Shown here one piece after another: positions 1 through 61,186 of a DNA stretch of 61,186 nucleotides. The position numbers and the translations under genes are program-made. Where the stretch lies: contig NZ_LLWC01000012.1 in assembly GCF_001561995.1 (NCBI RefSeq), positions 1 to 61,186 on the forward strand, read 5' to 3'. Position 1 is the stretch's first letter. Every line of letters starts with the position of its first letter. The notes beneath the pieces are model-generated. The model saw only the letters and a list, made by a program, of their open reading frames with translations, was not told where the DNA came from and did not search any database. This DNA is from Polycladidibacter hongkongensis (GTDB lineage Bacteria > Pseudomonadota > Alphaproteobacteria > Rhizobiales > Stappiaceae).

Positions 1-2
1 AG

Positions 3-1892
3 GTGCACAACGATTTTGCAGGGACGCCGCGCGTTGAGAATAACGGCCCGGGCCGCTACACCATGCAGGATATCGGCGAGCTGGCCTCGCTACTCTATCG
101 CCAGCTGGATGCGCTGGCTTTGGCGCAATCGCGTCAACGCTTGGCAGACCGTGAGCCACCGGCAAGATACGGCATATTTGCCGATGCGCATGTGGATGAC
201 CGCTTTCGTGATGCGGGGGCAGTGCAGACACTGGCCTCCTCTGGCGGCGTCTTGGCGCTGGCACTGACACCAACCGTGCATAATCTGGCGCTGCAAACCG
301 TGGCGACATTGCCCTACACGCTGGAACCAATTGTCGAGCAGCCCCTTAAAAACGACTGCGTGAAAATCAACCGCTTTGCCAATTTCGAGCCTGATCCGGC
401 AGAGATCGAGGTTACTCCTGCCAGCGATTTCTGGGTGGATGTGCGCGAGGAATGGGCCAGCCAACGCACCCGCACCATTCGCGGCGGCGGGCCGCGCACG
501 GTCAGCAGCGTGGAGCAACTGGGCGCCCGCGAGGAACCTGCCAGCTTCATCCGCGCGCAAACGCTGGCAATTGATCTCACCCGCATGGCCGCAGGCGAAC
601 GGTTGGAAACTCTGGAGTTTGACGGCGTGGACATGACGCCCGCAGGCGATCATGTGGCCGATGAGGACGGCGCTTTGCAGATCGCCCTGCAAATCCCTGC
701 GCACACATTCCCCACCGGCGAAAAACTGGTGCGGGTGACGGGCATGGCTGGATCGTGGGCCGAGGCGAGCTTTACCGCCAGAGGGCGCACACTGGTGCAG
801 ATGCGGCGGCGCGTGATCACCCGGTTTGAGCAGGTGCCACGGCGGGTGCGCCGCCGCCGCAATGATCCGCGCGGCCAGATCGTCATATTGCCAGAGCAGG
901 GCCGCCACCTGGGCGCGTTCTGGGTGGAGTTTTGCGCCATTGGCGACAAGGCGAAACCCGTGGTATGCGAGCTGCGCGCCGTTGGCGGTGATGGCGATGT
1001 GCTGGATGAGGTATTGGCGCAAACGCAGGTGGATATGAGCACTGTGAGCGCAGGCAACTGGACACAGTTTGTATTTGCCGATTTGCCTTATTTGCCACGT
1101 GACCGGCGCTATGCGTTGTGCCTGCTCACCGGCGATAATGATCACGCCATTTCCCGCGCCATTGTGGGCAATGCGGTGGATTTTAACGATCAGATCCGCG
1201 TGACGAAAAACGCTTACGCATTGGGCAACGAGGTGGAGAGCTCTACCGGTTCCAGCTGGAACCATTTGCATGACAGTGATTTGAAATTTGCCCTGCAAGC
1301 ACCGCGCTTTACCCAGCTGGAAACCCGGATTTCCCTTGGCATGGTGGCGCTAACCGCCTGCTCGGACCTGCTCATTCGCGCCGCTGTGGAGCTGCCCGAG
1401 GCGGGGTGCAGCGTTCATTTCGAGGTGGAGCGCGCCAGCGGTGAACTGCTGGTGCTTGAGGCCGACACGCCGTTGCAACTGGATGCGTTTTTAGATGAGC
1501 ATGTGGAGGTGTTTGCAGTGCTCAAAGGCACGGCCACCGCCAGCCCGGTACTCATGCCCGGTGTGCAGCTCATCGCCAGCCAATTGGCATCGAGCGGCCA
1601 GTATGTCAGCCGTGCATTCAAAGTGGGCGGTGCGGATAGTCTGCCGGTGCGGGTGGATGCGCGCCTGCCCGTAGGGGCAGGGGCTAAAATTAGCCTGCGC
1701 GATAAAGCGGGTGGCTGGGTGGAGCTACCGCAAACCGATAGCGAGCCGCTGGATCTGCCCGGCTGGCAGGATTTGCGCTTTAGCGCGGATCTCACCGGTC
1801 AATTGGGGCAAATGAGTGCGGTGAAAATCGAGATGACGGGCACACCGGCGGCGCGGCCCTACATTGCGGCCACCCGCGCTGCGGCGATTTAG
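3..1892 (+). CDS. Large phage tail protein (DUF4815-like), probably 5'-truncated by the window edge
   Basis: The frame is open from the first bases, so the GTG at position 3 is probably not the true start and the N-terminus lies outside the window. The readable part is about 629 residues. Residues near 55-150 (YGIFADAHVDDRFRD, TLPYTLEPIVEQP, then ASDFWVDVREEW) resemble the repeated segment of large DUF4815-type tail/baseplate proteins of contractile-tail phages. The C-terminal half looks like beta-rich receptor-binding or fibre-connector sequence. A tail fibre gene follows 15 nt later behind a strong GGAGAGGTGAG ribosome site. In P2 the equivalent position is taken by baseplate/fibre genes I and H. 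The DUF4815 assignment is from memory of the family pattern and is moderate; a phage tail role is well supported by context. Confidence 0.6.
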   Translation: MHNDFAGTPRVENNGPGRYTMQDIGELASLLYRQLDALALAQSRQRLADREPPARYGIFADAHVDDRFRDAGAVQTLASSGGVLALALTPTVHNLALQTVATLPYTLEPIVEQPLKNDCVKINRFANFEPDPAEIEVTPASDFWVDVREEWASQRTRTIRGGGPRTVSSVEQLGAREEPASFIRAQTLAIDLTRMAAGERLETLEFDGVDMTPAGDHVADEDGALQIALQIPAHTFPTGEKLVRVTGMAGSWAEASFTARGRTLVQMRRRVITRFEQVPRRVRRRRNDPRGQIVILPEQGRHLGAFWVEFCAIGDKAKPVVCELRAVGGDGDVLDEVLAQTQVDMSTVSAGNWTQFVFADLPYLPRDRRYALCLLTGDNDHAISRAIVGNAVDFNDQIRVTKNAYALGNEVESSTGSSWNHLHDSDLKFALQAPRFTQLETRISLGMVALTACSDLLIRAAVELPEAGCSVHFEVERASGELLVLEADTPLQLDAFLDEHVEVFAVLKGTATASPVLMPGVQLIASQLASSGQYVSRAFKVGGADSLPVRVDARLPVGAGAKISLRDKAGGWVELPQTDSEPLDLPGWQDLRFSADLTGQLGQMSAVKIEMTGTPAARPYIAATRAAAI

Positions 1893-1907
1893 GAGAGGTG
1901 AGCGGAC

Positions 1908-2867
1908 ATGGCAAAAACGGATAATCTCGGCCTTGATCTGATCGACGGCACCACCAAAAATGTCGCTGAGGAATGGCCCAAAATCAACCATAATGCGCAA
2001 AAACTCGACAGTGAGGTGAGCGCGGTTAAAACGCAAGTCGCGGCCAAAGCGGGGGCCGATCACGGCCACCAGATTGAGGAGGTGCAGGGGCTGGCGCTGG
2101 AGCTGGTCAAGAAAGCCCCGGCCAATCACGGCCATAAACTGGACCAGTTGAGCGATGTTGAGGCGCAGGCCGCGCCCATCGGGGCGGTGCTGGTGAAGCG
2201 CCCCTCCGGCTGGCAGCCACTGCCCGGCGCGGCTGCGGAAATCGCCAAGGTGAAGGATAAGGCCGATGCCGCGACCACAGCCACCGCTCTCCAGCAGGTA
2301 GAGGCAGATGTACAAACAGCGCTAGAGACAAAGGCGGATAAGACAGAGGTTGACGGGTTAAAAAGCTACGTCGGCATAGAAGAAATAATCATTACTAAGT
2401 CAGGCCCATTCCCACTACCTCAAAGCGCTTTCGGTCCTCTGAGTATCGAAGTTGTTGGCGGCGGTGGGTCTAGGATCAGTGGGGAATCCTATACCGGCGC
2501 TGGCGGGTATTCCAAAAAAATACTGTCTCCAATCCCGAGCGGGCTTGTTTTGGATTGCGAAGTAGGGCGCTCCTCCCGGCCCACTGGGGGGACAACATCA
2601 GTGACGGCGGTTGGCGTGAGTATGCACGCTACGGGGGGCAGCAAGGGCAGGAAACGGGGGCTAGGTAGCGGTGGGGACGTAAACCTTGGCGGCGGCCAAA
2701 GCATATACCCCACAGGGGAATATATTCCTATCAAACGCTCCGCCGTATGGCTCGTGCATGGCATGGGTGCGTGGGCGGGGAGTGGCGTTGAAGTAAATGG
2801 GCAGAACGGTGCAATCCGTCTCAGGTATCTAGTCAATAAGCCGTATAATGATGCAATCACCTTGTGA
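1908..2867 (+). CDS. Phage tail fibre protein with glycine-rich C-terminal domain
   Basis: This is a 319-residue structural protein. The N-terminal 160 residues carry short repeated, helix-prone segments with HGH motifs (DHGHQIEEVQ, NHGHKLDQLS) typical of phage fibre shafts, then an Ala/Lys/Asp coiled-coil-like stretch. The C-terminal half is Gly-rich (VGGGGSRISG, GAGGYSKK, GSGGDVNLGGGQS), the pattern of fibre tip domains called glycine-rich in phage annotations. It probably contacts the cell surface. The codon use of the tip is more AT-rich than the shaft, which fits exchange of fibre tips by recombination. The start has a strong ribosome site. The small gene at 2874 begins 6 nt after this stop. 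Confidence 0.7.
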   Translation: MAKTDNLGLDLIDGTTKNVAEEWPKINHNAQKLDSEVSAVKTQVAAKAGADHGHQIEEVQGLALELVKKAPANHGHKLDQLSDVEAQAAPIGAVLVKRPSGWQPLPGAAAEIAKVKDKADAATTATALQQVEADVQTALETKADKTEVDGLKSYVGIEEIIITKSGPFPLPQSAFGPLSIEVVGGGGSRISGESYTGAGGYSKKILSPIPSGLVLDCEVGRSSRPTGGTTSVTAVGVSMHATGGSKGRKRGLGSGGDVNLGGGQSIYPTGEYIPIKRSAVWLVHGMGAWAGSGVEVNGQNGAIRLRYLVNKPYNDAITL

Positions 2868-2873
2868 GGTCAC

Positions 2874-3299
2874 ATGACAGCAACCTTCAAAATATTGTCT
2901 ACGAAAAATGTGATTGTTGGCCGCGCTACCCCTGAGTTTGAAAACTGGCTCACCGGCAAATACGGCGCGGATGGCTGGGAACGTGTTCCGGACCCAGAAC
3001 CAGAGCCCCCAACCCGCACCGAGATAATCACGCAAATCAAAGCCGAAGCACATCGCCGCATTATCGCGTTTTGTCCCGAGTGGAAACAGCGCAACCTGAC
3101 AGCTCGCGGCACCGAGTTTGCGCTTAAACTCTCGCAGGGCGGCACACTCACTGCGGCAGAGCAGGCAGAGGTCGAGGCTGGGCAGGCGATCTGGGACCAC
3201 ATCACCGCTATCCGCAATGCGTCGGATGCACTTGAGGCCATGGAGCCACTGCCTGATGACATAACCGCCGCTGAGCTGTGGCCTGATACGCCAGACTAA
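2874..3299 (+). CDS. Small phage tail-region protein, possibly a fibre-assembly or gpG-like partner
   Basis: This is a 141-residue acidic, mostly helical protein directly after the fibre gene (6 nt gap, ribosome site TGAGGT). Residues 40-130 contain a proline-rich linker (PDPEPEPPTRTEI) followed by helices ending in TAAEQAEVEAGQAIWDHITAIRNA. That pattern is common in small proteins encoded next to phage fibres. In P2 this position is taken by the fibre-assembly chaperone gene G, but I see no specific tail-fibre-assembly motif. Function is inferred from position only. The gene is the last one before a clear terminator. Confidence 0.55.
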   Translation: MTATFKILSTKNVIVGRATPEFENWLTGKYGADGWERVPDPEPEPPTRTEIITQIKAEAHRRIIAFCPEWKQRNLTARGTEFALKLSQGGTLTAAEQAEVEAGQAIWDHITAIRNASDALEAMEPLPDDITAAELWPDTPD

Positions 3300-3332
3300 A
3301 CCACGAAAACCATAACCCCATAGTTAAACCAC

Positions 3333-3356
3333 CCCGCCCACTGAGGCGGGTTTTTT
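3333..3356 (+). terminator. Rho-independent terminator between fibre module and tail sheath module
   Basis: A CCCGCC stem (3333-3338) pairs with GGCGGG (3345-3350), followed by six T. It closes the fibre transcription unit before gene FI. In P2 the same interval between gene G and gene FI is where the moron genes Z/fun are inserted. Confidence 0.85.
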
Positions 3357-3399
3357 ATTGCCTGCCGTCCGGCGGGGCGACACGCGATGGAGACCAGAC

Positions 3400-4671
3400 A
3401 TGAGCAAAATTATCGTTGGCTCTCGGGCCAGCTGGAGTATGGGCGGCGAGCCCCGCCCCGTCCGCAATGCGGATTTTTCCACCCTTGGCATTATCGGCAC
3501 CGCGCCAAACAAGGCCGCTGAGCTGGAATTTAACCGCTGCTACACTGCGGCCAGTAATGATGCAGCATTTTGGAAAAAGCTGGGCGATGGCCCCATTGCC
3601 GAGCAAGTGCGGGCCAGCGCCATGGCACTGGCCGAGGGCATACACGCCCACTGGGTCACCATTGTCATCGTGCCGGAAGGGGAGAGCGACGATGCGCTCA
3701 CCAAGGCGCGGCAGGAGGTGGCCAATGTGGCCGGTGATCCGGTGCTTGGCACTGGTATCTACACGTTTAAATCAGCGCCCGCGCATCAGGCGCGCACGCC
3801 GCGGCTGCTCTCTATCGCGGGTGGACTTTCTGCTGTGGAGCCGGCCGGCGGCGGCGCTAATCCGGCGGTGCAGGCCATGGCGGCGGTGTGTGACGCGCTT
3901 TACGGATTTGGCTTTGTGGATGGCAGCAGCAGCACACTGGCCGGTGCCACAACGCAGCGCGGGCTCTACACCTCCAAGCGGCTGCACATTATCGAGACAG
4001 CGGTAGAGGTGGCGCGGCCCGATGGTACGGCGATCAAACCGGCGTCCGGTTACGTTTGCGGCCTACAGGCTGCGGTTGACTACGAGCACGGCGGCATTCC
4101 CAGCCATGTGGCCGGTATGCGCGAGATCCGCGTGGCGGGGCCTGCCCGGGAGATCCCGTTCGCGCTCAATGATGGCAGCACCGAGGGGCAGCGTTTGCTG
4201 GAGCTTGGCCTCGGTATTCTGGTGCGCGGCGATGCGGCCTCCGATTTTGCGGCCAGTGATGGCGGTACGCTCTACATCGGCGCGCATACCTGCGCCAATG
4301 AACCACTGGAGCAGTTCATCAACGTGGTGCGCATGCAGGACTACATCGCCGTTAACCTGATGAAGGCGCTGCGGCCGTTTTTCGTCAAATACAACATGGC
4401 CGAGCGCGCGGTGCGGCAAGCGGCGGTGAAAACCCAGCAGCTATGGCTGAGCAAGCTGGCCCATAAAAATGTGATCTATCCGGACCCGCGGGTGAAGTTT
4501 GTCCCCGGCCCCAGCGCGCCGGAGGATTGGCGTCAGGGTAAATTTGTCACCACCGCTGCGGCAGAGCCCTCCGCTCCGCTGATGCGTATTGACACGCAGA
4601 TTACGCGGGACCGGCAGGCGATCGAGCTGGAGATCGCGCAGATGCAGGCGTGGAGCGCCAACTACCTCTAG
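3400..4671 (+). CDS. Contractile tail sheath protein (P2 gpFI-type)
   Basis: This is the major sheath subunit that contracts around the tube. I chose the ATG at 3400 (ribosome site GGAG 8 nt before it) over the earlier in-frame ATG at 3358, which would lie in the terminator tail. The product is 423 residues, close to the P2 FI size. Typical features are an N-terminal region with FSTLGIIGTAP and the C-terminal segment FINVVRMQDYIAVNLMKALRPF, matching the conserved end of sheath proteins where a helix packs against the tube. The tail tube gene follows 56 nt later. Codon use is even and high-GC, unlike the cargo block downstream. Confidence 0.9.
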   Translation: MSKIIVGSRASWSMGGEPRPVRNADFSTLGIIGTAPNKAAELEFNRCYTAASNDAAFWKKLGDGPIAEQVRASAMALAEGIHAHWVTIVIVPEGESDDALTKARQEVANVAGDPVLGTGIYTFKSAPAHQARTPRLLSIAGGLSAVEPAGGGANPAVQAMAAVCDALYGFGFVDGSSSTLAGATTQRGLYTSKRLHIIETAVEVARPDGTAIKPASGYVCGLQAAVDYEHGGIPSHVAGMREIRVAGPAREIPFALNDGSTEGQRLLELGLGILVRGDAASDFAASDGGTLYIGAHTCANEPLEQFINVVRMQDYIAVNLMKALRPFFVKYNMAERAVRQAAVKTQQLWLSKLAHKNVIYPDPRVKFVPGPSAPEDWRQGKFVTTAAAEPSAPLMRIDTQITRDRQAIELEIAQMQAWSANYL

Positions 4672-4727
4672 GCCCACGCTGGCCTACATGGTGAAGCCCT
4701 GATTTTTTAAAGCAACTGGAGGCATTT

Positions 4728-5249
4728 ATGGCCGAAACATTCCGCATATTGAAAAAGGTGAGCGCCACCTGTTCGGCGCTGCCCGATGTACTGTTGAAAA
4801 ACACCATCGAGGAGGTGGCGCTGCCGAACCTTGAAGAGGTTTTTGAGGATTTCGAGGGCGCAGGCAATGCGGGGCATACCGTGGAATTTTCCACCGGCCT
4901 GCGCGAAAAACTGGAGGTCACCCTAAAACTCATGGGCACCCATAGCGAGCTGCTGCCCGCCTTTGGCCAGCGTGCCATCTGGACGCTGAACGGCGTTGTC
5001 GAGGATGAGCGCGATGGCAGCCAGCAGGCGCTGGAGGCAGAGATCACCGGCCAGCTGGCCAAACTTACCGCCGACAGCAAAAGCGGGCGCGGCCTGCATG
5101 GCCACGATGCGGCGCTCAAGGGGATTATGAGTTACCGCCTCACCGACAATGGCGCGGTGGTGTATCACTGGGACTATTTCGGCGAGGCGGGGCCCGTCAT
5201 CGGCGGCATCGATCGCGGCCTGCGTGAACGCCAGATCCTGATGGGCTAG
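4728..5249 (+). CDS. Major tail tube protein (P2 gpFII-type)
   Basis: This 173-residue protein forms the inner tube of a contractile tail. Size, position directly after the sheath gene, and the N-terminal pattern (RILKKVSATCSALPDVLLKNTIEEVALPNLEEV) fit gpFII proteins. The segment DNGAVVYHWDYFGEAGPVIGGIDRGLRERQILMG is the usual C-terminal end. The ribosome site is TGGAGG at a good distance from the ATG. It precedes the chaperone gene, as in P2. Confidence 0.88.
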   Translation: MAETFRILKKVSATCSALPDVLLKNTIEEVALPNLEEVFEDFEGAGNAGHTVEFSTGLREKLEVTLKLMGTHSELLPAFGQRAIWTLNGVVEDERDGSQQALEAEITGQLAKLTADSKSGRGLHGHDAALKGIMSYRLTDNGAVVYHWDYFGEAGPVIGGIDRGLRERQILMG

Positions 5250-5322
5250 GCGCAGCGGCGAATTAACTATCATTCACCCCTGAGGCGGGCCGCATGGGTC
5301 CGCCATTATTATGAGGTTTTAT

Positions 5323-5652
5323 ATGGACCAGATTGCTGTGATTGCCCATGAGGACGGGGCGGAGAAAATTATTCAAACCCTGCATCTGCCGCTAAAAACC
5401 GATGATGGCGCTGAGCAGGCAACGCTGATTTACCGCGAGCCGTCGCTGAGCCAAATTCGCAAAATCGATGAAGCGTTTAACGAGCGCGGTGCATTGGCGG
5501 GGCGGCTGGCGGCCATTGCGGCCATGAGCGGGGTCGCGGAGGATGAATTGCTGAAGGGCCTGCACCGACGCGATTGGGAAACAGCTGGGGCGATTGTGGA
5601 TCGGCTGTTTTTCGGGATTGCCACTGAGGGTGACGCCAAAAAAAACAGTTAG
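5323..5652 (+). CDS. Tail assembly chaperone, short form (P2 gpE-like)
   Basis: This 109-residue acidic helical protein sits between tail tube and tape measure genes, the position of P2 gpE. I chose the ATG at 5323 because a TGAGG ribosome site lies 6-7 nt before it; the ATG at 5311 is part of that site. The last codons are GCC AAA AAA AAC AGT TAG. They contain a canonical slippery heptamer (A AAA AAC), after which the -1 frame stays open for 55 codons. In P2-like phages a conserved -1 frameshift here makes a longer chaperone form that helps assemble the tail around the tape measure protein. Confidence 0.8.
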   Translation: MDQIAVIAHEDGAEKIIQTLHLPLKTDDGAEQATLIYREPSLSQIRKIDEAFNERGALAGRLAAIAAMSGVAEDELLKGLHRRDWETAGAIVDRLFFGIATEGDAKKNS

Positions 5653-5813
5653 CGCCGCTGGCAGCATGGCGCGGCTGGCAGTTGCCGCGCCGCCGCGCGC
5701 GCGAACTGGAGGCGTTTGCGCTGCTGGCGCGCACCTACGCGCTTTCCATGAAAGAATTTGAACAGCTTTCCTTAAGTGAAATCAAAGCATTGCTAAAGAG
5801 CATTGATAAATGA
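5323..5813 (+). CDS. Tail assembly chaperone, frameshifted long form (gpE+E'-like)
   Basis: Reading 5323-5646 in frame 0, slipping one base back at A AAA AAC and continuing from base 5646 in the -1 frame gives a 163-residue fusion ending at TGA 5811-5813. The extension begins QLAPLAAAW and ends with SMKEFEQLSLSEIKALLKSI. That resembles the short GpE-type domain, with an aromatic or Met residue, a Leu-Ser-Leu turn and an amphipathic helix. The extension has no credible ribosome site of its own; its only in-frame ATG (5748-5750) comes late, and no SD precedes it. The tape measure gene starts 12 nt after its stop. That the shift occurs is inferred from the slippery site, the open -1 frame and the known P2-family mechanism. 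Confidence 0.7.
5640..5646 (+). promoter_or_regulatory. -1 ribosomal frameshift slippery heptamer A AAA AAC
   Basis: The heptamer sits in an eight-A run and is in the correct phase (A | AAA | AAC relative to frame 0). It comes two codons before the frame-0 stop. GC-rich sequence just downstream (5651-5700, rich in GCGC) could form a stimulatory structure, but I did not fold it. Confidence 0.7.
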
Positions 5814-5824
5814 GGTGATGCCCC

Positions 5825-8263
5825 ATGAGCCGGACAACAGTTGAAACCTCGCTCTCCGTAAAAGCGATTAACCAGCTTTCTGCGCCGCTGAAGAAAATGG
5901 CGGGTGATACCAGCAAATTTGCGCAGGCCGCCAAGAATGATCTGGCAAAGCTGGAGCGATTGCGCGGGCCGGTGCGGCTCATTGAGGATTTTCGCGGGGC
6001 CGAGCACGCCAGCAAAAGTGCGCAGGCAAAATTCCAGCGGCTGCGCGACCGTGTCCGCACGCTGAAAACCGAGATCAAGGCAACTGAAAACCCGACCAAG
6101 GCCATGCGGCGGGCGCTGGACAGTGCCCGCAAAGCTGCCGAAAAAGCCAACCGCCAGTGGCGGGAAACCACAGGTGCGGTGAAAGAAAAGCGCCGGGCCA
6201 TGGACAAAGCGGGCATTGCTACCAGAAAACTGGCGGAAGAGGAGGAGCGGCTAACGCGAGAACTGCGCGGCTCCAAATCCGCGCTGGATAGCAATTGGCG
6301 TGCCTATAAAACCCATTTGCAACAGCGCGAGCGGGCCATGGAGCGCCACCGGCAGTTTCAGGAGCGTATGCAGCGCGGCATGGCGAAAGTGGGGGCGGGC
6401 GTCGCGGCAGGCTACGGAGTTGCCCGAGCTGGTGGTTATGCCTGGCGCAAAATCACCAGCGAGGCGCAGTACAAGCAGGACCTGACCCGTTTTGGCATTA
6501 AGGCCGAGATTGCCGATGAAGGGGCAAAAGACAAGCAAGGCAACCGCAAAATAGGCGTTGATGATTTTGATGCGCGCATCAACGCGGTGGCGCGCACCTA
6601 CGCCATGGATCGTTTTGAAATTGCCCGTGCAGCGTTTACAGCAGCGGAAGCGGGCATGAGCGCGGATGATATTTTTGCAGCCCTGCCCACATGGGGGAAA
6701 ATGGGACAGGTGTCGCTGGCCGAACAAACGGATCTGGTGAACCTGACAGACAGTCATCTGCGGCACTTGGGAATATCGAAAGACAACCTCGATAAAGCCT
6801 TGCAAATTCAATACGCCATTGGCAATGCGGGCAAGTTTGAAATGGATGCCATGGCCAAGTATGGCGCCACCATCGGCGCGAATATGAAGGCGTTTGGCTG
6901 GACCGGCATGGATGCGGTGGCTGGCATGTCTGCCGCGCTGCAGGTGAGCCGCAATGCAACGGGTGATGACAGCACCGCTGCCAACAATATGAGTAACTTT
7001 TTCTCAGCCCTTGGACAGCGGGAAACAAAAGAGAGATTTAGCAAGGCTGGGATCTCCATCGAGGATGAGTGGAAAGCCGCCATTGCTGCGGGCGCCGATC
7101 CGCTGCTTCACATGGTTGAGGTTATCCGCGATCACACAGGCGGCGACCAGTTTCGCATGGCCGAGCTGCTCGGCGATCGGCAGGCGCGTGATTTTGCTGT
7201 GGCGATGGCGCAGCAGCTGGAGGATTATCTGGGATACAAGGGGGTTGCCGATAAATCGGAGGGTGTGGTCACCCGCGATCTGGCCCGGATCCTGCACACA
7301 CCGGCGGCGGATCTGGCCCGCGCCGCGCAGTCGCTGGAGCGCATCACCGGCAATGTGGCCGGATCATTGCAGGGCGCTGCTGCGGGCGCAGCACGTAGCA
7401 CCCAAGGCACGCTTGACAAGGTTGAGGATTTCACCGCGCAAAACCCGGGTACAACGGCGGCAATAGCCGGTGCCGCAGCAGCGGGAACAACTGTCGTTGG
7501 CGGCTGGAGCGCCTACAAAATGTTCAGTGGTGCCCGCGAGATGCTAAAGGGCCTGCGTGGGCTGGGTGTGCGCGGGGCGGTTTCCGGCTCAACTGGGACT
7601 GGCGTTGCCACAGGGGCGGCAACAGGCAGTGCGCTTGGTAGGGCCGCAGGTTGGAGCGGACGGTTGGTCGGGCGTTTTGCCGGGCCTATCGGCTTGGGGC
7701 TGCTTGGCTATGAGACTATTGAATATTTGCGTGGTTTACGCGGGGAAAAAAGCCAAGAGCAGGTTGATGGCGAGCTTAAAGCACTGATGCGCACACCCTC
7801 GGCGACTGCGTCTGGCAAAACGGCTGCCGATGACGGCTTGGCAGAATTGCGCGGACTGCTGGCAGACGTGGAGCGGCAGATTGCGCAGATCAACCCAAAC
7901 GGCCCGTTGGCAAGCACTTTGCTGCGGCCACTGGAGGCGGAGCGCGATGCTCTGGCCGCAGATATTGCCGAGATAGAGCGGGATATCGAGCGTTTTTCGC
8001 GGGAGATTGGTAGGGCGGCAGATGCGGCGCAAAACGCTGCGGCTGGCTTTAACCGCGCGGGCGGCAGTGCAGGGGCAGGGAATGATGCCGGGGCGGGCGC
8101 CAGTGGGCCCCAAGCTCCGTTGCAGCCGATGAGCTACCAGCCCACCATTCATATTCAAGGGGGCGGTAATCCGGAGGAAATCGCACAGGCGGTGCGTACC
8201 GCGATCGATGACAGCTACGCGCTGATGCGCGATCGCGCCTACCACAATCGCACATTCGCCTGA
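5825..8263 (+). CDS. Phage tail tape measure protein (P2 gpT-type)
   Basis: At 812 residues this is the longest gene of the tail module, and it sets tail length. The N-terminal 200 residues are a charged coiled coil (repeated K/R/E/A heptads, e.g. KSAQAKFQRLRDRVRTLKTE). The middle part (about 205-500) has the ordered TP901/P2-type tape measure region with FGIKAEIADEG, FTAAEAGMSADDI and GANMKAFGWTGMDAVAGMSAAL. Hydrophobic segments follow at about 540-640 (TTAAIAGAAAAGTTVVGGW, FAGPIGLGLLGYETIEYL). A second short coiled coil lies near 670-735. The start has GAGGTGATG just upstream and overlaps the end of the E' reading frame region. Confidence 0.92.
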   Translation: MSRTTVETSLSVKAINQLSAPLKKMAGDTSKFAQAAKNDLAKLERLRGPVRLIEDFRGAEHASKSAQAKFQRLRDRVRTLKTEIKATENPTKAMRRALDSARKAAEKANRQWRETTGAVKEKRRAMDKAGIATRKLAEEEERLTRELRGSKSALDSNWRAYKTHLQQRERAMERHRQFQERMQRGMAKVGAGVAAGYGVARAGGYAWRKITSEAQYKQDLTRFGIKAEIADEGAKDKQGNRKIGVDDFDARINAVARTYAMDRFEIARAAFTAAEAGMSADDIFAALPTWGKMGQVSLAEQTDLVNLTDSHLRHLGISKDNLDKALQIQYAIGNAGKFEMDAMAKYGATIGANMKAFGWTGMDAVAGMSAALQVSRNATGDDSTAANNMSNFFSALGQRETKERFSKAGISIEDEWKAAIAAGADPLLHMVEVIRDHTGGDQFRMAELLGDRQARDFAVAMAQQLEDYLGYKGVADKSEGVVTRDLARILHTPAADLARAAQSLERITGNVAGSLQGAAAGAARSTQGTLDKVEDFTAQNPGTTAAIAGAAAAGTTVVGGWSAYKMFSGAREMLKGLRGLGVRGAVSGSTGTGVATGAATGSALGRAAGWSGRLVGRFAGPIGLGLLGYETIEYLRGLRGEKSQEQVDGELKALMRTPSATASGKTAADDGLAELRGLLADVERQIAQINPNGPLASTLLRPLEAERDALAADIAEIERDIERFSREIGRAADAAQNAAAGFNRAGGSAGAGNDAGAGASGPQAPLQPMSYQPTIHIQGGGNPEEIAQAVRTAIDDSYALMRDRAYHNRTFA

Positions 8264-8315
8264 TCCGGATCGGGGCGAATGGCGCAGAGCTGCAATGAAC
8301 AGCTAAGGGGGACTT

Positions 8316-8906
8316 ATGTCGGTTACTTATATTTTTGGCGGCGTGATGTTCGAGGGGCAGGCTATTGGCTCCATGCAGCTCTCGCGCGAGGCCGGCAATC
8401 GGATTGCGCGCCATCAGGTGCTGGATGGTGGCATCGCCATGGAGCGGGTTGGTACTGGGGAAGAACCCTTTGCGATCACGGGTGTGCTGGCGCCGTTTGC
8501 CGGTTTTTCCGCGCTCGATCTTATGGGGCAATTGCGCGCAATACAGGCGAGCCCACAGTTGCTCATGCGCGGCGATGGCCGCCTGCTTGGCTGGTACCTC
8601 TTGGAAAATCTTTCCGAGAAACACCAGTACATCAGCGGCGGCGGAACGGGGCGCAAGGTGGAGTTTACCGCCAAGTTTACTCGCATGGGCGGGGCAGGTG
8701 GCGGGGTATCCGGCCTCCCTGTTTTGGGATCACTCCCGCAGATTGCGCAGATGCCTGGCGTGGGGGCGCTAACCACGCTTTCCGGTTTGCCGGGGACGGC
8801 GGCCATACCTGGGCTGAGCAAAATCTCGCAAATTCTAGGCGGTGCGCGGCAGGTGGCAAACCAGGTGGCGCAGGTGCAGAAATTTGTCACCAAGCTGTTT
8901 TCGTAG
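8316..8906 (+). CDS. Phage tail protein (P2 gpU-type)
   Basis: This 196-residue protein completes the tail tip side of the tube in P2-like phages. It opens with MFEGQAIGSMQLSREAGNRIARHQVLDG, the first domain of GpU-type proteins. The run ALDLMGQLRAIQASPQLLMRGDGRLLGWYLLENLSEKHQY is also typical of the family. A Gly/Pro-rich C-terminal tail follows. A GGGG ribosome site precedes the ATG. Gene order T-U-X-D is kept. Confidence 0.88.
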   Translation: MSVTYIFGGVMFEGQAIGSMQLSREAGNRIARHQVLDGGIAMERVGTGEEPFAITGVLAPFAGFSALDLMGQLRAIQASPQLLMRGDGRLLGWYLLENLSEKHQYISGGGTGRKVEFTAKFTRMGGAGGGVSGLPVLGSLPQIAQMPGVGALTTLSGLPGTAAIPGLSKISQILGGARQVANQVAQVQKFVTKLFS

Positions 8907-8930
8907 GCTGCGCGGCAACGGGAGGTTGGG

Positions 8931-9185
8931 ATGGCGGCAACTCTGGTAAAAATTGCAGGCACGACAACGGTAAAAACGCGGGGCATGAGCCTGTCGCGGT
9001 TTATCTGGCGGCATTTTGGCCAGCGCGATCCGCAGGTGCTCACTGCGGCGCTGGCACTTAACCGGCATCTGGCCAATGCCACCGAGTTACCGCTCGGGGC
9101 CACCGTGTATTTGCCCATGGGGCCGACGAGCGGCGCTGACAGCACTGCGGCGCAGGCAGAGGCGATTGTGCAGCTGTTTGATTGA
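8931..9185 (+). CDS. Phage tail protein X (LysM-like)
   Basis: This 84-residue protein has the tail X pattern: SRFIWRHFGQRDPQVLTAALALNRHLANATELPLGATVYLP, a LysM-like fold thought to bind peptidoglycan or connect the baseplate. The gene starts behind a GGGAGG ribosome site. Its stop is followed 23 nt later by the likely start of gene D, so the two are probably translationally coupled. Confidence 0.87.
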   Translation: MAATLVKIAGTTTVKTRGMSLSRFIWRHFGQRDPQVLTAALALNRHLANATELPLGATVYLPMGPTSGADSTAAQAEAIVQLFD

Positions 9186-9208
9186 GGCCGACAAAAAAAA
9201 CAGGCGAA

Positions 9209-10387
9209 ATGGGCATGGACGAGAGCTATTACCGGATTGTCATCAGCGGCAAGGCGGGGCAAAAAACGCTGGAAAACCGTTCTGGCGGCACCCTGCCAGA
9301 TCTTGCGAAAACGCCGGGTGCAGGTGACCTGCTTTTGCTTAGCGTGAGTGATGTGGAGGGCAGCGCCAGCGACAGCGCCAGCCTGACATTTTGCGATAAA
9401 AACGGCGCCATGGTGCTGCCGAACGAGGATGACGAGATCGAGATTTTCCTCGGTCGTTCAGGTGCTTATGGTGGCAAACTTCATTCTGTGTTTAAAGGCC
9501 GCTTGCGGGCTCCGCGGGCCAAGGGCGGGGCGCAGGGACGCATCGTTGACGTGCGGGCCGAGGGCGTCGCGGCGAATTCTGCGGCCAATGCACCCAAAAC
9601 CTGCCAATACAGGGGCCAAACCGTCACGATGATGCTGGCCGAGGCCGCAAAGGCAGCAGGCGAGCCAGCACCTGCGATAGATAAAACGCTCGGCGCGCAG
9701 AAAATCGATGTAGAATTACAGGACGGCGAGAGCTATCTGGAGTTCGGCGCCAGACTGGCGCGGCAACTCGGCGGCCAGTTTAAACAGGTGGCAGGGGAAA
9801 AGGCGGTGTTGCTGGCTGCAGGAAGCGGAAAATCGGCCAGCGGTAAACCTTTGCCGCGCATTGCTGCGCGCGCAGGCGAGGGCGGCAATCTCATCTCTTA
9901 TGATATCGCACCGCGGGCGGAGCGGGCGCGGGCACAGGCCGTCATCTGCGCTTATTACGATAAACAGAGCGGCACCGTGAAACAGCTGCAAAAACGTGAC
10001 GAAACCGGCACTGCGGCCGCCATGCACTTGCCCGGGCAAGCGGCGAGCAAAAAGGAGGCCAACGCCCGCATCGCGGCGGCGCAAAACCAGCTGGCGCGGG
10101 ATGTGGGCTCGGGCCGCGTGGTGCTGCGCGGCGAGCCGCTGGCGCGCGCTGGCGGCCTGTGTGACCTCACCTGCCGGGCGGGGCTGGACGGGGAGTATCA
10201 TATCAAATCGGTGCGCCACCAGCTGGGCCCTTCTGGCTGGCAAACCACGCTGCAGCTGGATCAGCCAAAAGGCGGTGCGGGCAAAGACAAGCGGGCCAAG
10301 CCACCGCCAAAGCCAACAGCCAAACCGGAGAGTGCAAGCACGCGCGGCGGCGCGGCGTCGCTCCGCCCCGCAGGATTGCAGGAGTAA
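9209..10387 (+). CDS. Phage late control / baseplate protein (P2 gpD-type)
   Basis: In P2, gpD is a baseplate hub protein of the VgrG/gp27 family. I chose the ATG at 9209 (AGGCGA just upstream). A TTG at 9182 gives an unlikely N-terminus inside gene X, and the ATG at 9215 is an equal alternative. The protein is about 392 residues. It shows SYYRIVISGKAG, the domain with YLEFGARLARQLGGQFKQVAGEKAVLLAAGSG, and the family end DGEYHIKSVRHQLGPSGWQTTLQLD, then a Lys/Pro-rich tail. It ends the tail module; the next genes are cargo on the other strand. Confidence 0.9.
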   Translation: MGMDESYYRIVISGKAGQKTLENRSGGTLPDLAKTPGAGDLLLLSVSDVEGSASDSASLTFCDKNGAMVLPNEDDEIEIFLGRSGAYGGKLHSVFKGRLRAPRAKGGAQGRIVDVRAEGVAANSAANAPKTCQYRGQTVTMMLAEAAKAAGEPAPAIDKTLGAQKIDVELQDGESYLEFGARLARQLGGQFKQVAGEKAVLLAAGSGKSASGKPLPRIAARAGEGGNLISYDIAPRAERARAQAVICAYYDKQSGTVKQLQKRDETGTAAAMHLPGQAASKKEANARIAAAQNQLARDVGSGRVVLRGEPLARAGGLCDLTCRAGLDGEYHIKSVRHQLGPSGWQTTLQLDQPKGGAGKDKRAKPPPKPTAKPESASTRGGAASLRPAGLQE

Positions 10388-10399
10388 TCATCACCTCAT

Positions 10400-11566
10400 T
10401 TATTTTGTTGAAAATTCGGGAATGGGTGGATCAATACGCGCATCTCCGTGGCCCGGCATGGGGGCGAACAGAGAGTTGAGAAGCACGGTGCGTTCGTTTG
10501 CTTCCACATTTCCATCAGCCACCAAGTGCTCATAGGTTTTCAGGAATGTCAGGCGCTGGCTGGCATCATCCATCAAGAGCAGGGATCTGAATGTAAAGCG
10601 GACAGACAAGCGCAACATCCAGAAATAGACAAATAGCGGCACCGTAATGAAGGCAAGCTTGCCGAATATGTTTGTCAGTTGGACGCTGACCAGTCCCGCT
10701 ATCTCCGGTACTTGTGTCCCGTTCAGGCTTGTGGATATGCTGGAGATATAGGCGATGACGTTAGCATGGTGATCAAACAACAGCTTCAAAGGCAAACTAA
10801 ATAATGCGATGCAAATAGCAGCGCTTGTCCAAAATGACTTTTTGTAGGCTTCTTCTTTGTCGGACCATTTTTTTTGCGCGGAGTTTAGATTTGCATTCTG
10901 TTCAATGGCCCTGATGCAGTCATCTTTCTTTTCTTCTAGCTGTTTTATCAGCTCTTTCGTCGTTGTCTCTCTGAGTTCTTTCATATCATTGGCAGCGGAC
11001 TTGCTGAGTTCACTTAGATGCTTCTCGGTTCTATCGCTGAGTTCTTTTAGTTTCTGTTGTTTATCGCTTAGAGAGATTCCGGTTACATCAGTTGATTTCC
11101 CTACGTAGGTTGCAGCGTAAATAGAATAGGCTTCCGCAAAATTGCTATTTCCAGCGATGGCGCTTCTAATTTTACCTAGCAAGTCGGCATCTGCTTTTTG
11201 TAATTCATGCGCGATTGCGGCAAGCCCGATCATAGAATACACAGTCATTTGTTTTGATAAAATGTTTGCTGACTTTTCGTCTAGTGAGGATACTATAAAT
11301 CGAATTTGGCTTCCTTTTGCTTCAACCAGCTTATTGCTCGGATTTTTAAGTGAAGCCAAAAGAGCGTCATATACAGCTTTCGTTTCGCTATCAATCGTAC
11401 TAACTAACAACTTGATAAGTGCAGTGTAGAGGCGTTTTTGCTCGCGATCTAAGTTGAGCAAATCGTCATTAATGCTGACGCCTGGTGCTGCTTCGACGAT
11501 TTTCTGCGTGGAGAAGAAAAAAACCAGCCACTCGCCATAGGCTTTATCACGATCAAACATAAACAA
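10400..11566 (-). CDS. DUF6161-like membrane protein, prophage cargo (moron)
   Basis: This 388-residue protein is encoded against the tail operon. Residues 1-160 are soluble and helical, and 165-240 are a strong coiled coil (SDKQQKLKELSDRTEKHLSE). Two membrane segments follow near 245-264 and 301-320. The C-terminal end (RSLLLMDDASQRLTFLKTYEHLVADGN, then NSLFAPMPGHGD) matches my recollection of the DUF6161 domain end. GC is much lower than in the neighbouring phage genes and the gene has its own AGAGAG ribosome site, so it looks independently acquired. A superinfection-exclusion or abortive-infection role would fit but is inference only. Confidence 0.6.
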   Translation of the reverse strand: MFMFDRDKAYGEWLVFFFSTQKIVEAAPGVSINDDLLNLDREQKRLYTALIKLLVSTIDSETKAVYDALLASLKNPSNKLVEAKGSQIRFIVSSLDEKSANILSKQMTVYSMIGLAAIAHELQKADADLLGKIRSAIAGNSNFAEAYSIYAATYVGKSTDVTGISLSDKQQKLKELSDRTEKHLSELSKSAANDMKELRETTTKELIKQLEEKKDDCIRAIEQNANLNSAQKKWSDKEEAYKKSFWTSAAICIALFSLPLKLLFDHHANVIAYISSISTSLNGTQVPEIAGLVSVQLTNIFGKLAFITVPLFVYFWMLRLSVRFTFRSLLLMDDASQRLTFLKTYEHLVADGNVEANERTVLLNSLFAPMPGHGDARIDPPIPEFSTK

Positions 11567-12014
11567 CTCTCTTTGGTGGAAATAACTAATCTATTGCCAC
11601 CATAAATAGTGGCCTTTGGCAATAGCAGCCGATGCAGTCTAGCAGAAGTGTTAGGATGCGATGTGCCGGCTGTATTCCCTAATCCCGATCGAAAAAGCCC
11701 AGGTGGGCGTGATGCAGGCCCACCTGCACAATGCGCTTGTTAAACCGCTTGTTGAGGTGATCCACGGCGCTTGAAAGGGCCTCATGCTTGTTTTGCTGGC
11801 CCGCCTCGTCTTGTAAAAACAAATCGGCGGTGCGCTGATCGAGCGCATAGAGCTCGGCAATGGAATAGATGCGGGCACGGTGAAGTTTTTAGGTTACTTT
11901 GCCACTGACCGATGGTATATCCCCTGTATTAAGAGGAGCTTAGTTGTAAAATTCTGCTGCCAGTTTTAGTTTGTGGGCAGGGGGATACTTGGCTTTTAAC
12001 TGAATGGATATTAA
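11567..12014. other. Intergenic interval in the prophage cargo block
   Basis: This 448-base stretch separates divergent cargo genes. Apart from the polymerase-like fragment at 11679-11888 I see no intact gene. Bases 11890-12014 are AT-rich and probably hold the promoter of the gene at 12015. A candidate is TATATC/TGTATTAAGA near 11922-11943, not a firm match. Confidence 0.4.
11679..11888 (-). pseudogene. Fragment of a Y-family DNA polymerase C-terminus (DinB/UmuC-like)
   Basis: Read on the minus strand between in-frame stops, about 69 codons are open and include IYSIAELYALDQRTADLFLQ and ALSSAVDHLNKRFNKRIVQV. This resembles the little-finger/C-terminal tail of Y-family polymerases (dLF... then LS.A.D.LN.RFGK..V). 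There is no start codon with a ribosome site and both flanks are closed by stops, so it is a remnant. It lies in the 450-base interval between two cargo genes. Confidence 0.45.
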
Positions 12015-12497
12015 GTGTCGCTTTTACAAGAAAACAAATTTTACGCACCTCCTACGTTTGAGGGGCCGAACAATACTTCGATAGAGAATTTCGTTCTTAG
12101 TTATGCAGCCGATTATAAAAAATGGAATGACTATTGTATGCGTGTTTCTGAAAGCCTCCGAGAGAAACCAGCCGCCGAAAAGCTTAGAGAGATGGATGGT
12201 TTTTCGGAGCTGTATCGGCTTTTTCTAACCCCATTTTTAGCAGATGGAGTCCATCTACAGTTGATAGCTTTTGGCACATCGGCGGATTTTGACCCCAACA
12301 GAATTTCCATTTTAAATATTAAAAATGACGTTTCTCGATATCGTGTATTTTTCAGTGTGGCGAGCGAACATTTAGATTGTAGCAACGATTTTTTCGCCGA
12401 GATTTCAAGCAATGACGCAGGTGACTGGTTGCTCCATCAGGTGTTTTACATTGATCCGTTTCCAGAAGATGGGAAAGTTTTTTTGCCGTATCTTTAG
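12015..12497 (+). CDS. NTF2-like protein, possible immunity protein of the prophage cargo
   Basis: This 160-residue acidic protein starts at a GTG with GGA 7 nt upstream. The order of a long N-terminal helix pair, LQLIAFGTSADFDPNRISILNIKNDVSR, alternating beta strands, and an end GDWLLHQVFYID...VFLPYL resembles NTF2-fold immunity proteins of polymorphic toxin systems (GsP..ydPe.E.i.....WrId..yyiD). GC is low compared with the phage genes. It is convergent with the unrecognised gene at 12630-13616, and the pair could be a toxin/immunity or effector/partner unit. Family assignment is from pattern only. Confidence 0.4.
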   Translation: MSLLQENKFYAPPTFEGPNNTSIENFVLSYAADYKKWNDYCMRVSESLREKPAAEKLREMDGFSELYRLFLTPFLADGVHLQLIAFGTSADFDPNRISILNIKNDVSRYRVFFSVASEHLDCSNDFFAEISSNDAGDWLLHQVFYIDPFPEDGKVFLPYL

Positions 12498-12629
12498 CGC
12501 AGTGCAGATAGTTTCCAACAGTACCCGAAAAATGGGCGTCGGTATTCTTTGGGAAATTTCCCTTGAAAGCTTTCGCTGCCGCCAGCATCCTGCGCAGCAG
12601 GCTCTGGTGCAGATTAAGCGAGGGGCGCA

Positions 12630-13616
12630 CTAGTCCGTAAAGAACAAAACTTCATTCGATGTACTATGGAGATCTTGTGTGCGGGGCTTTGGCTCGACGC
12701 TTAGAATGACGCTGTCATTGTTTTGAAAAGAGTTTTTATAGTGAGCGGCAAGATTGATCGGGTCATTCTTGAATGCCGTAGCCTGGAGGCCAAAATCATC
12801 CATAACCCGCCCTATCAGCTTTCCGTTTTGTGTCTGGGTCAAGAATTTACTGATCAGTTCCTGTTGGGTGTCGCCCTGCCGTAATGCATGATCCAGAACC
12901 TCGATTGTTCTTTCATTGATGATGGTCGCAACTTCAATCTTTCTGGGCAGATCTCCATGGCGTATCTGGGATCCCGGCGTCTTGGTCGCTTGCTCATACT
13001 GAAACCGAATGACGTCGCTGCCGTAGAACTCTAAACCGGTGCTTGCGTGGCGGTAATGATCCTCAAACATCCAGTGGTTTGGCGAGAAACTGCTATTAAA
13101 CAGATGAGATTTATCGATATCGGCAGGTGCGCGCATCTTTTGTGGAACAGAAGTTTGCACGGTTGTCCATTTCCCCTCAACTTCAACCTCCGTATCTATG
13201 AGCCACAAAGACGCCTCGCGAATACCTGCCTCACCATTATTGGCATCTCGCAGTGAGTTAAGCGCGTTTTTGAGGTTTGGATCAAAGTACCTTTTTAGTT
13301 TCCCGTTTTCTAATAGTGGATCGACGGAATTATAACCGGGGGTGCTGCGTGCGATAGTAAAAGAGCTGCTGGGCCCTGCGCTTTGGCTAAAAACATTCTG
13401 AACAGGCGCTAAATCCGAGGCGGTGTTAGGCGGCTCCCTTCGCAATCTCTTTTCGAGGTGCTGTTGGTCTTCAGGGCCAGCTGGCCTTTTATGTCCTGCG
13501 GCAGGAGTTCTCGCTAGAATGATCTCTCCGGCAGTCCTCTGCCCGCTGGTCTCTGTTTTAGGCAGTGCCGGTTGTTGAAGTGGTAAGCTGTTTGACTTTG
13601 ATACATGAAAGGGCAT
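12630..13616 (-). CDS. Unrecognised effector-like protein with disordered N-terminus and bipartite NLS-like motif
   Basis: I do not recognise the family. The protein has 328 residues. Residues 1-95 are disordered and rich in S, T, P, Q and R. They include K43-R44, an 11-residue spacer and K56-R-L-R-R60, which is the layout of a eukaryotic bipartite nuclear localisation signal. Residues 100-328 look globular, with LWLIDTEVEVEGKWTTVQTS, NHWMFEDHYRHASTGLEFYG and IEVATIINERTIEVLDHAL. The start has a GAGGAG ribosome site. No tts box is visible upstream. The N-terminus resembles type III/IV effectors in composition; a secreted effector carried by the prophage is possible but unproven. Confidence 0.45.
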   Translation of the reverse strand: MPFHVSKSNSLPLQQPALPKTETSGQRTAGEIILARTPAAGHKRPAGPEDQQHLEKRLRREPPNTASDLAPVQNVFSQSAGPSSSFTIARSTPGYNSVDPLLENGKLKRYFDPNLKNALNSLRDANNGEAGIREASLWLIDTEVEVEGKWTTVQTSVPQKMRAPADIDKSHLFNSSFSPNHWMFEDHYRHASTGLEFYGSDVIRFQYEQATKTPGSQIRHGDLPRKIEVATIINERTIEVLDHALRQGDTQQELISKFLTQTQNGKLIGRVMDDFGLQATAFKNDPINLAAHYKNSFQNNDSVILSVEPKPRTQDLHSTSNEVLFFTD

Positions 13617-13768
13617 GGCAAACTCCTCTATCGATAAAGTAACGGCATACCAAACAGCTTATTGTGTTGCAGAACACTCTATTCAATACCGCTAAATAGC
13701 GGGCGAACTACTCGCGAAACACTGGTGATCTCCAGTTCCACGTCAAAACCAAATCAGGAAAATCAATC

Positions 13769-14614
13769 ATGGCAAATCGTTTATCGAGCCGTGGTGCGCG
13801 GTTTATTGCGCGCCACGAGGGTATTGTGACGACCGCATACCGGTGTTCTGCCGGGGTGATGACCATCGGCTGCGGCTTTACCGAGCGCAGTCGCATATTC
13901 AAAAGCTGGTGGCGGGCCAAGCACGGCCGCCCGTTGCGGCTGGGTGATAAAATCAATCGTGGTGATTGCCACATGCTGCTGAAAAAAATGTGTGATGAGG
14001 AGTATGGAGCGGCGGTAAGCCGTACGCTGCCAAAGCTGCGCGGCTATGAACACGACGCCTGCACCTCTGTCACGTTTAATCTGGGCACGGGCGCGCTCAA
14101 GTGGCGGTGGGCGCAGCCGCTAAAATCTGGCGGGATTAAACAGGCCGCGCAAATTCTGCGAGGGGGCTACAATCGGGCGGGCGGTCGTGTGCTGCCGGGG
14201 CTGACTGCGCGGCGTGAGAGTGAGGCGCGCCTGCTCGTATCAGGTGATTATGGTCTCGATGCCCCTGCGCCGCTCCCGGCTAAAGCTCCGGCGTTCCCAA
14301 CCGCTAAAAAACAACTGGCGGCGCTCGGCTACGGCGGCGCGCATTTTGCCCGTGAGCTCAAGCGGTTTCAAAAAGATCATCCGCCGCTCGTGGCAGATGG
14401 CCAATGGGGCCCTGCCTCGGCAGCAGCCGTACAGCGCAAGCTGGAGCGGAAGCGAGCCGCGCAAAGCGGTGGAGGCCTCGCCGCGATAGGAGCGGCGGCA
14501 GTTGGCGGCGGCGGGCTCGACCCCGCCTCACTCGCGATCGGGCTGGCCAGCGCAGGCGTCCTGTTTGGTCTCTACCAGTTCCGCGGCAAGGTTTTAAAAC
14601 GTCGGCGCACGTAA
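13769..14614 (+). CDS. Endolysin: GH24 lysozyme with peptidoglycan-binding region and C-terminal membrane segment
   Basis: This 281-residue muramidase would cut the glycan chain at lysis. Residues 12-38 carry the GH24 active site: E17 (HEG), then AYRCSAGVMTIGCGFT with C26 and T32. These have the same spacing as the T4 lysozyme triad E11-D20-T26, but Asp is replaced by Cys. Residues 60-150 complete the lysozyme domain (DACTSVTFNLGTGALKW, ARRESEARLL). Residues 175-225 look like a peptidoglycan-binding repeat (AKKQLAALGY, VADGQWGPASAAAVQRKL). A Gly/Ala-rich hydrophobic segment near 240-270 and a basic end suggest membrane attachment. High GC marks the return to phage genes after the cargo block. 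Confidence 0.85.
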   Translation: MANRLSSRGARFIARHEGIVTTAYRCSAGVMTIGCGFTERSRIFKSWWRAKHGRPLRLGDKINRGDCHMLLKKMCDEEYGAAVSRTLPKLRGYEHDACTSVTFNLGTGALKWRWAQPLKSGGIKQAAQILRGGYNRAGGRVLPGLTARRESEARLLVSGDYGLDAPAPLPAKAPAFPTAKKQLAALGYGGAHFARELKRFQKDHPPLVADGQWGPASAAAVQRKLERKRAAQSGGGLAAIGAAAVGGGGLDPASLAIGLASAGVLFGLYQFRGKVLKRRRT

Positions 14615-14657
14615 GCGCAAATCTCACATCTCACCAACACAACTTATGGAGGCTCTC

Positions 14658-14867
14658 ATGTCACTTCTAAAAGGCTGGCGCACGCGACTTGCAGCGCTGT
14701 CACTGTTTTTGCTCGGGCTATTGGAGGCGGTAGATCCACATCTGCTGGTGACGTTTCTGGGCGAAGAGGCCCGCTCAGGGGTGCTGTTGTTCTACGCGGT
14801 TGCCTTTTATGGCCTGCGGCAGATCACCAGCACTCCCGCAGGCCGCAGCGAGGAGCCCCCGCGATGA
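14658..14867 (+). CDS. Small phage membrane protein, putative holin or lysis accessory
   Basis: This product of about 69 residues has two hydrophobic segments (LAALSLFLLGLLEAV and GVLLFYAVAFYGL) and a short charged tail. I chose the ATG at 14658; the ATG at 14646 overlaps its GGAGG ribosome site. The stop overlaps the next start in an ATGA arrangement. Position after the endolysin supports a lysis role. Confidence 0.6.
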   Translation: MSLLKGWRTRLAALSLFLLGLLEAVDPHLLVTFLGEEARSGVLLFYAVAFYGLRQITSTPAGRSEEPPR

Positions 14868-15259
14868 CATGGTTCCTCTCTAAAATTATGGGAGCGTTGG
14901 GGGGCGGTTTGTTCGACCGCCTTTTCCAATCCATAGACCATGCCGGCCTGCAGGAAACCGAACGCCAACGCCTGCGGGCGCGGGTGATCGAGGCGCAGGT
15001 TGAGGCGGATGCGGCAACGCGGCAGCAGGCCATGCAAAACAAATGGTTTTGGCGGGCATGGTCATTATTCGCCTTGCCGTTGGGGCTGTGGTGGGCGCTG
15101 GTTCTCATCGATACGGCGCTCGATCTGCCCATTGTGGTGCACGATTTGCCAGACTCAGTGCGGCCATGGGCCGATACGATTTTTTATGGGCTGTTTGGGG
15201 CAGGCGCGGGCCTGCGTACAGCTGAAACCATAGCAAGCGCCATCACGCGGCGGCGCTAA
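14864..15259 (+). CDS. Putative phage holin of the 3TM/GTA type
   Basis: This 131-residue protein has an N-terminal amphipathic segment (MTWFLSKIMGALGGGLFDRLF). A charged helical linker follows (QETERQRLRARVIEAQVEADAATRQQ), then membrane segments at about 68-85 (WSLFALPLGLWWALVLI) and 105-120 (TIFYGLFGAGAGL). This layout is that of small holins in alphaproteobacterial phages and gene transfer agents. It overlaps the preceding gene by 4 nt. Confidence 0.6.
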   Translation: MTWFLSKIMGALGGGLFDRLFQSIDHAGLQETERQRLRARVIEAQVEADAATRQQAMQNKWFWRAWSLFALPLGLWWALVLIDTALDLPIVVHDLPDSVRPWADTIFYGLFGAGAGLRTAETIASAITRRR

Positions 15260-15274
15260 CTAACCGGAGCCAAC

Positions 15275-15592
15275 ATGAGCGACCCAATTCAGGCCCTGCT
15301 GGGCCTCAAAATTATGCATCTGATCGCCGGGCTCTGTGGTGGTCTGGTGCGGGTGATCGTGCATCCGCGTGCCAGCCTTGCTAACACCATCGGCGCAACT
15401 GTGGTGGGGGCGCTGGTGGCGGGCTATCTTACCCCTGTGGTCGCGCCCGTGCTGGAGCGCTGGCTCGGCCCGACTGATGCAGGCGTGGAGGGGGCTACCG
15501 GTTTTATGCTAGGCATGTGCGGCCTAGCGCTATCGGAGGGACTTATTAAACTCGCCCGCCGCTGGCGCGATGACCCGACACTGCCTAAGTAG
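15275..15592 (+). CDS. Small phage membrane protein, lysis-region
   Basis: This 105-residue protein has about three hydrophobic segments (IMHLIAGLCGGLVRVIV, IGATVVGALVAGYL, ATGFMLGMCGLALSEGLI) and basic ends. Location right after two holin-like genes suggests lysis or a second holin/antiholin. I recognise no specific family. The ribosome site is ACCGGAG. It is the last gene with phage-like base composition. Confidence 0.55.
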   Translation: MSDPIQALLGLKIMHLIAGLCGGLVRVIVHPRASLANTIGATVVGALVAGYLTPVVAPVLERWLGPTDAGVEGATGFMLGMCGLALSEGLIKLARRWRDDPTLPK

Positions 15593-15605
15593 GTGGATAA
15601 AAAAA

Positions 15606-16057
15606 TCAAATAACTGTGCTGTAATATTTAATTGTAATTCCTGATTTGAAGTAGTAAATGCCGAATAAAAAAAGTACTGTGGGTATAATTGCAATGATTA
15701 CAGAAATGATATGTAATAGTAATTTAAAGTAGGTAAAGTGATTTTCGTACTTACTACCTCGGTTATTCATTACTGATAGGGCAGTGAAATTTGTAAGGTA
15801 TGCTAAGGCAATAGAAAAGACCGCTAGAGCTGTTCCTACAGAAAAACAAGTTAACGCATTTGCTGCATATGGTAGTATGTTAATCAAGTATTTTTGTTCT
15901 TTTAAAATTGAACTTAAAAACCAAGTATTGAAACTGCGGCTCCACCATTGATAAATAGAGAGCTCTTTAAATAAAAATTTGCAGTCTCAATGGTTTTCTC
16001 ATTAATCATTTGAAATTGCTCAAATGCAGCGCGATTGCTCTGGTCTAATTCATTCAT
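15606..16057 (-). pseudogene. Small membrane protein gene broken by a one-base frameshift
   Basis: Two minus-strand frames join into one plausible protein. The first part starts at ATG 16057 (ribosome site TGAGGT) and reads MNELDQSNRAAFEQFQMINE... to NGGAAVSILGF, then meets a stop at 15914. The second part continues one base off with LSSILKEQKYLINILPYAANA..., two or three membrane segments and stop at 15606. One extra T in the five-T run at 15916-15920 restores about 150 codons. The joined protein resembles a family of small three-helix membrane proteins (KT.E....ALKSL...NGGAAVALLGFL) often seen near phage or mobile DNA. GC is low. A sequencing error in the homopolymer is an alternative. Confidence 0.6.
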
Positions 16058-16166
16058 AGTTACCTCATAAAACTCATAGTCGTTAATAATGTTGGCACTT
16101 TGTTTCAATTGCAAGATGTATCTCACTGTGAAACTAATATCAGAGTTGAGATGGGAGAATTGCAAG

Positions 16167-17252
16167 ATGAATAGGTTACTATATTCACTGTCATTTTTAC
16201 TGTTAATCGCTTCGCAGGCTTATGGGCAGCCTGTGACCATCATGGCCTACAACGTCGAAAATCTGTTTGATGCCACTGACGATACGGGCAACCCGCGTGA
16301 TGACACCTTCCTCTCCTTGAGTGACAAGCAGCAGCGCGGCGCGGCACACCGCCAAGCCTGCCTTGAATACAACGAGGAGGGCTCGCGTTATTTCAAGGAG
16401 TGTATGGAGCTGGATTGGTCACCGGCCACCTATGCAAGCAAGTTGGCCAGTTTGCGTAAGGTATTTGCAAGCTTTGCCCCTGCGCCGCAGGTGATTGTTG
16501 TGCCAGAAACAGAAAACCGGCAGGTGCTTGAGGATTTGGTGGACGGGTCGCTTGCCGCAAAGGGCTACAACACCATTGTGCAGCTGGATACATCGGACGA
16601 GCCGCAAAGCCGTGGCATCGATGTGGGCATGGTCGCATCATTGCCCTTGACCGGCTCACCGCAAGCCATCAAGGTGTTTGACGCGGCGCATCCGGCACCG
16701 CAGGACTGCCGGCCGACGCGCGATATTTTGAAAGCGCAGTTTGAATTGCCAGGCGGTGAGGGGCTGACGGTGTTTGGCGTGCATTTTCCGGCGGGACGCG
16801 GCTATGAATGCCGCAAGGCTGCCATGCGTGTGTTAAATGCGGAAGTGGCGAAGTTGCCAACCGGTGCGTTGGCCGTGGCTGCGGGTGACTTTAACTTCAA
16901 CTGCGATGATTTGAAAAATGGTGAGTTTCAGGCGTTGGCGAAGGCAGGTGGTTGGCTGTTCCCGCCGGAGATCGCCGGTTGCCGGGCGCCGGGCAGCTCG
17001 TTTTACGGTCGCAATCAGACCTGGTCCTTTCTGGATATGATTCTGGTGAGTGAAAGCTTGAACCCGGAGCAGGTTCCGCCAAACAATTGGGTAGCAGATC
17101 TTGGGAGTTTTAGAACTGTGGTGACACAGCCCGGCCAATATATGGTTGATCCTAAATACAAGAATTTCAAGCCGCGCCGGTTTGATCCAGCCACTGGTGA
17201 AGGGGTGAGTGACCATTTCCCGATTGAAATGCAGCTGCTGCCCATTCGGTAG
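16167..17252 (+). CDS. Secreted endonuclease/exonuclease/phosphatase (EEP) family protein
   Basis: I chose the ATG at 16167 because it gives a clean signal peptide (MNRLLYSLSFLLLIASQAYG) and has GGGAG upstream. The mature protein of about 340 residues has the EEP catalytic motifs in order: MAYNVENLFD, VPETENR (metal-binding Glu), DVGMVASLP, VFGVHFPAG, AAGDFNFNCDD (Asp-Asn pair) and GVSDHFPIEMQL (Asp-His pair). This suggests a Mg-dependent nuclease or phosphoesterase exported to the periplasm or outside. Neighbours are the broken membrane gene (divergent) and the tRNA-Ser. It may be chromosomal or part of the prophage's right flank. Confidence 0.8.
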   Translation: MNRLLYSLSFLLLIASQAYGQPVTIMAYNVENLFDATDDTGNPRDDTFLSLSDKQQRGAAHRQACLEYNEEGSRYFKECMELDWSPATYASKLASLRKVFASFAPAPQVIVVPETENRQVLEDLVDGSLAAKGYNTIVQLDTSDEPQSRGIDVGMVASLPLTGSPQAIKVFDAAHPAPQDCRPTRDILKAQFELPGGEGLTVFGVHFPAGRGYECRKAAMRVLNAEVAKLPTGALAVAAGDFNFNCDDLKNGEFQALAKAGGWLFPPEIAGCRAPGSSFYGRNQTWSFLDMILVSESLNPEQVPPNNWVADLGSFRTVVTQPGQYMVDPKYKNFKPRRFDPATGEGVSDHFPIEMQLLPIR

Positions 17253-17600
17253 GCTGCTTTGCACCTCTACACTAGTTTAAAATCGTCAATCTCAGAACCA
17301 CATTTCAAGAAAAAATGTTCGATATAAAGCGCGTAAACAATGGCAACAGTCTCAGATTGATTTACAGTTCTTTAATTTAGTATGGCTGTATGTATATGGA
17401 GGAGTGTGGACGCGCCGTAAAAAGCAGAGAGTTTCTGGGGGCCAAACAAAGAACAACTGTTGGTAATCTGTTGGCACATTCAAACAAAAAGTCCCAATAG
17501 CTCTAAAAAAAGACCGATTTCAACCACGGTTTGTTCTTTTTTAAGCAACAAAAAAGCCCACTCGAAAGCGGGCTTTTTTTGTTTACTATCAATAGGATAG
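17253..17600. other. AT-rich intergenic stretch before tRNA-Ser
   Basis: This 348-base stretch has no supported gene. Short frames are interrupted by stops. It holds only the tRNA-side terminator at 17551-17580. Because tRNA genes are common phage attachment sites and a prophage lies to the left, an att site here is possible, but no duplicate of the tRNA 3' end was seen in the window. Confidence 0.5.
17551..17580 (-). terminator. Terminator downstream of tRNA-Ser
   Basis: GCCC-A-CT-loop CGAA-AG-C-GGGC flanked by A5 and T7 forms a hairpin with a run of T on both strands. It lies 20 nt beyond the 3' end of the minus-strand tRNA. Confidence 0.75.
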
Positions 17601-17690
17601 TGGCGGAGAGGGTGGGATTCGAACCCACGAGACGCTTCCACGCCCGCCGGTTTTCAAGACCGGTGCATTCAACCACTCTGCCACCTCTCC
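17601..17690 (-). tRNA. tRNA-Ser(TGA)
   Basis: The minus strand begins GGAGAGGTGGCAGAGTGG (acceptor and D stem) and has the anticodon stem-loop CCGGT-CTTGAAA-ACCGG with anticodon TGA. It has a long variable arm (GCGGGCGTGGAAGCGTC), the T loop GGTTCGAATCC and the closing CCTCTCC with an encoded GCCA end. The 90-nt length and long variable arm are typical of tRNA-Ser. Confidence 0.96.
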
Positions 17691-17988
17691 GGCTGTCGTG
17701 GTTGAGCGCCTTTTGCGCTATTCGGAGCCTCCTGTCAAGCAGCACCAATCATTTCCCACAGGATAGCCTTTGTCCCTGTCAAAACGCACCGGCAAAAATG
17801 CTCAAGCCACGAATATTTGCGTATTACGCCTATGATTTTTCTTGCCTTAATTATTTCGAAGGATTCTTTCTCTTATTTTTGCTAATATCTAGTCGTTGTC
17901 CTGTGTCACCACAAAGACCACTCATTGAATTTGCACCGAGTATCCAATGATCCACTCTGTTTTTTCGCCAGATATGAAGGATTGCACC

Positions 17989-19068
17989 TTGTCTTTTAGG
18001 CGTAGTCGTGCCTCCGCACTTTTAACCACCGTGGCACTGTGTGTAGCGGTTGCCAGTTGTGGTGATAGTGGTAAAGTCAAATTCTCTGAGGAAAAGTATG
18101 GCGTAGCCGCGAGTCCACGTGTTGTTGCCAACAATAAATCCGTGCCCAAGGGCGGGGGGCGAGCGGTGGTCGGCAAACCCTACAAGGTTGCAGGCAAATG
18201 GTATAAACCCAAAGTCGACCCGAACTATAGCAAGGTTGGTTTGGCTTCTTGGTATGGGCCCACATTCCATGGCCGCATGACTGCTAATGGTGAGGTGTTT
18301 GATCGCAACGGCCTCACTGCGGCGCACACTACCATGCCGTTGCCAAGCTACGCCAAGGTGACCAACCTAAACAATGGACGCTCTATGGTGGTGCGGGTAA
18401 ATGATCGTGGGCCATTCCACGGGAACCGTATTATTGACTTATCTGAGCGCGCGGCAACCCTGCTTGGCACCAAATCGGCCGGTGTGGGCAAAGTTAAGGT
18501 AGATTACATTGGGCGTGCGCCATTGCATGGCCGGGATGAGCGCTATCTGCTGGCCTCGCTTTCCGGTCCCGGTGCGCCGGCCTCCTCCGGTCACGGACAA
18601 ACCATGCTAGCCTTCGCTTCTGGGACAACAGGCGCTCCGGCGATCGTAGGTCCGGCACCTGTGCCCCATGCCCGCCCTTATCATCCCGCTGCGCCGGACC
18701 CGTATGTAGCTATGGTAGCTGCCGCAGATCCCGGACAACTCTACGAGCAGATGGGGCGCGTCGACGTGGCCGCAGTTCAAAGCTTTTCCGACCAGATTGG
18801 CGCCTACTTGCAAACACAGCCGAACGCGACCGGGCAAGCCGTTGCGCTGCCCCAGCAAACCACCCAAATCAATGGAACCAAATCGACCATTATCTACCGC
18901 AACACACCGCAGCCACCGCAACCGGCATGGCAACGCCCGCAAGATTCCGCGCTATCCTCTTATAGTGCACAGCAGCGCGTGGAAGCTGCAAGTCCGGCCT
19001 TTGATCACATTGAAGGGGGAATGGGACTGAAAGCGCTTTTGATTGCTTCGGCAAAACGTCAGCAATAA
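17989..19068 (+). CDS. rlpA: RlpA-like septal ring lytic transglycosylase, lipoprotein
   Basis: RlpA proteins cleave glycan strands lacking stem peptides at the septum. The TTG at 17989 is preferred: AAGGA lies 7 nt before it and it gives a short lipoprotein signal (RSRASALLTTVALCVAVASC). In-frame ATGs at 17947 and 17974 are alternatives. The lipidation Cys is about residue 24. The double-psi beta-barrel domain contains VGLASWYGPTFHGRMTANGE, TAAHTTMPLPSYAKVTNL and VVRVNDRGPFHGNRIIDLS, with the catalytic-region Asp-Arg. The C-terminal 150 residues are low-complexity (P, A, Q) with no clear SPOR domain. A D,D-carboxypeptidase-like gene follows, as usual in Hyphomicrobiales. Confidence 0.88.
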   Translation: MSFRRSRASALLTTVALCVAVASCGDSGKVKFSEEKYGVAASPRVVANNKSVPKGGGRAVVGKPYKVAGKWYKPKVDPNYSKVGLASWYGPTFHGRMTANGEVFDRNGLTAAHTTMPLPSYAKVTNLNNGRSMVVRVNDRGPFHGNRIIDLSERAATLLGTKSAGVGKVKVDYIGRAPLHGRDERYLLASLSGPGAPASSGHGQTMLAFASGTTGAPAIVGPAPVPHARPYHPAAPDPYVAMVAAADPGQLYEQMGRVDVAAVQSFSDQIGAYLQTQPNATGQAVALPQQTTQINGTKSTIIYRNTPQPPQPAWQRPQDSALSSYSAQQRVEAASPAFDHIEGGMGLKALLIASAKRQQ

Positions 19069-19192
19069 ATGTGTTTGAGTGTGCTGGCCCTTCGTTGCGA
19101 TGCCGCGCTCCGCTACACCGCAAAAAAAACACGCAAGGACGGGTCAGGGCTGCTGTGATATTCTGATGCGGAAGTAAAGAGGTCAAAAGCAG

Positions 19193-20407
19193 ATGGCGAT
19201 GCATACTCCGCAAAAGAATTGGCGAATAAGGGCAGGGCAGCAACTGCAAGCAGTAATAATTGCAGCTGCGCTTTGCTGCGGCGCTGGCAGCGCGGCGCTG
19301 GCCGTAGACTTACAGTCAAAATCTGCACTGCTCTTAAACGACACTGATAAAACCCTCGTGTTTTCTCGGCAAATTGATCGACGCATTCCCCCAGCAAATC
19401 TAACTAAGCTTCTTGTTGCTGCCACGGTTATGGATGCCGTGCGCAAAGGGGAAATCGCGCTTGAGACCACACTTAAAGTGAGCGAGCACGCGTGGCGTAC
19501 CGGCGGTGCACCAGCGCAAGTCACGACCATGTTCGCACGAGTAGGCTCGCTGGTGAGCGTTGAAGATCTGCTGCGCGGTTTGATTATCCACTCAGCGAAC
19601 GACGCGGCAATTGTGCTTGCCGAAGGCATCGACGGTTCACAGCTGCAATTTGCACAGCGAATGAACAAACTTGCGCAAGCAATTGGCATGGGCTCAAGCA
19701 ACTTTGTCAATCCCACCGGTTATCCCGATAAAAACCAGTATACAACCCTGCGAGATCTGGCACGCCTTGCCAGCCATATGGGCCGTAATGAAGCAGGCCT
19801 GACACGCCTTTACAGTGCGGAAGACTTCACATGGAACAAGATTCGCCAGCGCAATAAAAACGAACTAATTCGGGATATTAAAGGCTTAAATGGTTACGGA
19901 CAGGCATACTCCGAGGATGAGGGGTTTCTCGGCCTTGGGCGCATGCAGGTAGGAAACAAGCAGCTCATTGCCATTGTTTCCGGTGCGTCTTCCAAGCAAG
20001 ACCGGCTATCGGACATGGAATTGCTGCTCAATCCGGCCTCGAAAGGCTGGCGTATTCGTCCTTTGTTTGCAGAGGGCCAATATGTCGGCGGGGCAAGAGT
20101 TTATGGCGGAAAAAAGGACTATGTGTCGCTTGTAACCCCGGATGCGGTGGCAACTTTGCTAAATCCTTCGGTTAAGGAAGGGTACTCATTAGAGTACAGC
20201 TATGACGGCCCGCTAAAAGCACCGGTAAAACCCGGTGTAATCGTCGGAGAATTGCGGGTTATGCAAAAAAAAGACGTGATTTATCGCGCCCCGCTGGTTA
20301 CAGGTGAGGCGGTGGCACGGGGCTCGCTGAGCGAGCGGGCCGGGGACGCTGTCGGGGAGTTGCTCTACAAATCCACGCAGGGCCTCGTTAATCTTATTCG
20401 CCGTTAG
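19193..20407 (+). CDS. D-alanyl-D-alanine carboxypeptidase-family protein with lost catalytic motifs
   Basis: This 404-residue exported protein (hydrophobic segment 20-37) has the overall S11 peptidase (PBP5/DacC) layout: VSEHAWRTGGAPAQV, LIIHSANDAAIVLAEGIDGS, FVNPTGYPDKNQYTTLRDLARLA and the C-terminal beta domain. The SxxK motif reads N69-L-T-K72 (PPANLTKL), so the acylating serine is missing. The KTG triad reads L232-N-G234 (KGLNGYG). S134-A-N136 is kept. It therefore cannot work as a normal serine D,D-carboxypeptidase and may be a substrate-binding or scaffolding paralogue. It sits in the conserved rlpA-dac-tmk-holB-metG block, where an active enzyme is usual. Confidence 0.85.
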   Translation: MAMHTPQKNWRIRAGQQLQAVIIAAALCCGAGSAALAVDLQSKSALLLNDTDKTLVFSRQIDRRIPPANLTKLLVAATVMDAVRKGEIALETTLKVSEHAWRTGGAPAQVTTMFARVGSLVSVEDLLRGLIIHSANDAAIVLAEGIDGSQLQFAQRMNKLAQAIGMGSSNFVNPTGYPDKNQYTTLRDLARLASHMGRNEAGLTRLYSAEDFTWNKIRQRNKNELIRDIKGLNGYGQAYSEDEGFLGLGRMQVGNKQLIAIVSGASSKQDRLSDMELLLNPASKGWRIRPLFAEGQYVGGARVYGGKKDYVSLVTPDAVATLLNPSVKEGYSLEYSYDGPLKAPVKPGVIVGELRVMQKKDVIYRAPLVTGEAVARGSLSERAGDAVGELLYKSTQGLVNLIRR

Positions 20408-20427
20408 GCGAGCGCAAACGTTTTGGG

Positions 20428-21180
20428 GTGGCATTGGCGCATCAACATCAGCAGCTGCAAGGAAAGTTGATCACATTTGAAGGCGGCGAGGGGGCCGGGA
20501 AATCGACCCAGATCCGCCGCTTGAGCGAACACTTGCAACAGCGCGGGCTGCAAACGGTGGTGACGCGTGAGCCGGGCGGTTCTGCTGGCGCAGAGATGGT
20601 GCGTGAGGTGCTGCTATCGGGCGCTGCACGTGAGCATGGCCCCATGGTTGAAGCGCTGCTGTTTGCCGCCGCCAGAACCGACCATATAGACGAGCTGATC
20701 CGGCCCGCAATGCAAGCCGGCAAGTGGGTGCTTTGCGATCGCTTTGCCGATTCCTCAAGGGTGTACCAAGGGGAGGCAGGCGTTGCCAGCAACACCATCG
20801 AACGGCTGCAGGATGTGGCACTGGATGGCATTAAACCACACACAACCGTGCTTATCGATGTACCTGCCGAAGTTGGGCTGCGCCGCGTGGGTTCTCGAGC
20901 TGGGCAGGCACCTGAAAATGCGCCGGATCGCTTTGAGCAAGATTCGCTTGCCACCCACCGCCGTCGCCGTGACATGTTTTTGGCCATGGCAGAGGCCGAA
21001 CCAGACCGTTTTGTGGTTATTGATGGCACCATGTCGCCCGATCAGGTCGCCAGCAGCATCTGGCAGGCTATGGTACAGCGATATCCTTACCCGCTTGATG
21101 AAAAGGTGCAAAAACCGTCATCCAATCCGGCGAGCAAGCGCAGCACGTCACGGCGGGTGCGCTCGCGCCGTAAATCGTAG
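20428..21180 (+). CDS. tmk: Thymidylate kinase
   Basis: It phosphorylates dTMP to dTDP. It has P-loop FEGGEGAGKST (about 17-27), the DRF/RDRX region VLCDRFADSSRVYQG, REPGG, the TR(T/A)DH motif AARTDHI and the LID QAPENAPDRFE. The GTG start at 20428 has only G-rich sequence in front. The protein is 250 residues, about 30 longer than usual, because of a basic Ser/Arg-rich tail (SKRSTSRRVRSRRKS). It lies 20 nt after the carboxypeptidase-like gene and 15 nt before holB, so the three are probably co-transcribed. Confidence 0.95.
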   Translation: MALAHQHQQLQGKLITFEGGEGAGKSTQIRRLSEHLQQRGLQTVVTREPGGSAGAEMVREVLLSGAAREHGPMVEALLFAAARTDHIDELIRPAMQAGKWVLCDRFADSSRVYQGEAGVASNTIERLQDVALDGIKPHTTVLIDVPAEVGLRRVGSRAGQAPENAPDRFEQDSLATHRRRRDMFLAMAEAEPDRFVVIDGTMSPDQVASSIWQAMVQRYPYPLDEKVQKPSSNPASKRSTSRRVRSRRKS

Positions 21181-21195
21181 GTTCAGGAACGCGCC

Positions 21196-22227
21196 ATGGC
21201 CAAAGCCCCTATCATAGAAGTGGCACCGGAAGTAGATAGCCTCGAAAATGCCCCCTTGCCACGAGAACAGCAGGCGCTCTTCGCCCACCACGGCGCTGAG
21301 CAAGAGATGCAGGAAGCGTTTGCTGGTGCGCGCATGCACCACGCATGGCTGCTGGGAGGCCCGAAAGGCATTGGCAAAGCAACACTAGCCTTCCGTTTCG
21401 CCCGCCACATATTGGGGCAGGGAGAGGGGCAAACACCTCAACACACCACGGCACAAATCTCGGCAGGCTCTCATGCCGATCTTTTGCATTTGCGCCGCCC
21501 GTGGGATGATAAAGGCAAGCGCTTTAAACGGGATCTTCCGGTAAGTGAAGTGCGCCGAACCTTGTCGTTTTTCGGGTCAACCGCTGCTGGTGGTAACTGG
21601 CGCATCTGCATAGTGGATGCCGCAGATGACATGAATGCGTCGGCCGCCAACGCCCTATTAAAAATTTTGGAAGAACCGCCAAAGCAGGCACTGTTCCTGC
21701 TGCTGTCGCACAATCCCGGCCGCCTATTGCCAACCATCCGTTCCCGTTGTCGCCGTCTGGATCTGCGCCCGCTTTCTGCGCCGCAAATACTGGAAGCGCT
21801 TGCCGCCATGGGAGAGCAGGTGCCACAGGCAGGAGAAGACCGCCGCCGCCTCACCACACTTGCAGATGGCAGTTTGCGCAAGGCGCTGTTGTTGTGCTCT
21901 GGAAGTGCGTTGCAACTGGCAGCCGAATTTGAAGCTTTGATGGCGCATCCGCAGCAAATGGATTTTGCCGCCGCGCACAAATTTGCAGACAAGGTGGCCG
22001 CCCGCGGGGCAGAGGATGCATGGGAGACCTTTCAAGACCTTGCCCGCAATTTTTTGTCAGCCAATCTGCGTAAAGACACCGCCGCCACCGCATCCGCCCT
22101 TGTCACTTGGGCTCAGCTATGGGAAAAGATGGGCCACGCCGTGGTGCAGGCTGATGCCTTGAACCTTGACCGCAAACAAACCGTGCTCTCGTTCTTTATG
22201 GATGTACGCAGCGCGGCCCGCGGCTAA
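21196..22227 (+). CDS. holB: DNA polymerase III delta' subunit
   Basis: This is the clamp-loader subunit of the replicase. AAA+ features are [20 protein letters not shown] (P-loop-like), [27 protein letters not shown] (Walker B region with the LLK.LEEPP signature) and [26 protein letters not shown] (sensor 1/SRC motif: S-R-C). The 343-residue length is normal. Start ATG 21196 has CAGGAA upstream. It follows tmk by 15 nt. Confidence 0.95.
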
Positions 22228-22316
22228 GGCCGACCACGCAACATAATTCGTCCGCTGCAGGGCTTGCCGCTTTCCACGCGGCCAGCTCCCAACAACACCG
22301 AGATCAAGCTCGCATT

Positions 22317-23870
22317 ATGAGTACCAAACAGCCCTTTTACATCACCACCGCCATTTCTTATCCCAACGGTGTGCCGCATATCGGCCACGCCTACGAAGCG
22401 CTGGCCACAGATGTCCTCGCCCGTTTTCAGCGTCTGGACGGCCGCGAAGTCCATTTCCTGACCGGCACCGATGTGCATGGCCAGAAAATGCTGCAAACCG
22501 CGCAGAAACTTGGTGTGACACCAAACGATCTGGCCAATGAAAACTCCATGGCGTTTCGTGAGATGGTGGCATTGATGGGGTGCTCCAACGACGACTTTAT
22601 CCAAACCAACGAGCCGCGCCACTATGAGGCGTGTAAGGCGATCTGGCAAAAAATGCTGGACAATGGCGACATCTACAAGGACAGCTACGCCGGCTGGTAT
22701 TCTGTACGCGATGAAGCGTATTATCAGGAGGGCGAGACAGAGCTGCGCGAGGATGGCGTGCGCTACGGCCCGCAAGGAACACCCGTTGAATGGGTTGAGG
22801 AGGAAAGCTATTTCTTCCGCCTGTCGGCCTATGAAGACAAGTTGCTTGCGCTTTATGAAAGCCAGCCAGACTTTATCGGCCCGGCCACCCGCCGCAACGA
22901 GATCATCTCTTTTGTAAAGGGCGGCTTGCGCGATCTGTCTATCTCCCGCACAACGTTTGACTGGGGCATTCCGGTACCCGGCGATGAAAAACACGTCATG
23001 TATGTGTGGGTTGATGCGCTGACCAACTATATCACGGCCCTTGGCTATCCGGATATGGATGGTGATATGGCCAAATTCTGGCCAGCAAATGTGCATGTGA
23101 TCGGCAAAGATATTATCCGCTTCCATGCGGTGTATTGGCCGGCGTTCCTCATGTCTGCCGGTGTGCCATTGCCCCAGCGCGTGTTTGCTCACGGCTTTTT
23201 GTTTAACTCTGGCGAGAAGATGTCTAAATCTCTGGGTAACGTGATCGCGCCAGCTGATCTGGTTGGTCAATACGGTCTTGATCAGATTCGTTATTTCTTC
23301 CTGCGCGAAGTGCCCTTTGGACAGGATGGCAACTACTCCCACGAGCAAGTGGTAGCGCGCATCAACGCTGATTTGGCCAACGACCTTGGCAATCTGGCGC
23401 AGCGCTCCATCTCCATGATCTTTAAGAACTGCGAGGGCAAAATCCCGCAACCCTCTGCGTTCTCTACAGCAGATAGCGAAATCTTGGGCATGGCAGATGC
23501 CATGCTGGAAAAGTGCCGCGTTCACATGCAGCGCCAAGAGATCCACAAAGCGCTTGATGTCATCTGGACGGTTGTAGGCAAAGCCAACCAGTATTTTGCT
23601 GGGCAGGAGCCTTGGGCACTGAAAAAAACCGACCCAGAGCGCATGAACACCGTGCTTTACACCACCGCTGAAATTATCCGTAAAGTGGGTATTCTCATTC
23701 AGGCAGTGATGCCGACATCCGCTGAAAAGCTGCTCGACCTTTTGGAAGTGCCGCAAGATGCGCGCAGCTTTGCCGCCCTGGAAGGGGAGGTTCGCTTGCA
23801 AGCTGGCACGCCGATCAGCAAGCCAGCAGGTGTATTCCCACGCTACGTGGAGCCAGAAGCCGACGCATAA
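22317..23870 (+). CDS. metG: Methionyl-tRNA synthetase
   Basis: This 517-residue class I enzyme charges tRNA-Met. The HIGH motif is in [17 protein letters not shown] (about 15-31). The KMSKS motif is in [18 protein letters not shown] (about 300). The zinc-knuckle cysteines of the long form are absent, as in the shorter alphaproteobacterial type. The anticodon-binding helical domain fills the C-terminal third; no tRNA-binding C-terminal appendix is present. A strong hairpin follows the stop. A large antisense open frame over this gene is a codon shadow. Confidence 0.97.
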
Positions 23871-23891
23871 GGCGTCATTTCAATCTGCTAA

Positions 23892-23936
23892 AACGGAGCG
23901 GGGCAGGCCTGTGGTGCTCCCGCTCCGTTGCCTTTT
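23892..23936 (+). terminator. Hairpin terminator after metG
   Basis: An 11-bp perfect stem AACGGAGCGGG / CCCGCTCCGTT (23892-23902 with 23919-23929) is followed by GCCTTTTTG. The T-run is short, so partial termination before tatD is likely. Confidence 0.7.
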
Positions 23937-23988
23937 TGCCTTCTTCTGCCGCCACCCCCCCCAAGCGGCCACTTTCCAAGGACTGCCG

Positions 23989-24774
23989 ATGCTCGTAGAT
24001 AGCCATTGCCATCTGGATTTTCCCGATTTTGCCGAGGAGCGCGATGAGCTGATTGCCCGTGCCAAAAGTGCAGGTGTCGGGCTCATGGTCACCATTTGCA
24101 CGCGTGTGCGCAAATTTGATCAGGTGCAAGAAATCGCCAATGCCTATGAAGAGGTGTATTGTTCGGTTGGCACACATCCGCACAACGCCGCAGAAGAGCA
24201 GGATGTTACCCTTGAGGAACTGCTTGCACTGGCAAACCATGAGAAGGTTGTGGCCATAGGAGAGGCCGGGCTCGATTACTTTTACGATAAAGCCCCGCGA
24301 GAGGCGCAGGAAAAAGTGTTGCGCACCCACATTGCCGCCGCCCGTGAAACTGGCTTGCCGCTGGTCATCCATAGCCGCGATGCCGATGAGGACATGATCC
24401 GCATCTTGAGTGAGGAAACCGAAAAAGGGGCGTTTCCTGCGCTGCTGCACTGCTTCTCCTCAGGAGAGAAACTGGTGCAGGCCGGATTGGAACTTGGCCT
24501 TTATGTGTCGTTCTCCGGCATTTTGACCTTCAAGCGCTCGCAGGAGCTGCGAGATATCGCGGCCAAACTGCCCATGGATCGCTTGCTGGTCGAAACCGAT
24601 GCGCCTTATCTGGCACCCCAGCCATGGCGGGGCAAGCGCAATGAACCGGCCTATGTCGCCCACACCAACAAAGTATTGGCAGAGGCGCACGGGGTGAGTG
24701 AGGCAGAAATGGCCGCCGCCACCACTGCCAATTTCCGCCGTTTGTTTACCAAAGTCCCCGCCAGCGCTTTTTAG
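23989..24774 (+). CDS. TatD-family metal-dependent hydrolase (DNase)
   Basis: This is a 261-residue TIM-barrel hydrolase. Metal ligands are visible: DSHCHLDF at the start, GEAGLDYFYDKAPREAQ (Glu), LVIHSRDAD (His), LLHCFSSG (His) and LVETDAPYLAPQPWRGKRNEP (Asp). I chose the ATG at 23989, with CAAGGA 5 nt upstream; upstream in-frame sequence overlaps metG and its terminator. The pair metG-tatD is conserved widely. The MBL gene follows 35 nt later. Confidence 0.93.
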   Translation: MLVDSHCHLDFPDFAEERDELIARAKSAGVGLMVTICTRVRKFDQVQEIANAYEEVYCSVGTHPHNAAEEQDVTLEELLALANHEKVVAIGEAGLDYFYDKAPREAQEKVLRTHIAAARETGLPLVIHSRDADEDMIRILSEETEKGAFPALLHCFSSGEKLVQAGLELGLYVSFSGILTFKRSQELRDIAAKLPMDRLLVETDAPYLAPQPWRGKRNEPAYVAHTNKVLAEAHGVSEAEMAAATTANFRRLFTKVPASAF

Positions 24775-24809
24775 CGTAGCCTAAAGCATACTTGTAAAGA
24801 GGCCCGCAC

Positions 24810-25646
24810 ATGGACACACAGCTGAACATCACCATTCTTGGCTGTGGCTCGTCCACAGGCGTTCCGCGCATTGGTGGAGATTGGGGCAACTGCGACCCGC
24901 AGGAGCCCAAAAACCGCCGTCGCCGCTGCGCTTTGCTGGTGGAACGGCACGGACCGCAAGGCACAACAACACTGCTGGTTGATACCGGCCCGGATATTCG
25001 CGAGCAGTTGCTGGCCGCCAATACCCAGCACATCGACGCAGTTCTTTACACCCATGCCCATGCCGACCATGTGCATGGCATCGATGATCTGCGTTTCTTC
25101 GTTATGGTGTCAAAGCGAAAAATGCCTGTTTATATGGATGCCAGCACCAGCGAACGTATGATGCAGGCTTTTGGCTATTGCTTTGAAACCCCGCCGGGCT
25201 CCAGCTATCCGCCAATCATGCAGGAGCACCGCCTGCAAAGCGGGCAACCGCTGATCGTAGAAGGGGCTGGCGGGTCAATCCCCGTGCTGCCGTTTCTTGT
25301 AAATCATGGCGATATTGATGCCCTTGGTTTCCGTTTCGGCGGGCTGGCCTATTCGCCTGATCTGCATGATATTCCGCCTGAAAGCTTGCAGCTGCTGGCC
25401 AATCTTGATCATTGGATCATTGATTGCCTGCGCGAAAAACCCCACCGCAGCCACCTTTGCCTGGCTGATGCACTCGCGTGGCTGGAGCGGTTGCAGGTGC
25501 CCTCCGCAACCTTGACCAACATGCATGCGGATCTGGATTATAACGCGCTGCGTAGCCGGTTGCCGCAGCATATATCACCAGCCTATGATGGCATGGAGTT
25601 GCTGCACGAATTTCGCAACTATTGTGCCGAGAGTGCGAATTCGTAG
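24810..25646 (+). CDS. MBL-fold metallohydrolase (PhnP-like)
   Basis: This 278-residue metallo-beta-lactamase-fold phosphodiesterase candidate has the metal motif THAHADHVHGIDDLR (HxHxDH). It also has GCGSSTGVPRIGGDWGNC at the N-terminus, as in PhnP/RNase Z-like hydrolases, then FLVNHGDIDALGFRFGGLAYSPD and ATLTNMHADLDY with later His/Asp ligands. It follows tatD in the same order as in related genomes. The substrate cannot be told from sequence. Confidence 0.9.
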   Translation: MDTQLNITILGCGSSTGVPRIGGDWGNCDPQEPKNRRRRCALLVERHGPQGTTTLLVDTGPDIREQLLAANTQHIDAVLYTHAHADHVHGIDDLRFFVMVSKRKMPVYMDASTSERMMQAFGYCFETPPGSSYPPIMQEHRLQSGQPLIVEGAGGSIPVLPFLVNHGDIDALGFRFGGLAYSPDLHDIPPESLQLLANLDHWIIDCLREKPHRSHLCLADALAWLERLQVPSATLTNMHADLDYNALRSRLPQHISPAYDGMELLHEFRNYCAESANS

Positions 25647-25677
25647 GCCATAAAGCCAGAGCCAGAGAGGAGGGCGT

Positions 25678-26538
25678 ATGCATCGTTCCGCTGGAGTTCG
25701 TGATTGGGACGCCGCCTACTACAACACAGGCGTTGTTCCCCAAGCCCCTGAAATCTTTAAGGTGTGGTACCAAAAGGCAGACGCATTTCGAGTGGAGCTC
25801 GCCGCCCAAGGCCGCGCCCGCCTTGATATACCCTATAATGCCAAGCAACAGCTGGATGCAGATGGGCAGACCCGCTGCGCCTATGATTTGTTTCTCCCGG
25901 CGATCGCGCAACCAAAGGGGCTGGTCACCTTCGTCCATGGTGGGTACTGGATGGCATTTGATCGCAAAGGCTCTTCGCATTTGGCCGCTGGCGCGCTCGC
26001 GCACGGCTATGCAGTCGCCATGCCCGGCTATCAACTGTGCCCGCAAGTCTCTATCACCACGATTACTCATCAAGTGCGACAAAGCATATGTCATGCGGCC
26101 AGCACTATCGCAGGGCCGATCTTCTTGACCGGCCATTCCGCTGGTGGCCATCTGGTTGCTCAGTTGCTTTGCAAGGACCACGCTTTACCGCAATCACTGG
26201 CATCGCGCCTATGCCATGTGCTGGGCATTAGCGGCGTTTACGATTTACGTCCGCTCACCCGCACAAAGATGAACGAAACTCTACGTCTGACCTTTGAGGA
26301 TACACAGACACAAAGCCCGCTTTTACAAGAGCCGCTAGAACATAGTAATTTCACTGCATGGGTCGGCGCTGAAGAGCTACCAGAGTTTCTGCGTCAATCC
26401 CGCGCTCTCTATCAAGTCTGGGGTGGAAGCGAGCTGGATGTGTCATTCTACGCCGCTCCAGATAAGCACCATTTTAATGTGGTCGATGATTTATCTGATC
26501 CCGATAGCAAGCAAATAGCGCAACTCTTGCAATTATGA
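25678..26538 (+). CDS. Alpha/beta hydrolase (esterase / kynurenine formamidase-like)
   Basis: The 286-residue protein has an HGG oxyanion motif (VHGGYWMAF, about 96-104), nucleophile elbow GHSAGGHL, and candidate catalytic Asp/His near GSELDVSFYAAPDKHHFNVV. This pattern matches small carboxylesterases and arylformamidase-like enzymes. The start has an excellent GAGAGGAGG site. It is the last gene of the rightward housekeeping block. Confidence 0.82.
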   Translation: MHRSAGVRDWDAAYYNTGVVPQAPEIFKVWYQKADAFRVELAAQGRARLDIPYNAKQQLDADGQTRCAYDLFLPAIAQPKGLVTFVHGGYWMAFDRKGSSHLAAGALAHGYAVAMPGYQLCPQVSITTITHQVRQSICHAASTIAGPIFLTGHSAGGHLVAQLLCKDHALPQSLASRLCHVLGISGVYDLRPLTRTKMNETLRLTFEDTQTQSPLLQEPLEHSNFTAWVGAEELPEFLRQSRALYQVWGGSELDVSFYAAPDKHHFNVVDDLSDPDSKQIAQLLQL

Positions 26539-26662
26539 ATATGTTCCATAATTCTGATTATCCGATTTTTGGATTTTAAGGTTCTATGCGCTTAATCATT
26601 TGCCACTCCTGAATACGTATTGTTAATATCCATTGGCCCTGAATTATTTGGAGAGACTTTCA

Positions 26663-27043
26663 ATGGGTAATCTGAGTGGCGGATGCCAATGCGGTGCTGT
26701 TCGTTTTACAGCTGATGGTGCGCCTGATCGCGTTGGAATCTGCCACTGCATGGATTGTCGCAAGCACCACGGTGCTTTGTTTCACGCTAGTGCGGTCTAC
26801 CAGCAAGATCGTGTCAGGATCAGCGGTACCACTAGGGATTATCAGGGGCGCCATTTTTGCCCAGAATGCGGGTCTTCGGTGTTTTCGACGAGCCCGGGCG
26901 AGATTGAATTACACCTTGGCGCGTTTGATACACCCGACACACTCACCCCCACCTATGAGTTATGGGTATGCCGCCGCGAACAATGGCTGCCGCGCTTCCC
27001 TCAAACCATCCACTATGAGAAAGACCGGGAAGACAAAAGCTAA
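26663..27043 (+). CDS. GFA-family zinc protein (glutathione-dependent formaldehyde-activating enzyme-like)
   Basis: The 126-residue beta-tent-fold protein has zinc sites CQCGAVRF, CHCMDCRKHHG and FCPECGSSVFS. I chose ATG 26663 with GGAGAG upstream. Its TAA stop overlaps the TAG stop of the convergent gene by three bases. GFA proteins bind glutathione or small thiol adducts; the exact substrate is unknown. Confidence 0.88.
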   Translation: MGNLSGGCQCGAVRFTADGAPDRVGICHCMDCRKHHGALFHASAVYQQDRVRISGTTRDYQGRHFCPECGSSVFSTSPGEIELHLGAFDTPDTLTPTYELWVCRREQWLPRFPQTIHYEKDREDKS

Positions 27044-27690
27044 ACATAGCCGCTGAACCAAAGGAAAATGAGCGCCTGCCCGCCATAGTAAAGAAACCAC
27101 AGTGTGATCGAGACAAGCTTGTTTTGCCCCCCGTTGGGGCCCATTCGAAACAGCTGTAGCGACAAAACAATGTCCGAGAGTACAAACAGCATGGCCCCCA
27201 CCATCAACACAGCCGTAACCTGACTGGCAAGCAGACCCATAATACATATTAGCACCACGTAGCCTAAGACAGGGATCTTTAGCTCTCCGGTATGCGGCAA
27301 CAGCCACCAACGTGTTGATAGCGCAAGTGTGCCAAAAACCAACCCGCCAAGTACGAGCCTTACCTGATCTACTTCGCTAACTAATTGAACATAGAGAAGT
27401 ATGTAAAAAATATGTGCGCAGGCGAAGCTCACCAGCCCAAACAAGAAGCGTTTGTCGCCCTCCTCTGCCAACGCAGCATCTCCTATTGCCGAGAGTGCCA
27501 GGGCGCCTACAAGCAGCAAAGGTGCTGATTGTAGATAGGCTGCGATGGCCAGCAATGCCAAGCAAGCTGTCTTTAACAGAGTTTTCGCAACGGACCCCAA
27601 ACGCCAACAAAAAAAGAATCCATAAACAACAGCAGCAGTAAGGCTGAGAAAAACCAGGAGTTCAATTTGGTGCAAAACCCACCTCCCCAA
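27040..27690 (-). CDS. YhhN-family membrane protein (lysoplasmalogenase-like)
   Basis: This 216-residue integral membrane protein has about seven or eight hydrophobic helices. Family motifs are ALSAIGDAAL near the middle and GAMLFVLSDIVLSL (the paired Asp residues of YhhN/TMEM86 proteins). It ends WFLYYGGQALIFL. TMEM86B hydrolyses lysoplasmalogen; the bacterial role is uncertain. It is convergent with the GFA gene, with overlapping stops. Confidence 0.82.
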   Translation of the reverse strand: MGRWVLHQIELLVFLSLTAAVVYGFFFCWRLGSVAKTLLKTACLALLAIAAYLQSAPLLLVGALALSAIGDAALAEEGDKRFLFGLVSFACAHIFYILLYVQLVSEVDQVRLVLGGLVFGTLALSTRWWLLPHTGELKIPVLGYVVLICIMGLLASQVTAVLMVGAMLFVLSDIVLSLQLFRMGPNGGQNKLVSITLWFLYYGGQALIFLWFSGYV

Positions 27691-27838
27691 TCATGTCTAC
27701 TAATGGATACTACTTAGCCTTATTGGTTGAGTAGGTGCAACAGGGACAATTTGCTAGGATTTAGTGCTTGCACCCGCGGGATTTAGAAGAAAACTCTTAG
27801 TTTTCCATCGGGATATCGCGGTGCCCTTGCCATTTAAG

Positions 27839-27854
27839 CTGACAAAGTTGTCAG
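27839..27854. promoter_or_regulatory. 16-bp palindrome, candidate operator for the Crp/Fnr regulator
   Basis: CTGACAA-AG-TTGTCAG has perfect 7-bp arms and a 2-bp spacer, 52 nt before the ATG at 27907. Fnr/Crp-family sites are 14-22 bp palindromes, so autoregulation is plausible. No second copy was noticed in the window. Confidence 0.55.
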
Positions 27855-27906
27855 GGCCCTGTATTTTAAACCATTAAAACCAGCGGTAAGAAAAACTGAA
27901 ATTGCC

Positions 27907-28605
27907 ATGATGAAACTTGATCCAACGGTCCTGCGGGCCCTTGCTCCTTTTGCCGAAGCAACAGAGGAGGCAATCAGCCGAACCATGTCCACCGGATCAG
28001 TCCGCCTGATTGCCAAGGAAACCGCAATCTTTGATCAAGGTGCCGCAGCCACTCAGTTTTTTGCACTTATTGATGGTTATGTTCGTGTGGTCTCCTCGAA
28101 CGCGCAAGGGGAACAAATAATAATGCGCTACATATGCGCTGGCAGCTTGTTCGGCCTCGCCCCTGCCCTCGATAGAGACACTTACCCGGCCTCGGCCATT
28201 GCGGCAAAGGACTGTGTGCTAATATCTTGGCCACGCAGTTGCTTTGATGAGTTTTGCAACATCATTCCCGGCTTTGCAAAAAAAAATGCACAAACCATTG
28301 CCTGCCGTCTGCAAGACACTCAGGCTCGGGTCATGGAACTGTCGATTGCGCACGTGGAAAAACGTGTGGCTGCAACATTACTCCGCCTCACCGAGACCGC
28401 CGGCAAACCCGTTGCCGAAGGCATCGAAATCAACTTTCAAATCTCACGTCAAGACATTGCCGAGCTAACCGGCACAACCCTTCATACCGTCTCGCGCCTG
28501 CTTTCTGCATGGTCGAGCAAAGGCTATGTGAGCACTGGCCGAAAAAAAATTATTGTTTGCAACATGAACGCTTTAGAGGCCATGGGCGTCAATGCCGAGA
28601 TTTGA
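27907..28605 (+). CDS. Crp/Fnr-family transcriptional regulator
   Basis: The 232-residue regulator has an effector-binding beta-barrel (ETAIFDQGAAATQFFALIDGYVRVV and IICAGSLFGLAPALDR-like segments), a dimerisation helix (ARVMELSIAHVEKRVAATLLRL) and a C-terminal winged helix (ISRQDIAELTGTTLHTVSRLLSAWSSKGYV). The recognition helix TLHTVSRLLSAW fits the DNR/NnrR side of the family. There is no N-terminal Cys cluster, so it is not a 4Fe-4S Fnr; the signal could be NO, haem or a nucleotide. It is divergent from the YhhN gene. The purine genes start just downstream on the other strand, but I see no proof of control over them. The ribosome site is weak. Confidence 0.88.
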   Translation: MMKLDPTVLRALAPFAEATEEAISRTMSTGSVRLIAKETAIFDQGAAATQFFALIDGYVRVVSSNAQGEQIIMRYICAGSLFGLAPALDRDTYPASAIAAKDCVLISWPRSCFDEFCNIIPGFAKKNAQTIACRLQDTQARVMELSIAHVEKRVAATLLRLTETAGKPVAEGIEINFQISRQDIAELTGTTLHTVSRLLSAWSSKGYVSTGRKKIIVCNMNALEAMGVNAEI

Positions 28606-28618
28606 CGCCCCAACGTAG

Positions 28619-29830
28619 CTAGGCCAACAGATCGCGCAGCGTTCGCGCAATCACTTTGGTTGCTGCCATGAGGTCGGCCAGTTCCACATGCTCATCAGCG
28701 CCATGTGCACCGGCCTCAAGTATCGAGCGCGGACCAGCGCCGTAAAGTACCGTTGGCACACCAGCGCCCGCATAGTGGCGCGCATCGGTATAAAGCGGAA
28801 CGGCATTTGGCTGCACATCTACCCCCAAAACATCCCGTGCGTTGTTGCTCAGGGCCTCTACCAGTGGCTGTGCCCCGGACAGAGCGCGCAATGGCTCTGC
28901 CAGCATAATCCGGCGGCACTCGACTTCCAGTCCAAGGCTGGGGGGCACCGCCCGCTGCAGCAGTTCCTCAAGCGAGGCTTCGATCTGCTCGCCATGCTCT
29001 TCAGGAACCAAGCGACGATCAATGCGCATGCAAACACGATCAGGCACCACATTGGTGTTAATCCCGCCGGAAATAAGACCTACAGTAATCGTTGGGGAGC
29101 CAATTCCCGCAACAGGGCTATGAACACGCGCAAGCCGTTTACGCTCTGCATAGACTGCGCCTAGAATATAGCTTGCGCCTTCAAGAGCATCTGCACCGCT
29201 TTCTGGCATAGCGGCATGGGCTTGCTTGCCGCGAACAATCACTTCCATATGCAGGCAGCCATTGTGTGCTGTGGTAATTGCATAGGAAAAACCGGCTGCA
29301 ATGGCCAAGTCCGGTTGGCAATGCCCTTGCTCCAACAACCACTTAGGGCCGATGAAACCACCCGCCTCCTCATCATAAGTTAAATGCAGCTCAACGGTAC
29401 CATTGAGCCCGTCACCGTTGTCCCGCAGCGCCAGCAGCGCAAACAGGTACGTGGCAAAGTCTGACTTGGAAACGGCCGCGCCGCGCCCATAAAGTGCCCC
29501 CCCTTGCACCTCACCACCATAAGGGTCTTTGGTCCAGCCTTCGCCAGGGGGCACCACATCCCCGTGAGCATTTAAGGCGATAACGGGCCCTTGCCCGTCA
29601 CCGAAGCAGTGTCGCACAATGAGGTTGCAAGCCGAGATCATACCGTGTTGGCGCACAAACGGCTCTGGAACCGGCAAGCGCTCCACGTCAAAACCATAGG
29701 CCTCTATCAGCTTCGCACTCAGCTCCGCATGAGCTGCCGTATCACCAGCAGGATTGTCACTTGGCGCTTGTACCAGCTTTTGTAAAAACGCCACTTGCTC
29801 ATCAAATCGTCCTTCAATCGCGGCGTCCAT
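28619..29830 (-). CDS. M20-family metallopeptidase/deacylase (ArgE/DapE-like)
   Basis: I chose the ATG at 29830 (GGAAGGA upstream), giving 403 residues. M20 zinc motifs are ALNAHGDVVPPGEGWTKDPYGG, GRGAAVSKSDFATYLFALLAL, LTYDEEAGGFIGPKWLLEQG (Glu base) and PLYTDARHYAGAGVPTVLYGAG with the late His near GAHGADEHVEL. The dimerisation domain sits in the middle. Its start overlaps the end of the upstream amidohydrolase gene, so it belongs to the puuD-uraD transcription unit. Its place suggests an N-carbamoyl or ureido amino-acid substrate of purine breakdown, but this is inference. Confidence 0.85.
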   Translation of the reverse strand: MDAAIEGRFDEQVAFLQKLVQAPSDNPAGDTAAHAELSAKLIEAYGFDVERLPVPEPFVRQHGMISACNLIVRHCFGDGQGPVIALNAHGDVVPPGEGWTKDPYGGEVQGGALYGRGAAVSKSDFATYLFALLALRDNGDGLNGTVELHLTYDEEAGGFIGPKWLLEQGHCQPDLAIAAGFSYAITTAHNGCLHMEVIVRGKQAHAAMPESGADALEGASYILGAVYAERKRLARVHSPVAGIGSPTITVGLISGGINTNVVPDRVCMRIDRRLVPEEHGEQIEASLEELLQRAVPPSLGLEVECRRIMLAEPLRALSGAQPLVEALSNNARDVLGVDVQPNAVPLYTDARHYAGAGVPTVLYGAGPRSILEAGAHGADEHVELADLMAATKVIARTLRDLLA

Positions 29831-31124
29831 TAACAAATCCTTCCCTAAACAATATATCTTCAATCCAGTTGGCCATAGCCAAAACACACAGGCCTAAATC
29901 ATCGGGCAGTGTCGCTTCGCTTGGATTGTGGCTAATTCCTTTTTCACAACGAACAAACAACATCGCAATAGGACAAAGGGCTTGCATTGCCTGCCCATCA
30001 TGCCCGGCACCAGATAAGATCGGCGCCCCTCCGCAGCCAAGAGCAGCAAGCGTGTTCTCTAGCGCGTTTTGCAGGCGGGTATCGCAGGGTATGCTCTTGC
30101 ACTCATGGTATTTATCAAAGCAGATTTCGCAGGCGCGTGCCTTGGCAATTTGTTGCGCCGCGACCATAATTTCATGCTCGGCCTGCAAGCGCAGTGCATC
30201 TGCCGGTGCGCGCACATCCAGCGACAACTGCACTCCGGCAGCAATAACATTAACTGCACCAGGGCGAACTGTGACTTCCCCTATGGTTGCAACCAGTCCA
30301 TCATTGCTGTGTTTTCGCGCGATGCTCTCAACGGCTAGTGTCAACTCCGCGGCAGCGCACACTGCATCCCGTCGCAAAGACATGGGAACAGTGCCCGCAT
30401 GCCCGGCCATGCCACTTACATCAATATGGAAGCGGCTCGCGCCTGCAATCGCGCTGACAGCACCCAAGGCACGTCCCTGCGCTTCTAAAACTGGACCTTG
30501 CTCGATATGCGCTTCCAGATAACCAAGAACGTCCCGTCCATTGTAACCAATCGCGCCATGGGCAACACCGCTGTTGAACCGCCCAAGTGCATCGCCTAGG
30601 CGCACCCCCTCTCCATCACAGAGCTCTTCCGCTTGACGCAGCTGCTCTTCGCTGTGATATCCGGCAATCGCGGCAGAAGAGAGCAGAGTTGTTGGAAAAC
30701 GGACGCCCTCCTCATCGCCAAATGCGAGCAAATCAATATCTGCGGCGAAAACCAGTCCGCGGCGCTGTAACTCCCGTAAGGCCAGCGCGCCAGCAACTAC
30801 GCCAAGCGTTCCATCGTAAACCCCGGCATTTCGCACCGTATCGATATGCGAGCCTATTAATAGCACGGGGCGCTCACTTGTGGGGAGGGAAGCAGCGCCG
30901 GCCAGATGCCCGCAGATGGTACCATAGGTGTCTTGCTTAACCTGCAACCCGCAGTCTTGCATCAATGCAGCAACAAAACCGGCAGCCTGCGCATGCTCAT
31001 CGCTTAGAAAAAGGCGTGTTAATCCACCCTCCAAGCTGGAGAACGCGGCAAGCTCTTGCAGCAATTGCTCACACTCTGCCCCAAGCGATGCGATGTGCTG
31101 CGCCGCGTTATACTCTTTATGCAT
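29814..31124 (-). CDS. Allantoate amidohydrolase / N-carbamoyl amidase (M20 family)
   Basis: This protein of about 436 residues belongs to the AllC/HyuC-type dinuclear metal amidohydrolases. Motifs are LLIGSHIDTVRNAGVYDGTLGVVAG, LAFGDEEGVRFPTTLLSS, YLEAHIEQGPVLE, GMAGHAGTVPMSLRRDA and SGAGHDGQAM, ending with RCEKGISHNPSE. These are the classical allantoate amidohydrolase signatures. The ATG at 31124 overlaps the uraD stop; an ATG at 31136 is an alternative. It would act after allantoinase, splitting allantoate to ureidoglycine plus CO2 and NH3. Translational overlap at both ends supports one operon. Confidence 0.87.
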   Translation of the reverse strand: MHKEYNAAQHIASLGAECEQLLQELAAFSSLEGGLTRLFLSDEHAQAAGFVAALMQDCGLQVKQDTYGTICGHLAGAASLPTSERPVLLIGSHIDTVRNAGVYDGTLGVVAGALALRELQRRGLVFAADIDLLAFGDEEGVRFPTTLLSSAAIAGYHSEEQLRQAEELCDGEGVRLGDALGRFNSGVAHGAIGYNGRDVLGYLEAHIEQGPVLEAQGRALGAVSAIAGASRFHIDVSGMAGHAGTVPMSLRRDAVCAAAELTLAVESIARKHSNDGLVATIGEVTVRPGAVNVIAAGVQLSLDVRAPADALRLQAEHEIMVAAQQIAKARACEICFDKYHECKSIPCDTRLQNALENTLAALGCGGAPILSGAGHDGQAMQALCPIAMLFVRCEKGISHNPSEATLPDDLGLCVLAMANWIEDILFREGFVNGRRD

Positions 31125-31620
31125 TGCCCAAAGCATCCTCTAGTCGAAATGCGATTATTCGCGAAATCTGCCGCAAGGCCTCTGCCTGCTCCGCTTCAGA
31201 CGAGTTTTGCAGCCGCCGCCGAAATGCATCCAGAATGTCGTATTTATGCGCACCTCGAACCGCATAAATAAATGGAAACCCAAAGCGCTGTCGGTAGGCT
31301 TCGTTCAGCTCGGTAAACTCTCGCAACTCTTTCGGGCGGAGTTTGTCCAACCCTGCGCTCTGCTGTTCTTGTTCTGAGGCTGCAGCGACATCCCCGGCCA
31401 ACGCAGCTCGGCCCGCAAGATCTGGATGTGCACAAATCACATCAAGTTGCTGTGCGACATCGGCGGCATTCAACACCTCTTCAAAAGCCAAATGCATTGC
31501 AGTTACGTCGGCAAATGGGCGCCTATGCGCTGCCGCATCTGCCACCCATGAAGATTGCTCAACAACGTCCCCAAACCTTGCAACAAATGCTTGGTGGGAA
31601 AGCTGATTAACTTGTTCCAC
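31117..31620 (-). CDS. uraD: OHCU decarboxylase
   Basis: It converts 2-oxo-4-hydroxy-4-carboxy-5-ureidoimidazoline to S-allantoin. Family motifs are FVARFGDVVEQSSWVADAA, AHPDLAGRAALAGD (catalytic His region), SAGLDKLRPKEL and FTELNEAYRQRFGFPFIYAVRG. I chose the GTG at 31620 (AGAGG upstream), giving about 167 residues, the usual size. A longer frame back to GTG 31725 would overlap puuD by 23 nt and adds a non-conserved extension. It follows puuD and precedes the allantoate amidohydrolase gene. Confidence 0.88.
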   Translation of the reverse strand: MEQVNQLSHQAFVARFGDVVEQSSWVADAAAHRRPFADVTAMHLAFEEVLNAADVAQQLDVICAHPDLAGRAALAGDVAAASEQEQQSAGLDKLRPKELREFTELNEAYRQRFGFPFIYAVRGAHKYDILDAFRRRLQNSSEAEQAEALRQISRIIAFRLEDALGNA

Positions 31621-31702
31621 GAAACCTCTATTATTTTCAGGGTGCTTAAACGCTAATACCAAACCACTATCTCCCACAATGCCCAAGGATAATTCTAGCA
31701 GT

Positions 31703-32884
31703 TTATCTTGCCAAAAGAAAAGCACCCAATTTCATTCTCTCTGCAGATGTCATACCTGTTTCATTCCCCAGGGGCATCTGTTCGCTGTAAACGACTTGCC
31801 GCAGGATTTCAGCGCGAAATCGGCGCAAATCAGCCTCGGTTTTCAGCACCATTCCCTTGGGAGCGCTAGAAAAACTCTCGTGCTGCGGTATTGTGTCGTG
31901 GCAGGTCACGCAGTGCTGCTCGACAATTTTCAACGCTTGATGAACACCAACCGGTTTTTCACGCGGAGCTAAAGATGCGTCTGGCATCAACAGCCACATC
32001 AATGTGCCCAATGCCAGCACAGCACTGGTGATCGCAAAACGTAAGTCGGCGAACGCACGGCCCGCCTCGTGCGAAATCCATAAGTGTCGCAGGCTTGCAC
32101 CCAATACAAGGATAAGCAGCACCACAACCCCATGCCATTCATAGCTTGATAACACAGCATAGTGCGGGCTCAGCATCAGCGCCAACACCGGCAGGGTGAA
32201 GTAGGTATTATGCATAGAGCGCTGTTTACCAATTGCGCCAAGGCGTGCATCCGGCACATCGCCAACCAGAAGCGCCCCTACAATTTTCCGCTGGTTGGGA
32301 ATGATCACCAAGAACACATTGCAGGCCATGATCGTACCCATTAACGCACCGGCATGGAGCAACACCGCACGACCACTGAAAACCGGTGTGAGCAGCGTGG
32401 TGATTAAGCCTAGCAACGCAACTACGCTCAACCCGAGCAGCCATGGCCACCGCGTCAGACGGCTTGCACACAAACCCGAATAGGCGAGCCAACCGCCACC
32501 CAGTGCCAGTACAGATATGCACACACCCTCCAAAGGGCGCAAACTGCTCTCTGGTGCCAACAAATAGCTGGAAGCATTGACATAGTACTGCAGTGAAAGC
32601 AGCACAAATCCGCTTAAAAAAGTGAGATAGGCCTCCCATTTGTACCAGATCAGATTACTCGGCAAATGGGCAGGCGCCACGAGATACTTCTTGGTCTGGT
32701 AAAAGCCGCCGCCATGAACTTCCCAGGCACTGCCTAACAGCTCATCCTCATCGCCCTCTTGTTTCTGCAACGAAAAATCGAGGGCAACAAAGTAAAACGA
32801 TGCGCCAATCCACCCAATTCCAACAATTATGTGTGAAAATCGGGCGAGTAAGTTCGCCCAATCAAGAAAATAGGAATAAAGCAT
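31703..32884 (-). CDS. puuD: Membrane-bound urate oxidase with C-terminal cytochrome c
   Basis: The 393-residue protein has about eight membrane helices, starting LLARFSHIIVGIGWIGASFYFVALD, with WEVHGGGFYQTKKYLVAP and WYKWEAYLTFLSGFVLL. It has a C-terminal c-type haem site C-V-T-C-H (EQHCVTCHDTI) with a later Met ligand candidate (VVYSEQMPLGNETGMT). This architecture is that of PuuD, which oxidises urate to 5-hydroxyisourate and passes electrons to the respiratory chain rather than making peroxide. It is the first gene of the leftward unit puuD-uraD-amidohydrolase-M20. A GGGAGGTG site lies 13 nt before the ATG. Confidence 0.92.
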   Translation of the reverse strand: MLYSYFLDWANLLARFSHIIVGIGWIGASFYFVALDFSLQKQEGDEDELLGSAWEVHGGGFYQTKKYLVAPAHLPSNLIWYKWEAYLTFLSGFVLLSLQYYVNASSYLLAPESSLRPLEGVCISVLALGGGWLAYSGLCASRLTRWPWLLGLSVVALLGLITTLLTPVFSGRAVLLHAGALMGTIMACNVFLVIIPNQRKIVGALLVGDVPDARLGAIGKQRSMHNTYFTLPVLALMLSPHYAVLSSYEWHGVVVLLILVLGASLRHLWISHEAGRAFADLRFAITSAVLALGTLMWLLMPDASLAPREKPVGVHQALKIVEQHCVTCHDTIPQHESFSSAPKGMVLKTEADLRRFRAEILRQVVYSEQMPLGNETGMTSAERMKLGAFLLAR

Positions 32885-32976
32885 AGCAACACTCTAGCAC
32901 CTCCCTTGTAATTTCCTAGAGCGGTCTTGGCGCGCACGTGAAACAACATTAGGCAATCTGCGATGATCTTCAGGGC

Positions 32977-33018
32977 GTTATGCCGGTTTTTTATTCTTTG
33001 CAAACAAACTGGCATAAC
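32977..33018. repeat. Inverted repeat in the puuD upstream region
   Basis: GTTATGCC (32977-32984) and GGCATAAC (33011-33018) are perfect 8-bp arms around a 26-base AT-rich centre. It lies between the BMP gene stop and the puuD start. It could be a terminator-like hairpin for the BMP gene or a regulatory site for puuD. Confidence 0.5.
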
Positions 33019-33042
33019 TCTACTTCTGGGAAGACAAAAATC

Positions 33043-34131
33043 TTAGTTCGGCAGCTTACCGTCCATGCCTTCAAGGTAAAAATTCATTTGCAACAGCTGC
33101 TGATCTGTCGCACTGGCGCCTTTGGCCAGAAATGAGCTGCCATCTTGCTTGTTGAGCGGCCCTTGAAACACGATGATTTCGCCGTTCTCCAGCTTTCCTA
33201 TGGTTTCCTGTGCCCGCTCGGCGATGGATTCTTCGACATTTGCTATGGGCGACAGCTTGACCATGCCGGTTTTAAGCCCGCCCCAAGTGTCCTGTGCTTT
33301 CCAGTTGCCATCCAGCACCGCCTGCACCCGCTCAATATAATAGGGTGCCCAGTCATCCACGATTGAAGTCACCTGCGAATTGGGCGCAAACTTTGCCATG
33401 TCAGAGGATTGTCCGAAGCCGATGATACCCTTTTCCTGCGCAATCTGCAGCGGTGCTGGCGAATCTGTATGTTGCACCAGCACATCAGCGCCCTGATCAA
33501 TCAAAGCCTTGGCAGCGTCCGCCTCTTTCGCCGGATCATACCATGAGTTGGTCCACACCACTTTGATCTTGAAATCGGGATTAACCGTGCGCGCGCCAAG
33601 AACAAAAGCGTTCATGCCACGGATCACTTCCGGTACGGGAAACGGCGCTACATAGGCCGCAATTCCTGCCTTGGAAATCTGCCCGGCCATTTGACCAATT
33701 ACATAGCGCCCCTCATAAAACCGAGCTGAATACGTACCAACGTTTTTTGCTTGCTTGAAGCCGGTGGCATTCTCAAACTTGACCTGAGGATATTTTTTCG
33801 CCACGCGCAATGTCGGGTTCATAAACGAAAACGAAGTGGTGAAAATAAGCGTGTTGCCATCGCGTGCCAGCCGCTCAATCGCGCGGATCGCATCGGCCCC
33901 GCCAGCCACATTCTCAATGAAGGTCGTCTCGACTTTATCGCCAAAATGCGCATCAACCGCCTTGCGCCCCTGTTCATGTTGGAAAGACCAGCCGTGGTCA
34001 CTGATTGGCCCGACATAGAGGAAGCCGACTTTTAGCGGTGCAGCAACACTGGCACTGGAAGAAAAAGCTCCCAGAAGGGTTAGCAGTGGAATGGCAATAA
34101 GCAAATACAAACGGCGCATGAATGTGGGCAT
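33043..34131 (-). CDS. BMP-family ABC transporter substrate-binding protein (purine/nucleoside type), orphan copy
   Basis: The 362-residue exported protein has signal peptide LYLLIAIPLLTLLGAFSSSASVAA. The mature part opens PLKVGFLYVGPISDHGWSFQHEQGRKAV, a BMP/PnrA-like domain. It contains ARDGNTLIFTTSFSFMNPTL, VVWTNSWYDPAKEADAAKAL and QHTDSPAPLQIAQEKGIIGF. It is a close paralogue of the binding protein at 35308-36381 (most motifs are shared almost word for word). No permease or ATPase lies directly beside it, so it probably uses the transporter at 36469-40014 or is an alternative receptor with other specificity. The start has GGGAG upstream. Confidence 0.9.
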   Translation of the reverse strand: MPTFMRRLYLLIAIPLLTLLGAFSSSASVAAPLKVGFLYVGPISDHGWSFQHEQGRKAVDAHFGDKVETTFIENVAGGADAIRAIERLARDGNTLIFTTSFSFMNPTLRVAKKYPQVKFENATGFKQAKNVGTYSARFYEGRYVIGQMAGQISKAGIAAYVAPFPVPEVIRGMNAFVLGARTVNPDFKIKVVWTNSWYDPAKEADAAKALIDQGADVLVQHTDSPAPLQIAQEKGIIGFGQSSDMAKFAPNSQVTSIVDDWAPYYIERVQAVLDGNWKAQDTWGGLKTGMVKLSPIANVEESIAERAQETIGKLENGEIIVFQGPLNKQDGSSFLAKGASATDQQLLQMNFYLEGMDGKLPN

Positions 34132-34169
34132 GACAAAGCTCCCTTGGTTAGCATGGGTCTTTGTCGCGC

Positions 34170-34194
34170 AAAAAAGGCGCTGTTGACCAGCGCC
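34170..34194 (-). terminator. Terminator after the VOC gene
   Basis: GGCGCTG / CAGCGCC (34176-34182 with 34188-34194) followed by six T on the minus strand. Confidence 0.85.
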
Positions 34195-34265
34195 CTCTTG
34201 GGATGGGGCAAACCATGCGTATCCGCTGCAGTTGCAATTTTACCTAGTATGCCACACAGGATCAC

Positions 34266-34643
34266 TTAGTTAGCGTCACTAAGATCCTGCGCAAGCATCA
34301 TCGCATTGCCATCAGGATCGTAAAAAGTTGCAGTGCTAACCATGCCTTCAATCGTCTGTGTCTCGCCGTCAAATACCACACCAGCCCCCTCCAGCGCATG
34401 GCGAGCAACGACAATATCACCTACGCCGAAAACGGGTGTGGTGTTGCCCGGCTTCGCCTCGCTCTGCTCCCCAAGACCAAGCGTTACGCCCGTTGTTTTG
34501 GTGCGCATCTCGCTCCAGCCCGCCTCATCAAGATGATAGAGCAGCTCAAACCCCAGTTTCTCCTGATACCACTGCGCGGAGGCATGCCGGTCCCTTACAG
34601 AAATGGCAAGGGTAATCGTATTTTCCAAAGAAACAAGTGACAT
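34266..34643 (-). CDS. VOC-family (glyoxalase/bleomycin resistance-like) protein
   Basis: The 125-residue protein has two beta-alpha-beta-beta-beta modules: TLAISVRDRHASAQWYQEKLGFELLYH and FGVGDIVVARHALEGAGVVFDG..., ending ATFYDPDGNAMMLAQDL. The final Asp-Pro-Asp-Gly-Asn turn is typical. I chose ATG 34643 with GGAGGGAAG upstream. It is divergent from a tandem HxlR regulator with only 40 nt between starts, so it is very probably that regulator's target. A stress or detoxification role is likely; the substrate is unknown. Confidence 0.85.
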   Translation of the reverse strand: MSLVSLENTITLAISVRDRHASAQWYQEKLGFELLYHLDEAGWSEMRTKTTGVTLGLGEQSEAKPGNTTPVFGVGDIVVARHALEGAGVVFDGETQTIEGMVSTATFYDPDGNAMMLAQDLSDAN

Positions 34644-34665
34644 CAAACTTCCCTCCAATCAAAAA

Positions 34666-34685
34666 ATAAAGTAACTATACTTTAT
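34666..34685. promoter_or_regulatory. Palindromic operator between VOC gene and HxlR-type regulator
   Basis: ATAAAGTA-ACTA-TACTTTAT has perfect 8-bp arms. It covers a TATAGT -10-like element of the minus-strand VOC promoter and touches the ATG (34684) of the regulator. Binding here would block both genes. Confidence 0.7.
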
Positions 34686-35217
34686 GGACATTAAGCAGTT
34701 TGTCAAGCTCACTTCAAGGGCTTGGTCGCTAGAAATCTTGACGCAAATACATTCAGGCACCGCTGCTCGCCAAGCGCCGTTGATCACTGCAACCGGCGCA
34801 GGGCGCACGGCATTCTCGCAGAGCCTGAAACACCTGATGGATCTGGGTTTGTTAGATAAGAACCCCGGCCATGGCCATCCGTTGCGCCCCGAGTTTCGAC
34901 TAACGAAAACGGGACAAATAGCGGCTGCTAGCGCCGCAGCAATTTTACAGATCATTGAGAAACCTGAGGAACGCGCACTGCTGCGGCGCAGCTGGGTCCT
35001 TCCGGTCCTCGCCCTATGTGCAGAGCCCACGCGTTTCAAAGACTTAAAGCAAAACCTAGCACCTGTAACCGACCGCGCCCTGTCCGCCGCCCTACAACAA
35101 CTGGAGGCGCAAGGTTGGTTGGAACGCATGGTGGTTCTATCTGCGCGCGTCCCCTACCCTCTCTATCGCGCCGTAGGCTTGGGCTTGAAGCTGAACAGTG
35201 CAATAAATTTACAGTAG
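34684..35217 (+). CDS. Tandem HxlR-type winged-helix regulator
   Basis: The 177-residue protein has two similar winged-helix halves. Residues 1-90 are RAWSLEILTQIHSG...FSQSLKHLMDLGLLDKN...FRLTKTG. Residues 100-170 are RRSWVLPVLALCAEPTRFKDLKQNLAPVTDRALSAALQQLEAQGWLER. The second has the classical HxlR pattern (RF.eL...l......Ls..L..Le..G...R). A single-chain pseudo-dimer could read one palindrome. No ribosome site precedes the ATG because the palindrome occupies that place; leaderless or weak translation is possible. One Cys (LALCAEPT) could sense thiol-reactive compounds, as in other HxlR proteins; this is inference. Confidence 0.82.
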   Translation: MDIKQFVKLTSRAWSLEILTQIHSGTAARQAPLITATGAGRTAFSQSLKHLMDLGLLDKNPGHGHPLRPEFRLTKTGQIAAASAAAILQIIEKPEERALLRRSWVLPVLALCAEPTRFKDLKQNLAPVTDRALSAALQQLEAQGWLERMVVLSARVPYPLYRAVGLGLKLNSAINLQ

Positions 35218-35252
35218 TGCAGCATTCAATACGGCGGACACCGTCACACCAT

Positions 35253-35278
35253 AAAAAAGGGCGACCACTTGGCCGCCC
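35253..35278 (-). terminator. Terminator at the end of the xdh-ABC-BMP operon
   Basis: Minus strand GGGCG-G-CC-loop-GG-T-CGCCC followed by six T. It lies about 30 nt beyond the BMP gene stop and faces the HxlR gene end, so it may serve both strands. Confidence 0.75.
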
Positions 35279-35307
35279 TCAATGATTGTCCAAACAGGAT
35301 TTTCTGG

Positions 35308-36381
35308 TTAATTCGGCAGCTTGTCGTCAACACCTTTGATGAAGAAGTTCATGGACAACAGCGAGCCATCCTCCGCCACTTCCCCGTCTTTCAGATAGAC
35401 AGAACCATCTTGCTTGGTGATCGGGCCGGTAAATGGCTTGAAGGTCCCTGCGGTGATCGCATCAATGGTTTTCTGCGCTTCAGCGGCAATCTCGTCATCC
35501 AGATTGGTGAACGCAGCCATGTGCACCATATCGGTATCCATACCGCCCCAAGTATCCTGTGATTTCCAAGAGCCATCCATCACAGCTTGCACCCGGTCAA
35601 CGTAATAATTGTCCCACTTGTCGACGATCGCAGTCAACTGCGCTTCAGGCGCAAACTTGATCATATCCGAGGCCTGCCCGAAGCCAACAATACCGCGCGC
35701 CTGTGCCACTTGCAGCGGTGCCGGAGAATCAGTGTGTTGCAGCATCACATCAACGCCCTGATCAATCAGCGCCTTGGCCGCATCAGCTTCTGCGCCCGGG
35801 TTGTACCAGGAGTTCACCCAAATGGTTTTGATTTTGAAATCAGGATTGACCGACTGCGCCCCAAGCATGAACGAGTTCATGCCGCGCACCACTTCAGGGA
35901 TCGGGAAAGAGCCGATGTAACCGGCGGTACCCACTTTAGAGACTTTCGCAGCAATCTGGCCCAGCACATAGCGGCCCTGATAGAAACGTGAACCGTAGGT
36001 GGACACGTTCTTGGCGCGCTTATAGCCGGTTGCGTGCTCGAATTTCACCTTTGGAAATTTCTTGGCAACTTTCAAAGTCGCATTCATGTAACCAAACGAG
36101 GTAGTGAAGATCAGCTCGTGGCCAGAACGCGCCAGACGCTCAATCGCGCGCTCCGCATCAGCCCCCTCCGGCACGCTCTCAATATAAGTGGTTTCTACCT
36201 TATCGCCAAACTTGGCTTCAATGGCTTTACGGCCTTGGTCGTGCTGGTAAGACCAGCCGTGATCACCCACCGGCCCAACGTAAATAAAGCCCACCTTGAG
36301 TGGATCGGCAGAAAGTGCAGCACCAGTACCCAGCCCCAGTGCAATAGCCGCGGTCGCAGCCAACTTGACAATCTTGCGCAT
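35308..36381 (-). CDS. BMP-family ABC transporter substrate-binding protein (purine/nucleoside type)
   Basis: The 357-residue exported binding protein has signal peptide MRKIVKLAATAAIALGLGTG and mature start DPLKVGFIYVGPVGDHGWSYQHDQGRKAIEAKF. ATG 36381 is chosen, with TGGGGA upstream. The signature segments RSGHELIFTTSFGYMNATL, WVNSWYNPGAEADAAKAL and LQHTDSPAPLQVAQARGIVGF mark the PnrA-like group that binds purine nucleosides or bases. It is the last gene after two permeases and the ATPase, in one run with xdhABC and uraH, so the ligand is probably a purine such as hypoxanthine or xanthine. Confidence 0.92.
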   Translation of the reverse strand: MRKIVKLAATAAIALGLGTGAALSADPLKVGFIYVGPVGDHGWSYQHDQGRKAIEAKFGDKVETTYIESVPEGADAERAIERLARSGHELIFTTSFGYMNATLKVAKKFPKVKFEHATGYKRAKNVSTYGSRFYQGRYVLGQIAAKVSKVGTAGYIGSFPIPEVVRGMNSFMLGAQSVNPDFKIKTIWVNSWYNPGAEADAAKALIDQGVDVMLQHTDSPAPLQVAQARGIVGFGQASDMIKFAPEAQLTAIVDKWDNYYVDRVQAVMDGSWKSQDTWGGMDTDMVHMAAFTNLDDEIAAEAQKTIDAITAGTFKPFTGPITKQDGSVYLKDGEVAEDGSLLSMNFFIKGVDDKLPN

Positions 36382-36468
36382 CGAGCAGTTCCCCATTTTA
36401 TCAGTCCGTTTGTTGTGTTGTGAACCACTCCCCCGGCGGACTGAAGGCCGATGGGAGCGGCCTGTAAG

Positions 36469-37389
36469 TCACCTATCGGGACTAAACGGCTTGCCCAAAC
36501 ACGCCGGGCTATTGGTTTTCGTTAGTTGGCGGTTTTGCGAAATAATCACCAGCACCACAATTGTCACCAAGTACGGCAGCGAGCTCATCAGCTGCGATGG
36601 CAGCGTGACGCCGGAAGCTTGCGCATGAAATTGCAAGATAGAAACCGCGCCAAACAGATAGGCCCCAATCAACACCCGGCCCGGCCGCCAGGATGCAAAT
36701 ACCACCAGCGCTAGCGCAATCCAGCCGCGCCCCGCGCTCATGCCCTCGGTCCATTGCGGCGTATAGGCGAGCGACAGATACGCCCCGGCAAGGCCTGAAC
36801 AAGCGCCGCCAAACATCACCGCCAGATACCGCACCCTTAAAACAGAGTATCCAAGCGCGTGCGCAGAAGTGTGGTTGTCGCCCACCGCACGCAAAATCAA
36901 CCCCCAGCGGCTGCGGAACAACACATAGGAGGTCAGCCCCACGATGGCGAAGGACGCATAGACAAGCACATCTTGCCCAAACAACACCTTGCCCACCAAT
37001 GGCAAATCTGAGAGCATCGGAATGGAAATCTGACTGAGCTTAACGCCCGGTTCGCCAACAAAACTCTCGCCAATCATTCCAGAAAGACCAAGGCCCAAAA
37101 TCGTCAGCGCCAAGCCGGTTGCCACCTGATTACACATCAGCCGCAAGGTTAAGAAGCCAAAGAGTAGGGAGAGCGCAACAGCTGCAAGCATACCGGCAAC
37201 AATACCCAGCAGCGGTGAACCGGTGGTATACGCGGTGCCAAAGGCCGCGACCGCGCCAACAATCATCATACCCTCAACCCCAAGGTTCAGGACACCAGAG
37301 CGCTCGCATACCAGCTCGCCTATTGCTGCCAGCAACAGCGGCGTAGAGGCGGTGATAATGGTGAGCAACATCGGTTCAAGCGCGCTCAT
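36469..37389 (-). CDS. ABC transporter permease (purine/nucleoside uptake), second subunit
   Basis: The 306-residue inner-membrane permease of the RbsC-like/YufQ type has about eight helices, with ELVCERSGVLNLGVEGMMIVGAVAAF near the start and SAGRGWIALALVVFASWRPGRVL near the end (the conserved cytoplasmic loop). It starts in a TGATG overlap with the first permease gene, implying coupled translation. It works with 37389-38468 as a heteromeric pore. Confidence 0.92.
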   Translation of the reverse strand: MSALEPMLLTIITASTPLLLAAIGELVCERSGVLNLGVEGMMIVGAVAAFGTAYTTGSPLLGIVAGMLAAVALSLLFGFLTLRLMCNQVATGLALTILGLGLSGMIGESFVGEPGVKLSQISIPMLSDLPLVGKVLFGQDVLVYASFAIVGLTSYVLFRSRWGLILRAVGDNHTSAHALGYSVLRVRYLAVMFGGACSGLAGAYLSLAYTPQWTEGMSAGRGWIALALVVFASWRPGRVLIGAYLFGAVSILQFHAQASGVTLPSQLMSSLPYLVTIVVLVIISQNRQLTKTNSPACLGKPFSPDR

Positions 37390-38468
37390 CAGCTTGCCTC
37401 CTTCGCGGGGGCGCTGCGCACAAGGCGCAAGCGATAGAGAATAAGAATGTCGCAGGCCAGCACATAGAACAGCAGCATCCCTTGGAACACGTTGGTCATC
37501 TTATTGCTGATGCCCACAGAGACCTGCGCCGCCTCACCTCCCAGATAGGAAAGCCCCAGCAACAAGCCGGCAAAAACAATCCCAATCGGGTTCAGGCGGC
37601 CAAGGAACGCCACGATAATCGCGGTAAAGCCATAACCCGGAGAAATAACAGGGGTAAGTTGCTCAATCGCGCCTGAAACCTCCGAAAGCCCGGCGATACC
37701 GGCAAACGCACCGGAAAGCAGGAAACCGAACCAGATGGTTCTATTCTGCGAGAAACCGGCGAAGCGCCCCGCCCGCGGCGCTTGGCCGATGACTTTGATC
37801 TCGAAGCCCTTCAGACTCTTGGCAAGCAGGAACCAGATCAGCAGCACCGCCACCACTGCAAGCGCAATACCAAGGTGTAAGCGGCCATCGCCAAACTTGG
37901 GCAGCACATGCGCGGCATCAAACAAGCGGCTTTCGGGGAAGTTGAACCCGTCAGGATCCCGCCATGGCCCGCGCACAAGAAAATCAAGCAGATACTGCGC
38001 CACATAAACCAGCATCAGTGACACCAGAATTTCGTTGGTATTGAACTTGGTGCGCAGCAACGCCGGTATGGCCGCCCAAACCATGCCCCCAAGAGCGCCC
38101 ATCAGGATCATCAGCGGCAGCGCCCACGCAGAGGTGAAATCAAAATACAGCACCGGGATAACCGATCCGAAAATCGCCCCCATGGTGAATTGGCCCTCAG
38201 CCCCGATATTCCATGTATTGGAAAGAAAACAAACAGATAAGCCAACCGCGATCAACACCAACGGCCCGGCCTTAACCAGCAGCTCTTCCCATGACCACAC
38301 ACTGGTGAGCGGCTCGACAAAAAATGCATGGAGGCCCGCCAGAGGCGCAACGCCCAAGGCGATAAACATCAAGGTGACGGAGATCCCCGTCAGGGCAATG
38401 GCGATCAGCGGCGAAAGCACGCTCATCCTTTTTGAGGTCTCGGCCCGTTTTTCCAGTTCCAAGCGCAT
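37389..38468 (-). CDS. ABC transporter permease (purine/nucleoside uptake), first subunit
   Basis: This is a permease of 359 residues when started at ATG 38468, directly after the ATPase stop (TAAC-ATG, AAGGA upstream). Helices include LSPLIAIALTGISVTLMFIALG, NTWNIGAEGQFTMGAIFGSVI and GYGFTAIIVAFLGRLNPIGIVFAGLL. These are the YufP-type motifs, with the NIGAEGQ loop contacting the ATPase. Confidence 0.92.
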   Translation of the reverse strand: MRLELEKRAETSKRMSVLSPLIAIALTGISVTLMFIALGVAPLAGLHAFFVEPLTSVWSWEELLVKAGPLVLIAVGLSVCFLSNTWNIGAEGQFTMGAIFGSVIPVLYFDFTSAWALPLMILMGALGGMVWAAIPALLRTKFNTNEILVSLMLVYVAQYLLDFLVRGPWRDPDGFNFPESRLFDAAHVLPKFGDGRLHLGIALAVVAVLLIWFLLAKSLKGFEIKVIGQAPRAGRFAGFSQNRTIWFGFLLSGAFAGIAGLSEVSGAIEQLTPVISPGYGFTAIIVAFLGRLNPIGIVFAGLLLGLSYLGGEAAQVSVGISNKMTNVFQGMLLFYVLACDILILYRLRLVRSAPAKEAS

Positions 38469-38469
38469 G

Positions 38470-40014
38470 TTAGTGTCCTTTACCCGCTTTGGCCTGCTTT
38501 GCTTCACCCAGGCCGGCCATCAACAGGCCAATTTGCTCGCGGTTCATGCTGTCTTTTGGGGCTGGCTCTGACAATTGCCCGCGCGAAATCACAGCAATCT
38601 TGTCTGCCACCTCGTAGATCTCGTCCAGATCCTGCGAAATCACGAGAACCGCCGCCCCCGAGCGCGCCAGATCGATCAGCGCCTGTCGGATAAGCGCCGC
38701 CGCGCCAGCATCCACGCCCCACGTGGGTTGATTGATAACCAGAACCCGTGGTGAGCGGTCCAGCTCGCGGCCAACGATGAATTTTTGCAAGTTCCCGCCC
38801 GAAAGCGCCCGCGCCTCGGGGTTCTCATGGGCCATGCGCACATCATATTGCGCTGCAAGGCGCCGTTCACTGCGCAGCGCTGCACCGCGCGACAGCAAAC
38901 CGGCGCGCACCAGATCCTTGTCGCTGGCATGACGGGTAAGAATAACATTTTCAGAAAGCGGCAGGTCTGGCGCCGCCCCATGCCCAAGCCGCTCTTCAGG
39001 GACAAAGGCCGCCCCAAGCCTGCGCCGATCATTGATCGAACGCCGTCCCACCGGCACCCCGAGTAAATTGATGTCGTAGGCCGCCTTGGTCTTCACCTCA
39101 CCGGAAATCACATCAAACAACTCACCTTGCCCATTGCCCGCAATACCGGCAATGGCCAGCACCTCGCCGGCATGCAGCGACAAGTTGATGCTCTCCAGCG
39201 CCACAGCAAAGGCACCTTCGCCCGCATGGTTCAAATCAGTGAGCTGTAACAGCGCTTTACCCGGCATCGCCTGCGCACCCGCATCAACCGCATGCACATC
39301 TCCGCCCACCATCAACTGCGCCAGGCTGGCCGCCGTCTCCTTAGCCGGATCACAAGCGCCAACCACCTTGCCATGCCGCATAATGGTAGCCCGGTGGCAA
39401 ATGCGCTGCACCTCTTCCAGACGGTGAGAAATGTACAGGATCGCGCAGCCCTCATCCGCAAGGCGCGTCAAGGTTTTGAACAGATCCTCCGCCTCCAGAG
39501 GCGTTAGCACGGAGGTCGGTTCGTCCATGATGAGCAGATCAGGCTCTTGCAGCAAACAGCGCACGATCTCGATCCGCTGCCGAATACCAACGGGTAGATC
39601 CGCCACAATGGCGGTGGGATCGAGTGGCAAGCCGTATTTGCCTGAAACCTCGATAATATCCGCGCAAAGCTGTTTTAGCGGCACACTTTTCGGCAGGGCC
39701 AACGCGATGTTCTCTGCCACGCTGAGCGCCTCAAACAGCGAGAAGTGCTGGAACACCATGCCGATACCAAGCTTGCGCGCCGCCGCCGGATTGGCCACCT
39801 TCACAAGGTTCCCTTTCCAATGCAGGCTGCCGCCGCCGGGCTCCAGTGCACCATAAAGAATTTTGACCAAGGTGGATTTGCCAGCGCCATTCTCGCCAAG
39901 CAGCGCGTGGATCTCGCCTTTGTTCAAGCATAAATCCACATTATCGTTGGCCAGCGTTTCGCCAAAGCGTTTGCTGATACCTTTTGCTCGGATTAATTCC
40001 GTCCCGGATGCCAC
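38470..40014 (-). CDS. ABC transporter ATP-binding protein with two ATPase domains (purine/nucleoside uptake)
   Basis: This is a duplicated ATPase of the YufO/RbsA type, about 514 residues. Domain 1 has GENGAGKSTLVKILYG, signature-like LPVGIRQRIEIVRCLLQ and LLIMDEPTSVLTPLE. Domain 2 has GIAGNGQGEL (degenerate P-loop), ALSGGNLQKFIVGREL and LVINQPTWGVDAGA, so the second site has a poor Walker A and a changed Walker B, as usual in this subfamily. I chose GTG 40014 because AGGAG lies upstream; a TTG 45 nt earlier is less likely. It follows xdhC in the same direction. Confidence 0.92.
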   Translation of the reverse strand: MASGTELIRAKGISKRFGETLANDNVDLCLNKGEIHALLGENGAGKSTLVKILYGALEPGGGSLHWKGNLVKVANPAAARKLGIGMVFQHFSLFEALSVAENIALALPKSVPLKQLCADIIEVSGKYGLPLDPTAIVADLPVGIRQRIEIVRCLLQEPDLLIMDEPTSVLTPLEAEDLFKTLTRLADEGCAILYISHRLEEVQRICHRATIMRHGKVVGACDPAKETAASLAQLMVGGDVHAVDAGAQAMPGKALLQLTDLNHAGEGAFAVALESINLSLHAGEVLAIAGIAGNGQGELFDVISGEVKTKAAYDINLLGVPVGRRSINDRRRLGAAFVPEERLGHGAAPDLPLSENVILTRHASDKDLVRAGLLSRGAALRSERRLAAQYDVRMAHENPEARALSGGNLQKFIVGRELDRSPRVLVINQPTWGVDAGAAALIRQALIDLARSGAAVLVISQDLDEIYEVADKIAVISRGQLSEPAPKDSMNREQIGLLMAGLGEAKQAKAGKGH

Positions 40015-40112
40015 CTTGCCGCTGCTCCTGTTGTTGCTGCCCGCATGTGTCGCTTGCAAGTCGTGCTTGCAGATTTATCAAGTATTCCTGTCTGGGCAGT
40101 TGCCCGGCAAGA

Positions 40113-41177
40113 TCAAATTTTCTGCAGCGTGCGCCCTGTTTTTAGGCAGTTTTGCGATGCCGACAACTGCAGCAATTGCGCGCACACCGAAACGGCAATT
40201 TGCTTTGGTTGCTTCGAGTTTAACCCCGCAATACCTATAGGGCACACCAGTTTTTCCAGTTGCGCTGGCAGAACACCTAAAGCGCGCAACCGTCTCAGGA
40301 AGCGCGCGCGTTTGGTTTTGCTGCCAATAAGCCCAACAAAGAAAAGATCTGATCTGCATAATAGCGCATGCACCACCTCCAGATCGATTGCGTGATCATG
40401 GCTCATAACCAGCGCAATTCCGCCACTTGGGAGGTACCCTACCGCTCTTGCCGGTTCCTTTAGATGAAAGTTCTTTGGATTGGAAGAGTGCAACCCGTTA
40501 AAAATATCGGGCCGATTATCAACCAGCGTGACATCAAAGCCCACTTCAGCCAGTAAAACGCTTAAAAAACGGCCGATATGCCCCGCCCCCCAAATAAAAA
40601 CGGGCGTATCGACACTATTAAAACTCTCCACAAGAGATGTGCTCTTAAGCTCAATATTGTCGCAAAGAAGTTGTGGACGGCACTCTCGAGGGCCAATACG
40701 CCCACCGTGAAGCACTGCACTTGCACTGAACTTGCCCCGCGCCTCAAATACGCAAAGTTTTACAAGTTCAGAATATTCTTTCGCTGAAAAATATTGCAGT
40801 AGCGCAATAATTCGCCCACCGCAGCATTGTCCAGTATCCGGCCCGAGGGTAAATGAGCGCGTCACATAGGCCGGACCCTGCATTTCCTGCAGAGCCTGTA
40901 CGCAAGCTTGAGAACCACCGCTCTTACTTGCCCCCTCCTCTCGCAGGGCGACCAGTTTTTCTTGAGGTGAACTCAAGATGTCACGGGAAAGTTGCAAAAG
41001 CGCATATTCCAGCTGCCCCCCGCCAACAGAACCTTCAATGCGCCCATCAGCGCCCATCACCATGAACGCGCCGTTTTCTCGGGGGCTGGACCCTTCAACT
41101 TTTGCAAGTCGAACAAGCACCGCCGCGCCGGTGGTGCGAACGGCTTCCTCGCAGGTTTGCCAAAGCCGCGCTGCCAT
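40113..41177 (-). CDS. xdhC: XdhC-type molybdenum cofactor insertion protein
   Basis: XdhC binds the molybdopterin cofactor, promotes sulfuration and delivers it to xanthine dehydrogenase. ATG 41177 lies 2 nt after the xdhB stop (TAG-CA-ATG). An in-frame open extension further upstream overlaps xdhB and is not used. The 354-residue protein has AAVLVRLAKVEGSSPRENGAFMV (N-terminal XdhC/CoxI domain), GQCCGGRIIALLQ and a Rossmann-like half (VFIWGAGHIGRFLSVLLAEVGFDVTLVDNRPDIF, VMSHDHAIDLEVVHALL, FVGLIGSKTKRARFLRRLRALG). Confidence 0.93.
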   Translation of the reverse strand: MAARLWQTCEEAVRTTGAAVLVRLAKVEGSSPRENGAFMVMGADGRIEGSVGGGQLEYALLQLSRDILSSPQEKLVALREEGASKSGGSQACVQALQEMQGPAYVTRSFTLGPDTGQCCGGRIIALLQYFSAKEYSELVKLCVFEARGKFSASAVLHGGRIGPRECRPQLLCDNIELKSTSLVESFNSVDTPVFIWGAGHIGRFLSVLLAEVGFDVTLVDNRPDIFNGLHSSNPKNFHLKEPARAVGYLPSGGIALVMSHDHAIDLEVVHALLCRSDLFFVGLIGSKTKRARFLRRLRALGVLPAQLEKLVCPIGIAGLNSKQPKQIAVSVCAQLLQLSASQNCLKTGRTLQKI

Positions 41178-41179
41178 TG

Positions 41180-43561
41180 CTAGGACCCGTTCTGCGCATG
41201 GGCAAAGGGCAATACCTTGGCCCCGCCAAGCTCTTTTTGTGCCTGTGCGCAGCGCCAAATTTCCTCTGGCGTCGCTGGAGCTCTTAGCTGCGGAAAGTGA
41301 CCCGGTGCCAACGAATGCAAAGCATCCCCGATGGCACAGAACACCGCGTTTGCCAGCATAACCGGCGGCTCGCCAACTGCCTTGGATCGATTGACCACAT
41401 CCTCGGGATTTCCAGCGGAGTTGAACAACTCCACCTCCATCGCCGCTGGAACGTCTCTGGCACATGGGATCTTGTAGGTAGAGGGGGCATGCGTACGCAA
41501 GCGCCCCGCATCATCAAACACCAGCTCCTCACTGGTAAGCCAGCCCAGCCCCTGCACAAACCCGCCTTCAATCTGGCCCCGATCAATGGCAGGGTTGAGG
41601 GAATGCCCCACATCTTGCAGGATATGAACCGCTTCCAGCCGCATTTCCCCGCTGAGCGTATCAACGAGTACCTGCGCGCAAGCTGCGCCATGAGCAAAGT
41701 AGTAAAATGGCCGTCCACTCGCGCTTTCGCGGTCCCAGTCCAGTCTGGGTGTGCGGAAAAACCCTTGTGCTGAAAGTGAAATCCGCGCTTGATGTGCCTG
41801 CTTGGCCAGTTGGGCCAATTGCATCACTGCCTTGCCTTTAACCAGTACTTGATCCTCGGAAAAACTGATATCTTGCACCGCCGCGCCGCTTTGCGAGGCG
41901 AGAAAGGCTTTCAGTCGTGCTTGAATCTGCCCGATTGCATCCAGCACCGCCATGGCGTTTAGATCAGTGCCGGAAGAGGCCGCAGTTGCCGAGGTATTGG
42001 GCACTTTTCCGGTGGAGGTGGCCGCCAAATGGATCTTATCCAGGCAAACGCCCATGCCCTGCGAGGCGACCTGAGCGATTTTTTGGTATAGCCCCTGCCC
42101 CATTTCCGTGCCGCCATGGTTCAGATGCACCGACCCGTCACGATAAAGGTGCACCAAAGCCCCGGCCTGATTAAGCTCGGTCAAGGTGAATGAAATTCCG
42201 AATTTAACCGGCGTCAGCGCAAGGCCCCGCCGCAAATGGCCGCCTTTCTCGTTAAACGCTGTCACTGCAACCCGCCGCTCGCGGTAGCGGCTACGCGCCT
42301 CCAGCTGGCTCAGTAGCGCCTGTAAGGTGTCCGCCTCCTCATAGGCCATGCCATAGGGGGTGGTTGTACCCCTTTGGCCATAGAGGTTGGCGTAACGTAT
42401 ATCCAGCGGATCGCGCCCCCGCGCGCTGGCAACCGCATCCATCAGGCGCTCTGCGGCAAGCATCCCTTGCGGCCCGCCAAAACCTCGAAACGCCGTGTTC
42501 GACACACTGTCGGTCTTCAGGCGCCGCGACTTGATATGTACCTCGGGATAATAATAGGCGTTGTCCAGATGAAACATGGCCCGATCATTAATGCCAAGCG
42601 AGAGATCAGCGGAATGTCCGCAGCGCGAAGCAAGATCATAGGTGACCGCCTCAATCCGCCCCTGCTCATCAACGCCTGCTTGCGCCTTGATAAGAAAGTC
42701 ATGCCGCTTGCCCGTTGCGATCATATCATCATCGCGATCCAGACGGCATTTGCAGGGCCTGCCCGTTTTATGCGCCGCCAGCGCAGCCAACGTCGCCCAT
42801 TGATTGGCCTGGGATTCTTTGCCGCCAAAGCCCCCGCCCAGACGCCGGACATTTACATTCACAAAACTCTCGGGCAGATCGAGCACCTTGGCGACTGTGT
42901 GCTGCACTTCACTTGGATGCTGGGTAGAGCTGTAAACCTCTAGCGCACCACCATCCTGCGGCAGCGCCATTGCTACTTGCCCCTCAAGGTAAAAGTGATC
43001 CTGCCCCCCCACATCCAGCTCAAGTTCGACCTGTTGGACACTGCGCGCCATACCGCTGGCAATGTCACCACGCCCGAAAGCATAGTCGGGCAACACACTG
43101 TCGCTGCTCTCGATCGCTTCACGCAAATGAACCACCGGCTTATGTTTTTCAACTTCCAGAAAGGCCAGTTTCGCCGCCCGCCTAGCCGCTTTGCGCGAGG
43201 TAGCTACCACCGCAAACACCACTTGCCCATGAAATGATATGGCCTGCTGCGCCATCACCGGATCACCGCCAAAGCCGGGAGAGCAATCATTCTCCCCGGG
43301 AATGTCTGCAGCGGTTAAGACGCAAACAACCCCGGCAGCATTTTTCACGCTGGTCAAATCCAGCTGCAAGATCTCGCCAACCGCAGCGCCGCGGCACAAC
43401 CCCGGAACCACATGTAAGATACCGGTTGGTTCGGGAATATCGTCCACGTAGCGTGCAGCACCAGTTACATGTGCGTGGGCGCTGTCATGCGCCAGCGCTT
43501 TGCCAATCACTTTTGCTGGTGTGTTCTTGCCACCTTGCCCGTAAATACCACTAGAAGACAT
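41180..43561 (-). CDS. xdhB: Xanthine dehydrogenase molybdopterin-binding subunit
   Basis: This is the large catalytic subunit, about 793 residues from ATG 43561 (GGAGGTG upstream). It overlaps the xdhA stop by 11 nt. Moco-binding and active-site motifs are YVDDIPEPTGILH, VRRLGGGFGGKESQANQWATLAALAA, NTAFRGFGGPQGMLAAERLMD (conserved Arg), NHGGTEMGQGLYQKIAQVAS and, near the end, SKAVGEPPVMLANAVFCAI, which contains the catalytic Glu of GEPP. It hydroxylates hypoxanthine and xanthine to urate. Confidence 0.95.
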   Translation of the reverse strand: MSSSGIYGQGGKNTPAKVIGKALAHDSAHAHVTGAARYVDDIPEPTGILHVVPGLCRGAAVGEILQLDLTSVKNAAGVVCVLTAADIPGENDCSPGFGGDPVMAQQAISFHGQVVFAVVATSRKAARRAAKLAFLEVEKHKPVVHLREAIESSDSVLPDYAFGRGDIASGMARSVQQVELELDVGGQDHFYLEGQVAMALPQDGGALEVYSSTQHPSEVQHTVAKVLDLPESFVNVNVRRLGGGFGGKESQANQWATLAALAAHKTGRPCKCRLDRDDDMIATGKRHDFLIKAQAGVDEQGRIEAVTYDLASRCGHSADLSLGINDRAMFHLDNAYYYPEVHIKSRRLKTDSVSNTAFRGFGGPQGMLAAERLMDAVASARGRDPLDIRYANLYGQRGTTTPYGMAYEEADTLQALLSQLEARSRYRERRVAVTAFNEKGGHLRRGLALTPVKFGISFTLTELNQAGALVHLYRDGSVHLNHGGTEMGQGLYQKIAQVASQGMGVCLDKIHLAATSTGKVPNTSATAASSGTDLNAMAVLDAIGQIQARLKAFLASQSGAAVQDISFSEDQVLVKGKAVMQLAQLAKQAHQARISLSAQGFFRTPRLDWDRESASGRPFYYFAHGAACAQVLVDTLSGEMRLEAVHILQDVGHSLNPAIDRGQIEGGFVQGLGWLTSEELVFDDAGRLRTHAPSTYKIPCARDVPAAMEVELFNSAGNPEDVVNRSKAVGEPPVMLANAVFCAIGDALHSLAPGHFPQLRAPATPEEIWRCAQAQKELGGAKVLPFAHAQNGS

Positions 43562-45077
43562 GGGACACCTCCCCGGCATCAAAACGGTGCAGCCGCTCCA
43601 GCCCCGCTCCCTTGCCCGGTAGCTCCGCCAGCGCACGCAGCAGCATTTGCTTGGCAGCTGCCAACCGGTACTCTCGCGAGGCCCGCATGTCGCTTAACGG
43701 TTGAAAATCCTGCTCAAGCGCGTAATACGCAGGGTGCCCGTTATCGATGCCGGCAATGCTGCTGCCCCGCAGCGCCGCCTCACATCGTCTGGCGCGCTTT
43801 GGTGTTCCTGCCATACCGCCAAAGGCAATGCGTGCCGAGGTAATGCGATTGCCAGTCACCCGCAGACAGAAGGCGCCCAATACTGCTGATATGTCCTGAT
43901 CAAACCGTTTCGTCAGCTTGTAACAGCTAAAGCGCTGATCCGGCTGGCGGTAGGGCAGCGCGATGCGCGCGACGATTTCCCCCGTCTCAAGCGCCTGCTT
44001 GCCATATTCAATGAAAAAATCCTCCAGCTCCAGCCAGCGGCGTTCCGATTTTTTCTTGGCAAGTTCCACACGCGCCCCAAGGGCGATAAGCAGTGGCGGC
44101 ATATCGCCTATGGGTGAACCATTGGCAATATTGCCACCAATCGTACCTGAGTTGCGCACTTGAACAGAGCCGATACGCCCCAGAACCTGCCCCAGATTTG
44201 GATACATCTCGCAAAGAGTCTCGCTGGCCTGAGAATAGGTAACAGCAGCGCCGATATGAACCGCATCGCTTTTCCATTCGACGCGCTTCAGGCTTTCCAC
44301 ACGTGTTACATCAATCAGGCTCGGCAATTCCTCACATTGCTTGGTAATTTCTAGTGCAAGATCGGTGCCACCTGCCAGCAGCCGCGTGCCCGGCGCTCTG
44401 TCATAAAGTGCCAGCAAGTCCTCCAGATCCGTAGGGGCCGCAAAAAATCCGTTGGGTGTAGACAGAGCCATCGCCGGTTCAGTGTTTAAGTGCCGCAGCA
44501 GCACTTCTGTCTTATGACGCCGCGCAAAAAACTTGTCAGCCACAGGCTTGTGACAGGCCGCAAGCGCTGCCTCAACAAGCGGCGTGTAACCGGTGCAGCG
44601 ACAAAGATTGCCCGCAAAACTATCCAAGACATGACGGCGCTCCAATTTTTCAAAGCGCCTCCCCCCGTCCTGATGTGCCATCTCCATCGCCAACAAACGC
44701 TGCTGATAAAGTGCAAAGCAAGACATGACAAAACCGGGTGTACAAAAACCGCATTGTGAGCCATGGTGGTCAACAATTTGCTGCTGAACAGGGTGTAACT
44801 CTCCTGCCTCGGCCAAGTCTTCCACCAATATCAATTCGCGCCCGTCCAGCTGCCCAAGCAACATGATGCAAGCGTTCACCGCGCGGTAGCGAACCCCTTC
44901 TTCCTGCAGTTCGCCAATCACCACAGTGCAAGCGCCGCAATCCCCCTCGGCACACCCTTCCTTGGTGCCCTTAAGCTGTAAATCCTCACGGATGTAATCT
45001 AAAAGGGTGTCATCTGCATCCCGTCCCCGCAGTTCGATTATACGTCCCGCCCGAACATATTTTAGTACCTCACGCAT
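43551..45077 (-). CDS. xdhA: Xanthine dehydrogenase FeS/FAD small subunit
   Basis: The 508-residue protein has the plant-type 2Fe-2S site C42, C47, C50 (GCAEGDCGACTV) and C70, the second 2Fe-2S site CGFCTPGF and NLCRCTGYTPLV, then an FAD-binding domain (RLLAGGTDLALEIT, IGSVQVRNSGTIGGNIANGSPIGDMPPLLIALGA). It carries electrons from the Mo site to NAD. It starts 1 nt after the uraH stop with GGGGGAG upstream. Confidence 0.95.
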   Translation of the reverse strand: MREVLKYVRAGRIIELRGRDADDTLLDYIREDLQLKGTKEGCAEGDCGACTVVIGELQEEGVRYRAVNACIMLLGQLDGRELILVEDLAEAGELHPVQQQIVDHHGSQCGFCTPGFVMSCFALYQQRLLAMEMAHQDGGRRFEKLERRHVLDSFAGNLCRCTGYTPLVEAALAACHKPVADKFFARRHKTEVLLRHLNTEPAMALSTPNGFFAAPTDLEDLLALYDRAPGTRLLAGGTDLALEITKQCEELPSLIDVTRVESLKRVEWKSDAVHIGAAVTYSQASETLCEMYPNLGQVLGRIGSVQVRNSGTIGGNIANGSPIGDMPPLLIALGARVELAKKKSERRWLELEDFFIEYGKQALETGEIVARIALPYRQPDQRFSCYKLTKRFDQDISAVLGAFCLRVTGNRITSARIAFGGMAGTPKRARRCEAALRGSSIAGIDNGHPAYYALEQDFQPLSDMRASREYRLAAAKQMLLRALAELPGKGAGLERLHRFDAGEVSHVF

Positions 45078-45078
45078 A

Positions 45079-45423
45079 TCAGCTCCCCCTATAGGTGGTG
45101 TAGCTGAAGGGCGAGATCAGCAACGGAACATGATAATTCGCGGAACCATCTGTCACTGAGAAACGAACGGGCACATCTTGATAAAAGCTCTCTTGGCCGC
45201 GCGCGCTAAAAAAAGTCCCTATTGCAAAGCGCAACTCATAAATACCGCAGGGCATCGGTGTCCCACTGCGCAGCGGTGCATCACAACGCCCGTCTGCATT
45301 GCTTAACGCCTCGCTGACTTGCACCCAACTTCCGCCCTCAGACAAGTGCCAGAGCTGCACCGCAACACCTGCCGCAGGCTGTCCAGCGGCAGCTAAAAGA
45401 ATATGCGTCGAGATCTTGCCCAT
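45079..45423 (-). CDS. uraH: 5-Hydroxyisourate hydrolase
   Basis: The 114-residue transthyretin-like enzyme opens GKISTHILLAAAGQPAAGVAV (catalytic His region) and ends with the YRGS tail typical of HIU hydrolases. The middle includes DGRCDAPL and ESFYQDVPVRFSVTDGSANYHVPLLISPFSY (second His). It converts 5-hydroxyisourate to OHCU. It is the first gene of the unit uraH-xdhA-xdhB-xdhC-ABC-BMP; the AGGAG site is 5 nt before ATG. The operon promoter must lie in 45424-45629. Confidence 0.93.
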   Translation of the reverse strand: MGKISTHILLAAAGQPAAGVAVQLWHLSEGGSWVQVSEALSNADGRCDAPLRSGTPMPCGIYELRFAIGTFFSARGQESFYQDVPVRFSVTDGSANYHVPLLISPFSYTTYRGS

Positions 45424-45629
45424 GGCATCTCCTAGGATTTAGGTGCACCAAAGGTGCGAAAAAAGCCCAATTATGCCCAAAAACATAGCTAGAATAGCCG
45501 GGCACACGGCATTAAAATCAAAATAGTAAAGCGACAGGGCGGGCTTGCACCATGACATATTTGGGCAAAACTCTAAGCCCCGCGCGGAAACAATGCATAC
45601 TGCGCGAGTTTGTACGCAACTGCTTTATC

Positions 45630-46607
45630 TCAGGGCAATAGCAACGTGGCGCCGGTTGTCTGTCGTCCTTCAAGTGCCACATGCGCCTGCGAGGCCTCCG
45701 CCAGCTTGAAACGCTGGTTTATGCATATTTGCAAGGTGCTATCAGCCACTTTCTCCAGCATTTCGCCCGCACAAGCCAGCAATGCCTCCCGCGTTGCCGT
45801 ATAGGCAAACAAGGACGGCCGCGTGGCAAATAACGAGCCTTTCTGCGCTAACAGCCCCAAATCAAATGAAGGCAAGGGCCCTGAGGACTGGCCAAAGGAA
45901 ACAAACATCCCTCGCGGGCGCAAACAATCAAGCGAACCGGGAAACGTAGCTGCGCCAACCCCGTCATAAACAACGTGGCACTTCGCTCCACCGGTGATCT
46001 CAGCGGTGCGGGCGACAAAGTCTTCCTCACTATAATTGATGATATGCGCATAGCCATGTTGACGCGCCAGTTCCGCCTTTGCCGGATTACTGACCGTTCC
46101 GATAACATTCGCCCCAAGGCTTGCCGCCCACTGGCCAAGCAACAGCCCAACACCGCCAGCAGCAGCATGAAACAACACCCAGTCGTCCTGCTGTACTTTG
46201 TAGGTCTGGCGCAGCAAATATTGCGCGGTCATTCCTTTCAGCATCACTGCCGCTGCCTGCTCATCACTAACACGATCGGGAATAGCAACGAGATGGCGTG
46301 CTTCGATCAGCCGCTCACTTGAATAGGCGCCAAGCGGGCCTGCATAGGCCACACGTTGCCCAACTGCGACATCCTCAACTCCCTCGCCGACTGCCAGCAC
46401 AACACCGGCCGCTTCATTTCCCGGCGTAAAAGGCAATCCGTTTGGTGAGGGATAAAGGCCAGAGCGAAAATAGGTATCAATGTAGTTCACACCAATCGCG
46501 GTGTGCTTTAGCAGGACTTCACCGCGGCCCGGCGCCCCAACCTCACAGTCTTGCAGGTGCAACACCTGCGCACCGCCTGTTTGGTTGACAAAGATCGCTT
46601 GGCTCAT
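45630..46607 (-). CDS. NADPH:quinone oxidoreductase (zinc-independent MDR family)
   Basis: The 325-residue protein has the QorA pattern: VNYIDTYFRSGLYP, GNEAAGVVLAVGEGVEDVAVGQRVAY, a Rossmann fold VLFHAAAGGVGLLLGQWAASLGANVIGTVSN and YDGVGAATFPGSLDCLRPRGMFVSFGQSSGPLP. No structural-zinc cysteines are present. The start has GGGAGGAA. It reduces quinones or similar carbonyls with NADPH. No link to the purine genes is evident. Confidence 0.92.
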   Translation of the reverse strand: MSQAIFVNQTGGAQVLHLQDCEVGAPGRGEVLLKHTAIGVNYIDTYFRSGLYPSPNGLPFTPGNEAAGVVLAVGEGVEDVAVGQRVAYAGPLGAYSSERLIEARHLVAIPDRVSDEQAAAVMLKGMTAQYLLRQTYKVQQDDWVLFHAAAGGVGLLLGQWAASLGANVIGTVSNPAKAELARQHGYAHIINYSEEDFVARTAEITGGAKCHVVYDGVGAATFPGSLDCLRPRGMFVSFGQSSGPLPSFDLGLLAQKGSLFATRPSLFAYTATREALLACAGEMLEKVADSTLQICINQRFKLAEASQAHVALEGRQTTGATLLLP

Positions 46608-46727
46608 CCGTTCCTCCCGACAAATCTATATGGAACAGCAGAGTAACGCAGTGTGCCGACGGCACCTAGCGGTTTTTGTAGGTATTTCGATGCAATTTTC
46701 GCCAAGATCTGCGGAAATTTTCAGCAA

Positions 46728-47450
46728 CTATCCGTTTTCGTGCCGCCATATCACCAGTTGTTGTACGCCGCCCACGCACAGCAAATAAAGCGACGTCGCT
46801 GTGATAACCCCGTAAACCGCGCCGCTAATGATAAAGTCATTGGCAAAGGAAATCCACAAACCTGTGGTCCAGATTGCCAGCACAACAAGTGTTAGTGGCC
46901 GCCACATTTTGGTCCGCACCGGATGCACAAACTCCAGAGGAACGAAGGTGAGAATTGAGCAACCGACAATCAGCACAACACTCACCGCAACAGGCACCTG
47001 CAAACCGATGATCACCGCAATCACCATATTCCAAACTCCGGGAAAGCCACTGAACCCACCGGTTTTGGTTTTCATGTCGCCATCAGCAAAGTAGATCGCA
47101 CCCGTAAATACAATCAGGCAGCCACCAGCCAAAGCCATCCACTCTGGGAGTACCCCGCTTTGATAAAGTGCAAAGGCAGGCAAGAAAACATAGGTGGCGT
47201 AGTCAATCACCAGATCGAGAATAACCCCGCTCCAACGCGGCAAACGCTTGGCAAGATCGTAATGGCGCGCCAGTGGGCCGTCGATCCCGTCAACGAACAA
47301 AGAGACTAACAGCCAAAAGAACATCTGAGCCAGATCGCCATTCGCTCCGGCAATCAAAGCCAACAAAGCCAGCGGTGCCCCAACTGCGGTCAGCAGGTGG
47401 ATCAAAAACAGGCTCCGATCAGATTTGCCATTGTTTGCGTTGGCGGTCAC
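46728..47450 (-). CDS. pcs: Phosphatidylcholine synthase
   Basis: The 240-residue membrane enzyme makes phosphatidylcholine directly from CDP-diacylglycerol and choline, a route typical of rhizobia and related bacteria. It has a CDP-alcohol phosphotransferase-like motif (FVDGIDGPLARHYDLAKRLPRWSGVILDLVIDYATYV; D-G-x2-A-R-x8-G-x3-D-x3-D form), then GFSGFPGVWNMVIA and PLEFVHPVRTKMWRPLTL. About eight membrane helices. It lies 30 nt downstream of the DUF2182 gene in the same direction. Confidence 0.93.
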   Translation of the reverse strand: MTANANNGKSDRSLFLIHLLTAVGAPLALLALIAGANGDLAQMFFWLLVSLFVDGIDGPLARHYDLAKRLPRWSGVILDLVIDYATYVFLPAFALYQSGVLPEWMALAGGCLIVFTGAIYFADGDMKTKTGGFSGFPGVWNMVIAVIIGLQVPVAVSVVLIVGCSILTFVPLEFVHPVRTKMWRPLTLVVLAIWTTGLWISFANDFIISGAVYGVITATSLYLLCVGGVQQLVIWRHENG

Positions 47451-47480
47451 GGCATTTGTCCTTTAGCTGTGGCTAGAAAA

Positions 47481-48410
47481 TCATCCAGCGACTATTCGCG
47501 AAAAGAGATGCGAAAGAATCTGCACATCACCAGAAGTGAAGTAAAGATATGCCCCGCCCCATGCAAGCAAAACCACACCGATGATGTAGCTTAAGCGGCG
47601 TGAACCCACGGTTTTTTCAAGAGCCATCACACCGCCAAGTAGCGCAATCCAGAGAATGTTCATCACACCAACGGCAAACATCAACGCCATCAACGCCCAG
47701 CAACACCCAAGGCAGTATATTCCCTGCTCGACGCCAAACGCGAAGGCAGAGCGCTGTGATGTCCCTGCCTTGGCCGCCTTAGCCACAACAGGCACCCGGC
47801 AACGATAAAGACATGCCTGTTTAAGCGGCGTAAACTGATAGATCCCTGCAAAGACAACCGTGCTTGCCGCAAATACACCTAGTGTCGGCGCCATCATCGG
47901 GCTGAGTGCCCCCGCAATCTGTAAGAGATACTGCCCGCCACTCGCTAACAGACAAAACGCCGCCCATGCGCTGAGATAGCCACCTGCAACCTGCAACATG
48001 CCCCCCGCATCACGCGCACTCTCAAATGCACGCAACATGGGCAAGGCCGTTGGCAGCATCATCGCCAACACCATCATCAACCACATCAGCAAGATCAAGG
48101 CAAAATCCCGCAGTGATGGCTCCAACAGAGCGGGCATACCAAACCCTGAGGCTGCTTGCGGCAAACACAGCGCGGCCAGCTGAAGGCGCACCTCCTCCGG
48201 CAGCCCGGCAAACACGTTAAACTGGTTGAAAATCTGCATCCCCGGCCCCATGGCGCCCATATCCATGATCTGCACCATGTCAGCGACCATAAACCCAAGA
48301 TAGACCCAGCCAAGCGCAGCACAGACGAGCAAAAACACGTAGGCCGAAGCCGTTCGGGCCCGCTCGCTAAGCAAAAAGCTGGTGGAAGCCTCAAGCATTT
48401 TTATATCCAA
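47481..48410 (-). CDS. DUF2182-family integral membrane protein
   Basis: The 309-residue protein has about seven helices with the DUF2182 core LILLMWLMMVLAMMLPTALPMLRAFE (Met-rich MW..MM.AMM.P). It also has YQFTPLKQACLYRCRVP and GVEQGIYCLGCCWALMALMFAVGVMN with conserved Cys residues. Met/Cys clusters in the membrane suggest handling of a metal such as copper; the function is not established. It starts divergently from the UbiH-like gene, 145 nt away. Confidence 0.85.
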   Translation of the reverse strand: MDIKMLEASTSFLLSERARTASAYVFLLVCAALGWVYLGFMVADMVQIMDMGAMGPGMQIFNQFNVFAGLPEEVRLQLAALCLPQAASGFGMPALLEPSLRDFALILLMWLMMVLAMMLPTALPMLRAFESARDAGGMLQVAGGYLSAWAAFCLLASGGQYLLQIAGALSPMMAPTLGVFAASTVVFAGIYQFTPLKQACLYRCRVPVVAKAAKAGTSQRSAFAFGVEQGIYCLGCCWALMALMFAVGVMNILWIALLGGVMALEKTVGSRRLSYIIGVVLLAWGGAYLYFTSGDVQILSHLFSRIVAG

Positions 48411-48555
48411 CTGTTGCGTCCTGTGGGATAGCTCCCCCTAAATGCTCTATATAAGCCAATGCTCCTACGCGTGCAAAAGCCAATTTGCGTGCCTGCGCGT
48501 TTTACAATCGCGCGAGGGAAGCAAAGGCCTGACAGTTTTATAAGGACGCCGCCCG

Positions 48556-49797
48556 ATGACCACGCCAAACAGCGCCACTGCCCCAAACACACAGCAGCAC
48601 TACCAAATCGCTGTGGTCGGCGCCGGACCGGCAGGCATGATCGCCGCCCTTGCTTTCGCCAGCCAAGGTTTTGAAGTGGCACTCATCGGCCCACCAGCCA
48701 ATCTGGCTGACGAGCGCTCCACCGCACTGATGCAAGCCTCCATTCAACTGCTAGAAAACATCGATGTCTGGCCAGAACTGGAAGCAGAAGCGATCCCGCT
48801 TGTGAATATGCGCCTGATCGATGGCTCAGATCGCCTGTTTCGCGCGCCGGAAATCACCTTTGGCGCAGCAGAAGTCGGCCTGCCCGCCTTTGGCTACAAT
48901 ATCTTGAACAGTCGCCTGAATGAGCTGCTGGATGGCCTGATAAATAAAAGCAGCAAAATAACGCGTATTGAAGGGCTGCTGCACACCATGCAAAGCGACG
49001 ATGCTGCGGCGCACCTGCGCATAAAAACCGCATCTGGGCTGACAGCGCTCAGCTGTCCGCTGGTGATCGCCGCTGATGGCCGCCGTTCACAGGTGCGCGA
49101 GGCCGTGGGCATCAGCACCCGCAGTTGGTCCTACCCGCAAACCGCTCTAGTGCTTAATCTGGCCCACACAGGCAGCCACGCAAGCACCTCCACCGAATTT
49201 CACCGTAAGACCGGGCCCTTCACCCTTGTCCCAATGGAGGGCGACGCCTCTTCGCTCGTTTATGTGGAAACGCCGGAGCGCGCCAAACAGCTCACCGCAC
49301 TGCCAACCGAGGAGTTGGCACTGGAGCTGGAGCGCACCTGTCAGTCCGTGCTGGGAAAATTCACCGTTATCTCCAAATTGCAGAGTTTCCCCATGTCGGG
49401 CCATAGCGCCCAGAAACTGGCCTCAAGCCGTGCTCTGCTGATCGGCGAAGCGGCGCATGGCTTCCCCCCCATTGGCGCGCAAGGGCTCAATCTGTCTCTG
49501 CGTGATATCGGAGCAGCCATGGAACTGGCGCAATCTGCAAGGCAGGAGCAGCAGGATCTCGGCAGCCGGGAGATCATGCAGGTCTATCATAAGATGCGCT
49601 GGTTTGACATGACCTCGCGCACAGTCGCCGTTGATCTGCTCAACCGTTCGCTGCTTTCCAGCGCCATTCCGGTGCAATTGCTGCGCTCCATTGGCCTGAT
49701 GGCCCTCTCGCGCTTGCCCTTCCTGCGTAAAATACTGATGCGCGAGGGCATCGCCCCTTCGTGGCGCACCCCGCCCACCATGAGTAAGCGCCGTTAA
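48556..49797 (+). CDS. UbiH/COQ6-family FAD-dependent hydroxylase
   Basis: The 413-residue flavoprotein monooxygenase has the dinucleotide motif IAVVGAGPAGMIAALAFASQGFEVALIG, a middle segment CPLVIAADGRRSQVREAVGI (DG motif) and ALLIGEAAHGFPPIGAQGLNLSLRDIGAAMELA (GD-like FAD site, here GEAAH in place of GDAAH). It probably hydroxylates a ubiquinone precursor. AAGGA lies 11 nt before the ATG. Its TAA stop overlaps the stop of the convergent AEC transporter gene. Confidence 0.9.
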   Translation: MTTPNSATAPNTQQHYQIAVVGAGPAGMIAALAFASQGFEVALIGPPANLADERSTALMQASIQLLENIDVWPELEAEAIPLVNMRLIDGSDRLFRAPEITFGAAEVGLPAFGYNILNSRLNELLDGLINKSSKITRIEGLLHTMQSDDAAAHLRIKTASGLTALSCPLVIAADGRRSQVREAVGISTRSWSYPQTALVLNLAHTGSHASTSTEFHRKTGPFTLVPMEGDASSLVYVETPERAKQLTALPTEELALELERTCQSVLGKFTVISKLQSFPMSGHSAQKLASSRALLIGEAAHGFPPIGAQGLNLSLRDIGAAMELAQSARQEQQDLGSREIMQVYHKMRWFDMTSRTVAVDLLNRSLLSSAIPVQLLRSIGLMALSRLPFLRKILMREGIAPSWRTPPTMSKRR

Positions 49798-50738
49798 AGG
49801 CGACCCTGCTCGATCAAATAGATAAACACCGGCAGAGACACCACAGAAAGCAAAGTGCCCACTAATACCGCGGTGGATGCGCGGTCCTTGTAGGTGTCAT
49901 AGTGCTGCGCCAGAATGAAAACATTGGCCGCAGGCGGCAGCGCCGCCATCAGCACCGCAGTCGCAATCCACTGCGTGTTGGTGACACCGATCCAGTGCAG
50001 CACGTTGTAGACGAGCAGTGGATGTACCACCAGTTTGAGGACGAGGAGAAACGGCAGCTCCACAGTACCGCGTCTCCCCGGTTGTAGTGCAATCGTGATC
50101 CCCATGGCAAACAGCGCACAAGGCGCCGCTGCGGCCCGTAAAAACTCCAGCAATTGGTTGATTGCTTGTGGTGGCTTGAAGCCAAGCACAGCTGCCATGA
50201 TCCCTGCCCCAACTGCAATGATGAAAGGGTGGGTGATAATATCCAGCGCGATTTGCCCCGCCACTTTTAAAGGGCTTTGGTCACGCGTGCCGGAAATCGA
50301 CATCATCAACGGCACCAGAATAAACAACAGGATCGTATCAAAGCAGAGAATCAGCGCAGTCGGTACCGCCGCCGCCTCGCCCAGCACCGCCAAGGTCACT
50401 CCCGGCCCCATGAATCCGATATTGGAATAAGAGCCTACCAATCCTTGGATCGTCGCCTCGTCCATGCGCCCTTGCGAGGCCAGCACGCCCACAAAGAAGG
50501 CCAGCACAAACACGGTAAACGTGGAAAGGGTTGTGGCTGCAATGAAGGTGAAATTGGTAAGTTCCTCAATCGGCGTGGCCGAAAGCAGCTGAAAAAACAG
50601 CGCAGGCAACGCCAGATAAACGACAAAGAAGCTCATCCAAGCCAAGCCATCTTGCGGATGCGGCCCCAACCGGCCAGAACCATAGCCCAAAAAGATAATG
50701 AGGAAAAAAGGGAGAGCTAAGTTTAGCACCTCAAGCAT
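49794..50738 (-). CDS. AEC-family transporter (auxin efflux carrier-like)
   Basis: The 314-residue membrane protein starts at ATG 50738 (AAGGAT upstream; an earlier in-frame start is less likely). About ten helices; motifs LPFFLIIFLGYGSGRLG, GSYSNIGFMGPGVTLAVLG (first broken helix) and IATAVLMAALPPAANVFILAQHY (second) are typical of the family. Substrates in bacteria are usually dicarboxylates or similar anions. Confidence 0.9.
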   Translation of the reverse strand: MLEVLNLALPFFLIIFLGYGSGRLGPHPQDGLAWMSFFVVYLALPALFFQLLSATPIEELTNFTFIAATTLSTFTVFVLAFFVGVLASQGRMDEATIQGLVGSYSNIGFMGPGVTLAVLGEAAAVPTALILCFDTILLFILVPLMMSISGTRDQSPLKVAGQIALDIITHPFIIAVGAGIMAAVLGFKPPQAINQLLEFLRAAAAPCALFAMGITIALQPGRRGTVELPFLLVLKLVVHPLLVYNVLHWIGVTNTQWIATAVLMAALPPAANVFILAQHYDTYKDRASTAVLVGTLLSVVSLPVFIYLIEQGRL

Positions 50739-50969
50739 GCGTATATCCTTAAATACCGTTTGGCTCGCACAATCCATTAGGATTCTGCCATAAACCTTGC
50801 GTGGAAGTCCTTAGCATTTAACGGGAGATTAGCGACAATGTGGCAAGAGGGTAAACGTCTGTTTGCAATTCGGGGACAAACCGTTTAGGCAAGCCACTCA
50901 ACTTTGCGGTGCGCAAGCGGAAGACCTCTTGCCCGTCGCGGTTTCAAGTCATTGGTATTAAACGGGACT

Positions 50970-51848
50970 ATGCGCGCTAAAAGCTCCAAGAAAATCTCGC
51001 ATCTTGTCGAATTTGCCGGATTGCGCTTTGCAATTGCCGTGATGCACATTTTGCCCTTGGATTGGGCCACCGGTCTTATGGGCTATTGCTGGGAAAAAGT
51101 CGCCCCGCGCACCAAGCGCCACCCTCGCGCCCTTGCTCATTTGGCCGCCGCCTTTCCCCACCATACCCCTGCAGAAAACGACGCGATCGCCCGGCGCATG
51201 TGGAACAATCTCGGCCATGTCGCCGCTGAAACTGTCCTGCTAGATAAGCTGGGGGCAGATCCACACCGCATCAACGTGATAGATCGCGACGTTTTTGACA
51301 GGGTGCAGAAAAGTGGCAAAGCAGCGGTCTACGTCACCTTGCACGCGGGAAATTGGGAAACCGCTGGCCTGTGCGCCCGCGCAGTCGGTAGCGGCATAGC
51401 CGGAGTTTATCAACCGCTCTCCAACCCCTATTCGGAACGCTATCTGGCCGCACTACGGCGTCCATTCTATGCCCATGGCCTGTTTCGCAAAGCGCACAAC
51501 ACTGGGCCAAAGCTGATGTCCTTGTTGAAAAGCGGCGGTTCTGTCGCGTTTGTAGCAGATGTGCGCGATCGCCGCGGTGTTGATATCGAGTTCTTTGGCA
51601 AAGCGGCCACCGCAACACATATTCCAGCGCTAATGGCCCGCGTTTTTGATTTGCCCTTGATTGCTGTCTATGCAAAGCGCACCAAGGGCTCGAATTTTGA
51701 TGTCTATGCGCAGGAATTGCAGCAGGTTCGCACCAATGACAAGCGCGCCGACGCAACCGCAACAACGCAGCGCATCCACAATTGCTTCGAGGCGTGGATT
51801 CGCAAGGATCCGGCGCAATGGATGTGGATCCTCAAAAAATGGCGGTAG
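50970..51848 (+). CDS. LpxL/HtrB-like lipid A acyltransferase family protein
   Basis: The 292-residue inner-membrane-associated acyltransferase has the catalytic H-x4-E motif HAGNWE (YVTLHAGNWETAGL) and the second block SLLKSGGSVAFVADVRDRRGVDIEFFGKAATATHIPALMARVFDLPLIAVY. It ends DPAQWMWILKKWR, the usual WxW end of this family. ATG 50970 has GGGA closely upstream. It may add a secondary acyl chain to lipid A or another lipid. Confidence 0.88.
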   Translation: MRAKSSKKISHLVEFAGLRFAIAVMHILPLDWATGLMGYCWEKVAPRTKRHPRALAHLAAAFPHHTPAENDAIARRMWNNLGHVAAETVLLDKLGADPHRINVIDRDVFDRVQKSGKAAVYVTLHAGNWETAGLCARAVGSGIAGVYQPLSNPYSERYLAALRRPFYAHGLFRKAHNTGPKLMSLLKSGGSVAFVADVRDRRGVDIEFFGKAATATHIPALMARVFDLPLIAVYAKRTKGSNFDVYAQELQQVRTNDKRADATATTQRIHNCFEAWIRKDPAQWMWILKKWR

Positions 51849-52000
51849 CAAAGCCGTCTAGTTGGTTCTTTCCTCACCTTTTTGTTAGGTTTTTGCAGTG
51901 CAGCATCTCTGCTATTCTGGGCACAAGGTGAGGAGCAAACGCTTGGCTCACACAGTGTCTTTAGGGTCTGCCACATACGGCATCTGTTTGGAGAGAGCGA

Positions 52001-53038
52001 ATGAGCCAAAAACTGCCGCATGCCTTTTTTGCCCCCCTTGCCATTGGTGCTCCCCGCCCACAAATGGAGCCGCCGGTCAATGTGGAGCGGATGATTCACT
52101 TCATTCCGCCGCATCTTGAAAAAATCCAAAGCAAAATTCCGCAATTACAGCAGGAAGTTGATGTCATCCTCGGCAATCTTGAGGACGCCATCGCCATAGA
52201 AGACAAAGAGGCTGCCCGTGCTGGCCTTATCAAAATCGCCAAGGAAAATACTTGGGGTAAGTGCGCTCTCTGGGCAAGGATCAATGCACTGGAAAGCCCA
52301 TGGGCCCTGCAAGACATTTGCCAAATCGTAGCAGAGGCGGGAAACCTTGTCAGCGTTTTGATGCTTCCAAAGGTGACTGGGCCTTGGGATATACACTATC
52401 TCGATCAATTGCTTGCCCAATTAGAGGCGCAGCACAAGGTGCAAAGTCCAATCCTGATACATGGCATCATTGAAACCGCCGAAGGCGTGGAGAATTTGGG
52501 GGCTATTGCCCGCGCCTCCCCTCGTATGCAGGGCCTAAGCCTAGGTCCTGCCGATCTGGCCGCCTCGCGCGGAATGAAAACCACCAGGGTTGGCGGTGGC
52601 CATCCCGACTATCGTATCCTTGCAGATCAAGGTGGTGACAATGGCATACGCAATCACTACCAACAGGATCTATGGCACTATACATTGGCTAAACTGGTAG
52701 ATGCTTGCCGTGCCAACGGTATCAAGGCCTTTTATGGCCCCTTTGGCGATTTCGCAGATACCGATGCGTGCCACGCGCAATTTATGAATGCATTTTTGCT
52801 TGGTTGTTCGGGCACTTGGACACTGCATCCCTCGCAAATTCCAATTGCCCGGCAAGTGTTTAGCCCTTCAAAAGAGGAAATTGCATTTGCGCGAAAGATC
52901 ATTATGGCTCTGCCAGATGGCGCCGGTGCAGCAATGATTGACGGCAAGATGCAAGACGACGCCACATGGAAGCAAGCAAAGGTGATCGTGGAATTGGCAG
53001 ATCAAATTGCTGCGCGCGATGGCTCTGCGAAGCCGTAA
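52001..53038 (+). CDS. HpcH/HpaI aldolase/citrate lyase family protein, malyl-CoA lyase-like
   Basis: The 345-residue TIM-barrel lyase has [23 protein letters not shown] (metal-binding Glu/Asp), [80 protein letters not shown] and [22 protein letters not shown]. Length and the extra loop around HPDYR...[23 protein letters not shown] fit L-malyl-CoA/beta-methylmalyl-CoA lyases rather than CitE. It would join glyoxylate with acetyl- or propionyl-CoA or the reverse. GGAGAG precedes the ATG. No ethylmalonyl-CoA pathway partner is adjacent. Confidence 0.82.
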
Positions 53039-53150
53039 CGCAGGGTGGCTGGTAACACGACACCATTGGCAAGAACTTGACAATTGTGCCAAGACGTGAC
53101 TTTAACAGGCGCAACAGACGTTTCTTTAAAGAAAGCTTGATAGCGCAGCA

Positions 53151-53483
53151 ATGCAAAGCATTAGAACGGCAAAATTCGGGATTGGCAAGGTCGTGCGCCA
53201 CCGCACCTTCGGGTTTCGCGGCGTAATTTTTGACGTCGATCCTGTTTACGACAACACCGAGGAATGGTGGCAGTCGATCCCAGAGGATGTGCGTCCCCAC
53301 AAGGACCAACCCTTTTACCATCTGCTGGCAGAAAATGATGAGGAAGAATACGTCGCCTACGTATCTGAGCAAAATCTTGTCGAGGACAGCAGCGGCGAGC
53401 CCATAACCCACCCACAGCTTGACGACGTGTTCTTCGAAGATGAAGACGGCGCTTTGGTCGCACGGGACATCTACCTGCAATAA
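53151..53483 (+). CDS. hspQ: HspQ-family heat shock protein
   Basis: The 110-residue protein has the family pattern AKFGIGKVVRHRTFGFRGVIFDVDPVYDNTEEWW, HKDQPFYHLLAENDEEEYVAYVSEQNLV and HPQLDDVFFEDEDG. HspQ modulates Lon protease and, in E. coli, affects DnaA turnover. It is followed by a bidirectional terminator. Confidence 0.93.
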   Translation: MQSIRTAKFGIGKVVRHRTFGFRGVIFDVDPVYDNTEEWWQSIPEDVRPHKDQPFYHLLAENDEEEYVAYVSEQNLVEDSSGEPITHPQLDDVFFEDEDGALVARDIYLQ

Positions 53484-53525
53484 ACAAGCCGCGCGCTCCA
53501 GATTGATGGGAACCAGACAAAAATA

Positions 53526-53558
53526 AAGGCCACCCTTACCGGGTGGCCTTGTTATTTT
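53526..53558. terminator. Bidirectional terminator between hspQ and ialB-like gene
   Basis: AAGGCCACCC / GGGTGGCCTT, a perfect 10-bp stem with loop TTACC. T-rich sequence follows on both strands (TTATTTTT on plus; CTTTATTTTT on minus). Confidence 0.88.
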
Positions 53559-53575
53559 TGTCGCACTAGAGCGCT

Positions 53576-54193
53576 CTACTGACCCTGAGAAGCCTTGCGT
53601 TGCTGCTCAATCAGCTTTTGCCTTGCAGCTTCCGCCCGTGCTTGCAGCTCAGCCTGCAAACGTTCCTGTTTGGCTTGCAGCTCTTCTGGTTTGATCGCAG
53701 CACCGTCGTAAACTTTAGTGAAGCCTTTCAAAGTCATCTCAAAAGGACGGGCCTTACCCTGTTGGTTCAAGGTTGTAACAATCAGCTTACCGCCTCGTTT
53801 TAAGCCAGTGATGAAATCATTGCTGATAACCATTTCGGCAATACAGGCATTTGGGAAGCAGATGGTATAAGGCGCTTTTGCTGGCTTATTTCCGTCAACT
53901 TGGATAAGCAGGCCCTGCTGCAGCAACATCCCTGGCGGCACAGCAATATGCAGCAGCTTGCGATCTTCTCCGGTAATCTCACGCACAGCAGCCTGCACCA
54001 GCACCTGACCAGTGGCAGCCCGCAATTCCTGAGTGATAAGGCAGTGCTCTTTCTTCGACTTTGGATCGGTATTACAGATTTTCGTCCATGCATCATCAGC
54101 GCTTGCTTGTGCATTGGCAGATACAGCCATGCTGGCAAAGCCGAGTGCGGCAACGAAAGCACCGCCAACTAATTTCCTAAACATAATTGCCAT
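53576..54193 (-). CDS. IalB-family (invasion-associated locus B) periplasmic protein
   Basis: The 205-residue exported protein has signal peptide FRKLVGGAFVAALGFASMAVSANAQA. The core reads WTKICNTDPKSKKEHCLITQELRAATGQVLVQAAVREITGEDRKLL, PPGMLLQQGLLIQVDGNKPAKAPYTICFPNACIAEM and FEMTLKGFTKVYDG, with paired cysteines. A charged C-terminal coiled coil (ELQAKQERLQAELQARAEAARQKLIEQQRK) follows. ATGs at 54193 and 54184 are both possible. IalB was first tied to Bartonella erythrocyte invasion, but homologues are widespread in alphaproteobacteria. Confidence 0.9.
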   Translation of the reverse strand: MAIMFRKLVGGAFVAALGFASMAVSANAQASADDAWTKICNTDPKSKKEHCLITQELRAATGQVLVQAAVREITGEDRKLLHIAVPPGMLLQQGLLIQVDGNKPAKAPYTICFPNACIAEMVISNDFITGLKRGGKLIVTTLNQQGKARPFEMTLKGFTKVYDGAAIKPEELQAKQERLQAELQARAEAARQKLIEQQRKASQGQ

Positions 54194-54532
54194 CCCAATT
54201 CTCTGGTGTACCCAACGCCGTCGCCATGGCCAAATGAATGCACGCCAACGTGAGTGGACAGGCTGTTCCCGTCAATCCTTCACAAACTGTTGGGTAACCG
54301 CTTTGAACACGAACCGGCACCCGTTCCAACGTCCTTAATAAACATCTCCCCATCAAATTTCCACCTGTAGATGGCGCAAAGTGACCAGCTTTTCCAAAGC
54401 TGCGTATACTGGCGCTTGCCGGGAAACGAATCCCAGCTAATGTCGCATTGGTAAAAACGGCATAAGAACAGGGCGTATGCAAGGTAAAACAATCCTTGCA
54501 ACCCAGACCGGCAAACTTTAAGTGAGGGCGAA
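54194..54532. other. Intergenic stretch between ialB-like and SBP genes
   Basis: This 339-base divergent region has no supported gene. One minus-strand frame crosses it, but it lacks a ribosome site and recognisable sequence. It presumably carries the two divergent promoters. No clear palindrome was seen. Confidence 0.5.
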
Positions 54533-56401
54533 ATGAAGCAGATGAAGATATTGACAAGGCACAGTGTTGTAGGTGCCAGCCTCTTGCTTCTGCTTGGCCC
54601 TTTGGGCATCGCCACCAATGCCGCCCCAGATGAGGACGTGCCGTGGCGCCACGCCATTGCTATGCACGGGGAACCCGCCTTGCCCGCAAATATCAAGCAT
54701 TTTCCCTATGTCAATCCGAAGGCCAACAAAGACGGCAACATCACCTTTGGCGTGCAAGGAACGTTCAACAGCTTGAACTCCTATGCACTAAAAGGCGCTT
54801 GGACATCGGCTCGCGGCATGCGGGAACGGGAGATGGGCTCGAATGTTTTGGAGAGCCTGTTGGCGCGTTCCTACAACGAACCCTTCAGCCTATACGCACA
54901 CTTGGCCGAGGCCGTACGCCTGCCTGAGGACCGTTCGTGGATAGAGTTTCGGCTAAACCCCAAAGCGCGGTTTTCCAACGGTGACCCGGTGACCGTTGCA
55001 GATATTATCTTTTCGCTACAAACAATTCGTGATCATGGCCGCCCGCCCTACCGCGGCTGGTATGCGAAAATCAAAGAGTTTAAAGTAACAGGCGAGCGCA
55101 GCTTGAAACTGGTGTTCGAAAACGGTGATGATCGGGAATTGCCGCTGTTGATCTCGCTCGCACCAATTTTTAACAGCCGGACAACAAACCCGCAGGGCTT
55201 TGAGGCAACCACACTTACACCGCCCATTGGCTCCGGCCCCTACACGTTCAAAGTGATCGAGCCGGGCCGCCGCACCGTCTATGAGCGCGACCCGAATTAC
55301 TGGGCAAAAGACCTGCCTCAAAAAACCGGCTTTGATAACTTTAAACACATTACTGTCGACTATTATCGCGACTATAACGCCTTGCAAGAAGCATTCCGTA
55401 AAGGGGATGTGGATGTGCTGGTCTACTCCAATCCCAGCCTTTGGCAAAAAGCGCTAGATTTCCCCGCTGGTAAATCGGGAGAGGTGGTGAAAGACGTCTT
55501 TGCGCGGCAAACTCCGGCAAACTTCCTCGGCATCGCCTTCAATACCCGTAAAGATGTGTTTAAAGACAAACGCGTGCGCCAAGCGTTGGCCATGCTGTTC
55601 GATTTTAAAGCGATAAATCGCACTCTGTTTAGTGATCTCTACCAGCGTACTGGCAGCTACTGGCAGAACTCGGAGTTATCCGCGCTTGGCCACCCAGCTG
55701 GTGAGTGGGAGAAGACGTTTTTCGCCAAATATCCAGATTTGGTTGAGCCTGAGGTAATGCAAGGCACATGGCGACCGACAGAAGCGAATGGCTCGGGGCG
55801 TGATCGCAAGATTCTGCGGGCGGCCCTGCAAAAACTGCAGATGGCTGGCTATCAGCTGGAAAACGGCAGTTTGAAAAGCAACGAAACCGGGGAGCAACTG
55901 TCCTTCGAACTATTGGTCCGTGATAATGACGAGGAAAAAGTAGGGCTAAGCCTAAAACGCACCCTCAAGCTTGTTGGCATAGTTCTGCGTTTACGCCGGG
56001 TTGATGCCGCCCAGTTTGAAGAACGACGCGTCAATTTTCAGTTCGATGCAGTATTCAACACTTGGTTCGCCTCGCTCTCCCCCGGTGGTGAGCAATATGC
56101 AAGATGGTCTAGCAACGCAGCCGATACGCCCGGGTCGCGCAATATTGTTGGCGCAAAGGAACCGGCGATTGATGCGCTCATTGACGCTATGGTAGGTGCG
56201 AGAGATCGCGAAGAGTTTGTACAAATCGTCCGCGCTTTTGATCGAGTTCTTATTTCAGGCGCCTATGCAATTCCGCTGTATCACGCCCCAGCGCAATGGT
56301 ATGCCCGTTGGACACATTTACAACGCCCTGAAACAACACCGCTTTATGGTGTCGAATTTGACATCTGGTGGGCAAACAACAATTTAACAAATAATCAGTA
56401 G
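54533..56401 (+). CDS. Family-5 extracellular solute-binding protein (YejA-like), orphan
   Basis: The 622-residue periplasmic binding protein has signal peptide KILTRHSVVGASLLLLLGPLGIATNA. Mature motifs are WRHAIAMHGEPALPANIKHFPYVNPKANKDGNITFGVQGTFNSLNSY, ARFSNGDPVTVADIIFSLQTIRDHGRP and GSGPYTFKVIEPGRRTVYERDPNYWAKDLP, matching YejA-type (oligopeptide) proteins. No permease or ATPase is nearby. The next two genes follow within 20 nt each, suggesting one transcript with degenerate-enzyme partners. GAGGG precedes the ATG. Confidence 0.9.
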   Translation: MKQMKILTRHSVVGASLLLLLGPLGIATNAAPDEDVPWRHAIAMHGEPALPANIKHFPYVNPKANKDGNITFGVQGTFNSLNSYALKGAWTSARGMREREMGSNVLESLLARSYNEPFSLYAHLAEAVRLPEDRSWIEFRLNPKARFSNGDPVTVADIIFSLQTIRDHGRPPYRGWYAKIKEFKVTGERSLKLVFENGDDRELPLLISLAPIFNSRTTNPQGFEATTLTPPIGSGPYTFKVIEPGRRTVYERDPNYWAKDLPQKTGFDNFKHITVDYYRDYNALQEAFRKGDVDVLVYSNPSLWQKALDFPAGKSGEVVKDVFARQTPANFLGIAFNTRKDVFKDKRVRQALAMLFDFKAINRTLFSDLYQRTGSYWQNSELSALGHPAGEWEKTFFAKYPDLVEPEVMQGTWRPTEANGSGRDRKILRAALQKLQMAGYQLENGSLKSNETGEQLSFELLVRDNDEEKVGLSLKRTLKLVGIVLRLRRVDAAQFEERRVNFQFDAVFNTWFASLSPGGEQYARWSSNAADTPGSRNIVGAKEPAIDALIDAMVGARDREEFVQIVRAFDRVLISGAYAIPLYHAPAQWYARWTHLQRPETTPLYGVEFDIWWANNNLTNNQ

Positions 56402-56419
56402 CCCTGGAGTGGCCTTGGA

Positions 56420-58054
56420 ATGATCCTGTCGGATGAGCAAACTATTGCCGACTATAGCAAAACTGGCGTCTGGGGAAATGTCACCTTGGACGCGCTTTTT
56501 CGCCGCGCTGCCCAACAAAACCCGCAAAGGATAGCCCTTGTTGACGCGCCAGACCGTGAAAGCTGGACCAGCGGCGCACCGCGCGCGCTAACCTATGCCG
56601 AAGCAGAGCAGGAAATCCGCGCCCTTGCAGGCTTTTTCAGCGCCGTCGGCTTGGAGCCTGATCAAATCATTGGTCTACAAGCGCCAAACACAGTAGATAC
56701 GGTTCTCACCATCCTAGCTGCCATGCGCGCAGGGCTCGTTGTTGCGACCTTTCCGTTGCATTGGCGTCACAACGAAGTCTTGCCCGCGCTTGTATCCATC
56801 GACGCCAAAGCCTTGATTACAGCAGATAGGGTTGAGACCCGGGTGATCGCAGAGGATGCGCTCGCCGCTGCCAGTGATAATTTTAATCTGAAATTTGTTT
56901 TCGGCCTTGGCAAACAGCTCCCAGATGGCATCTTGGAAATATCACAGGTAATAAATCAAGCACCGGAGCAGTTCGAAGAGCCACGCATTCATCGCCCGGG
57001 ACAGGCGGCAAACCACATCGCATCATTAACGTGGGTAACAACACCGGATGGCCCAGCCCCGGTGCCGCGCAGCCATAACCACTGGGTCGCCGCTGGCCTG
57101 ATGCCGTTTTTGGAAACAAGGCTTGAGGCCGGAGCCAAGATACTTCTGCCATATCTGCTCACAGGTTTATCCGGCTGGGGCGCAGGTCTTGTGCCTTGGC
57201 TTTTATGTGAAGGCACGCTGCACCTGCATCACCCACTTGCTTTGCATTCCCTTACAGATCATGCCCGCTGGATCGAGGCCGATTATCTTCCCGTGCCAGG
57301 ATCTTTGGCACCGTATCTGGATGAAGCGCTGCAAGGATGGCAAACAAAAATACTCGCTGCATGGAATACATCTGCCATGCCCCCTGTGGAATACGTGCCT
57401 TTAGGGGATTTCTACGATCTCCATGTTGCAGAGGAATACGGCATGGTTTGCCGCTTGCGTGGCAAGTCAAAAACCCCTCAGCTCTTTGATAAAGGTCCCC
57501 TCGCAGCCCCATCCGCCAGCCCCCATGCTCCCACACTTATCTCTTTGAATTCAACAGTGAAAACCACTGAGGATGAGACGAGAAATTTCCTTTCACTCGG
57601 CGGCGCGATGAGCCCGGATGTGGCCTATCCCACCCATAAGTTTTCCATTAATTTCTCTGAAAACGGTTTCATCAACACTAAAATTCCACTGATTGAAAGT
57701 GACCATAAAATATGCGGATTTGGGCGACCAGAAGCCACTGCCCCAGGAATTGCTCAGCTCGACTCACTAGATGAAGTCTACGGGGCTTTCCCTGAGATAA
57801 AGGAAGCAGCAGCTTTTTTGGTAGATGATGAGATCGTTGGACAGCGGCTGCTGGTTGCCGTCGTTCCGCAATCTGGCCACTTTGTTAAGGTGGATGCCTT
57901 TTACGCATATCTTGATGCATGCCGGGTCTCGGTCGCCCATTATCCGCATCAGATACTGCCTGTGCCGTCGATCCCGCGCACCCCCAACGGCGCGGTAGCG
58001 CGCCAGCAGCTGGCAGAAAAGGCATCTGCTCTTAAGTCGCAAAAAGTGGCCTAA
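56420..58054 (+). CDS. Adenylate-forming (ANL) superfamily protein with degenerate active site
   Basis: The 544-residue fold is recognisable: N-terminal LDALFRRAAQQNPQRIALVDAP, LTYAEAEQEIRALAGFFSAVGLEPDQIIGLQAPN, and a C-terminal domain DEVYGAFPEIKEAAAFLVDDEIVGQRLLVAVV. The A3 P-loop (usually TSGTTG.PKG) reads T204-WVTTPDGPAPVPRSH219, without Lys. The A5 YG.TE motif reads EEYGMVCRL (338-346). The C-terminal GK lysine is Ala525 (TPNGAVARQQL). Both catalytic lysines and the Thr-rich loop are lost, so normal acyl-adenylate formation is unlikely. It starts 18 nt after the binding protein gene. Confidence 0.82.
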   Translation: MILSDEQTIADYSKTGVWGNVTLDALFRRAAQQNPQRIALVDAPDRESWTSGAPRALTYAEAEQEIRALAGFFSAVGLEPDQIIGLQAPNTVDTVLTILAAMRAGLVVATFPLHWRHNEVLPALVSIDAKALITADRVETRVIAEDALAAASDNFNLKFVFGLGKQLPDGILEISQVINQAPEQFEEPRIHRPGQAANHIASLTWVTTPDGPAPVPRSHNHWVAAGLMPFLETRLEAGAKILLPYLLTGLSGWGAGLVPWLLCEGTLHLHHPLALHSLTDHARWIEADYLPVPGSLAPYLDEALQGWQTKILAAWNTSAMPPVEYVPLGDFYDLHVAEEYGMVCRLRGKSKTPQLFDKGPLAAPSASPHAPTLISLNSTVKTTEDETRNFLSLGGAMSPDVAYPTHKFSINFSENGFINTKIPLIESDHKICGFGRPEATAPGIAQLDSLDEVYGAFPEIKEAAAFLVDDEIVGQRLLVAVVPQSGHFVKVDAFYAYLDACRVSVAHYPHQILPVPSIPRTPNGAVARQQLAEKASALKSQKVA

Positions 58055-58073
58055 GCAATAAGGATGTACAGTT

Positions 58074-59318
58074 GTGAAACGCTACGATGTACAAAAGCAG
58101 TTCGAGCAAGCGCCACTGAAGGTGCCAATTATCGCCCCCGGCAATACCCATATTCAACAGTGGTGGTGTCGCATGGGGGCATCGGAGAACTTTTGCTTCA
58201 CACCAACAGCAGATGCATTGCGCGCTGTCGTCTCTGGTGGCGCGCCGCTACCGCCGGCGGTCATTCTCGTTTGGAACACTGTCAATCCGCCGCAAACACT
58301 TGAAGCCTATCAGGTTCTGCAGGAATTGCGCCACAAGACGGGTGTTGAGGTGCCAATCATCGTGATTGCCGCCAACAATGCAATCGTACCTGTTACCTTG
58401 AAAGCGCACGCGGTTTTTTCCGATACATTGCCCGCGGCGACTTTGATGAATGAAATTATCCGCTTAAGCCGTACTTCTGTTCGCTCTGAAGAGGCAAAGG
58501 TGCGCCGCTCACTATTTGGATCACAAATTTCACAGGGGGGCCGCTCTCATCAACCCCGCTCCCGGTTTGTCGGCATTATTGGCTCGGCCATAGAAACAGA
58601 CAAGGACCGGTTGGAAACAGCGTGCCATCAACTTGGTCGCACGCCGATTTGGCTACAAACGCTTGATGGTGTCTTCGCGTTGACTAATGGTCAGCGCGCC
58701 GCATTCGATGCCTTCTTTGTGGATGCTGATCTGGAGGACTGCGCACCGCACCTCACGCAAGTTGGCCAGATTTATCGCCGTCGCAAACCGCCGGTATTTG
58801 CGTTTACCAATTACAAAGCCAGCTATGCAGACCTTTATGAAGCAGGGGTTCCCCGCGTACTGCCAGCAAATTTGGGGATTAAAGCTCTAAAAGGCCACTT
58901 GCGCACGGCCTTCCGTGCGCGTCAAAGGGCTCAAGTTTCCGATGCTGTGCTAGAAAGGACCAGCGCTTGGCTCTCGCGCGCCGACGAAGGCCGGACCATC
59001 CCTTTGGTGACCTATAATAAATATCTCGAAGGGCTTGAGGTTTCCACCACCCGGCGCGGGGAAAGCGTCAATGAATTGCACTTGATGGATCTCTTACGCC
59101 GCTTCTCCGGGGTCAATCTACCGGCATTCCTACCCGATATGAATCAGGTGGAAGGTGCCATCCTTTCATTGGCAATGGCCGTCTGCCGCGACGAGGATTT
59201 TGTCGCAAATGTCGAGAAACTAGGTCCGGTTGCCGTGCTGCGCTCTCCATTGGGCAAACAGCAACTTACGCAACGGATTAACACCCTTATCAAAACCACA
59301 GGAATTGCTAGTATTTAA
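58074..59318 (+). CDS. Degenerate receiver / GGDEF-like (PleD-like) protein
   Basis: The 414-residue soluble protein starts at GTG 58074 (AAGGAT upstream), 19 nt after the ANL-like gene. Residues 15-130 and 165-290 read as two receiver-like alpha/beta domains (PPAVILVWNTVNPPQTLEAYQVLQELR, RFVGIIGSAIETDKDRLETACHQLGR) without the usual phospho-acceptor Asp set. Residues 300-414 look like a worn GGDEF domain: IPLVTYNKYLEGL..., then MAVCRDEDFVANVEKLGPVAVLRSPL, where VARYGGDEF would be expected. So it probably neither is phosphorylated nor makes c-di-GMP. Role unknown; the assignment is by pattern. Confidence 0.55.
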   Translation: MKRYDVQKQFEQAPLKVPIIAPGNTHIQQWWCRMGASENFCFTPTADALRAVVSGGAPLPPAVILVWNTVNPPQTLEAYQVLQELRHKTGVEVPIIVIAANNAIVPVTLKAHAVFSDTLPAATLMNEIIRLSRTSVRSEEAKVRRSLFGSQISQGGRSHQPRSRFVGIIGSAIETDKDRLETACHQLGRTPIWLQTLDGVFALTNGQRAAFDAFFVDADLEDCAPHLTQVGQIYRRRKPPVFAFTNYKASYADLYEAGVPRVLPANLGIKALKGHLRTAFRARQRAQVSDAVLERTSAWLSRADEGRTIPLVTYNKYLEGLEVSTTRRGESVNELHLMDLLRRFSGVNLPAFLPDMNQVEGAILSLAMAVCRDEDFVANVEKLGPVAVLRSPLGKQQLTQRINTLIKTTGIASI

Positions 59319-59372
59319 TGCGAAATTGCGCTACCTCGTAAATAAATAAGAATACAAGAGGGTAAAATCTCG

Positions 59373-60029
59373 ATGAGCGCTTCAAATCCTATTCGCATTA
59401 CAGTGATTTCTGATGTGGTGTGCCCGTTTTGCTTTGTTGGGCAAAGGCGTCTGGAAGCTGCTATTCAGGCGCTTCCGGATGAACACGTCGAGGTTCTCTG
59501 GCGGCCATTTCAATTGGATGCCACGCTGCCCCCTGAGGGAATTTCCCGCGAAGAGTACTTTGTAAACAAATTCGGTTCCATGGAACCTGTCCGCCGCATG
59601 CAGCAGACTCTCATGGTTATGGGCGAGGAAACGGGGATTAACTTTGCGTTTGATCGGGCAGAAATCGCGCCCAACACCCGCGATTGCCACCGCCTCATGC
59701 ATTGGGCCACCCCGGGCGCGCAACAACAGCAGCTGGTGGCACACCTGTTCTCGCGGTTTTTCGAAGAGGGTGCCGATTTCACCCAGCAAAGCGAATTACT
59801 TGATGCTGCCGAAGCCTGCGGCATGAACCGCGAACTCACCAAAGCCCGCCTGGATAGCGAAGAGGATATCGATACCATCGCCCGCCAAAACGACGAAGCG
59901 CACACCATGGGTGTAAACGGTGTCCCCTTCTTCATCATTGATGATCGCTTCGCCATCTCTGGGGCTCAAGAAACGCAGACACTCGCTGCTGCCATTCAAC
60001 ACGCGCGACAAACCAAATCGGAAAGCTAG
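59373..60029 (+). CDS. DsbA-family (FrnE-like) thioredoxin-fold oxidoreductase
   Basis: The 218-residue cytoplasmic protein has active site C-P-F-C in ISDVVCPFCFVGQRRLEAAI, then RPFQLDATLPPEG, NTRDCHRLMHWA, a helical insertion and the cis-Pro loop MGVNGVPFFIIDDRFAISGAQ. It lacks a signal peptide. FrnE-like proteins act on disulfides or as 2-hydroxychromene-2-carboxylate-type isomerases. GAGGG lies upstream. It is 54 nt after the GGDEF-like gene and may be a separate unit. Confidence 0.92.
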   Translation: MSASNPIRITVISDVVCPFCFVGQRRLEAAIQALPDEHVEVLWRPFQLDATLPPEGISREEYFVNKFGSMEPVRRMQQTLMVMGEETGINFAFDRAEIAPNTRDCHRLMHWATPGAQQQQLVAHLFSRFFEEGADFTQQSELLDAAEACGMNRELTKARLDSEEDIDTIARQNDEAHTMGVNGVPFFIIDDRFAISGAQETQTLAAAIQHARQTKSES

Positions 60030-60056
60030 TGCCGTAATTTCAACACCCGGGCGGGA

Positions 60057-60839
60057 TCACCCTACCGGGCGGAATAAACCAGACGGGCCAACAAGGCGGT
60101 GACTGGCAGTCAACAACGCCGCAAGCGTGGCCAAGCTTTGGCAGGCCGATATGCCAAGCATAATGGCAATCTGAAATTGTACCGCCGTCAGCGGGTCCGC
60201 CCCGCCAAGAATCTGCCCTGTCATCATTCCCGGCAGCGAGACCAGCCCGAGTGTCGCCATGCCTGCCAATTGAGGCCCATAAGAGGCCATCAGCGCTCTG
60301 CGCAGCAGCGGCAAAGACGCTTCATAAGGGCTCGCACCCATCACCAGCAAAGCGCGTATATCTTCTCGCTCGCCCTCATGGGCACCCGCCAGCCGTTGCA
60401 TCGCGACAACCAAGCCACTCAGTGCATTGCCAAGCAGCATTCCGGTGATCGGTATCAGATACTGCGCATGATACCAAGGGGTTGGCTGCACCAGCACCAG
60501 CAAGAACATGGCAAGTACAGGAACCGCCCCGCCCAGCAGACCAAAACTGAGAGGTAGGTACATCTTACGCAATGGCAACTTCGCCCGCTGGCCAACCGTC
60601 AAAGCCGCCATGCCAATCATAACAAGCAGCCAAAGCAGATTGAGGGCCGGATGATCTAGCTTGAACACCACCTGCAAATAGACCCCTACCAGCAAAAGTT
60701 GTAGACTCATACGAGCAACACTCATCAGCAGGGATCGGATAAGTGACTGCAGCCCCATCTGCCAAAGAACGGCGATTGGCAGCAACAAGATGAAATAGAA
60801 AAGCGCCAGTGCGCTCCAAGACAAGGCTCCGCCAAGCAT
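60057..60839 (-). CDS. FetB-like (UPF0014) ABC transporter permease
   Basis: The 260-residue permease has about seven helices. Typical stretches are GLQSLIRSLLMSVARMSLQLLLVGVYLQVVF, ALVMGASPYEASLPLLRRALMASYGPQLAGMATLGLVSLPGMMTGQILGGADPLTAVQFQIAIML. In E. coli FetAB exports iron under oxidative stress. The ATG has AGAGG upstream. Its ATPase partner gene fetA just upstream survives only as a short 3' end next to an insertion sequence, so the transporter is probably not functional here unless another ATPase replaces it. Confidence 0.88.
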   Translation of the reverse strand: MLGGALSWSALALFYFILLLPIAVLWQMGLQSLIRSLLMSVARMSLQLLLVGVYLQVVFKLDHPALNLLWLLVMIGMAALTVGQRAKLPLRKMYLPLSFGLLGGAVPVLAMFLLVLVQPTPWYHAQYLIPITGMLLGNALSGLVVAMQRLAGAHEGEREDIRALLVMGASPYEASLPLLRRALMASYGPQLAGMATLGLVSLPGMMTGQILGGADPLTAVQFQIAIMLGISACQSLATLAALLTASHRLVGPSGLFRPVG

Positions 60840-60840
60840 T

Positions 60841-60914
60841 CTAGCCTCTCCCGCTTGTCATCTCGTGAAACACGCCGCCCTCAAGTCGGATATGTCGATC
60901 AAATGCACTAAGAA
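60841..60914 (-). pseudogene. 3' remnant of the fetA-like ABC ATPase gene
   Basis: In phase up to a TAG at 60841-60843, 2 nt before fetB, the minus strand encodes ILSAFDRHIRLEGGVFHEM followed by TSGRG. This matches the end of an ABC ATPase (aDr.i.L.gG...E). Reading upstream, the match stops at about 60914, where insertion-sequence DNA begins. Confidence 0.6.
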
Positions 60915-60916
60915 TG

Positions 60917-61186
60917 TGTATTGACCCAGCAATTTCTGCTCAAGTTATGCCGCTAATTTGTATGCCTCGTTAGGTGTCTTCATTGCAAGCGCCTGATGAG
61001 GCCTCAAGCCATTATAAAACGTAACCCAATTAGCAATTGTTCGGCTGGCATGGATTAGGCTTTCGAAGCGCTGGCGATGAACGCATTGCTCCTTCAGCGA
61101 CCGGATCAATCGTTCCATCATGCCGTTCTGCTGCGGACAATATGGTGTGATGAACTCTTGGCGCAGACCGTAGCTTCGGACCAGGG
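60917..61186 (-). mobile_element. IS3-family-like insertion sequence, right part missing (window edge)
   Basis: The element begins near TGTATTGACC at 60917, which fits a TG terminus. It contains the 3' part of a DDE transposase and runs off the window. Its orientation puts the transposase end next to the fetA remnant. The exact terminal repeat and target duplication cannot be set because the other end is not present. Confidence 0.65.
60945..61186 (-). CDS. IS3-family-like transposase (DDE integrase core), partial
   Basis: About 80 C-terminal codons are visible on the minus strand: SYGLRQEFITPYCPQQNGMM, then ERLIRSLKEQCVHRQRFESL, NWVTFYNGLRPHQALAMKTP and NEAYKLAA before TAA 60945. The Q-N-G-x-x-E segment holds the catalytic Glu of the DDE triad. 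The HQAL...TP end is typical of IS3-family OrfB. The 5' part is outside the window. Confidence 0.85.
   Translation of the reverse strand, partial: LVRSYGLRQEFITPYCPQQNGMMERLIRSLKEQCVHRQRFESLIHASRTIANWVTFYNGLRPHQALAMKTPNEAYKLAA

Follow-up and report, generated by a model that had tools for sequence, protein, structure and literature searches.

The question raised by this locus is why a gene for a solute-binding protein should be followed directly by two genes whose products look like enzymes stripped of their catalytic residues. In the window, by which we mean the whole stretch of DNA analysed (a single 61,186-base contig of the 3.74-Mb genome of a marine bacterium, taken as a member of the Stappiaceae, Pseudovibrio group, in Hyphomicrobiales), three intact open reading frames lie on the plus strand with intergenic gaps of 18 nt and 19 nt, as an earlier note on this DNA had described them. 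They encode a YepA-type family 5 solute-binding protein (SBP; 54533..56401, 622 aa; SBP_bac_5, 2e-59, with tree and synteny), a catalytically dead, acyl-CoA-ligase-like protein of the ANL superfamily (ANL; 56420..58054, 544 aa; Pfam, motif columns and tree) and a degenerate REC-REC-GGDEF protein that is a paralogue of PleD (REC; 58074..59318, 414 aa, GTG start). Upstream of the SBP gene and divergent from it lies a gene for an IalB-domain protein of the RgsG type (53576..54193, minus strand; Pfam IalB, 1.7e-31), preceded by a plus-strand gene at 53151..53483 which we take to be HspQ-like and which belongs to the conserved neighbourhood, with tblastn matches in most loci searched. A gene for a DsbA-like (FrnE-type) protein (59373..60029, plus strand; Pfam DSBA, 4.6e-44) starts 54 nt past the third gene and closes the block. 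A promoter and terminator scan of the locus gave a signal near chance level; yepA, anl and rec probably share one transcript. By eye, the SBP has an N-terminal leader and ANL and REC have none, so that the binding protein would lie on the opposite side of the membrane from the other two.

The binding protein had been taken for an orphan without transporter genes. This holds locally but not genome-wide, since the genome carries a yejABEF operon with tandem SBPs on a different contig, and the idea of an orphan transporter was rejected on that ground. Position and phylogeny instead indicate that the protein is very probably YepA, the muropeptide SBP that works with YejBEF. In Gilmore and Cava (PMC9790009), YepA (Atu1774) of Agrobacterium tumefaciens is the protein that binds muropeptides for YejBEF. 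Its gene does not lie with those of the transporter but in a conserved setting, next to the genes for a DsbA-like protein (Atu1775) and for RgsG, a protein of polar growth; two further papers state that RgsG of S. meliloti (SMc00950) contains an IalB domain (PMC7327166) and that smc00951 is yepA (PMC10128002). The window SBP has an RgsG-type gene with an IalB domain on one side and, beyond ANL and REC, a DsbA-like gene on the other, which is the published position of YepA. In the tree it grouped with the Agrobacterium/Rhizobium/Brucella protein of the YepA position, apart from YejA: 29 locus SBPs split from six YejA-type SBPs (two from the yejABEF operon of the window genome and four from relatives, operon context being established for the former two) at 98/86, with the exception of one class-level row, L296, that fell on the YejA side. 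The SBP profile scored 854 bits against PDB 5icq (MbnE of M. parvus) and 650 bits against 7z8e, which we take to be YejA of S. meliloti; a methanobactin role was rejected, the higher score of MbnE being read as kinship only. Named genomes were searched with the SBP alignment, and the best 80 of 584 matches were taken. In Rhizobium, Agrobacterium, Brucella, Phyllobacterium and Mesorhizobium this SBP again had IalB on one side and the DsbA-like gene on the other, and neither ANL nor REC intervened. The window resembles the A. tumefaciens arrangement of PMC9790009 in having a family 5 SBP that is encoded apart from its permease and adjoins RgsG and a DsbA-like gene, and also in its wider setting, in that the AmpG-related model TIGR00901 matched nothing in the window genome while E. 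coli and Caulobacter controls did match. It differs in that the SBP gene of the fetched Rhizobium, Agrobacterium and Brucella loci leads directly to the DsbA-like gene, whereas in the window two cytosolic pseudo-enzymes stand between.

The first of these, the ANL protein, was recognised by Pfam as AMP-binding over residues 27-149 only, with AMP-binding_C at its cut-off, and its profile matches solved ANL structures. Its motifs A3, A5, A7 and A10 were read in columns set from an intact sister (L266) in an alignment of 61 Hyphomicrobiales rows (the window, 20 from its family and 40 from the rest of the order). The claim that the A3 loop and the A10 lysine are gone was confirmed: the A3 stretch of the window protein reads TWVTTPDGPAPVPRSHNHW and holds no P-loop, the site of the missing loop being codons 199-224 (57014..57091, plus strand), and the A10 lysine position, codon 525 (57992..57994, plus strand), is Ala. 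The loss extends to the other rows, none of the 61 having either the A3 P-loop motif or the A7 Asp, and Lys being found in the A3 Lys column of 3/61 and at A10 in 4/61. The A5 Glu is retained in 46/61, so that some ligand chemistry may persist, and the C-terminal part is absent or eroded in some rows, L137, L138 and L154 among them.

The third protein gave nothing above cut-off in Pfam. Its best sequence and fold match is PleD, although in the fold comparison (VIA) the PleD entries came within 1 Z of single receiver domains and the rows mostly spanned residues 161-295. Two receiver domains precede the GGDEF fold, as in PleD-type proteins, and both of them, as well as the I-site residues, align with PleD (PDB 1w25, 9g86); unlike PleD, however, REC is without GGEEF, has by eye no aspartate at the usual place of its first receiver and, in Stappiaceae, has a shorter GGDEF fold that stops soon after the Arg401 helix. 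The GGDEF position reads EKLGP, in agreement with the earlier observation that GGDEF is missing. Across 66 aligned rows (67 hits minus L212 and L222, plus the window), of which 61 are distinct, GG[DE]EF occurred in 0/61 and RxxD in 59/61 distinct rows, and Arg401 was present in 66/66; in the window the RxxD of the I-site is RDED at codons 372-375 (59187..59198, plus strand), and Arg401 (codon at 59274..59276, plus strand) aligns, against 1w25 and the paralogues, with the arginine that PleD has in its AERIR helix. Six paralogues from six other genomes that carry the locus retained both RxxD and GGEEF and split off from REC at 100/100, the PleD-like proteins with GGEEF being separate genes in those six genomes. 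The loss of GG[DE]EF together with the retention of RxxD suggests a PopA-like c-di-GMP receptor. PopA of Caulobacter (PMC10333796) likewise combines two receiver domains with a degenerate GGDEF domain in which RxxD is kept and catalysis lost, but the GGDEF part of REC is shortened in Stappiaceae, and the likeness is one of domain plan and motif. RxxD is moreover not proof of binding, as S. meliloti RgsP has an intact RxxD and, according to PMC6107284, did not bind c-di-GMP in vitro.

Both non-catalytic folds proved to be kept well beyond the window, as had been surmised: homologues were not scattered in unrelated contexts, and most of them had no intact catalytic motifs. A full-length ANL match was present in 83 of 87 family genomes, the remaining four comprising one with no match (G214), one with weak matches to other ANLs only (G211) and two with broken or split matches (G201 and G243). 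The SBP and ANL genes were adjacent in 20/20 family loci and in 40/40 loci of other families in the order, which had been selected by ANL match; a 61st locus (G117), found later, has IalB next to a shortened ANL and lacks the SBP at that place. The 20 family loci cover seven genera; in 18 of them the order IalB (minus strand), SBP, ANL, REC, DsbA-like was recovered by direct match, and in the other two a divergent REC occupies the same slot. Spacing was tight, the genes often lying only a few bases apart or overlapping by 4 bases. In the 40 ANL-selected order loci, REC was found in 23 by iterated profile search and was lacking in 17, one of which (L124) ends too early to tell, and a second ANL follows in 9/40, with intact motifs where the piece reaches far enough. 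All three genes are carried by three Bradyrhizobium records (L223, L228 and L232). Among long open frames spanning ANL and REC, L047 (G146) was the one inspected individually; a fusion was rejected there, the long frame crossing ANL out of frame and a start codon lying at the 4-base overlap. Searches of open-access papers turned up nothing that resembled an account of the yepA-anl-rec set.

The origin of the ANL protein was examined in a midpoint-rooted tree that set 43 hand-chosen dead rows beside 3 intact sisters, 9 second ANLs and 5 further active ANLs. The 43 dead rows formed one clade (100/100) with the three intact sisters adjoining it, a topology that points to one catalytic loss followed by long retention. 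The sisters (L266, L267 and L268) come from a class sample of 385 genomes, of which 41 passed E 1e-50 and, beyond these three, only L272, L273 and L274 were inspected; they lie outside the order and carry WTSGTEA.PKGVPR. They share ANL domains by Pfam with the window protein and differ from the dead family, which has lost the P-loop, the A7 Asp and, in nearly all rows, the A10 Lys. L267 and L268 had no SBP on the short contigs fetched. L266, the best NCBIfam scores of which (PRK06187 and cyclohexanecarboxylate-CoA ligase) were both below cut-off, resembles the window protein in its slot and in VPRSHNHW after the loop. Between its SBP and DsbA-like genes stand FadL, an NMO-like flavoprotein, the intact ANL1, a histidine phosphatase, an AMACR-type CoA transferase, ANL2, a symporter and an SDR (the phosphatase, AMACR, symporter and SDR being identified by eye from sequence). 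Another 20 SBP loci from this class sample, none of them in the order, were compared: the phosphatase, AMACR, ANL2, SDR and DsbA-like set was complete in 6 (L283-L288), AMACR occurred without the whole set in 5 (L290, L291, L294, L298 and L302), and the other 9, including the short contigs L292 and L300, had no AMACR. An acyl-CoA ligase belonging to a catabolic cluster at this slot is therefore the most likely ancestor of the pseudo-ANL.

Our working explanation, which we consider about evenly poised between right and wrong, is that of a YepA locus with a pseudo-ANL and a probable c-di-GMP receptor, which may tie wall recycling or polar growth to c-di-GMP; the identity and position of the genes, the motifs lost and kept, the clades and the selection are its computed elements, and to these we add by inference co-transcription, c-di-GMP binding, a ligand of the pseudo-ANL and an effect on recycling. 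YepA would bind muropeptides in the periplasm and pass them to the YejBEF permease encoded elsewhere, with two cytosolic non-enzymes behind yepA, probably on the same transcript. The pseudo-ANL would be an acyl-CoA ligase in which ATP chemistry was lost a single time, close to the root of Hyphomicrobiales, and it would most likely have been retained to serve as a scaffold or to sense a carboxylic-acid or acyl ligand. The PleD paralogue, having lost its GTP chemistry and kept the I-site motif, would most likely be a PopA-like c-di-GMP receptor through which c-di-GMP influences recycling or polar growth, and the pseudo-ANL would act in parallel with it and not as an obligate partner. The fuller version, in which c-di-GMP controls a regulatory module of Hyphomicrobiales for polar growth or peptidoglycan recycling, made up of a PopA-like receptor and a non-catalytic ANL family, present across the order, that senses a wall-derived or acyl ligand, both encoded on the transcript of the muropeptide SBP, is speculative, and we think it unlikely in that complete form. 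The locus bears on several questions in Hyphomicrobiales, namely the regulation of YejBEF-YepA, the roles of RgsG and the DsbA-like protein, and the part of c-di-GMP in polar growth, and it offers precise genes and residues (Arg372, Asp375 and Arg401) with which to approach them.

The strongest competitor is that history alone makes these genes neighbours: YepA, the pseudo-ANL and the receptor would share an old chromosomal slot while doing unrelated jobs, and ANL1 would be left over from a catabolic cluster, one still present at this slot in other alphaproteobacteria, and would have been recruited to a different role; we lean against this view but regard it as a serious possibility. It draws on the contents of the slot in other orders, where the phosphatase-to-SDR set is complete in 6/20 loci and where L266 additionally holds FadL, the NMO-like protein and the intact ANL1. 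Much of the synteny, furthermore, belongs to a longer block (AEC, acyltransferase, HpcH, HspQ, IalB, YepA and so on to DsbA-like), which makes adjacency alone weak evidence for one machine. The genes are also separable. Among 75 SBP-selected loci (80 minus 5 with too little downstream DNA), 48 had neither ANL nor REC, these being mostly from Rhizobiaceae, Phyllobacteriaceae and Brucellaceae; 22 had both, the REC match being weak in one (L222), 4 had ANL only and 1 had REC only, a weak REC-type match upstream of the SBP in L212 being left uncounted. Loss of ANL with retention of REC occurred in at least two Pseudovibrio genomes, P. flavus (G214) and G211, and in the latter it stands alone with transposase-like frames (by eye) on both sides. 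Against mere neighbourhood speak the tight spacing and the near confinement of REC to ANL-bearing loci, although this association (22/26 SBP-selected loci with ANL versus 1/49 without) is phylogenetically confounded. In a mirror-tree comparison, the distance residuals of SBP, ANL and REC correlated when three neighbours were controlled for (partial r 0.54-0.71), a weak indication that they share a setting; controlling for SBP lowered the ANL-REC value to 0.31, and ANL had its highest raw r (0.87) with IalB.

A ligand-responsive complex of the binding protein, the pseudo-ANL and the receiver protein, as the earlier note had proposed, fared worse and is in our view highly doubtful. The check proposed there was whether the trio stays together across genera, and in part it does, with SBP and ANL adjacent in 60/61 ANL-selected loci of the order. 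YepA, ANL and REC are nevertheless separable, which makes a fixed three-protein complex unlikely: YepA stands alone in 48/75 loci, REC occurs without ANL in two lineages, ANL occurs without REC in several loci and without SBP in G117, and the leader on YepA, absent by eye from ANL and REC, would separate the partners.

Selection was estimated in 15 hand-picked pairs. In the five with ANL dS <=0.51, dN/dS was 0.081, 0.050, 0.078, 0.067 and 0.025 for ANL and 0.136, 0.163, 0.115, 0.114 and 0.081 for SBP, above ANL in each, while REC, at 0.200, 0.142, 0.306, 0.339 and 0.057, evolves fast, with dN/dS up to 0.34 in close pairs. That ANL and REC are functionless remnants undergoing slow decay is extremely improbable, since the missing catalytic motifs, the absent or eroded C-termini of rows such as L137, L138 and L154 and the outright losses in some genomes are outweighed by ANL values of 0.025-0.081, by full-length ANL matches in nearly all family genomes and by the single old catalytic loss; simple ANL decay was accordingly rejected on the low dN/dS and the one dead clade. 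The ANL protein thus represents an ancient family without catalysis rather than a decaying gene, and our literature search found no description of strongly selected ANL-superfamily pseudo-enzymes kept across a bacterial order. Three divergent pairs gave higher ANL values (0.17, 0.35 and 0.63), and other genes were raised in those pairs too, SBP to 0.16, 0.26 and 0.35.

At one locus from a genome outside the order Hyphomicrobiales (L266), the slot between the YepA-type binding-protein gene and the DsbA-like gene, which matches the place of the dead ANL, carries an intact counterpart of that protein (ANL1) among catabolic-type genes. These genes (positions 5633-16305) encode FadL, NMO, ANL1, a phosphatase, AMACR, a further ANL (ANL2), a symporter and an SDR, and the set, which adjoins the binding-protein gene, is a cluster for the catabolism of lipids or aromatic acids. 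At 9 of the 40 loci from families of the order other than Stappiaceae, picked by ANL match, the dead ANL is followed directly by another ANL that resembles benzoate-CoA ligases and keeps its motifs, exemplified by the copy at 9729-11306 of locus L127 (eight similar loci besides); the L124 copy is interrupted by the contig end.

Members of the set also stand apart. Genome G211 carries the REC gene without the ANL (L303, 11503-12750), flanked on both sides by transposase-like frames; here the ANL was removed by rearrangement and REC alone survives. In genome G117 a shortened ANL, a 437-aa frame (L274, 5779-7092), adjoins the IalB and HspQ genes with no YepA-type binding protein between. The hyphomicrobial block of IalB, binding-protein and DsbA genes was also seen on contigs titled Bacillus subtilis SK6B4 (L177) and Arenimonas sp. 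(L215), records that are probably mislabelled or contaminated.

In the window genome the locus REC was the sole PleD-like protein found at E 1e-6, while six other genomes of the order have both it and a separate PleD-like protein; PleD may be absent from Stappiaceae.

Against the YepA-type profile, PDB 5icq (solved as 'MbnE', Methylocystis parvus) scored 854 bits, far closer than both 7z8e (650) and the YejA-named PDB chains (528-532 bits).
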